Assembly (NCBI GenBank): GCA_028818565.1
Contig: JAPPNV010000028.1
Location: 1 to 35,190 of the forward strand
Reading direction: 5' to 3'
Length of the DNA stretch: 35,190 bases
Source of the DNA: Rhodospirillales bacterium
GTDB lineage: Bacteria > Pseudomonadota > Alphaproteobacteria > UBA828
Shown: in pieces, positions 1 through 35,190 of the stretch
How the letters are laid out: every line of letters starts with the position of its first letter
Position numbering within the stretch: the first letter of the stretch is position 1
Notes under the pieces: model-generated
The model's database searches: none
What the model was told of the DNA's origin: nothing
The model's input: only the letters and a program-made list of their open reading frames with translations
Position numbers and translations under genes: made by a program

Positions 1-1
1 G

Positions 2-178
2 GCGGCGGCGCTCAGGAAGGACATGCCGGAACGCGAGCTCGCCGCCCATCTGGGCACCGCCGGCGCCGCGCCGGACGCGGTCCGGGTGAGGGAAGAGGAG
101 ATCCGCAACAGGATCGCCCTCGAGGAGGAAAAGCAGGCCGCCCTGCGAATGAGCCGGGACCGGGGAATGTCGATGTAG
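2..178 (+). CDS. C-terminal fragment of an unrecognised charged protein (5' end outside window)
   Basis: An open frame enters from the left edge and stops at TAG 176-178, giving the last 58 residues of a protein. The fragment is rich in Glu, Arg and Ala (for example VREEEIRNRIALEEEKQAAL) and ends in SRDRGMSM, so it is probably a helical or coiled-coil tail. I do not recognise a family. The tails of relaxases and other mobilisation proteins can look like this, and it lies in what appears to be an island, but that is only a guess. The codon choice is strongly GC3-biased like the chromosome. The competing frame on the opposite strand (12-251) is an arginine/proline-rich shadow. Confidence 0.5.
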   Translation, partial: AAALRKDMPERELAAHLGTAGAAPDAVRVREEEIRNRIALEEEKQAALRMSRDRGMSM

Positions 179-348
179 GCATGGAAAACCGCAACGGCTT
201 GGCTTCGTCGAAGTCCGGGGATTTGAGGCACTTCTGGACCGTCATCAACAACCGCGGAAATGAACGAACGATAGGCCCCTAACTCCGCGTAGCGGCGTAG
301 TTCAAAGCATTCGCCATCCGCAGGACGATCCGAGGCGTTATTTCGACC

Positions 349-485
349 GTAAGCGCCGCGCCGTTACTCTTGTTGACGGGTGACACCCGGGATTGTCGGG
401 GAGATGTTCCAGGGCATCAGGTCGTCGATGCGTGACATGGGGTGCATGTCGACGATCCGGCGCAGGGTGAGGGCGCGGCGCTTAC
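349..485 (-). mobile_element. 137-bp miniature element derived from an IS66-family insertion sequence
   Basis: A perfect 14-bp inverted repeat bounds the segment: GTAAGCGCCGCGCC at 349-362 and its reverse complement at 472-485. With three mismatches the match extends to about 22 bp. IS66-family ends characteristically begin GTAA, and the element contains the last codons of an IS66 TnpC-type transposase read on the minus strand. The simplest reading is an internally deleted, non-autonomous (MITE-like) derivative keeping both ends and the tnpC tail. No 8-bp target duplication is seen: the flanks are tttcgacc on the left and gctggttt on the right. The stretch 179-348 to its left holds only a 33-codon frame (181-282) without a convincing ribosome site. 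Confidence 0.6.
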
Positions 486-495
486 GCTGGTTTCG
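364..495 (-). pseudogene. Remnant of IS66 transposase (TnpC) C-terminal tail
   Basis: Read on the minus strand, this frame ends LTLRRIVDMHPMSRIDDL, then MPWNI, then about 14 further residues to TAA at 364-366. That pattern, a helix followed by HP-x-(S/N)-R-(I/L)-D-(E/D)-L-(L/M)-PWN, is the hallmark of the IS66 TnpC C-terminal element. Only about 43 codons are left. The N-terminal zinc finger, the DDE catalytic domain, and TnpA and TnpB are absent. The frame has no start of its own and abuts the end of the lipoprotein gene, so it is a dead fragment inside the miniature element. Confidence 0.65.
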
Positions 496-504
496 GCAAT
501 GTCG

Positions 505-2922
505 TTACTGGAGCCTGCGTGCACCGAAGGAGCCGACTAAGCCTGCATCACCGGTACTCGCACCAAAGGTGCCAGCAACGCCCGTCGGATGGTCGGAAGC
601 TGTCAGGCCGTTACCGTAGAATGCGGCCGCCCAGCTGCCCTGCCACGCGTCGTTTGTCCCCGCAGCTACAACCGATCCGGTTACCGGCAGTGCCCCCCAC
701 GGGTCGTTCCGCATTGGATCAATGGCTGCCAGCTGCAGTTGCAGGGCTGTCGGTAGCGACGAGGTGGGCTCCTCGTAGGTAATGTTTCGCACGAATCCAC
801 TGACCGAGCCTGGATCAAAGATCGTGCCGAAGTTAGCAGTGAGAGTAACAGCACCCTCAAAGGAGCCGGTGTCGGCACCTGCTGTGGTAGGTGCGCGGTA
901 GTACATACCGACGGTAGAGCCGCTGTAGGTTGCGCTATCGGTAAGTGCAGTGATGGCTTGCATGTCGAACGGGTCTCCTCCGCCGGCAAGCACACCAAAG
1001 CCAATAGGATCGAATTCTGTGACGTTCTCCGGTACGTACAACCAGTACCCGAATGTCAGGTGATCAACGGTCGCAACAGGATTGCTGTATGTGGGGTATA
1101 ATACTACTGCTTCGCCGCCGTCATCAGGTAGAAAAGCGACTTGTGATCGCGGATGCCATCCGTTTTCACCTTGCTCAAAGTTGCACGCAAAAGACTCGCT
1201 TTCGCAAGTGAAGATGCCGGCTCGACCGTCCAGAGAGCCATGCAAGCCGGGCTCAGGATACGGAGAAAAGCTGATGCCTTGCCAGTCATGACCTGCACGC
1301 GGGTCAGGCACATCGTCAAAAGCGATCACCTGCTCCAGTACACCGTAGCCAACCCAAGGCTGCCCCAGGGTCTCGCTATCGTCCGCATCGGTTGCAAACA
1401 CGGCAGTAAAGGTACCGGCTTCGCTGTAGTTGTTGCGTCCCTCAAACAACCGCCAGTGCTCACCCAGACCATGTCCGTGGTCTTCTGTCTCAGCAATAAT
1501 ACTGCGTCCTTGATAGGAGACAAGCGGGTGGAAAATCTCAGCTGCACTCATTATTGAAGCGCCGATGACCAGCGCATTACTGTCATCGTGGTACGGGAGC
1601 GCATGGGCATAGCGTGGTGGTGAGGTCAGAGTGACCATGGAGTGACTGGCGCCGGAGATTGCAGGAGTGGCGCGCTCAGCTTCAGCCTCAAGCGTGTCTG
1701 CTATGGCGGAAGCGATGTCAGAGCGCTCTGCCGGCACCTCACTCTCTTCCCCTCGTGCGCCGAATGCACCCGTGATGCCGTCGCGGTGGAAGACGCCACC
1801 GGCCTCCTGTTGTCTCGGACCGTAGAATGCGCCGCTGATCGTTCTGGGTGCTCCGTCAGTGAATGCACCGTCGGTCAGTGCAAGATCACTCCAGTGCATG
1901 TCCGGATGTCTAATCCCTCCTGTCATGTCATATATGTGAGTGAATGAGACATCGACATCAGGGTCGGAAAGATCATCGATGTCGACCGTTGCCTCACCGA
2001 GTACCGGACCGGAAGAAGGAGCCTCGTATGATCCTACATCCCAGCCGGTCATGATGCCGGCCCAGCTGGCAGAGCCACTACCTGTCGGATTTGTGGCACT
2101 GTATAGACCGTCTGAATAAGCCTCAGCGTAATGATCATCCCAGAGTGTAAACTGTTGCTCGTCACATGCCTCAACACTCGCTAGCGCACAACTGCGACCT
2201 CGTAATACAATAAATCGGCTGTAATCGAGAAATGCCCAGTACTGCTCTCCGATTTGGCGCTCGTACCCCGCATCAGATTCATCACGGAGATCATACATTA
2301 TCTGCATGAGACCAACGCCGTTGTGCGCAAGTACGGGATTAAAGGAGAATACATCCGATAACTCAGTAATGGGTTCGAGGGATGCTTCCACATTTTCAGG
2401 TCGTTCGGATATCTCCGCAGCGCTGTCCCCTGGGCGGGTAACAGAGAAACCGTGCGTTAGTCGTCGGTTGATGGAATTTAGCGTGGCCAGAGCGTGGTTC
2501 ACTGTCATCGTAAGCGTCGGAGTGCCTTCGCTGAATTGCTGCCACTTCGTAATGAGCGGATTGCTTGCAATGTCGTTGTTGTAGGCATCGGAGTACCCGA
2601 CGGTTGCCGCGCCTCCTGTTGAGGTGACAGTGACGGTGCCGTCTGCGGCCTCAATCACCGAAACCGCGCACGCTGCTCCACCGGTCGGGCACGTCAGGAC
2701 TACATTGCCGAGCGTCCTTGAGCCGCCGGGCACAAGTGTGACGGGTTCGGCCGTGGTCTCCAGACCGTGGTCGGGGACATCGCCAAGAGAAACAGTCGTT
2801 TGCTGTGGTTCAGCCTGAGGCGGAGGCATGCCTGAATTTGTTGTCGTGCCAGAACTATCTAGGCAACCACTCAGTGCAAGCGCCGGGACCGCGACGAGTA
2901 GCAACGTGCTGATGCGCTTCAT
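505..2922 (-). CDS. Large surface lipoprotein with two transferrin-binding-protein-like beta-barrel domains
   Basis: The 805-residue protein starts with a signal peptide ending in lipobox LSGC (lipidated Cys at residue 20). The ATG at 2922 is chosen because it begins this signal and has gggaga upstream; the frame itself opens further back. Residues about 60-110 are a small Thr/Val/Gly-rich beta domain. Two regions, about 285-395 and 665-805, end in the strand pattern typical of TbpB/factor-H-binding-protein-type barrels: AFYGP...GGVFHRDGITGAFGAR and AAFYGN...GVAGTFGAS...GLVGSFGA. Several alphaproteobacteria encode such lipoproteins, which are exported by Slam and sit on the outer surface. The ligand is unknown; iron or haem proteins are only one possibility. 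No Slam, TonB receptor or iron gene is visible nearby. The gene is less GC-rich, with more mixed third positions, than its neighbours, which suggests recent acquisition. Confidence 0.75.
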   Translation of the reverse strand: MKRISTLLLVAVPALALSGCLDSSGTTTNSGMPPPQAEPQQTTVSLGDVPDHGLETTAEPVTLVPGGSRTLGNVVLTCPTGGAACAVSVIEAADGTVTVTSTGGAATVGYSDAYNNDIASNPLITKWQQFSEGTPTLTMTVNHALATLNSINRRLTHGFSVTRPGDSAAEISERPENVEASLEPITELSDVFSFNPVLAHNGVGLMQIMYDLRDESDAGYERQIGEQYWAFLDYSRFIVLRGRSCALASVEACDEQQFTLWDDHYAEAYSDGLYSATNPTGSGSASWAGIMTGWDVGSYEAPSSGPVLGEATVDIDDLSDPDVDVSFTHIYDMTGGIRHPDMHWSDLALTDGAFTDGAPRTISGAFYGPRQQEAGGVFHRDGITGAFGARGEESEVPAERSDIASAIADTLEAEAERATPAISGASHSMVTLTSPPRYAHALPYHDDSNALVIGASIMSAAEIFHPLVSYQGRSIIAETEDHGHGLGEHWRLFEGRNNYSEAGTFTAVFATDADDSETLGQPWVGYGVLEQVIAFDDVPDPRAGHDWQGISFSPYPEPGLHGSLDGRAGIFTCESESFACNFEQGENGWHPRSQVAFLPDDGGEAVVLYPTYSNPVATVDHLTFGYWLYVPENVTEFDPIGFGVLAGGGDPFDMQAITALTDSATYSGSTVGMYYRAPTTAGADTGSFEGAVTLTANFGTIFDPGSVSGFVRNITYEEPTSSLPTALQLQLAAIDPMRNDPWGALPVTGSVVAAGTNDAWQGSWAAAFYGNGLTASDHPTGVAGTFGASTGDAGLVGSFGARRLQ

Positions 2923-3405
2923 TGGAAGGGATCTCCCGCATGTGACCGCCAAAGCACCGGCTGGCGTCGGGCCGGTGCCATCATCACACGAGGCTATCGT
3001 GAGATCCCGACTATTCACCATGCCAAGGGAGCTACCCTCGGCCGGATACAGGCTCTTGTATTCGTCGGGCGACCCGACAGAGCGGGCAGCCTCGTAGATG
3101 ATGGCAAGAGAAACGGTGACGCAGTTGGTCACGGGTGTCAATGTTGCCCGGCGCACCAAGGAGACCACTGTGCTTGATCGGGATAAGGTTGGGGTTGCCG
3201 CTTCTTCCGGCGAGTTATCCGGCACTCATCGGCAAAGGAGCGGGAGACCATGCCCGCGCGCGCTCACCCCCAAGCGGGGATTAGGGCCTGATCCGTTCGG
3301 ATTAGTTGAGGATTTGAGGTGGGTGCCCCTCGGCGATCTTGCAAGAAGTTCACCGAGGGGCTTTGCCGGTGACGGTCTAATCAACCTGACGCTGAGACGG
3401 CCCCA
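2923..3405. other. 483-bp non-coding stretch upstream of the lipoprotein gene
   Basis: No gene is supported here. Two perfect inverted repeats stand out. GCACCGGC/GCCGGTGC (2954-2961 and 2971-2978) lies in the lipoprotein leader, about 30 bp before its start. GCCCCTCGG/CCGAGGGGC (3325-3333 and 3353-3361) has no T-run, so a terminator role is uncertain. A 13-codon mini-frame on the plus strand (3250-3291) has a strong ribosome-binding sequence (AGGAGCGGGAG) but no recognisable product; it may be the stump of a lost gene or a leader peptide. I see no convincing Fur box. Confidence 0.5.
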
Positions 3406-3759
3406 ATGTCGCTCAATCCGTTGCGCCACTCCATTCTTTCCGGTGCCCGCGCCTGGTCCTTTCTGGAGGCGATCGATGCGGCGGAGGCGGAGACTTGCCG
3501 CGAGGCGGGCTGCCGAGACTGTCCCGTCAGGCTGCGCAGCGCGCCGTATCCGCGCAAGCCGTACAGTCTGGCAGCGGAGTTGCGAGACCAGGGCACGCGG
3601 CGCTTCAGCCTCTGCTGTTCGGTGTGCCGACGCCGGGGGCGGCATCCCTCGGTGCGTTTCTTCGGGCGCCGCTTCCATCTGGGAGCCCTGTTCGTTCTGT
3701 TGAGCGCGCCGGTGCTGAGCAACAACCCGCCTCTTGATGTATCCAAGGGATGCACACGC
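3406..3759 (+). pseudogene. Truncated zinc-ribbon protein of the kind found with mobile elements
   Basis: The first ~105 residues look like a real protein: a helical start, then two cysteine pairs (CREAGCRDC and CCSVC) around YPRKP, then the block RRGRHPSVRFFGRRFHLGAL followed by a hydrophobic stretch. From memory, the RR-x-x-x-PSVRF-x-GR-x-x-LGA block belongs to a small family of zinc-ribbon, helix-turn-helix proteins of mobile regions, normally about 200 residues; I could not check this. The recognisable part ends near 3720 and the frame then runs without a stop through the antisense strand of the recombinase genes. I therefore read it as a gene cut off by the recombinase module. No strong ribosome site precedes ATG 3406. 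Confidence 0.45.
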
Positions 3760-4917
3760 TTACCGTTGAGTGCTCAGTCCCATGAGCTCCGCGATAGCCT
3801 CACCGATCCGCTCCGCGTCGGCCTCGATCTCCCGGTCTCCGAGATGGGCGTAGCGGAGCGTCATGCGGACGTTGGAATGACCGAGCATGCGGGAGACCAC
3901 CGGTACCGGCACGCCGTTCATCACCGCGTGGCTGGCATGCGTGTGCCGGAGGTCATGAAGCCGCACGTCCTCGATGCCGGCCTCCTCGCGGACCTGGTCC
4001 CAAATGGAGAGCTGGTAGCTGCGCGACCGGGACGGATTGAGCGGCGACGGAAACACGAAGAGGCTTTCCGTCCGCGGCTGGCGGTCGAGGATGCGCCTGG
4101 CTTGGGCGTTGAGCGGTACCCGTCGCGGCCCCGTCTTGGAATCGGCCAGAACCAACCCGTCCGCCCGGACCTCCGACCAGCGAAGCCCGAGGATCTCGCC
4201 CCTGCGGCAGCCGGTGAGCAGAAGCAGCCGGACGATGTCCGCCTGCTGGCGGCTGCCCTCTCCCTTCCGCCGGTCCAGCGCCCGGTGCAGCCGGGCAACT
4301 TCCTCGTGCGACAGGAAGCGCGTGAGTTTCGGTCGGCGGTTGGACGCGATGCCCGCGGCCGGGTTCTTCTCTACATACCCCCTGGCGATGGCGAAGTTCA
4401 TGATCTGGCGCAGGAGCCCGAAGCCCTTGTTGGCACCGCCGGGCGCGGTCGCGCTGTAGGCGTCGAACCATTTCCTGACCTCGGCCGGGGCGATCCGGTC
4501 CAGCGGCTTCGAGCCGAAGGCCGGCAACAGCCGTCCCTCGAGCGTGCACAGCATGCCTCTCCGCGTCGCCGGCTTGTAGCGGTGGAAATGCGCCTCCTTC
4601 CATTCGCCCTCCACGAAATCCCGGAAGAGCGGGACGGCACGCGCCGGGCGGGCATGCGCCGCGGGCGCCGGGTTTGCCCGGCGCTCATGGCACGACCTTC
4701 GTGCCTCGGCCACGGTCATCGTCGAGACCGGCCCGAGCGAAATACGCTTCGTGCGCCCCTCGATCTCCTCCAACAGAACGTATGTCTTGCCGCCGGTCGG
4801 ACGGGCCCGGACTCCGAGGCCGGGCACGGTTCTGTCCCAAACGGTATATTCCCGCTCGCCGGGACGGAGGCGCGCGATGGCGGCGTCGGTGAGCTTCCTG
4901 CGATCCCTTGCCGGCAT
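3760..4917 (-). CDS. Tyrosine recombinase (P4-type phage/island integrase), second of a tandem pair
   Basis: The 385-residue site-specific recombinase probably integrates or excises the surrounding element. An N-terminal DUF4102-like arm-binding domain (residues 8-80) is followed by a core-binding SAM-like domain (about 95-190) and the catalytic domain. The full catalytic set is visible: Arg238 in TGCRRGEI, Lys261 in DSKTGPRR, His321 and Arg324 in HDLRH, His347 in LGHSN, and nucleophile Tyr356 in TLRYAHL. The start follows the stop of the upstream recombinase by 3 nt, so the two are translationally coupled. The pair are clear paralogues in the catalytic domain but diverge in the N-terminal half, so they may bind different arm sites. 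It looks intact. Its stop lies where the zinc-ribbon fragment ends. Confidence 0.9.
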   Translation of the reverse strand: MPARDRRKLTDAAIARLRPGEREYTVWDRTVPGLGVRARPTGGKTYVLLEEIEGRTKRISLGPVSTMTVAEARRSCHERRANPAPAAHARPARAVPLFRDFVEGEWKEAHFHRYKPATRRGMLCTLEGRLLPAFGSKPLDRIAPAEVRKWFDAYSATAPGGANKGFGLLRQIMNFAIARGYVEKNPAAGIASNRRPKLTRFLSHEEVARLHRALDRRKGEGSRQQADIVRLLLLTGCRRGEILGLRWSEVRADGLVLADSKTGPRRVPLNAQARRILDRQPRTESLFVFPSPLNPSRSRSYQLSIWDQVREEAGIEDVRLHDLRHTHASHAVMNGVPVPVVSRMLGHSNVRMTLRYAHLGDREIEADAERIGEAIAELMGLSTQR

Positions 4918-4920
4918 TGC

Positions 4921-6045
4921 TCAGCTCCCGCCCAGCACCCTGCCGACGGTCTCGGCGGCATCGGCGATCATCGCGTCGGCGGGATGGGTATACTTGAGGG
5001 TGGTCTGGGGATCGGCGTGACCGAGCAGCCTGCCGATGGCGAGCACTGTCGCGCCCTGTCTCAACGCGATGCTGGCATGGGTATGCCGGAGGTCGTGAAT
5101 GCGGACATCCTCGATCCCCGCCTCGGCACGGACATCCCGCCAGAATCGGTCCAGCCAGTCCGCACCCTGCGGTCCTCCCGCACGGGGCGCCGGAAACATC
5201 CACCGACTTGCCCGCGGCAGCCGGTCGAGGATCGTCCGCGCGGGCCGCGACAGCCAGACGGTGCGGGGACCAGTCTTCGAATCGCGAAGGAACAGGCGGC
5301 CTTCCCGATAATCGGGCCAGCGGAGTGTCAGGATTTCGCTCTTGCGACAGCCGGTCAGCAGGAGAAGGCGGACGGCGGCGACCTGGGAGGGCCGCCGTTC
5401 CTCTCGTTCGGACAATACCGCCGACAGCCTTCGGATCTCTTCGTCCGACAGAAACCGCTCGCGCCCCTGGCGGCGGTAGCGTCTGATGCCCCGGCACGGG
5501 TTGGAGCCTTCGGGTCGAAGGCCCATGCGTTCCGCCTCCCGCATGATGACGGAGAGGATCGGCATCGACCGGTCCGCCGCGACCGGGGTAGCGGTCAGCG
5601 ACGCGAACCAGTTGCGCACCTCGCGACCGTCGATGTCGGCGACGTGCCGGCCCGCGAAGCAGGGCATGATCTGGTTCTTGAGATACCCACGGTTCACGGC
5701 GAGGGTGCGCGGTTTCCAGCGGCGCTCATGCTGCCGGAACACGGTCTCGGCGACGGCCTCGAAGAGCGCCTCCTCGGACCGGGGCGGGACGGCCTCGCCC
5801 CGGCGGATCGCGGCCAGCATGGTCTTGGCCAGGGAGTGCGCCTCGTCGATATTCATCGCGCCGGCGTCGCCGACGATCTTCCAAACGCGTTCGCCCCGGT
5901 GCTGGCAATGGACGAAGAAGCGCTTGCTCCCGGCAGGCGTCACCCGAACGCCGAAGCCCTTGAGCTTCCCGTCACGGATATCGTAAGTGGCTTTGCGCGG
6001 CGCGAGCGCCCGGATTCTCGCGTCGGTGAGGATGGGTCTGGGCAT
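4921..6045 (-). CDS. Tyrosine recombinase (P4-type integrase), first of a tandem pair
   Basis: The 374-residue integrase has a DUF4102-like N-terminal domain (GKLKGFGVRVTPAGSKRFF, residues 26-44), a core-binding domain (about 95-190) and a catalytic domain with Arg234 (TGCRKSEI), Lys257 (DSKTGPR), His317/Arg320 (HDLRH), His343 (LGHAD) and Tyr352 (TLKYTH). All catalytic residues are present. The ATG at 6045 has GGGAG about 8 nt upstream. It is the first gene of a two-recombinase operon. The 100 bp upstream contain an inverted repeat (GTTGCAG 6065-6071, CTGCAAC 6104-6110) that could be a binding or regulatory site. Recombinase-in-trio (RIT) elements carry three such genes; only two are here. 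Confidence 0.9.
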   Translation of the reverse strand: MPRPILTDARIRALAPRKATYDIRDGKLKGFGVRVTPAGSKRFFVHCQHRGERVWKIVGDAGAMNIDEAHSLAKTMLAAIRRGEAVPPRSEEALFEAVAETVFRQHERRWKPRTLAVNRGYLKNQIMPCFAGRHVADIDGREVRNWFASLTATPVAADRSMPILSVIMREAERMGLRPEGSNPCRGIRRYRRQGRERFLSDEEIRRLSAVLSEREERRPSQVAAVRLLLLTGCRKSEILTLRWPDYREGRLFLRDSKTGPRTVWLSRPARTILDRLPRASRWMFPAPRAGGPQGADWLDRFWRDVRAEAGIEDVRIHDLRHTHASIALRQGATVLAIGRLLGHADPQTTLKYTHPADAMIADAAETVGRVLGGS

Positions 6046-6145
6046 TTCCGTTCTCCCGTTTGCGGTTGCAGCCGGGGAAGGAACGGTTGACCATTCCGCC
6101 CGTCTGCAACTCCATACAGGAGGAAAAACGACCCTGAGTCAGATA

Positions 6146-6165
6146 GTTAGCACCGCCAGGTGCGC
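6146..6165. other. Inferred right junction of the integrated element
   Basis: The LLM oxidoreductase reading frame loses family resemblance around here (after VHTVRR, near 6165) and stops at 6147-6149. A short perfect inverted repeat, GCACC-gcca-GGTGC (6150-6163), lies at that point and could be the strand-exchange core. Recombinase-mediated insertion into the LLM gene would place the other attachment site, with the missing LLM end, to the left of this window. The matching copy is therefore not visible and the exact crossover base is not established. Confidence 0.3.
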
Positions 6166-6731
6166 CGCACGGTGTGCACGGTCTCGCCCCCCAGCAGGAT
6201 GGGCGGATGCGGCTTCTGCACCGGCTTGGGCCAGGACCAGCTCGGCTCGAAGGACGTGAATTCGCCCTCGTAGCTGGCTTCGTCTGCAGCCCAGAGCGCC
6301 TGCATGGCCTTGACCCGATCCTCCATGACCCGAAAGCGGGTCTCGAAGCGGGTGCCGTGGTGCTCCATCTCCTCCGCGTTCCAGCCCGCGCCGATACCGA
6401 AGTCGAAGCGCCCGCCGGAGACCAGGTCGAGGCTCGCCACCGCCTTGGCGGTGACGATGGGGTCGCGCTCGGTGACGAGACAGATGCCCGTGCCAAGGCG
6501 GAGCGTGCTGGTCACCGCCGCCGCCGCGGCAAGGCCCACAAAGGGGTCGAGTGTGTGGGAATATTCCTTCGGCAGCTCGCCACCGCCGCGCCAGGGCGAG
6601 CGCCGGCTGGCGGGGATGTGGGTGTGCTCCGGCACGAAGAGCGAGTCGAACCCGCGTTCCTCGAGCGCCGGCGCGAGCTCGGTCAGCGCGATGCAGTAGT
6701 CGGTGGCGAAGATGACGGCGCCGATCTTCAT
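6147..6731 (-). pseudogene. LLM-class F420-dependent oxidoreductase, 3'-truncated
   Basis: The remaining 194 residues are a typical luciferase-like monooxygenase start: MKIGAVIFATDYCIALTELA, LFVPEHTHIP, RLGTGICLVTERDP, ASLDLVSGGRFDFGIGAGWN, and the PHPPILLGGE strand. Family members run to about 280-300 residues; after GGE-TVHTVRR this one ends abruptly in TWRC-stop, so the last third of the barrel is missing. The start ATG 6731 has GGGAG about 10 nt upstream. Such enzymes use reduced F420 or FMN for hydride transfer, but this copy is probably inactive. The lost part probably lies at the far end of the island. It is divergent from the short-chain dehydrogenase across a 150-bp gap. Confidence 0.75.
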
Positions 6732-6881
6732 GGCTGTTTACTCCCGGGAGGTGTCTGATCGCGGTGTGTGGCGCGGCGCACGCTCTCACGCGCTACGCCA
6801 CGGCGCAACCGCCCGTCTTGACAAGCTGCGGGCACGCTCACAGCCTTCCCGCCCAACCTCTGCAATCGCCCGAGTGTCGCC

Positions 6882-7733
6882 ATGACCGAGGACCCCTCCG
6901 CCGCGATCGCCGCGCCCTGGCAAAGCCCGACGCTGAGCCTCGACGGCCGGGTCGCAATCGTGGCCGGCGCCGGCCAGACGCCGGGGCCGGTGATCGGCAA
7001 CGGCCGCGCCACCTGCGTGCTCTTCGCCCGCGCCGGCGCGCACGTGGTAGCGCTCGACCGTGACCGCTCTTCGGCCGAGGAGACCGCCGCCATCATCGAG
7101 ACCGAGGGCGGCAGCGCCGAGGCATTGGTCGCCGACGTGACCGAGGAGGCCGCGCTGATCGCGGTCGTCGAGGCCATCGTGAAACGCCACGGACGCATCG
7201 ACGTGCTGCAGAACAACGTGGGCGTCGCCTACACCGGGGGGGATTCGCCGCTCGCGGACCTCGACGAGGCAAGCTTCGACCGGGTCATGGCGATCAACCT
7301 GCGCGGCACGGTGATGGCCTGCAAGCACGTGGTCCCGGTCATGCGTAGCCAGGGCAGCGGCGTGATCACCAACATCTCGTCGATCGCAGCCGTGGTCGAC
7401 TACAAGTCGGTCACCTACAAGACCAGCAAGGCCGGGATGATCGCCTTCTCCCGCCAGCTCGCGCTGGATTGCGCGCCCGACGGCGTGCGCGTGAACGCCA
7501 TCCTCCCGGGCTACATGGACACACCCATGGCCGTCGACACGCAGGCCCGCCGCTACGGCAAGCCGCGCGAGGAGATCGCCGCCACCCGCGACACCTGGAG
7601 CCCGCTCAGGGGCGGCATGGGCAGCGCCTGGGACGTGGCCCAGGCTTCGCTCTTCCTCGCCTCCGATGCCGGCCGCTTCGTCACCGGCGTGGCATTGCCG
7701 GTGGACGGCGGCGTCATGGCCCGGATCGGCTGA
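6882..7733 (+). CDS. Short-chain dehydrogenase/reductase with unusual nucleotide-binding loop
   Basis: The 283-residue Rossmann-fold NAD(P)-dependent oxidoreductase of the classical SDR type has catalytic Ser near 166, Tyr179 and Lys183 (YKTSK), and the C-terminal block SDAGRFVTGVALPVDGG. The glycine-rich loop is longer than the usual TGxxxGxG: AGAGQTPGPVIGNGRA (residues 28-43). The NNAG motif is NNVG (111-114). This variant occurs in an SDR subgroup, so it is probably functional. The substrate is unknown. It is divergent from the LLM gene and convergent with the DUF1028 gene, only 30 bp away. No clear ribosome-binding site precedes ATG 6882. A TTGACA at 6818-6823 could be the -35 box, but no good -10 follows. 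Confidence 0.85.
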   Translation: MTEDPSAAIAAPWQSPTLSLDGRVAIVAGAGQTPGPVIGNGRATCVLFARAGAHVVALDRDRSSAEETAAIIETEGGSAEALVADVTEEAALIAVVEAIVKRHGRIDVLQNNVGVAYTGGDSPLADLDEASFDRVMAINLRGTVMACKHVVPVMRSQGSGVITNISSIAAVVDYKSVTYKTSKAGMIAFSRQLALDCAPDGVRVNAILPGYMDTPMAVDTQARRYGKPREEIAATRDTWSPLRGGMGSAWDVAQASLFLASDAGRFVTGVALPVDGGVMARIG

Positions 7734-7763
7734 CAGTCCACCGCGCCCCCCGCCGGAAGTCCC

Positions 7764-8498
7764 TTACACCTGGGCGTTGTACATGTCGAAGACCACGCCA
7801 TAGACGTCGAAGGTCCGTGACGGGTCGAACGACATCGTGTGAAGCACCTTGTCCATGTTCTTGAGCTGCGTCACCAGGCGCCGCAGCTTCGGCACCGGGT
7901 CCACGTCGAAGTCCACCCGCACATCGACCGCCGGCCACGGCTGCTTGCCGTTGAACACCTGGATCATCGCCCAGGCTTCCGGGATCGGCCCGAGGTCAGG
8001 TTGCCCCTGCCCGCCGGCCGCCTTGCCGGCCTCGATGGCGCGCAGCAGCCGCTCGTCCATGGCCTCGCCCCGGTTGTCCTCGAGCGCCTTGGCCATCGCC
8101 TGCACCGGCCCGGGGCCATCCATGTAGTTGCCCATGGCGATCGAGCCCTCGGCCACGACATGGCTCGCGTGGTTCCAGGCGTCGGAGCCGGTGCGGACCC
8201 AGGTCTCGCCGCTGGTGGTCACCGCGCCGATCTGCCGCCAGCTCCAGTTCTCGTCGTGCTTCTCCAGCTCGGCTTCCATGTCGTCCCAGCCGACCCCGGC
8301 ATCCCTCAGGTCGCAGAGCCGGTGGCCGTTCTGCGGATGGATGGTCGCCATCGGGGCGACAATGATTCCGCGATCCGTGACGTCAGGCAGAAGGTGCCGG
8401 TGCACCGGGAAGGTCCGGCTGAAGTTGATCGTGATCGTCGTGGACGCGATGCCGATCTCGCCGGTATCCGGATTGCTGGCAAGCACTGTGTAGGTCAT
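7764..8498 (-). CDS. DUF1028 family protein (Ntn-hydrolase-like fold)
   Basis: The 244-residue protein begins MTYTVLASNPDTGEIGIAST, the signature start of DUF1028, and continues with further family-like blocks around SGETWVRTGSDAWNHASHVV and AEGSIAMGNYMDG. The family has an Ntn-hydrolase-type fold and no firmly established reaction; members often sit beside amidase, peptidase or amino-acid catabolism genes. Here the neighbours are dnaQ on the same strand (73 bp upstream) and the SDR, so context gives little. The ATG at 8498 is well supported by GGGAGAGG about 6 nt upstream. No signal peptide is seen, so it is probably cytoplasmic. Confidence 0.8.
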   Translation of the reverse strand: MTYTVLASNPDTGEIGIASTTITINFSRTFPVHRHLLPDVTDRGIIVAPMATIHPQNGHRLCDLRDAGVGWDDMEAELEKHDENWSWRQIGAVTTSGETWVRTGSDAWNHASHVVAEGSIAMGNYMDGPGPVQAMAKALEDNRGEAMDERLLRAIEAGKAAGGQGQPDLGPIPEAWAMIQVFNGKQPWPAVDVRVDFDVDPVPKLRRLVTQLKNMDKVLHTMSFDPSRTFDVYGVVFDMYNAQV

Positions 8499-8570
8499 GG
8501 CGGCCTCTCCCTTTTCGCAATGGCCGCGCGATCCTGCCGCATCGCCGGAAAGGTGTCGAGGCGAGGGCGC

Positions 8571-9248
8571 TTAGTCGTTCCAGATCGGGTCCTTGAGGGT
8601 GGCGACGAAGGCGGCGTGGGCCGCCGCCTCGTCTGCCGCGGGTTCGTGCGGCCGAGGCGGGCGGGCAGCGCGGTCGGCACGGGGCGCCGGTACCGCATCC
8701 CGCAGCGGCGCCGGACGCTGCAGCTCGAGCCCAGGCTGACGGCCGCCGGTAAGCTCCAGATAAACCTCGGTGAGCAGCTCGGCGTCCAGCAGCGCGCCGT
8801 GCTTCTCCCGCGCAGATCGATCAATCCCGAAGCGCTTGCAGAGCGCATCGAGGCTCGCCGGCGCGCCGGGATACTTGCGCCGCGCGATGGAGAGCGTATC
8901 CACCGTCCGATCCGCCGGGATCGGGGCTCTGCGGATGCGCTCCAGCTCGGCATTGAGGAAGCCAAGATCGAAGGGCGCGTTGTGCATGACGAGCTTCGCG
9001 TCGCCGATGAAGGTCAGCAGCGCGTCGGCTTCGTCGGCGAAGCGCCGGTGCTTGGCCAGGAAAGCGCGGGTTAGCCCGTGCACGCGTTCGGCGTCCTCCG
9101 GCATGTCGCGCTCGGGATCGAGATAGCGCTGGAAGCGCCGGCCGGAGGGGATGTGGTTGACCAGCTCCACCGCACCGACCTCGACGATCCTGTGGCCCGA
9201 CGCCGGATCGATGCCGGTGGTCTCGGTGTCGAGGACAACCTCACGCAT
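8571..9248 (-). CDS. dnaQ: DNA polymerase III epsilon subunit, 3'-5' proofreading exonuclease
   Basis: The 225-residue DEDDh exonuclease proofreads the replicative polymerase as part of the Pol III core. Exo I is LDTETTG (Asp7, Glu9), Exo II is VMHNAPFDLGFLN, and Exo III contains the His-x4-Asp in EKHGALLDAELL. The C-terminal tail after about residue 175 is Ala/Pro/Arg-rich and would bind the alpha subunit. I prefer ATG 9248 over the in-frame GTG 9254 because GGAGAG lies at a better distance from it; it overlaps coaE by 8 nt. The position after coaE-aroE-maf is the usual alphaproteobacterial arrangement. secB, often next in relatives, is not here. Confidence 0.93.
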   Translation of the reverse strand: MREVVLDTETTGIDPASGHRIVEVGAVELVNHIPSGRRFQRYLDPERDMPEDAERVHGLTRAFLAKHRRFADEADALLTFIGDAKLVMHNAPFDLGFLNAELERIRRAPIPADRTVDTLSIARRKYPGAPASLDALCKRFGIDRSAREKHGALLDAELLTEVYLELTGGRQPGLELQRPAPLRDAVPAPRADRAARPPRPHEPAADEAAAHAAFVATLKDPIWND

Positions 9249-9909
9249 GGCCACTCTCTCCAGCCTGAACCAGCGCGCCGGCCCAGCAGCGCGGCCAGCG
9301 GGTGCCGCGCTCGTTGGAGAGGTGGGCCGCGATCCGCCGCGCGGCGAGCCGCGAGACCCGTCTGTCGAGCCCGGTGCGGATCACGAAATCCGCGCGCCTG
9401 CGCTTCTCCCAGTCCGGCATCTGACGGGCGAGGATAGCGGCCAGCCGCTCCTCGGTCATGCGGGACCGGCCCAGCACCCGCGCGCGTTGTACGAAGGAAG
9501 GCGCCGAGACCACCAGCGTCGCATCGCAGCGGGCTTCGCCGCCGGTCTCAAAGAGCAACGGCACGTCGAGCACCGCGAGACGGCAGCCGCGCCGCTGACT
9601 GGCTGAGAGGAAGCGCCGCTCGCCCCCACGGACCAGGGGATGCAGGATCGCTTCAAGTTCCGCCAGGGCTTCAGGGTCCGCGAAGACCTTGGCACCGAGC
9701 GCCCCCCGGTCGACCGCGCGTGCGGCGCCCTCGCCCGCCCCGGCATCGGGAAAGCGCGCGAGCACCGGCGCCACTGCAGCGCCGCCCGCCGCGAGCAGCC
9801 GGTGGACCGCCGCATCGGCGTCAAAGACGATGGCGCCCGAAGCTCGCAGGGCGTTCGCGACGGTGGTCTTGCCCATGCCGATGGAGCCGGTGAGGCCGAG
9901 GATGACCAC
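9241..9909 (-). CDS. coaE: Dephospho-CoA kinase
   Basis: CoaE phosphorylates the 3'-hydroxyl of dephospho-CoA with ATP, the last step of coenzyme A synthesis. The P-loop GLTGSIGMGKTTVA opens the protein (residues 5-18). FDADAAVHRLL is the substrate-binding Asp motif, LDVPLLFETGGE the LID/hinge strand, and RQMPDWEKRRRADFVI the late conserved helix. Start: GTG at 9909, 10 nt after the aroE stop with GGGGCGGG upstream, gives 222 residues beginning directly with the first beta strand. A longer in-frame ATG (9975) would overlap aroE by 56 nt with an Arg/Pro-rich, unlikely N-terminus. The 3' end overlaps dnaQ. Confidence 0.92.
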   Translation of the reverse strand: MVILGLTGSIGMGKTTVANALRASGAIVFDADAAVHRLLAAGGAAVAPVLARFPDAGAGEGAARAVDRGALGAKVFADPEALAELEAILHPLVRGGERRFLSASQRRGCRLAVLDVPLLFETGGEARCDATLVVSAPSFVQRARVLGRSRMTEERLAAILARQMPDWEKRRRADFVIRTGLDRRVSRLAARRIAAHLSNERGTRWPRCWAGALVQAGESGHA

Positions 9910-9919
9910 GGCCCGCCCC

Positions 9920-10759
9920 TTAGAGCCCTTCGGCGGCGAAGGTGCGGAGCGCCGCCGTGGCTTCCGCTTCGGCACCGAACCAGGCCGCGAAGCCGGGGCG
10001 GGCCTGATGGATCAACATGCCGAGCCCGTCCACCGTTGCATGGTCCCGCTCCCGCGCGGCCTTCAACAAGTCCGTCTCCAACGGCGCATAGACCAGGTCG
10101 TAGACCACCGCATCGGGCGGCAGCCGGTCGAGAGTGAGATCGAGCGCAGGCTTGCCCACCTGGCCGAGATTCGTGGTGTTGACGAGCAAACCGCAGTCCG
10201 CCAGCGCCTCGGCCCGTTGGTCCCACGGCATAGGGCGCGCCGTCTCGCCCGCTTCTACCGCAAGCGCCGCCGCGCGTTCGCCCGTACGGTTGAGCAGGCG
10301 GATTTGAGGGACGCCTGCGGCCACGAGTGCATCCAGCACCGCCCGCGCCGCGCCGCCGGCCCCCAGCACCGCCACCGGCAGCGCCGAATTCCAGCCTGCC
10401 GCTTCCTGCCGCAGGTGGCTGATGAAGCCGAAGCCATCGGTGTTGTCGCCGTGCAGCGCCCCGTCGTCGCCGACCGTCACGGTGTTGACCGCGCCGATCC
10501 GGCGTGCGGTCTCCGACAACGTGTCCATGCGCGCGAGCGCGGCCTCCTTGTGCGGGGCGGTGAGGTTGCACCCGCGAAATCCCAGGGCGGGCAGCGCGCC
10601 GAGCGCCGCGGCGAGAGCATCGGGCCGGACCGCAAGCGGCAGGTAGGCGCCGTCGATCCCCTTCTCCTCGAGCCAGTAGCCGTGGATGCGGGGCGAGCGC
10701 GAGTGCGCTACCGGCCAGCCCACGACCCCGGCCAGCCGCGCCGCGCCGGAGAGAATCAT
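9920..10759 (-). CDS. aroE: Shikimate dehydrogenase
   Basis: AroE reduces 3-dehydroshikimate to shikimate with NADPH in aromatic amino-acid synthesis. The 279-residue protein shows the substrate-binding SRSP (GWPVAHSRSPRIHG), the catalytic lysine in NLTAPHK, Asp in HGDNTDGFGF, the dinucleotide loop GAGGAARAV, the NRT motif after beta-2, and the C-terminal GLGMLIHQARPGF. ATG 10759 overlaps the maf stop as ATGA, which indicates translational coupling; the frame continues upstream, but only with an Arg-rich shadow. The product ultimately feeds chorismate to the anthranilate synthase encoded at the other end of the window. Confidence 0.94.
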   Translation of the reverse strand: MILSGAARLAGVVGWPVAHSRSPRIHGYWLEEKGIDGAYLPLAVRPDALAAALGALPALGFRGCNLTAPHKEAALARMDTLSETARRIGAVNTVTVGDDGALHGDNTDGFGFISHLRQEAAGWNSALPVAVLGAGGAARAVLDALVAAGVPQIRLLNRTGERAAALAVEAGETARPMPWDQRAEALADCGLLVNTTNLGQVGKPALDLTLDRLPPDAVVYDLVYAPLETDLLKAARERDHATVDGLGMLIHQARPGFAAWFGAEAEATAALRTFAAEGL

Positions 10760-11397
10760 GTCTCCACCAAGCCGTGCGCGCGGAGGAACGCCAACAGCGG
10801 CAGCAGCGGCAGGCCCAGCACCGCGAACCAATCCCCCTCGATCTCCGCGAGAAGCTGCGCCCCCAAGCCTTCGGCCTCGTAGCCGCCGACGCAAGCAAGG
10901 ATGCCGTCACCTGCGCGCTCCAGATAGCGCTCCAGAAAGGCGTCGGAGAACGGCCGCATGGTCAGCGCCGGGCATGCCAGGTCGCCCCAGATCTCGGCTC
11001 CGTCGCGCACCACAGAGACCGCGGTCACCAGCGTGTGGCGGCGGCCGCGCAACCGCTGAAGCTGCCCCCTGGCATCGGCCACATCCACCGGCTTGTCGAA
11101 CCACTCGTCGCCGCAGACCAGGAGCTGATCGGCGCCAATGACGAAGGCGCCCGGCGCGCCCGCGCTCACCCGCCGGGCCTTGAGGGCAGCGAGCGCCCGC
11201 GCGGTCTCCCGCCCTTCGGGATCTTCCGCCCGCATGGCGTCCTTGACCGCGCCTTCGTCTACCCGCGCCGGCTGAACCGCGAAGGAGAGGCCCGCGGCCC
11301 GCAGCATCGCCGCTCGCACCGCTGCCTGAGAGGCGAGCACCACATTCCGTTCGCCGACCTCTCCGTGCGAGGCTGGGTCCGCCTCAGCCGTAGCCAT
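10756..11397 (-). CDS. maf: Maf-like nucleoside triphosphate pyrophosphatase
   Basis: The 213-residue member of the Maf/Ham1 superfamily hydrolyses non-canonical or modified NTPs to monophosphates and is thought to keep them out of nucleic acids. Visible blocks are VLASQAAVRAAMLRAAGL (substrate-loop start; the usual SxxR appears as SQAAVR), KARRV, GADQLL in place of the more usual ADTVV, the DKP motif (FDKPVDVADA), the RG-RRHTLVTAVSVV strand, and GDWFAVLGLPL near the end. The GADQ variant is common in alphaproteobacterial Maf-like proteins. ATG 11397 has AAGGCGG about 7 nt upstream. It lies between ppsR and aroE, overlapping aroE by 4 nt. Confidence 0.9.
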   Translation of the reverse strand: MATAEADPASHGEVGERNVVLASQAAVRAAMLRAAGLSFAVQPARVDEGAVKDAMRAEDPEGRETARALAALKARRVSAGAPGAFVIGADQLLVCGDEWFDKPVDVADARGQLQRLRGRRHTLVTAVSVVRDGAEIWGDLACPALTMRPFSDAFLERYLERAGDGILACVGGYEAEGLGAQLLAEIEGDWFAVLGLPLLPLLAFLRAHGLVET

Positions 11398-11469
11398 GAT
11401 TCCGCCTTCTTGTCCCGGCTGGCCCTTTCCGGGCCGCAGAATATACGCTTCCCGCGCCGCGCCAACCGC

Positions 11470-12285
11470 TCAGGGGGAAAGGGCGCGACGATCGTATAGC
11501 TGAAGAATCGCGGCGGCGGTCTCTTCGATCGAACGGTGGGTCACGTCGATCACCGGCCATCCCGCCTCTGCGTACAAGCGCCGCGCCTGCCGCACTTCCT
11601 CCTCGACCTGAAGGGGGTCCACATAGGCGGTTTCGCCGATGTCGCCGATCATGCGCATGCGGCTTCGCCGGATATCGATCAGCTGTTCCGGGTGACAGTT
11701 GAGGCCAACCACCAGCGCACCCTTCGGCGCCGCAAGCTCCGGCGGGAGCGGGCTACCGGGCACCACCGGCACGTTGGCCGCCTTGAGGCCGCGATTGGCG
11801 AGGTAGAAGCAGGTCGGGGTTTTCGAGGTCCGTGACACGCCGACGAGCACGATATCCGCCTCCCGCAGCGATGTCGGCGAGTGCCCGTCGTCGTGGGCGA
11901 GCGCGTAGTTCATCGCCTCGATGCGCTTGAGATAAGCTTCGTCCATGACGTGCTGGCTGCCCGGCTGATTGCGGCTCTCGATGCCGAGGAAGCCGCTCAA
12001 CGCCGCGATCGCCGTGTCGAGCAGCGGGATGCAGGGCACGTTGATGCGCCGGCATTCCCCGTGTAGGAGGGCCTGGAGCTGCGGGTCGACGAGGGTGAAC
12101 ATCACAACACCGGGCTCCGCCTCGACATGGTCGAGAACTTGCCGTAGCTGACTCTCGGTGCGCACCAGCGACCACAGGTGCTCGACTGCATCCACGCCCT
12201 GGAATTGCGCTGCTGCTGCCCGCGCTATCGTGATGCAGGTCTCGCCGGTGGCGTCCGAGACCAGATGCAGATGAAACCTTCGCAT
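11470..12285 (-). CDS. ppsR: Pyruvate phosphate dikinase / PEP synthase regulatory protein (DUF299)
   Basis: This bifunctional ADP-dependent kinase and phosphate-dependent phosphorylase switches PPDK or PEP synthase off and on by threonine phosphorylation. The 271 residues begin FHLHLVSDATGETC; the nucleotide loop is GVSRTSKTPT; LVGLNCHPEQLIDIRRSRM and DVTHRSIEETAAAI are family signatures. ATG 12285 is chosen because it starts at the conserved LHLVSD strand; the upstream in-frame extension (to 12378) lies in the putative origin. Which target enzyme it controls cannot be told from this window. Its homologue flanks the origin in Caulobacter and Rickettsia, opposite hemE. Confidence 0.92.
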   Translation of the reverse strand: MRRFHLHLVSDATGETCITIARAAAAQFQGVDAVEHLWSLVRTESQLRQVLDHVEAEPGVVMFTLVDPQLQALLHGECRRINVPCIPLLDTAIAALSGFLGIESRNQPGSQHVMDEAYLKRIEAMNYALAHDDGHSPTSLREADIVLVGVSRTSKTPTCFYLANRGLKAANVPVVPGSPLPPELAAPKGALVVGLNCHPEQLIDIRRSRMRMIGDIGETAYVDPLQVEEEVRQARRLYAEAGWPVIDVTHRSIEETAAAILQLYDRRALSP

Positions 12286-12434
12286 GAACCTGCCACGACC
12301 CTCTGTGCTGCGCCCGCGCGGGCGCGATTTCTCAACGTACTCGTGTGGGGAATTCGTGGGCAACGCCCCGCAGCCCACCGACCCCCAGCCTATCCCCAGC
12401 TTATCCGATCACGCGTATCACATGACTGTCATAA

Positions 12435-12443
12435 TGGGGATAA
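12435..12443 (-). promoter_or_regulatory. DnaA-box-like 9-mer
   Basis: On the minus strand the sequence reads TTATCCCCA, one mismatch from the TTATCCACA consensus. It is the best of the DnaA-box candidates in the gap. Weaker ones are at 12390-12398 (CTATCCCCA) and 12344-12352 (TTCCCCACA on the minus strand). It fits the low-affinity box type described at alphaproteobacterial origins. Confidence 0.45.
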
Positions 12444-12645
12444 CGCTCCCACGACCGGGCCCGGCACGCGCCCTTCCACACTATCCTCGTTTTCTCACGA
12501 CCATTGAAAGACCCCGCAGCGGTGGCCATTCTTGGCTTACTCACTTTGAGCCGCTCTCTGTCGTGACCCAGGTAATCATTCATCCGGCCCTTGGGATGAA
12601 CGCCACAATCCCCTCCTCCGCTCCAACAACATCATCAACCCCACC

Positions 12646-12660
12646 TTAAAATTGGTTTAA
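12646..12660. promoter_or_regulatory. Perfect CtrA binding box, TTAA-N7-TTAA
   Basis: TTAA at 12646-12649 and TTAA at 12657-12660 are separated by exactly 7 bp (AATTGGT), the full consensus for the cell-cycle regulator CtrA. It lies 45 bp before the hemE start, at the hemE side of the predicted origin. In Caulobacter, CtrA boxes in the same place silence the origin and repress a hemE-proximal promoter. TTAA is rare in such GC-rich DNA, which makes a chance match unlikely. Confidence 0.7.
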
Positions 12661-12675
12661 TGAAGATAGTCTGAC

Positions 12676-12699
12676 GAATCCGGGGACAAGAGCCGACTC
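12676..12699. promoter_or_regulatory. Pair of GANTC (CcrM methylation) sites before hemE
   Basis: GAATC (12676-12680) and GACTC (12695-12699) fall within 24 bp, immediately upstream of the hemE GTG. GANTC is the target of the alphaproteobacterial cell-cycle adenine methyltransferase CcrM. Clustering beside a CtrA box in a predicted origin suggests methylation-state control of hemE or of initiation, but two short sites could also be chance. Confidence 0.4.
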
Positions 12700-12705
12700 G
12701 CAACC

Positions 12706-13758
12706 GTGGACACGCACATCAAACCGCTTCTCGCGGCGCTTCGGGGAGAGACGCAGCATCCGCCGCCGCTCTGGCTCATGCGCCAGGCGGGGCGCTACCT
12801 GCCTGAGTACCGCGCGCTGCGAGCGAAGGCGGGGTCCTTCCTCGATCTCTGCTATGACCCGGCGTTGGCGGCGGAGGCCTCGCTTCAGCCCCTGTGCCGT
12901 TTCCCTCTCGACGGCGTGATCCTGTTCTCGGACATTCTGGTGGTGGCCGAGGCGTTGGGTGTGAGGCTCTGGTTCGAGGAGGGCGAGGGGCCGCGCCTGG
13001 AGGCAATCCCGGAGGGTGGGTCCGTGCCCGCATTCGATGCGGAACGCCAGACGCGGCACCTTGCGCCCGTGTACGAGGCGATGGAGCGGGTCGTGGTGGC
13101 GGCGCCTGCCGGGGCGACGGTCCTGGGTTTCGCCGGGGCGCCGTGGACGCTTGCGACCTACATGGTCGGAGGCGGTCGAAGCCGGGATTTCGCCGCCGTC
13201 AAGGGTTGGGCCTATCGCGATCCTGCGACCTTCGGGCGGCTGATCGAGACAGTAGGCGAGGCGGTAGCGGCCCATCTGATCGCCCAGCTCGACGCCGGGG
13301 CCGATGCGGTTCAGATCTTCGACAGCTGGGCCGGTGCGTTGCCCGAGAGCGAGTTCGCGCGCTGGAGCATCGAGCCCATTCGGCAAATCGTGGTCGAGGT
13401 GAGGGCCGCGCATCCCCAGGCGCCGATCATCGGCTACCCGCGCGGGGCGGGTGTGGCCTGCGAGCGCCTCGCAGCCGAGACCGGGGTGAACGCGATCTCC
13501 ATCGACAGCACCGTGCCCCCGACCTGGGCGGCAGAACACTTGCAGCCGCAGTGCACGGTGCAGGGCAACCTCGATCCCGTGGCATTGTTGGCGGGCGGCG
13601 ACGCGCTGCGGCGTGCCGCCGAGGGCATTTTAAGGGCGCTCGGGGACGGCCCCTTCGTGTTCAATCTCGGCGAAGGCGTGCTGCCCCAGACCCCGCCCCA
13701 GCATGTCGCGGAACTTGCCGACCTCGTGCACACGTGGCCGGACAGGACCGGGCGATGA
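12706..13758 (+). CDS. hemE: Uroporphyrinogen decarboxylase
   Basis: HemE removes four carboxyl groups from uroporphyrinogen III to give coproporphyrinogen III in haem synthesis. The 350-residue TIM-barrel protein has the signature LMRQAGRYLPEYR (residues 24-36), the catalytic Asp strand PLDGVILFSDI, GFAGAPWTLATYMVGG, and the late block IIGYPRGAG. The start is the GTG at 12706, giving MDTHIKPLL; the ribosome site is weak (GGGGACAAGAG some distance upstream). The promoter region coincides with the CtrA box and GANTC sites. The stop overlaps hemH as ATGA, so the genes form an operon. Confidence 0.95.
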   Translation: MDTHIKPLLAALRGETQHPPPLWLMRQAGRYLPEYRALRAKAGSFLDLCYDPALAAEASLQPLCRFPLDGVILFSDILVVAEALGVRLWFEEGEGPRLEAIPEGGSVPAFDAERQTRHLAPVYEAMERVVVAAPAGATVLGFAGAPWTLATYMVGGGRSRDFAAVKGWAYRDPATFGRLIETVGEAVAAHLIAQLDAGADAVQIFDSWAGALPESEFARWSIEPIRQIVVEVRAAHPQAPIIGYPRGAGVACERLAAETGVNAISIDSTVPPTWAAEHLQPQCTVQGNLDPVALLAGGDALRRAAEGILRALGDGPFVFNLGEGVLPQTPPQHVAELADLVHTWPDRTGR

Positions 13759-14789
13759 GCCGCATAGCGGTGGTTCTCATGAATCTCGGCGGCCCTGACT
13801 CACTTGATGCCGTCGAGCCCTTTCTGCGCAATCTGTTCCGCGACCCGGCCATCATCGGCGCGCCGGGGCCGGTGCGACTGCTGCTTTCGCGGCTGATCGC
13901 CAAGCGGCGCGGCCCCGAAGCCCGCGAAATCTACCGCTCGATCGGCGGGCGCTCGCCGTTGCTTGGGGAGACCCAGGCGCAGGTGGCGGCCTTGCAGGCG
14001 GCCCTCGCCGGTCTCGGCGAGGTCAAGGTCGCCGTTGCGATGCGCTACTGGCATCCGATGAGCGATCAAGCCGCGCAGCAGGTGGCCGCCTTCCGGCCGG
14101 ATCGGATCGTGCTGCTGCCGCTCTACCCGCAGTTCTCCACTACGACCACGGCGTCGTCGCTCACCGCTTGGCGTGACGCCGCCCATGCGGCCGGCATCGC
14201 GGTGGCGACGCGCGCCGTCTGCTGCTATCCGCGGGCCGACGGGCTGATCGCAGCCCACGCGGCGCTGATCGAGCCCCTGCTGGAAGCTGCGGCCGAGGCC
14301 GGCGAGCCGCGGCTTCTGTTCTCCGCCCATGGCCTGCCGAAGCGCGTGGTCGCGCGCGGCGATCCCTACCAGTGGCAGGTGGAGGAGACGGCGCGGCGCA
14401 TCGTCGCCCGCCTCGGCCGTGACGACCTGGACTGGACGGTGTGCTACCAGAGCAAGGTGGGGCCGCTCGCCTGGCTGGAGCCTTCTACCGTCGACGAGCT
14501 TGAACGCGCCGGGCGCGACGGTGTGCCCGTGGTAATCGTGCCCATCGCCTTCGTCTCCGAGCACAGCGAGACCCTGGTGGAGCTCGACATCACTTACCGC
14601 GAGCACGCAGAGCGAACTGGCGTTCCGGCCTATCACCGGGTGCCGGCCCTCGGTACGCATCCGGCCTTCATTGCGGCGCTTGCTGGGCTAGTGTGCCGCG
14701 CCCTGGATGGTGAGGGCAGCCTGGACTCCGGCGAGGTCGGGCGGCTCTGCCCCGCCGCTCATCGCGGCTGCCCGCTGGCGGCAAGGTAA
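13755..14789 (+). CDS. hemH: Ferrochelatase
   Basis: HemH inserts Fe2+ into protoporphyrin IX. The 344-residue protein starts MSRIAVVLMNLGGPDSLDAV (family signature). It has LYPQFSTTTTASS (substrate lip), catalytic His192 in LLFSAHGLPKR, and Glu272 in VSEHSETLVELD. The start ATG overlaps the hemE stop by 4 nt; the end overlaps the hemJ ATG by 1 nt (TAATG). The C-terminal tail carries cysteines at 314, 332 and 339 (CPAAHRGCP). Ferrochelatases of Caulobacter and Mycobacterium hold a 2Fe-2S cluster using C-terminal cysteines, so this one might too; ligand spacing would need an alignment. Confidence 0.95.
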   Translation: MSRIAVVLMNLGGPDSLDAVEPFLRNLFRDPAIIGAPGPVRLLLSRLIAKRRGPEAREIYRSIGGRSPLLGETQAQVAALQAALAGLGEVKVAVAMRYWHPMSDQAAQQVAAFRPDRIVLLPLYPQFSTTTTASSLTAWRDAAHAAGIAVATRAVCCYPRADGLIAAHAALIEPLLEAAAEAGEPRLLFSAHGLPKRVVARGDPYQWQVEETARRIVARLGRDDLDWTVCYQSKVGPLAWLEPSTVDELERAGRDGVPVVIVPIAFVSEHSETLVELDITYREHAERTGVPAYHRVPALGTHPAFIAALAGLVCRALDGEGSLDSGEVGRLCPAAHRGCPLAAR

Positions 14790-15232
14790 TGGCCGACGAT
14801 CTCTACACCTGGCTCCGGGCGCTCCACGTGATCGCGGTGATCGCCTGGATGGCGGGGATGCTCTACCTGCCCCGGCTCTACGTCTATCACGCCGATGCCG
14901 AGCCGGGCTCCGAGCTTTCGGAGACCTTGAAGGTCATGGAGCGCCGCCTGCTGCGGATCATCATCAACCCGGCCATGGTGGCCACATTCGGCTTCGGCGG
15001 TGCCCTGCTGGCCCAGCCCGGCGTGGTCGATTGGTCGGGCGACATCTGGATCTACGTCAAGCTCGCGCTGGTGGCGCTGCTCGCTGCCTTCCACGGGCTG
15101 CTCGCGCGCTGGCGCCGCGACTTCGCCGCCGACCGCAACCGCCGCAGCGCCCGTTTCTACCGCAGGGTGAACGAGGTGCCGACGCTCGCGATGATCGTTA
15201 TTGTCATCATGGTCATCGTCAGGCCGTTCTAA
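14789..15232 (+). CDS. hemJ: Protoporphyrinogen IX oxidase, HemJ type
   Basis: HemJ is the integral-membrane protein that oxidises protoporphyrinogen IX to protoporphyrin IX in many bacteria lacking HemY and HemG. The 147 residues contain four hydrophobic segments: WLRALHVIAVIAWMAGMLYL (His13 conserved), the AMVATFGFGGALL segment, WIYVKLALVALLAAFHGLLA (with the conserved Lys), and LAMIVIVIMVIVRPF at the C-terminus. The length matches the family. It completes a hemE-hemH-hemJ operon with stop-start overlaps throughout; it acts just before ferrochelatase although it is encoded after it. Confidence 0.92.
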   Translation: MADDLYTWLRALHVIAVIAWMAGMLYLPRLYVYHADAEPGSELSETLKVMERRLLRIIINPAMVATFGFGGALLAQPGVVDWSGDIWIYVKLALVALLAAFHGLLARWRRDFAADRNRRSARFYRRVNEVPTLAMIVIVIMVIVRPF

Positions 15233-15252
15233 GCCGGTGGGGAGCGTGAAGC

Positions 15253-16356
15253 GTGACTGACCGAGCCGGGGTCTTGTCCAGCACCGCGATCGGGGCGTTG
15301 ATCGAATGCGGCGCGGTCGCCGCGGACGAACCCATCGGCGCGCCCCAAATCCAGCCCGCGAGCCTCGATCTCAGGCTCGGGCCGATCGCATACCGCGTGC
15401 GCGCGAGCTTCCTGCCGGGCCGCGAGAGCGTGAGCGCCAAGATCGCGCGTCTCGGCATGCACGAGATCGATCTCACGCCCGGCGCCGTGCTGGAGCGCGG
15501 CTGCGTCTACATTGTGCCGTTGATGGAACGCCTCGCGCTCGCGCCCGATGTTGCCGCCCACGCCAACCCCAAGAGCTCCACCGGGCGGCTCGACATCTTC
15601 ACCCGGCTGATCGCCGACGAAGCGCACGAGTTCGACCGCGTGCAGGCCGGCTACCGGGGGCCGCTCTATGCCGAGGTCTCGCCCCGCACCTTCAGCATCG
15701 TGGTCCGCGCTGGCAGCCGGCTCAACCAGATCCGCTTCAAGCGGGGCGATCCCGGCTATACCGAAGGCGCGCTCGAGCGCCTGCACGCCGAGCGCCGGCT
15801 GGTCGAGGGCGAGGTCGCGCGCGGCGGCTTCTCGGGCGGCCTGCCGCTCTCCGTCGATCTCGCCGGCACGGGCGCTGGCCTCGTTGGCTGGAAGGCGAAG
15901 CGCCACACCGACCTGATCGATATCGACGTGGTCGGCCGCTACGACCCGGCCGCTTTCTGGGAGCCGATCGAGCGGCCCTCCGGCGGCGGCGTGATCCTGA
16001 ACCCGGACGATTTCTACATCTTGGCGTCGAAGGAAGCCGTGCGAATCCCGCCGGACCATGCCGCCGAGATGGTGGCCTATGACACCCTTGTCGGTGAGTT
16101 TCGCGCCCATTACGCCGGCTTCTTCGATCCCGGCTTCGGTCACGACGAAGCGGGCGGCGGCGGCACCCGCGCGGTGCTCGAGGTGCGCTCCCACGATGTG
16201 CCCTTCGTGATCGAGGACGGCCAGACCATCGGCCGCCTCGTGTTCGAGCCGCTGACCGAGCGCCCGGCCGAGCTCTACGGCCATGGCATCGGCTCCTCCT
16301 ACCAGCGCCAGGGGCTTGCGCTCGCCAAGCAGTTCAAGCGTTCCGCAGTGGTATGA
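15253..16356 (+). CDS. dcd: 2'-deoxycytidine 5'-triphosphate deaminase, long (two-domain) form
   Basis: This enzyme deaminates dCTP to dUTP, feeding dTMP synthesis. The 367-residue form typical of Alphaproteobacteria has two dUTPase-like halves: residues about 1-175 contain IQPASLDLRLGPIAYRVRA and the active-site strand ANPKSSTGRLDIFTRLI, and residues about 180-367 repeat the fold (DIDVVGRYDPAAFW, FDPGFGHDEAGGGG). Short Dcd proteins are about 190 residues. The start is GTG 15253, with GGGGAG about 8-9 nt upstream. It sits 20 bp after hemJ, probably in the same transcript. Its place between the hem genes and rho is not part of the usual core order. Confidence 0.88.
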   Translation: MTDRAGVLSSTAIGALIECGAVAADEPIGAPQIQPASLDLRLGPIAYRVRASFLPGRESVSAKIARLGMHEIDLTPGAVLERGCVYIVPLMERLALAPDVAAHANPKSSTGRLDIFTRLIADEAHEFDRVQAGYRGPLYAEVSPRTFSIVVRAGSRLNQIRFKRGDPGYTEGALERLHAERRLVEGEVARGGFSGGLPLSVDLAGTGAGLVGWKAKRHTDLIDIDVVGRYDPAAFWEPIERPSGGGVILNPDDFYILASKEAVRIPPDHAAEMVAYDTLVGEFRAHYAGFFDPGFGHDEAGGGGTRAVLEVRSHDVPFVIEDGQTIGRLVFEPLTERPAELYGHGIGSSYQRQGLALAKQFKRSAVV

Positions 16357-16386
16357 ACGCTCCGAATACCGACATCGAATCTCCGT

Positions 16387-16416
16387 TTGACACGGCGGAA
16401 CGGCACCCGATAGGCT
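16387..16416 (+). promoter_or_regulatory. Predicted sigma-70 promoter of rho
   Basis: A perfect -35 box TTGACA (16387-16392) is followed after 18 bp by TAGGCT (16411-16416), a weak -10. It would start transcription about 145 nt before the rho ATG, giving a leader with GC-rich stems such as CGGGC-ttcct-GCCCG. rho genes are commonly autoregulated through such leaders. Confidence 0.5.
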
Positions 16417-16569
16417 AAGGTACGCGTCCGCCGCAGCGGGCGGGCTTCCTGCCCGTCTTCGGCGCATTCTCTCGGAAAAATAAGCCGCACGCCGTCCTCA
16501 CTAGGTTTGCGCCCTCAGCGTGCCGCCGCCCGGCGGTGCGGTTCCCCGTCCACAACGGCAGTGCCCGAC

Positions 16570-17826
16570 ATGCATCTGCAAGAGCTCAAGACCCAGACCC
16601 CGACTCAGCTGATCGACTACGCCGAAGAGCTCGAGATCGAGAACGCGAACTCGATGCGCCGGCAGGACCTGATGTTCGCGATCCTCCGGCAGCTTGCGGA
16701 GAACGACCAGGCGATTTTTGGCTCGGGGGTTCTGGAGACCTTGCAGGACGGCTTCGGCTTTCTGCGCTCGCCGGAATCAAACTATCTGCCCGGCCCCGAC
16801 GACATCTACGTGAGCCCAAGCCAGATCCGCCGCTTCGGGCTGAGGACCGGCGACACGCTGGAGGGGCAGATCAGGGCGCCCCGCGACGGCGAGCGGTACT
16901 TCGCGCTGCTCAAGCTCAACAACATCAACTTCGACCCGCCGGAGAACCTCCGTCACAAGGTCAACTTCGACAACCTGACGCCGCTCTACCCCGAGCAGCG
17001 CTTCAGCATGGAGATCGCCGACCCCAAGAAGAAGGACACCACCAGCCGCATTCTCGACATCGTTGCGCCGCTCGGCAAAGGGCAGCGTGCGCTGATCGTC
17101 GCCCCGCCGCGCACCGGCAAGACCATGATGCTGCAGAATATCGCGCACTCGATCGAGGAGAACCACCCCGAGGCCTATCTCATCGTGCTGCTGGTGGACG
17201 AACGGCCCGAGGAGGTCACCGACATGGACCGCTCGGTGAAGGGCGAGGTGGTGAGCTCCACCTTCGACGAGCCGGCCTCGCGCCACGTCCAGGTGGCGGA
17301 GATGGTGATCGAGAAGGCGAAGCGGTTGGTGGAGCACAAGCGCGACGTGGTGATCCTGCTGGATTCGATCACCCGCCTCGCCCGCGCCTACAACACCGTG
17401 GTGCCCTCCTCAGGAAAGGTGCTGACCGGCGGCGTGGACGCCAACGCGCTTCAGCGGCCCAAGCGCTTCTTCGGCGCTGCCCGCAACATCGAGCACGGCG
17501 GCTCGCTCACCATCATCGCGACCGCGCTGATCGACACCGGCTCGCGCATGGACGAGGTGATCTTCGAGGAGTTCAAGGGCACCGGCAACTCCGAGATCAT
17601 TCTGGACCGCAAGCTCGCCGACAAGCGCACCTGGCCCAGCATGGACATCGCCCGTTCCGGCACCCGCAAGGAGGAGCTGCTGGTCGACCGCGCGACGCTC
17701 GCCAAGATGTGGGTGCTGCGCCGCATCCTCTCTCCCATGGGCACGGTGGATGCCATGGAGTTCCTGGTCGACAAGCTCAAGACGACCAAGTCCAACGAGG
17801 AATTCTTCGCCTCGATGAACACGTAG
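16570..17826 (+). CDS. rho: Transcription termination factor Rho
   Basis: Rho is the hexameric RNA-dependent ATPase that terminates transcription. The 418 residues match the usual length. The N-terminal Rho_N helices start [20 protein letters not shown]; the cold-shock-like RNA-binding domain has DGFGFLRS (residues 60-67); Walker A is APPRTGKT (178-185), Walker [17 protein letters not shown]; the Q/R-loop regions are [11 protein letters not shown] and [12 protein letters not shown] chose ATG 16570 because it begins MHLQELK; an in-frame GTG three codons earlier (16561) cannot be excluded, and neither has a good ribosome site. A perfect hairpin begins right after the stop codon. Confidence 0.96.
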
Positions 17827-17854
17827 GCGCGCAAGCCCGAAGCGTCTTGCGCGC
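17827..17854 (+). terminator. Hairpin immediately after rho
   Basis: GCGCGCAAG (17827-17835) pairs perfectly with CTTGCGCGC (17846-17854) around a 10-nt loop, followed by GAAATTAAG rather than a T-run. It separates rho from the convergent cyclodeaminase-family gene and probably stabilises or ends the rho mRNA. Confidence 0.5.
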
Positions 17855-17917
17855 GAAATTAAGAGTCTTCTACGCCTGCGTCAGCGCCTGCGCTCGGCTA
17901 AGCAGGCCACCCGCAGA

Positions 17918-18979
17918 CTACATCCGGATCCAGTTCGCCAGCTCCTCGTGCTGGAAGATCATGTTGTCCTGGATGGCCAGTCGTGTCCCCACCCCGGCCT
18001 CCGCGGCCCGACGGTACATCGCAAAGGCGATCGCCACGTCGACGTAGGCGAGACCGACCGCATTGAAATAGATCCGCTCGTCTGGGCTTTCCCGCCCACT
18101 TTTCGTGCCGGCCACGACATCGACGAGGTTCGCGTGGATGTCGTCGTCGTCGAGCGCGCCGTCCTTGTACATCCGGCTCAGCGTCTGCGTCCGGTGCTTC
18201 ACCGTCTCCCAATCGTCGACGACAATTTTCTGGCACTGGCGAGCGACCTCGTACTCGTCCTCCCAGCCGCCCACGTGGCTGTAAAACACGCCGGGCTTCA
18301 TCCAGTCCGCCTGCAGCAGGGGCGCCTGAGCGCTGGTGGCGGTGACCAGGATGTCGGCGCCCGCCGCCGCCCGCTGAAGGTCTGTTCCCGTGGCGACGAA
18401 GCGCAGGTCCGGGAACAGGGGCTTCATCTCGCTGACGAACTGCTCTTCTTCGTGCTCGTACTTCGCCGCGACGCGGCACTCCGCGAGGGCGGGAACCGCC
18501 TTCTTCATCGCGACCAGGTGCATCTTGGCCTGCTCGCCTGCACCGACGAACCCAATGCTCTGCGAATCCGGTCGGGCGAAGTGCTTCGCCGCGATCCCGC
18601 CCATGGTGCCGACCCGCATGTTGGAGCACAGCGTCCCCTCCAGCAAGGCGACGGGAAATCCGTGATCGATCTCGGACAGGATCATGACCGCCGAGAGATT
18701 CTGCACGCCGTGGACCTCGGGGTTCTCGGGGAAGACGGAGACCCACTTCACGCCGCAAATCTTGTCAGTCAGCAGCGTTGCCGGCAGGCAGTTGATGCGA
18801 GATTGGGTGTCCTGGTTGAAGATCTGGACGATCTTCTCGGGGAACAGGATTTCGTCGCGTTGGTAGGCGAGCATGGCCTGTTCGGCCGCCTCCATGGCCA
18901 TCCCCATGTCCAGGCACCCGGCGCGCAGGAGGTCTTCCTGGGACAGGAAGAGGGTTTCGATGCGGTATTGGCTCACCAT
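17918..18979 (-). CDS. Ornithine cyclodeaminase / mu-crystallin family protein
   Basis: The 353-residue NAD(P)-binding protein of the OCD/mu-crystallin superfamily includes enzymes that deaminate and cyclise ornithine, reduce imines, or oxidise opine-like amino acids. Visible blocks are LSQEDLLRAGCLDMGMAMEA at the N-terminus, LCSNMRVGTMGGIAAKHFAR, the dinucleotide loop SIGFVGAGEQAKMHLVA, and ADILVTATSAQAPLL. The exact substrate cannot be told. ATG 18979 has GAGG about 8 nt upstream; a longer start 10 codons earlier lacks support. It is transcribed on its own toward rho and sits exactly at the rearranged rho/par junction, so it may have arrived with the rearrangement. Confidence 0.8.
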   Translation of the reverse strand: MVSQYRIETLFLSQEDLLRAGCLDMGMAMEAAEQAMLAYQRDEILFPEKIVQIFNQDTQSRINCLPATLLTDKICGVKWVSVFPENPEVHGVQNLSAVMILSEIDHGFPVALLEGTLCSNMRVGTMGGIAAKHFARPDSQSIGFVGAGEQAKMHLVAMKKAVPALAECRVAAKYEHEEEQFVSEMKPLFPDLRFVATGTDLQRAAAGADILVTATSAQAPLLQADWMKPGVFYSHVGGWEDEYEVARQCQKIVVDDWETVKHRTQTLSRMYKDGALDDDDIHANLVDVVAGTKSGRESPDERIYFNAVGLAYVDVAIAFAMYRRAAEAGVGTRLAIQDNMIFQHEELANWIRM

Positions 18980-19175
18980 TGATGGGCCTCGATCTGCCGT
19001 CGAACGCACAAGAAAACGTCTTGCGACAGTTTATCGGAAGGGTATCCGCTTCTCTACTGCCCGTCCCGTTTCGCGCCGCAGCTCGGTGAAGGCGAGGCGA
19101 GCTCCGCGCGGAAATCCACCGCCGATCAAATCATTAGCAAGGCATGTATAATTTTACGTCTCGCACTAACACAGT

Positions 19176-19199
19176 GATTTCAAAAGAAACTTTGAAATC
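19176..19199 (-). terminator. A/T-rich hairpin after parB
   Basis: GATTTCAAA (19176-19184) and TTTGAAATC (19191-19199) form a perfect 9-bp stem with a 6-nt loop just 6 bp past the parB stop. It sits in a short A/T-rich stretch (about 19125-19205) that contrasts with the GC-rich surroundings. It is probably the terminator of the long leftward operon; there is no clear T-run. Confidence 0.5.
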
Positions 19200-19205
19200 C
19201 TCTCT

Positions 19206-20132
19206 CTAAACGGCTTTGAGGGGCGGTCGAGGCGTTGGGGCCGCGCGCAGGCGACCGATGAGCGCGTCGAGCTGCTCGGGCTCCTTGTAGGCGATCGTCA
19301 TGCGCCCGCCCGCGCCACGCCTGGCCGGGTCGATGGTGACCCTGAGGCCAAGCGCGCGGCTGAGGTCGTCCTGCAGCGCCCTGATATTGGGGTCGGCCGC
19401 ACGTGTCTTCTGCTGGCGGGTGCGCCCGTCTGCGGCCCGGCGCACCAGGGCTTCCGTCTGGCGCACGGTAAGCCCCAGGCGCACCACCGTATCCGAAAGC
19501 GCCGCCGGGTCGGCCGCCGCCAGTAGCGCCCGCCCGTGGCCCGCGCTCAGCGTGCCGTCGCCGACGAGCGTCTTTACCTTGTCGGGCAGGTCGAGCAGGC
19601 GCACCGTGTTGGCCACGTGGCTGCGGGACTTGCCGAGCGCGCTCGCCACGTCCTCCTGGCGGTGGTCGAATTCGCGGATCAGGTGGCGGTAGGCCGTGGC
19701 TTCCTCCAGGGGGTTAAGGTCGCTGCGCTGCAGGTTCTCCACCAGCGCAATCTCGATGCTCTCGGGATCGCTCAGCTGGCGCACCACCGCCGGCAGCTCG
19801 TGCAGTCCCGCCCGCTGCGCTGCCCGCCACCGTCGCTCGCCTGCGACGATTTGGTAAGGCGCGCCGTCTTCGTCGCCGCCGGGGCCGGGCCGCACCACCA
19901 GGGGCTGAACCACGCCCTTCTCGCGGATCGAGGCGGCCAGGCTCTCGATCTCGGCCTCGTCGAAGCGCTGGCGCGGCTGGTTGGGATGGGGTGCCAGGTG
20001 TTCGATGGGGATGGAGAGCAACGCACCCTCCCGCGCGCCGGTCGTGGACGGCTCCATGGTTTCGCCGAGAAGGGCGGCGAGGCCCTTGCCGAGACCGCGC
20101 TGGCGCGGCTGGCCGCTCGCATCGGTTGTCAT
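19206..20132 (-). CDS. parB: Chromosome partitioning protein ParB
   Basis: ParB is the CTP-dependent clamp that loads at parS and spreads to build the segregation complex near the origin. The 308 residues begin QRGLGKGLAALLGE (ParA-interacting N-terminus). Next come the ParB/Spo0J CTP-binding region with PHPNQPRQRFDEAEIESLA and GERRWRAAQRAGL, ENLQRSDLNPLEEA, then the helix-turn-helix (DVASALGKSRSHVANTVRLL) that reads parS, and a C-terminal dimer domain ending ALIGRLRAAP. It starts 8 nt after the parA stop. A matching parS lies 1.4 kb away inside rsmG. Confidence 0.95.
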   Translation of the reverse strand: MTTDASGQPRQRGLGKGLAALLGETMEPSTTGAREGALLSIPIEHLAPHPNQPRQRFDEAEIESLAASIREKGVVQPLVVRPGPGGDEDGAPYQIVAGERRWRAAQRAGLHELPAVVRQLSDPESIEIALVENLQRSDLNPLEEATAYRHLIREFDHRQEDVASALGKSRSHVANTVRLLDLPDKVKTLVGDGTLSAGHGRALLAAADPAALSDTVVRLGLTVRQTEALVRRAADGRTRQQKTRAADPNIRALQDDLSRALGLRVTIDPARRGAGGRMTIAYKEPEQLDALIGRLRAAPTPRPPLKAV

Positions 20133-20140
20133 GCTGCGCT

Positions 20141-20980
20141 TTACTTCTCTATTCGCTCGCGCCGCAGCAGCTCGCCGGCCAAATGGGCGTAGGCCTGGGC
20201 GCCGGGGCAGCGGAAGTCATGGAGCAAAACGGGAATGCCGTAAGACGGCGCCTCGGATACCCGCACGTTGCGCGGGATGATGGTCTCGTACACCGTATCG
20301 CCGAGGTGCGTGCGGACGTCGTCCCGCACCTGGGCGGAAAGGTTGTTCCGCTTGTCGTACATGGTTAGCACGATGCCTTGCACATGGAGCGCGGGGTTGA
20401 AGGCGGCACGCACGCGCTCCACGATGCTGAGCACCTGGCTCAGCCCTTCGAGCGCCAGAAACTCGCACTGCAGCGGCACCAGCACGGAGTCCGCGGCGAC
20501 CAGGGCATTAACAGTTAGCATGCCAAGAGAGGGCGGGCAGTCGATCAGCACGTGCGACAGCGCGCTCTCGCGGGCGAGGGCCGGCTCCATCGCTTCCCTC
20601 AGGCAGTGCTGCGGGCGGGCGCTCTGGGATAGTTCGATCTCGGCGCCGGCGAGGTCGCGGGTCGCCGGCACGACGGAGAGTCCCGGCACCGTGGTCTGCC
20701 GCCGGGCCTCAGCGAGCGGCGCGCCTTGGAGCAGACCGTAGCTGCCGGGCGCGCGCTCCGCCGGCGGGATGCCGAGACCGGTGCTGGCGTTTCCCTGCGG
20801 GTCGAGATCGAGCAGCAGTACCGGCCGCCCTGCCGCCGCGAGTGCGGTGCCCAGGTTGATCGCAGTGGTGGTCTTGCCGACGCCGCCCTTCTGGTTCGCG
20901 ACCGCAATGATGCGAGGCCGCCCCGCCGGCGCCGGCGGGGGCTGAGCGTCGGTCTCAAGAGCGGCGGCGCCGTTCGACAT
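20141..20980 (-). CDS. parA: Chromosome partitioning ATPase ParA
   Basis: This 279-residue deviant Walker-type ATPase moves ParB-parS complexes. After a 21-residue Ala/Pro-rich lead it shows [20 protein letters not shown] (Walker A with the signature lysine), [16 protein letters not shown] (Walker A'), and [17 protein letters not shown] (Walker B), then the conserved [16 protein letters not shown] and [16 protein letters not shown]. The ATG at 20980 lies 26 nt inside the rsmG 3' end, a common coupled arrangement. It is a chromosomal rather than plasmid type, judging by the rsmG-parA-parB order and the absence of replication genes. Confidence 0.95.
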
Positions 20981-21584
20981 CGCTGATCCTCAGTATCCGC
21001 GCCTCGGCCGCCGTCTGGCTGGGGACGATGTCCGCCCTGAAATCCCACCGTCGGCGGGCCTGCTCCAACTCGCTCCGGTAGCGGCGACCCTTCGGGAATA
21101 TACAATATGTATGAGAGTCCAGCACGGGGAAAACTAGGTCTAGCAGATCGACCAGCGGTGCGCAGGCACGGGCGACGATCGTGCCGGCGGGGCTGAGTGC
21201 GGCCTGGACGTCCGGCGCCTCGAAGCGGCCTTCGATCACGGAGACCCGAGTGCCGGTGGCGCCGGCTAACTCGCGCAGGAAGGCGCAGCGCTTGCCATTG
21301 GCCTCGACCAGGGAGACCCGGCGGCTGCCGTCGAGGATCGCCAGCACCATGCCGGGGAAGCCGGCACCGCTGCCAATGTCCACCGTGTGGCCCAACGGAT
21401 CATCGGCGAGCAGGGGGGCGAGCTGCGCCGAATCCAGAAAGTGGCGGGTCCAGAGTGCGGGCAGGGACGCCGCCGAGACCAGGTTGACACGTTGCTGGCG
21501 TTGCCGGAGGAGGGTTTCGTATATCTCGAGCCGCTCGCGTGTTTCACGTGAAACATCGCGCCGGAAGGCCTCGCCCGGCTCCAT
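20955..21584 (-). CDS. rsmG: 16S rRNA (guanine-527-N7) methyltransferase RsmG (GidB)
   Basis: RsmG methylates G527 of 16S rRNA using S-adenosylmethionine. The 209 residues contain [34 protein letters not shown], the SAM-binding loop [31 protein letters not shown], and [13 protein letters not shown]. The N-terminal DVSRETRE is encoded by a parS sequence. It follows the mnmG stop by 5 nt and overlaps parA by 26 nt. Confidence 0.95.
21540..21555. promoter_or_regulatory. parS: parS centromere site (perfect 16-bp palindrome)
   Basis: TGTTTCACGTGAAACA matches the bacterial parS consensus at every position. It lies within the first codons of rsmG and encodes part of its DVSRET sequence, an arrangement seen in other bacteria with parS inside gidB. 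It is the only site of this quality in the window; the other CACGTG hexamers lack the TTTC/GAAA arms. Confidence 0.95.
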
Positions 21585-21589
21585 CCGGT

Positions 21590-23491
21590 CTACCCGCGCC
21601 CGGCCTCCGCCGCGCTCTTGCGGGGGTCCGTCTTGCGTACGTGGGCGAGCAGCGCAGTCAGCGCCGCAGGCGTCACCCCCGGCACCCGCCCTGCCGCGCC
21701 GAGGGTCGCAGGCCGCGCGGCGGCAAGACGCTGGCGCATCTCGTTGGAAAGACCGCCCACCGTGTCGAAGCGAAGGTCCCCCGGTAGCCTGAGCGCTTCG
21801 TCACGGCGGAAGGCCGCGATGTCCGCCTCCTGCCGCTCCACATAACTCCGGTAGTGCGCGTCGTTCTCCAGGGCTTGGACGATCTCGGGCTCCAGCGCGG
21901 CCAGCCCCGGCCAGAGTGTCGCGAGTTGCTCCAGGGCCACGTCGGGATAACCGATCAGCTCGCGCGCTGTGCGCTTGCGCCCGTCCCTGTTCGCCGGGAT
22001 CCCGTGGCGGCGCAGCACATCAGGCGTGGCGTTGAGCGAGTCGAGCAAGTCCGCCGCCCGGCTGAGTGCCGCGTTCTTGGCGGCGAAACGCCGCGCCCGC
22101 TCGTCGCCGACGCAGCCTGCCTCAATGCCGCGCGCCGTGAGTCGGCGGTCGGCGTTGTCCGGCCGGAGCCGGAGTCGATACTCGGCCCGCGACGAGAACA
22201 TGCGGTAGGGCTCGCTCACCCCTTGCGTCACAAGGTCGTCGATCAGGACGCCGATGTAGCCCTCGGCGCGGTCCAGCGTGAACGGCCCGCTGCCGCCCGC
22301 TGCCCGCGCGGCGTTAATGCCGGCGACGACGCCCTGGGCCGCGGCCTCCTCGTAACCGGTGGTGCCGTTGATCTGGCCGGCGAGATAGAGGCCTGCGATT
22401 CGGTCGGTCTCCAGCGCCGGGCTCAGCTCGCGCGGGTCCACGTGGTCGTATTCGATGGCGTAGCCCGGCCGCAGGATCGCCGCGCGCTCCAGCCCAGGAA
22501 TTGTCGCTACCAGCGCCCGCTGCACGTCTTCGGGCAGCGCCGTCGAGATCCCGTTGGGGTAGACCGTGCGGTCGTCGAGCCCCTCCGGCTCCAGGAAAAT
22601 CTGGTGCGAGGCACGCTCGGCGAAGCGCACCACCTTGTCCTCGATTGAGGGGCAGTAGCGGGGCCCGCGGCTCTCGATCGCGCCCGAGTACATGGGCGAG
22701 CGCGCGAGGTTGCGGCGGATGAGCTCGTGGCCCTCAGGCCGCGTGGCGGTGATGTGGCAGGGCACCTGCGCCCGCGTGATCGCGTTGGTGAGGAAGGAGA
22801 ATGGCTCGGGCGGCTCGTCGCCCTCCTGCGCTTCCAGTTCGGCCCAGTCGATGGTGTGCCCGTCGAGCCGGGGCGGAGTGCCGGTCTTCAGCCGGCCGAG
22901 GCGGAAGCCCAACCGCTCCAGGGTGAGCGCCAGCCCCGTCGCCGGCGCATCGCCCACACGTCCCGCCGGGATCTGCCGCTCCCCAATATGGATGAGCCCG
23001 CGCAGGAAGGTGCCCGTGGTGAGCACCACCTGCGGCGCTGGGATGAGCGCGCCGTCCCCAAGCATCACGCCGCGCACGCGGGGCCGTGCCTGTGCGGAGG
23101 CATCCAGCGCCAGGTCCTCGACCGTGCCCTCGCGGATCGTGAGGTTCGGCTGCGCCGCGAGCGCCGCCTGCATCGCCGCGCGGTAGAGCGCGCGGTCCTG
23201 CTGCGCCCGGGGCCCGCGCACCGCCGGCCCCTTGCTGCGGTTGAGCACGCGGAACTGAATCCCCGCCTCGTCGGCGACGCGGCCCACGAGCCCGTCGAGC
23301 GCATCCACCTCGCGCACAAGCGTGCCCTTGGCGAGACCGCCGATCGCCGGGTTGCAAGACATCGCGCCGATCGTGTCGCGCTTCTGGGTGATGAGCAGCG
23401 TCGCGGCGCTGGCGCGCGAGGCCGCCGCCGCGGCCTCGCATCCGGCGTGGCCGCCCCCGATCACGATCACATCGAAGCGCTCGCGGCTCAT
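21590..23491 (-). CDS. mnmG: tRNA uridine-5-carboxymethylaminomethyl modification enzyme MnmG (GidA)
   Basis: MnmG is the FAD-binding partner of MnmE in making cmnm5U/nm5U at the wobble base of several tRNAs. The 633-residue length is normal. [19 protein letters not shown] is the FAD dinucleotide fold, followed by [20 protein letters not shown] (family signature), [48 protein letters not shown], and a C-terminal helical domain. ATG 23491 has GGGAGGGCGG upstream. It lies 95 bp after mnmE in a probable operon, with rsmG 5 nt downstream. Confidence 0.96.
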
Positions 23492-23586
23492 GGCCGCCCT
23501 CCCGGCCGCCCAGTCCGCGGCTCGGCTCGTTGGGAACGGCGCCCCCTATAGGGCACACGCGTGCGTCCGTAAAGCGCCAAGCGTTT

Positions 23587-24921
23587 CTATTTGCCGATGC
23601 AGAAGTCGCGAAACACGAGGTCGAGCACGGCCTCCACGTCGACCCGCCCGGTAATACGGCCGAGCGCATGCGCCGCCAGCCTGAGCTCTTCCGCCAGCCG
23701 CTCGTCCGCCGGGCCTGCGATGGCGCGGGCGAGCGCGCCGCGGCACTCGATGGCCGCCTGCCGGTGCCGGGTGCGGGTGAGCGCGGGCGCGCCACCCGGC
23801 GGATAACGGCGTGCGATCTCCTCAGCCAGCGCCTCCAGCAGCGTTTCGATGCCGGCGCCGGTCAGGCAGGAGACTGCGAGCGTCGCGCGGCCGGCAATTT
23901 CGGCAGGGGCAGGGCCCGAAAGGAGGTCGGTTTTATTCAGCACGGGCAGCGCGTCGCCGCCCAGCAGCCCGAGGCTCTGCGCATCGGACTGCGGCCAAAG
24001 CGCGCCGTCGAAGACCACCAGCGAGAGGTCGGCGCTCGCCGCGCGGGCCAGAGCGCGCCGCACGCCTTCGCTCTCGATCTCGTCCTGGCTTTCCCGCAGG
24101 CCCGCGGTATCGGCGAGGGTGAGCGGCCAGCCCCCGAGGTCGAGCCGGACTTCGACGACGTCACGGGTGGTGCCGGCGCGGGTCGAGACGATGACCGCAT
24201 CCCTCCCCACTAAGCGATTGAGAAGGCGAGATTTTCCTGCGTTGGGCGCGCCCACGATGGCGATGCAGAAGCCTTCGCGCAGGCGCTCGCCCCGCCTCTC
24301 ATCATCGAGGTGGGCCGCAATCTCGGCTTCCAGCGCCGCGAGACCGGGCGCAGCCGTTGCCATCGGGTCCTCGCCCAGCTCCTGGTCCGAGAAATCGATG
24401 GCGGCCTCCACATTGGCCCGGAGCGTCATGAGCCGGTCGTGCCAGCCGTCGTAGAGATGGCGAAGCTCGCCCTCCGTCTGGCGGAGTGCCTGGCGGCGCT
24501 GGGCCTCGGTCTCGGCCGCAACCAAGTCTGCGATCCCCTCAGCTTGCGTGAGGTCGAGGCGGCCGGCCTCGAAGGCGCGCCTCGTGAACTCGCCGGGCTC
24601 CGCCGGGCGCAGGCCGGGGATCGCCGCGAGCGCCTTGCAAAGCGCGGCGATGACCGCGAGGCCGCCATGCACGTGGAACTCCGCCATGTCCTCGCCGGTG
24701 GCGCTGGCGGACGCGGGGAACCAGAGCGCCAGTCCCCGGTCGATCGGCTGGCCCGTTTCCGGCTCGCGGAACCGCCGGAGCGTCGCACGGCGCGGATCCG
24801 GCATTGGCTCACCAGCGATCCGCGTCAACGCCTCCGCCGCCGCGGGACCCGAAGTTCGGACCACGGCGATCCCGGCGCGTCCGCCGCCGGAAGACAGCGC
24901 GAAGATGGTATCGCCCGTCAT
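23587..24921 (-). CDS. mnmE: tRNA modification GTPase MnmE (TrmE)
   Basis: This 444-residue GTPase activates the wobble-uridine modification together with MnmG. The N-terminal formyl-THF-binding domain begins DTIFALSSGGGRAGIAVVR, with EFHVHGG and PGEFTRRAFEAGRLDLTQAE. The G domain shows G1 GAPNAGKS, the switch TRAGTTRDVVE, G3 DTAGLRE and G4 NKTD. The last four residues are CIGK, carrying the invariant C-terminal cysteine. Start ATG 24921 has a weak ribosome site but aligns with the family N-terminus. It begins 48 bp after the ferredoxin gene. Confidence 0.96.
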   Translation of the reverse strand: MTGDTIFALSSGGGRAGIAVVRTSGPAAAEALTRIAGEPMPDPRRATLRRFREPETGQPIDRGLALWFPASASATGEDMAEFHVHGGLAVIAALCKALAAIPGLRPAEPGEFTRRAFEAGRLDLTQAEGIADLVAAETEAQRRQALRQTEGELRHLYDGWHDRLMTLRANVEAAIDFSDQELGEDPMATAAPGLAALEAEIAAHLDDERRGERLREGFCIAIVGAPNAGKSRLLNRLVGRDAVIVSTRAGTTRDVVEVRLDLGGWPLTLADTAGLRESQDEIESEGVRRALARAASADLSLVVFDGALWPQSDAQSLGLLGGDALPVLNKTDLLSGPAPAEIAGRATLAVSCLTGAGIETLLEALAEEIARRYPPGGAPALTRTRHRQAAIECRGALARAIAGPADERLAEELRLAAHALGRITGRVDVEAVLDLVFRDFCIGK

Positions 24922-24969
24922 GGTTTGCGGAAAGACTGCCGCCCGAGAGCCTGCGGCGGGCCCGCGGGG

Positions 24970-25368
24970 TCAGGAGACGGCCGCCACCGCCGCCTGGTTA
25001 GATTCCTCGGCGCTGTCGGCCTCGTCGGGGAAGGGCTCGTCGGGCATCAGCATCAGCCGCTCGACCCGGCCGCCGCCCACGAGGTGGGTCTCGATAATCT
25101 CGTCCACGTCCGCCACAGTCTTGACCGCATACCAGACGCCTTCGGGGTAGATCACCATGGTCGGCCCGAACTCGCAGCGATCCAGGCACTGGCTCGCGTT
25201 GATGCGCACGTCGGAGAGCCCGCGCTGCTTGGCTCTGGCCTTCATGTGGGCGCGGAGCTTGACCGAGTCCTTCGCGCTGCAGCAGCCGCGCGGATGGTCC
25301 GGCGCGCGGGTGTTGACGCAGCAGAAGACGTGACGCCGGTAGTAGAGCGGCGGGTCCGCGTGGCTCAT
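24970..25368 (-). CDS. Thioredoxin-like 2Fe-2S ferredoxin
   Basis: The 132-residue protein resembles the Shethna-type (thioredoxin-fold) 2Fe-2S ferredoxins: YYRRHVFCCVNTRAPDHPRG gives the first ligands, and NASQCLDRCEFGPTMVIYPE the second cysteine pair; WYAVKTVADVDEIIETHL is the C-terminal strand-helix. After about residue 105 it has an acidic tail. The electron partner is unknown. ATG 25368 overlaps the stop of the upstream DUF6489 gene as ATGA, so the two are translationally coupled. Both precede mnmE on the same strand. Confidence 0.82.
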   Translation of the reverse strand: MSHADPPLYYRRHVFCCVNTRAPDHPRGCCSAKDSVKLRAHMKARAKQRGLSDVRINASQCLDRCEFGPTMVIYPEGVWYAVKTVADVDEIIETHLVGGGRVERLMLMPDEPFPDEADSAEESNQAAVAAVS

Positions 25369-25637
25369 CCCGCGCTGCCTCCGCCGCTCCCCTTGGGTGC
25401 GCCGCCTCCGGCCTGACCGAACCCTTCCCAGAAGGCCTTCTGCATGGCCTCGAAGCCCTTGAGCCCGCCGGGAAGCCACGATTTCAGCAGCGCCTCGGGG
25501 TCGATCTGGCCAATCGCCTCCGCCATGCGCGCCTCCAGGCCTTCGGTCATGGCGTCGTGGGCCGCCGTCAGGTCCGGCATCCCGCAGAAGGCGCGGGCCT
25601 CCTCGGGCGTACAGTCGATCTCGATCTTGACCTTCAT
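25365..25637 (-). CDS. Small DUF6489-like protein
   Basis: The 90 residues begin [20 protein letters not shown], then [20 protein letters not shown], an amphipathic helix around [20 protein letters not shown], and a Gly/Ala/Ser-rich tail. This fits a short alphaproteobacterial family that I recall as DUF6489; no biochemical role is known to me. ATG 25637 is preferred over upstream starts because the family opens with [15 protein letters not shown]. The 3' end overlaps the ferredoxin start by 4 nt, hinting at joint work with it. Confidence 0.7.
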
Positions 25638-25827
25638 GGTGAACCTCGCTCGCGGCGCCGCGGCAGCACTGCGGGCGCGACCATACCCCGGCGATCTACC
25701 CATGAACAGGTTCTCTCTGCGGTCGGCTGCGACCGCGCCCAACGCTGGCGGCGGCGACCCCGGCACCCTATGCTCAAACCCGAGGTCGCCCCCAGCTGCG
25801 CGCGGCCCGAACCAGACGGGAAGGGCC
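25638..25827. other. Divergent intergenic region between the DUF6489 gene and yyaL
   Basis: The 190-bp gap lies between two diverging genes and should hold both promoters. I see no convincing -35/-10 pair or operator. Upstream of yyaL, GACGGGAAGGGCC supplies the ribosome site. Confidence 0.4.
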
Positions 25828-27864
<2,037 letters not shown>

Positions 27865-27869
27865 GGCGC

Positions 27870-28343
27870 ATGATCGCCGCCCGCTGCACCATCGAGAGCC
27901 CGGTCGGCCCGCTCACCATCACGGCCGAGGATGATGCGGTCACAGCCGTCGATTTCGGCGCCGGCGGGGGCCCCGGCCCGAACGCCGGCCTCCTGGCCGA
28001 GGCCGCGCGTCAGCTCACCGAGTATTTCGCCGGCGACCTGCGGGACTTCACGCTGCCGCTCGCGCCTTCCGGCACATCCTTCCGCCTCAAGGTGTGGGCG
28101 GCGATGCGCGCCATCCCGTATGGCGAGACGCGGAGCTACGGCGACCTCGCCCGTGCGCTCGACAGTGCGCCCCGCGCCGTCGGCGGCGCTTGTGGGTCCA
28201 ATCCGATTCCTCTCATCATCCCCTGCCACCGGGTCGTCGGCGCAGGCGGCGCGCTCGGCGGGTTCTCCGGCGGCGCGGGCTGTGATACCAAGCGCCAGCT
28301 TCTCGCATTGGAAGGCGCGCTGCCGCCGCAGCTTCCGGTCTAG
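27870..28343 (+). CDS. ogt: Methylated-DNA--[protein]-cysteine S-methyltransferase
   Basis: The enzyme directly reverses O6-alkylguanine damage by transferring the alkyl group to its own cysteine. The 157-residue protein has a short N-terminal ribonuclease-H-like domain and the DNA-binding domain (FRLKVWAAMRAIPYGETRSY, RAVGGACGSNPIPLIIPCHR). PCHRV carries the acceptor cysteine, and GGFSGGAGCDTKRQLLALEG the terminal helix. One difference is GGACGSNPIPL, where family members commonly read GxAxxxNPxxx. It begins 5 nt after yyaL and is very likely co-transcribed. Confidence 0.9.
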   Translation: MIAARCTIESPVGPLTITAEDDAVTAVDFGAGGGPGPNAGLLAEAARQLTEYFAGDLRDFTLPLAPSGTSFRLKVWAAMRAIPYGETRSYGDLARALDSAPRAVGGACGSNPIPLIIPCHRVVGAGGALGGFSGGAGCDTKRQLLALEGALPPQLPV

Positions 28344-28388
28344 GCCGAGCGCGGCCCGGCAGCCGACCCCGACAGGAAAGGGAGACAC

Positions 28389-29366
28389 ATGGTCAAGGCT
28401 GTGCGGATGCACGAGGCTGGCGGGCCCGAGGTGCTGCATTACGAGGACGTGGCGCTGCCCGATCCCGGCCCCGGCGAGGCGCTGGTGCGTCACGAGGCGA
28501 TCGGCCTCAACTACATCGACGTCTATCACCGCACCGGCCTCTACCCGGTGCCCTCGCTGCCCTGGACCATCGGCATGGAAGGCGCCGGCGTGGTCGAGGC
28601 CGTGGGCGACGGCGTCACGGAAGTCTCCGCCGGCATGCGGGTCGCCTACGCCAGCCCGCCGCCGCCCGGCGGCTATTCCGAGGCCCGCGTGATGCCGGCG
28701 GGATCGCTGGTGGAGCTCCCCGCCGACATCAGCTCCGAACAGGGCGCGGCGATGATGCTGCAAGGCATGACCGTCGAATACCTGATCCGCCGCACCCACC
28801 CCGTGAAGGCCGGCGAGACCGTGCTGGTGCACGCCGCCGCCGGCGGGGTCGGGCTGATCCAGTGCCAGTGGCTCAAGCACCTGGGCGTGACCGTGATCGG
28901 CACCGTGGGCTCGGAGGAAAAGGCGGCGCTCGCCAGCGCCCATGGCTGCGACCACCCGGTCAACTATCGGACCGAAGATTTCGCCGCGCGCGTCATGGAG
29001 ATCACCGACGGCCGGGGCGTGCCGGTGGTCTACGATTCCATCGGTGCCGACACACTGGAGGGCTCACTTAATAGTCTGGCCCGTCTGGGGACGCTCGCGA
29101 GCTTCGGCAACGCGTCCGGTCCGATCACGGACTTCAACCTGGCCCGGCTCGCGCCCAAGTCCGCCTACATCACGCGGCCCACCCTCTTCGGCTACAACGC
29201 GACCCGGCCGGAGCTCGAGGAATCGGCTGGCGCCCTCTTCGACGTCGTGCGCTCGGGTGCGGTCAAGATCGAGATCCACCAGACCTACCCGCTCTCGGAC
29301 GCGGCCCAGGCTCACCGCGACCTGGAGGGCCGCAAGACCACGGGCTCGACCATTCTGACCCCCTGA
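28389..29366 (+). CDS. qor: NADPH:quinone oxidoreductase (zeta-crystallin-type MDR)
   Basis: This 325-residue zinc-free medium-chain dehydrogenase reduces quinones with NADPH. The catalytic GroES-like domain starts VKAVRMHEAGGPEVLHYEDV, with IGLNYIDVYHRTGLYP. The Rossmann domain has VLVHAAAGGVGLIQCQWLKH (AxxGGVG loop), and VVYDSIGADTLEGSLNSL follows. No zinc-binding cysteines are visible. ATG 28389 has GGAAAGGGAG upstream. It lies 45 bp after ogt and may share its transcript. Confidence 0.9.
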   Translation: MVKAVRMHEAGGPEVLHYEDVALPDPGPGEALVRHEAIGLNYIDVYHRTGLYPVPSLPWTIGMEGAGVVEAVGDGVTEVSAGMRVAYASPPPPGGYSEARVMPAGSLVELPADISSEQGAAMMLQGMTVEYLIRRTHPVKAGETVLVHAAAGGVGLIQCQWLKHLGVTVIGTVGSEEKAALASAHGCDHPVNYRTEDFAARVMEITDGRGVPVVYDSIGADTLEGSLNSLARLGTLASFGNASGPITDFNLARLAPKSAYITRPTLFGYNATRPELEESAGALFDVVRSGAVKIEIHQTYPLSDAAQAHRDLEGRKTTGSTILTP

Positions 29367-29397
29367 CCGCCGGCGGGGCGGTGAGCTGTAGCGGCCG

Positions 29398-30717
29398 GTG
29401 ACCGCACCCGCCGGCCGAGTTTCCGACCGGGGGGCCTTCCGCGACCCGGCCTTCATGGCCAATCGGGAAGCGCCGGTGCACCGGTGGATTCCCTGGATCG
29501 CGGGGTTTTCAAGGCAGTTCGTCCAGGACGCGCTGGCCCGTCACCTGCCGGAGCCGGGTGTCGTGCTGGACCCCTTCGCAGGCGTCGGCACGACCCTGGT
29601 CGAGGCCGATATTGCCGGCCACGCTGCCGTCGGCTTCGAGATCAATCCCTACGCCGCCTTCGCCGCGCGCGCGAAGCTGGGAGCGCATCGATTGGAGGCC
29701 GCGCAGCTCAGAGCCGCCGCTACGGATTTCCTCGCGTTCATGGAGGAAAGCGAGCGCACGGGTCGCGCGCCCAAGGCATCGGCGCCCGCCTCCTTCCGCA
29801 CGCGGGCGCCGTTTTACAGCCCGGCGGTCGAGCGCAAGGTCCTGCTGGCGTTCGATTTCATGGAGACGCTCGAGGCGCCCAGCGCCGCTTTGTTTCGCCT
29901 CGCCTTCGCGGCGACCATGGTGGGCTACTCCAACTACTCCTACGAGCCGAGTCTCGGTCGCAAGGTCTCCGTCGGGCGGCCTGAGGTCGAGGACGACGAC
30001 GTGGCCGGCGCCATCACGGCCAAGCTTTACCAAATGGTTGACGATGCGGCTTGGTATCGCGACGCGCGCGCGAACTCTGCACGAGACGACGGGCGAGTGC
30101 TCGAAAAATCCTTCTTCGAGGGCCACAGCGCGCTCAACGAGGGGAGCGTAGACCTGCTCGTCACCTCTCCACCCTACCTCAACAACTACCACTACAACCG
30201 CAACACCCGCCCGCATCTCTACTGGCTGGGATTCTGCGCCTCCCCGAGCGACCTGAAGCGGTTGGAGGCGATCAACTTCGGCACCTACTGGCAGAACGCC
30301 CGCGACGAGGCGCACGTCGACCTCGACCCGTCCATCGACACAGGCGAGATCAGGGAAGCGATCGACGCCGTCAGGCAGCGGAATCCCGAGAAGGGCGTCT
30401 ATGGCGGCAACGGCTGGGCGAACTACGCGGCGCGCTACTTCAACGACTGCGCCCGCTTCCTCGACGGCGCGGCGCGGTGCCTGCGGCCAGGGGCGACGGC
30501 ATTGGTGGTGATCGGCAACTCGATCCTGCAGGGGGTGCCGATCCCGACCGACCGCTTCCTCGCCGCCATCGCGACATCGCGCGGCTTCCAGGTCGTGGAC
30601 ATTCACATTCCCCGGGAGACTCGGGTCGGCAACAGCATCGTCGAGTCCAGCGTCCGCGCCGGCAAGGCCAACGGCAGCGCTCTCTACGAGTCCGTCGTGG
30701 AGCTGCGCCGGCTCTGA
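29398..30717 (+). CDS. Solitary DNA methyltransferase (amino-methyltransferase, TSPPY type)
   Basis: The 439-residue S-adenosylmethionine-dependent protein has motif I (LDPFAGVGTTLVEA, residues 57-70) before the catalytic motif IV (LLVTSPPYLNNYHYN, 253-267), with about 190 residues between. TSPPY in place of DPPY is typical of N4-cytosine and some N6-adenine methylases. The conserved VHRWIPWIAGFS near residue 27 and YSNYSYEPSLGRKVS suggest one known subfamily; the sequence specificity is unknown. No endonuclease or specificity gene is adjacent, so it appears to be an orphan; an RNA target cannot be excluded. The start is GTG 29398; an internal ATG (residue 20) is less likely because RDPAF precedes it in homologues as I recall them. 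The 3' end overlaps the convergent P450 gene by 34 bp. Confidence 0.75.
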   Translation: MTAPAGRVSDRGAFRDPAFMANREAPVHRWIPWIAGFSRQFVQDALARHLPEPGVVLDPFAGVGTTLVEADIAGHAAVGFEINPYAAFAARAKLGAHRLEAAQLRAAATDFLAFMEESERTGRAPKASAPASFRTRAPFYSPAVERKVLLAFDFMETLEAPSAALFRLAFAATMVGYSNYSYEPSLGRKVSVGRPEVEDDDVAGAITAKLYQMVDDAAWYRDARANSARDDGRVLEKSFFEGHSALNEGSVDLLVTSPPYLNNYHYNRNTRPHLYWLGFCASPSDLKRLEAINFGTYWQNARDEAHVDLDPSIDTGEIREAIDAVRQRNPEKGVYGGNGWANYAARYFNDCARFLDGAARCLRPGATALVVIGNSILQGVPIPTDRFLAAIATSRGFQVVDIHIPRETRVGNSIVESSVRAGKANGSALYESVVELRRL

Positions 30718-32111
30718 GGCCGGCGCCGAATGCGGCGCACGATAAGCCCGTTGCGCGGGTGCAGCGTGAGCAGCCCGCGCGGCTCGACGGACTGATCCTG
30801 GGCGAGGCGCAGGCGGTAGTGCTGCGCGATATGAGCAAGCACCATGACGCCGACGGTCAGCGCCAGCGACGCGCCAATGCAGAAGCGCGGCCCGACGCTG
30901 AAGGGGATGTACGCGCAGCGCGGATGTTCGTTTCCCCGCTCCGGTGCGAAGCGCTTCGGGTCGAAGCGTTCCGGCGCTTCCCACAGCGCGCGATGGCGAT
31001 GGATGACCCAGGGGATGATGCCGACAATCGCGCCGGCCGGAACCACGCGCCCGCAGACCTCGTCCCGCTCCAGCGCCTGCCGCCATGCCAGCGAATGCAC
31101 CGGGGGGAAGAGCCTGAGCGCCTCGTCGAAGACCATGCGCGTGTAGGGTAGGCGGCGAATGTCGTCGTAGGTGGGCGCCGCGCCTTTCAACGCATCGTCG
31201 ATTTCCGCCCACATCCGTTGCTCGGCCTCCGCATGCTGCGACAGCAGGAACCATGTCCAGCAGAGTGCCAGCGCCGTGGTTTCGTGCCCGGCGACGAAGA
31301 TGGTGACCATCTCGTCGCGCACGTCGCTCGCCGACAACCCGCGTCCGGTTTCCGGGTCGCCTGCGTGCAGCAGCCGATCGAGCAGGTCGTCGCTCGATGG
31401 CTCGCTGGACCGGCTTTTTCGGGATTCGATGAGCTGCGCCATCAGGGCGTTCAGGTCCTTCAGAATCCGCGCCGCCCGCCGCTCCTTTAGGTGGGCCCAC
31501 ACGCGGTTGATCCCCGGAATCAGGGCGAGGGGGCTGAGGTTCATTTCCGCCTGATAGCGGGTCGAGCTCCGGTGAAGGGTGTCCTTTATCAGCCCGCTGT
31601 CCGACGAGAACATGGCGCGCGCGATGATATCGAGCGTCAGTTCCTTCATGGCGGCTTCGAGGTCGAGAGGGCTGCCGGACCCGTCCTCGTCCCATGCGCG
31701 CAGCATGGCGTCGGTCGCTTCGGTCACGATGCCGGCGTAGCCTGCGACGCTCTTGGCGTTGAAGGCGGGCGTCATGATGCGGCGGTGCCAGCGCCATTCG
31801 TCGCCCTCGATGGTGACGAGGCCGTTGCCCAGCGCCGGCGTCAGCAACGGCCGAACGATCTTCGCCTTGACGTAGTTCGCGGCGTTGTCCTGCAAAATAT
31901 GCTTCACGCCGTCCGGGTGGTTCACCAGGAAGTGGTGAAACCAGAGGAATCTCCGCTCAACGACGTCCTCCCGGAAGTCGGCGGCATCGAAGCCGCCGAT
32001 CAGGCTGTCGCTCATGGCCAGTGCGTAGGAGACGATGGACCGCCGCCGCTCCGGCACAGATGGAAGCACGAGTGCCAACTGCTCGTCGGTCACCGCGTCG
32101 CTTTCTTCCAT
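30684..32111 (-). CDS. Cytochrome P450
   Basis: The 475-residue haem-thiolate monooxygenase carries the oxygen-activating I-helix motif AGHETTA (274-280), ExxR (EALR, 330-333), PERFDPKRFAPER (meander region), and the haem-binding loop FSVGPRFCIG with proximal Cys411. The WRWHRRIMTPAFN C-helix packs on the haem. Length, no membrane anchor, and the resemblance to the CYP4/CYP102-like branch suggest a soluble enzyme for fatty acids or other hydrophobic substrates; the substrate is not predictable. No ferredoxin or reductase gene adjoins it. ATG 32111 has a weak ribosome site. It is divergent from trpEG across 150 bp. Confidence 0.92.
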   Translation of the reverse strand: MEESDAVTDEQLALVLPSVPERRRSIVSYALAMSDSLIGGFDAADFREDVVERRFLWFHHFLVNHPDGVKHILQDNAANYVKAKIVRPLLTPALGNGLVTIEGDEWRWHRRIMTPAFNAKSVAGYAGIVTEATDAMLRAWDEDGSGSPLDLEAAMKELTLDIIARAMFSSDSGLIKDTLHRSSTRYQAEMNLSPLALIPGINRVWAHLKERRAARILKDLNALMAQLIESRKSRSSEPSSDDLLDRLLHAGDPETGRGLSASDVRDEMVTIFVAGHETTALALCWTWFLLSQHAEAEQRMWAEIDDALKGAAPTYDDIRRLPYTRMVFDEALRLFPPVHSLAWRQALERDEVCGRVVPAGAIVGIIPWVIHRHRALWEAPERFDPKRFAPERGNEHPRCAYIPFSVGPRFCIGASLALTVGVMVLAHIAQHYRLRLAQDQSVEPRGLLTLHPRNGLIVRRIRRRPQSRRSSTTDS

Positions 32112-32261
32112 CGCTATGTGCCTGGCTATTTTGCAATGCCGCCTTACGAGCGTGGCCTGCCATCAAGGCCATTTTGTGACGCGGAACGCCCGGTCGGTTA
32201 TGCGGCTTTGGCCATGCCTCCCGGGCTTGTTGGCCCTCTCGGCAGGTGGGATAAGGGCGCC

Positions 32262-34445
32262 ATGAGCGAGCCCGCCGGCCTCGACCGCCGCTACCGCACA
32301 CGCGGCGGCATCACCATCCACCGCAGTGACCACGAGACCGCTGTCGGGCCCGCGGCCGCGGGCCTGGTCGAGCGGCTGGACCGCTATCCCGGCGTCTTCA
32401 TGTCCTCCTGCTTCGAGTTCCCCGGTCGCTACACGCGCTGGGACCTGGGCTTTGCCGCCCCGCCGCTCGCCATTACCTGTCGCGGGCGCGATTTCGAGGT
32501 CACGGCGCTGGAGCCCAGGGGCCGGGTGCTGCTGGAGCCGATCCGCGCCGCGATCGAGCCGCTCGCCGCCGTCGCCTCGCTGGAATCGGACGGCGATCGC
32601 GTGTGCGGGCAGATCCACCCGCCCGTGGAAATTGTGCCCGAGGAGCAGCGCAGCCGGCAGCCCTCGATCTTCAGCCTGCTGCGCGCGGTCATCGAGCTCT
32701 TCGGCAACGACGAGGACCAGCATTTCGGCCTCTACGGCGCCTTTGGCTACGACCTCGCCCACCAGTTCGAGCCGGTGGAGCTCAAGCTCGAGCGTCCTGC
32801 CGACCAGCGCGATCTGGTGCTCTTCGTGCCCGACGAGATCCTGGTCGTCGATCACGTGTCGGACCGGGCGGTGCGGCATCGCTACGATTTCGTCACACCC
32901 AGCGGGGACACGCGCGACATGCCGCGCGACCCGAGGGAGGACGCCTACGCGTCCGCGCCGCCCGGCAACGAGCCGCCCGCCAACGACCATGGGCCGGGCC
33001 AATACCCGGCGGCCGTGGACCGTGCCAAGGATGCGTTTCGCCGCGGCGATCTCTTCGAGGTGGTGCTGAGCCAGCAGTTCAGCGAGGCCTGCGCCGACGC
33101 GCCTTCCGAGGTGTTCGACCGGCTGCGCACTCTCAATCCGGCGCCCTACTGCGCGCTGATGAACCTGGGTGCCGGCGAGTTCCTGGTCGCCGCCTCGCCC
33201 GAGATGTACGTGCGGGTCGAGGGCCGCCGGGTCGAGACCTGCCCGATCTCGGGCACCATCGCGCGCGGCAAGGATGCTCTCGGCGACGCCGCCCAGATCG
33301 CGAAACTGCTCAACTCGGCCAAGGACGAGGCCGAGCTCACCATGTGCACCGACGTCGACCGCAACGACAAGTCGCGCATCTGCGAGCCGGGCTCGGTGCG
33401 GGTGATCGGGCGGCGCCAGGTGGAGCTCTACTCGCGCCTGATCCACACGGTCGATCACGTCGAGGGCATTCTGCGGCCCGAGTTCGATGCGCTCGACGCT
33501 TTTCTCAGCCACACCTGGGCGGTGACGGTGACCGGCGCGCCCAAGCACTGGGCGATCCGCTTCATCGAGGCGAACGAGCGCTCCGCACGCCGCTGGTACG
33601 GCGGCGCCATCGGGCGCATCGGCTTCGACGGTGCGATGAACACCGGGCTCACGCTCCGCACCGTCCGCATGAAGGACGGCATCGCCGAGATCAGGGCCGG
33701 CGCCACGCTGCTCTACGACAGCGACCCGGAGGCCGAGGACGAGGAGTGCCGGCTCAAGGCCTCCGCGCTCTTCGCCGCGGTGCGGGCGGAGGCCGCACCC
33801 GCGCCAGCGCGCACATCCTCGTCCCAGCTGGGGCCTGCCAGGCGCGTGCTTCTGGTCGACCACGAGGATTCCTTCGTCCACACGCTGGCCAACTATCTGC
33901 GCCAGACCGGCGCCGAGGTCGAGACGCTCCGTCCCGAACCCGCGCGCCGGATGCTGCAGGAGGACACGCCCGATCTGGTCGTGCTCTCGCCCGGCCCCGG
34001 CCGGCCCGAAGACTTCGGCACCGCCGAGACCATCGAGTTGGTGCTGGCGAAAGGCGTGCCGCTCTTCGGCGTCTGCCTGGGCCTCCAGGCCGTGGCCGAG
34101 TATTTCGGCGGGCAGCTCGGCCAGCTCGACGAGCCGGTCCACGGCAAGCCGTCGGACGTCACGGCGGGGAACAGCGTGCTCTTCCAGGGCCTGCCCGAGC
34201 GCTTCCGCGTCGGACGCTACCACTCGCTCTACGCCGCGCGCGTGTCGCTCCCCAACGATCTGCTCAGGGTTACCGCCGAAACCGATGACGGCGTCGTGAT
34301 GGCGCTGGAGCACCGGGAGCGGCCCATCGCCGCCGTGCAGTTCCACCCGGAATCGATCCTCTCCCTCGACGACAACATCGGCATGCGGCTGATCTACAAC
34401 ATGATGACCGCGCTTACCGGAAACCGGGGCCCGGCAGGGGGTTGA
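32262..34445 (+). CDS. trpEG: Fused anthranilate synthase TrpE-TrpG
   Basis: The enzyme converts chorismate and glutamine to anthranilate, the first tryptophan step. The 727-residue fusion is characteristic of Rhizobium, Azospirillum and relatives. Residues about 1-510 are TrpE (DLFEVVLSQQFSE, PISGTIARGKD, ELTMCTDVDRNDKSRICEPG, AVTVTGAPKHWAI). After a short linker (about 510-525), TrpG follows with the oxyanion/Cys strand LFGVCLGLQ and the catalytic His-Glu in VQFHPESI. ATG 32262 has AAGGG 5 nt upstream; an in-frame ATG 16 codons earlier (32214) lacks a ribosome site. I looked for a tandem-Trp leader peptide (attenuator) in the 150-bp leader and found none. Confidence 0.94.
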   Translation: MSEPAGLDRRYRTRGGITIHRSDHETAVGPAAAGLVERLDRYPGVFMSSCFEFPGRYTRWDLGFAAPPLAITCRGRDFEVTALEPRGRVLLEPIRAAIEPLAAVASLESDGDRVCGQIHPPVEIVPEEQRSRQPSIFSLLRAVIELFGNDEDQHFGLYGAFGYDLAHQFEPVELKLERPADQRDLVLFVPDEILVVDHVSDRAVRHRYDFVTPSGDTRDMPRDPREDAYASAPPGNEPPANDHGPGQYPAAVDRAKDAFRRGDLFEVVLSQQFSEACADAPSEVFDRLRTLNPAPYCALMNLGAGEFLVAASPEMYVRVEGRRVETCPISGTIARGKDALGDAAQIAKLLNSAKDEAELTMCTDVDRNDKSRICEPGSVRVIGRRQVELYSRLIHTVDHVEGILRPEFDALDAFLSHTWAVTVTGAPKHWAIRFIEANERSARRWYGGAIGRIGFDGAMNTGLTLRTVRMKDGIAEIRAGATLLYDSDPEAEDEECRLKASALFAAVRAEAAPAPARTSSSQLGPARRVLLVDHEDSFVHTLANYLRQTGAEVETLRPEPARRMLQEDTPDLVVLSPGPGRPEDFGTAETIELVLAKGVPLFGVCLGLQAVAEYFGGQLGQLDEPVHGKPSDVTAGNSVLFQGLPERFRVGRYHSLYAARVSLPNDLLRVTAETDDGVVMALEHRERPIAAVQFHPESILSLDDNIGMRLIYNMMTALTGNRGPAGG

Positions 34446-34456
34446 GCGGGATTGGA

Positions 34457-34547
34457 GCGAGTCCGTCCTTGACGGACTCGCGAAAGGCCGCGACCGCGGC
34501 CCGCCGCCTATGCGGCGCCCTCGCGGAGGCGCCGGCCGCAGGCCGGC
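34457..34547. repeat. Array of four perfect hairpins between convergent genes
   Basis: The gap of about 120 bp after trpEG is filled with perfect stem-loops: GCGAGTCCGTC/GACGGACTCGC (34457-34481, 11 bp, 3-nt loop), GGCCGC/GCGGCC (34486-34501), CGCCGC/GCGGCG (34502-34517) and GCCGGCC/GGCCGGC (34531-34547). A run of six A follows (34560-34565), giving T's for the minus-strand mRNA coming from the right. It may act as a two-way terminator, or may be a repetitive extragenic element. Confidence 0.6.
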
Positions 34548-34567
34548 AGCCGTGAGCGAAAAAACTC

Positions 34568-35190
34568 TTACAGCCCCCAGGCGCCGTCGATCACCAGCGC
34601 CTGGCCGGTGGTGAAGGCGGATTCACCCGAGCCGAGATAGACGCAGAGCGCCGCGACCTCCGACGGCGATCCCATCCGCCCCACCGGGTGGCGCGCGACG
34701 AAGGCCTTGCGCGCGGCCTCCGGGTCGGGTCGGGCGTTGAGCCGCTCGTCGAGGGAGGGGGTATCCACCGCGCCGGGACAGACGGCATTGCAGCGGATGC
34801 CTTGCGCTGCGTAGTCCAGCGCGACCGACTTGGTGAGGCCGATGACGGCGGCCTTGCTGGCGCCGTAAGCGCAGCGGTCTGGCGCAGCCTTCACCGAGGA
34901 GACCACCGACGCCATGTTGATGATCGAGCCGCCACCGGCTGCCAGCATGGCCGGCAGGAAGGCGCGGGTCATCCGGTACATCGCGGTGACGTTGAGGCTA
35001 AGCGTCTCCTCCCAGTCGGCCGGCTCGCAGTCGAGCAGCGTGCCATGGGGCACGCGGCCCGCGCAGTTGAAGAGCACGTCGAGGGCGCCGATCTCCTCCG
35101 CCGCAGCCGCCACAGCGCTCTCTTCGCGGACGTCAAGCGCCCGGCAGGTGACGCCCTCCAGCGTGGCGAGGCCCGCGAGCTTGCTCTCGT
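34568..35190 (-). CDS. Short-chain dehydrogenase of DHRS6/BDH2 type (5' end outside window)
   Basis: The NAD-dependent SDR lacks its N-terminal Rossmann loop, which lies beyond the right edge; about 207 residues are present and the frame is open to the edge. It shows LDVLFNCAGRVPHGTLLDCE, SIINMASVVSSVKAAPDRCA, the catalytic YGASK, AAVIGLTKSVALDYAAQGIR, CNAVCPGAVDTPSLDERLNA, and the end TTGQALVIDGAWGL. This pattern closely follows human DHRS6 (BDH2). Relatives have been reported to act on 3-hydroxybutyrate, 4-oxoproline or 2-keto-3-deoxy-fuconate; which one applies here is not known. It is convergent with trpEG across the hairpin array. Confidence 0.85.
   Translation of the reverse strand, partial: ESKLAGLATLEGVTCRALDVREESAVAAAAEEIGALDVLFNCAGRVPHGTLLDCEPADWEETLSLNVTAMYRMTRAFLPAMLAAGGGSIINMASVVSSVKAAPDRCAYGASKAAVIGLTKSVALDYAAQGIRCNAVCPGAVDTPSLDERLNARPDPEAARKAFVARHPVGRMGSPSEVAALCVYLGSGESAFTTGQALVIDGAWGL

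Follow-up and report, generated by a model that had tools for sequence, protein, structure and literature searches.

Introduction

In Caulobacter the chromosomal origin Cori sits between hemE and a COG1806 (DUF299) gene (PMC1914354), and similar hemE-flanked gaps of about 400 bp have been predicted as origins in Rickettsia, Wolbachia, Ehrlichia and Anaplasma (PMC1914354). CtrA sites have not been seen in most other alphaproteobacterial origins (PMC4468827), and skew analysis is insufficient for several alphaproteobacteria (PMC1914354). A second described system is the DnaA-trio, 3'-GAT-5', which reads 5'-CTA-3' on the complementary strand and lies downstream of a DnaA box (PMC8235120, PMC8287927), box, spacer and trio together forming a described module (PMC8287927, PMC10721633). 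The middle adenine of the trio contacts Asn187 of Bacillus subtilis DnaA, and in B. subtilis guanine or thymine at this position lowers strand separation (PMC10721633). The search reported in PMC8287927 demanded the middle adenine, and its authors suggested that trios without one might exist.

Here we analyse a window of 35,190 nucleotides, the whole of one contig (C178) of a Rhodospirillales assembly (4.14 Mb, 464 contigs, 92% complete) whose closest named relative found was 'Rhodospirillales bacterium RHO1_bin_88' (HemE identity 80%). From the sequence comparisons described below we are highly confident that the gap between ppsR and hemE is the chromosomal oriC and the ortholog of Caulobacter Cori, as the original prediction had proposed, which would place oriC in an uncultured lineage.

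Results and Discussion

The ppsR-hemE gap and its conservation across the class

The gap is free of genes and separates two divergent clusters, as originally described: dnaQ, coaE, aroE, maf and ppsR on the minus strand to its left, and hemE, hemH, hemJ, a dCTP deaminase (15253-16356, between hemJ and rho, and absent from the original prediction) and rho on the plus strand to its right (all gene calls), with parB, parA, mnmG and mnmE farther right (Table 1; the starts of ppsR and hemE were set from conservation and family matches). In size and neighbours it corresponds to the alphaproteobacterial origin type, i.e. about 400 bp between hemE and a COG1806/ppsR gene. The same gap is present in 105 loci across Alphaproteobacteria (counting one duplicate and the copies from the window itself) and mostly measures 390-580 bp. 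Within these gaps DnaA boxes are strongly enriched, with TTATCCACA occurring 46 times (0.15 in shuffles), TTGTCCACA 31 times (0.35) and TTATCCCCA 23 times (0.3), and an unbiased k-mer count over 95 less redundant gaps ranked the DnaA box first among 9-mers. Moreover, near-consensus boxes favour particular places, with a strand typical of each: the minus strand in the first tenth of the gap and at 0.3-0.4, the plus strand at 0.2-0.3 and 0.4-0.5.

Two other parts of the window deserve mention. At its left end, positions 500-3200 are of lower GC, a tyrosine integrase lies at 4921-6045 (minus strand) and a same-genus contig aligns to the window from 6172 onward only, which together suggest that positions 1-6170 are an inserted island. 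Toward its right end, about 17 kb from oriC, lies a SPPY-type DNA methyltransferase (29398-30717, plus strand; DPFAGVGTT and TSPPY motifs), a region also found in same-genus genome G001 at about 87.5% nucleotide identity; it stands out in a genus in which searches found no CcrM (see below).

Table 1. Features of the ppsR-hemE gap and its surroundings (positions in the window)
Feature	Position	Strand	Basis or remark
Predicted oriC, intergenic region between ppsR and hemE	12286..12705	.	420 bases
ppsR (DUF299, COG1806)	11470..12285	-	NF003742, E=2e-98
hemE	12706..13758	+	TIGR01464, E=2e-111
DnaA box R1, TTCCCCACA	12344..12352	-	genus relatives carry TTGTCCACA or TTCTCCACA
DnaA box R2, CTATCCCCA	12390..12398	+	genus relatives carry TTATCCCCA
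Possible second box 11 bp after R2, TTATCCGAT	12401..12409	+	genus alignment; weak
DnaA box R3, TTATCCCCA	12435..12443	-	1 mismatch; best box of the window
Possible DnaA box R4, CCTTCCACA, core TCCACA	12472..12480	+	class-wide plus-strand box position; weak
AATCCCC element beside trinucleotide run (degenerate DnaA box)	12606..12614	+	family alignment
Trinucleotide run CAA CAA CAT CAT CAA	12624..12638	+	position homologous to CTA DnaA-trios of sister genera
AT-rich element, probable unwinding site	12645..12674	.	lowest duplex stability of any 30 bp in the 35 kb window
TTAA-N7-TTAA	12646-12660	.	inside AT-rich element; 0.01 expected in window
TTTAATGAAGATAGTCTG, most conserved gap block in genus	12656..12673	+	unique in assembly; overlaps AT-rich element
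Conserved box-like TTGTCCCCG, hemE side of AT-rich element	12681..12689	-	genus alignment
parB	19206..20132	-	gene call
parA	20141..20980	-	gene call
parS, TGTTTCACGTGAAACA	21540..21555	+	exact match

The DnaA boxes are degenerate and fixed in position

The window holds no exact match to TTATCCACA, and the one-mismatch TTATCCCCA occurs once in the gap, which agrees with the original description of its boxes as degenerate; individually these sites are weak. In the whole assembly TTATCCACA is found 3 times versus 10 for a reversed control pattern. Density by itself was rejected as a uniqueness test: the gap ranks first in the window on the strength of one site, and in the same-genus contig G001:C14 (302 kb) the eight best DnaA-box clusters do not include it. 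The dnaA locus was also considered as an alternative origin and rejected, with just one 1-mismatch box there.

What the boxes lack in spelling is matched by a fixed geometry that the original prediction had missed. The order, orientation and spacing (46-47 and 45 bp) of R1-R3 are the same in 7 distinct genus members, and at the R3 position genus relatives carry TTATCCACG, TTATCCCCG or TTATCCCCA. Many members of the class likewise carry a plus-strand box at the position of R4. As a cluster, the DnaA boxes are degenerate in this window, hold their positions across the genus and are enriched throughout the class. It had been proposed that initiation relies on weak, W-box-like TCCCCA sites, and three of the 16 TCCCCA motifs in the 35 kb do lie in the gap (12346 minus, 12393 plus, 12435 minus), where they are the cores of R1-R3. 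The proposal appears to be partly right: the sites are degenerate, but because genus relatives carry TTGTCCACA, TTCTCCACA or TTATCCCCA at the same positions, we read them as probable drifted versions of ordinary boxes rather than as a separate W-box set, while a W-box reading of the TCCCCA cores is possible.

A candidate opening module at the hemE-proximal end

The A/T-richer right end noted originally was confirmed, the ninth decile of the gap being 36% GC against mostly 50-76% in the rest of it, and the same end holds the least stable segment of the window. A family alignment of this hemE-proximal part gives the order AATCCCC, a short spacer, a trinucleotide run and an AT-rich stretch; neither the run nor the conserved block at its right (12656-12673) figured in the original prediction. 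In sister genera the run is CTACTACAACTACTACTA, i.e. canonical CTA units, whereas the window has CTC CAA CAA CAT CAT CAA at this position and the genus keeps CAACA[TC]CA; the trio strand of the window's run would be the minus strand. Of 95 gaps, 21 have a run of at least four C[TA][AT] units on the top strand and 2 have one on the bottom strand, against 0.5 in shuffles; most of these runs lie 80-110 bp before hemE. Outside the genus the count of units is 45 CTA, 26 CAA, 20 CAT and 6 CTT. CAN units are mixed with CTA across the class, and are nearly the sole kind in this genus. No match to the IHF consensus was found between 12201 and 12760.

On balance we somewhat favour a mechanism in which box, trio and AT-rich stretch form one opening module. 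DnaA would bind the left-hand degenerate array (R1 minus, R2 plus, R3 minus and possibly R4 plus) together with the element beside the trinucleotide run, and an ATP-DnaA filament would then extend onto one strand of the run, which would act as a DnaA-trio, and open the AT-rich element, where the helicase would be loaded. Sister origins would subsequently be moved by ParABS. Compared with the basal unwinding system (BUS), for which a DnaA box with at most two mismatches is expected within 16 bp of the run, the elements in the window are more degenerate than this limit of the published search (PMC8287927), although one relative (locus L003) has TCATCCGCA, with two mismatches, beside its run. Similarly, three or more consecutive trios with a middle adenine are found in the CTA runs of sister genera and not in the window, while an AT-rich stretch does directly follow the run.

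The leading alternative, to which we assign a somewhat smaller probability, is that the gap is oriC but the CAA/CAT run is no DnaA-trio and opening proceeds through the AT-rich element alone or another strand element; opening without a trio run has already been proposed for origins without recognisable trios. The missing middle adenine fits this alternative, given that thymine or guanine there lowers strand separation in B. subtilis (PMC10721633), as do the poor neighbouring boxes. However, the position, direction, length and neighbours of the run match those of the CTA runs in sister genera, and the mixing of CAN with CTA units elsewhere in the class also speaks for the trio. The run of this genus is a concrete candidate for the trio without a middle adenine suspected in PMC8287927, with its CTA-keeping close relatives as controls.

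At the position equivalent to Asn187 (assigned using segments of B. subtilis and E. coli DnaA as anchors), 28/30 alphaproteobacterial DnaA sequences carry Tyr, Leu being found in two genus members. Tyr is equally the residue of the sister genera whose trios are CTA, and by itself it therefore cannot account for the shift to CAA/CAT. The DnaA proteins of the genus (L148, L192-L198) additionally show changes in domain IV, namely GK or GN before RDHTT, YA for HA and RPRH for RPRQ, which go together with the drifted boxes, and one can speculate that the two are linked.

GC skew around the gap and nearby parABS

In a 230 kb contig of a low-GC member of the same family (G011) the cumulative skew is lowest at 131,764, inside hemE (130,926-131,939) and adjoining the gap. 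In the complete genome of a class relative (G030) the stretch from 1.62 to 3.60 Mb has negative skew and the remainder positive skew, with the flip at 3.60-3.62 Mb and a local minimum at 3,616,825, within about 15 kb of the gap at about 3.605 Mb. A second complete class relative (G033) has its local minimum at 2,159,928, about 48 kb from the gap; skew was noisy in G049, and in the same-genus contig G001:C14, which is uninformative in this respect, it was very weak with a minimum 103 kb away. KOPS-like GGGNAGGG showed no polarity pattern in G001:C14 or G049. In the window, parAB and a perfect parS, the latter missing from the original prediction, lie 7-9 kb from the gap, parS at 9 kb. The genes from parB to mnmE (19206-24921) are transcribed toward the gap and therefore head-on with the fork, if replication starts there.

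We considered whether the gap might merely hold divergent ppsR and hemE promoters with their regulatory sites, the origin lying elsewhere, for example farther along the parAB-mnmE side. Compatible with this are the weak boxes, none of exact consensus, and the distant skew minima of G001 and G033, which both fall on the hemE/par side. Nevertheless, DnaA boxes are enriched class-wide and have a fixed geometry, the skew minimum lies at the gap in G011 and close to it in G030, the same location is the established one of Caulobacter Cori (PMC1914354), and a search of the gap for sigma-70 promoter-like sites found none; we thus hold a promoter-only gap to be improbable. Terminator patterns were not found in the gap either. 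Synteny across the class, box enrichment, the skew of G011 and G030 and the nearby parABS all argue for the gap as the predicted oriC.

Searches of the genus found no CtrA, ChpT or CcrM

The original prediction also listed a CtrA box and GANTC sites. The motifs themselves are there, TTAA-N7-TTAA in the AT-rich element and GANTC at two places in the gap, 12676 and 12695, but the proteins that would use them were not found. Across 8 genus genomes (the window's own 92% complete, five others 93-99%) the best match to a Caulobacter CtrA query was 33-34%, with none above about 35%, whereas the same query finds 61-84% matches in most class relatives. ChpT (PF10090) was not found in these 8 genomes and is present in many sister genera, and the same holds for CcrM, searched with the RAMA domain (PF18755) and a full-length CcrM from a sister genome (G008). 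GcrA is present in the genus. As the assemblies are fragmented, gene absence here rests on the agreement among the eight genomes. Elsewhere in the family CtrA occurs in G009 and in G015, and other family contigs end near chpT. The copy in G015, a sister-genus genome (G015:C15, L255 3107-3709), has one internal TAA where orthologs have Tyr, which is either a decaying gene or an assembly error.

The gapped motif is moreover kept in just 3/7 genus members, and GANTC occurs in the window at 0.42 of expectation, with the control palindrome TCNGA also depleted (0.51). With CtrA, ChpT and CcrM not found in the 8 genomes, we rejected the CtrA site and GANTC as functional elements, and control through them is not supported; TTAA-N7-TTAA is more plausibly a piece of the AT-rich element. 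The genus seems to have lost CtrA and CcrM, control by either is unlikely in it, and the timing of initiation would be independent of CtrA and GANTC methylation. A Caulobacter-like origin controlled by CtrA and CcrM, with CtrA on TTAA-N7-TTAA, can draw on the exact motif in the AT-rich end and on the presence of GcrA, but is very improbable given the failure to find the three proteins, the poor conservation of the motif and the fact that most other alphaproteobacterial origins show no CtrA sites (PMC4468827). Because the class-wide position is kept in a genus in which searches did not find CtrA, ChpT or CcrM, an origin of the hemE-COG1806 type can apparently persist without them.

More tentatively, and with less confidence than we give to the opening module itself, the genus may use a deviant trio that lacks the middle adenine (3'-GTT/GTA-5') and is read by a DnaA carrying Tyr or Leu where B. 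subtilis has Asn187, at an origin freed of CtrA and CcrM control. If so, the sister genera with CTA trios and this genus would make a natural before-and-after pair.

Comparison with known systems

The locus resembles Cori of Caulobacter crescentus in its two flanking genes, its similar gap size, its weak DnaA sites, its AT-rich stretch and a parS within 10 kb (PMC1914354, PMC4468827). It differs in that searches of the genus turned up neither CtrA nor ChpT nor CcrM, that the gap is without the G-box TGATCCACA, and that a trinucleotide run stands beside the AT-rich element. Box element, short spacer, run and AT-rich stretch follow one another in the same order and direction as in the BUS of B. 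subtilis, although the units in this genus are CAA/CAT versus CTA, the adjacent boxes are very degenerate, and the genus DnaA has Tyr (Leu in two members) in place of the Asn187 that contacts the trio adenine. Finally, it shares with the predicted origins of Rickettsia, Wolbachia, Ehrlichia and Anaplasma the hemE-flanked gap and the small number of DnaA boxes, some of these origins also being without CtrA sites (PMC1914354). Unlike in those organisms, however, the genome here is of high GC, and the ppsR neighbour and the par cluster have been kept together.
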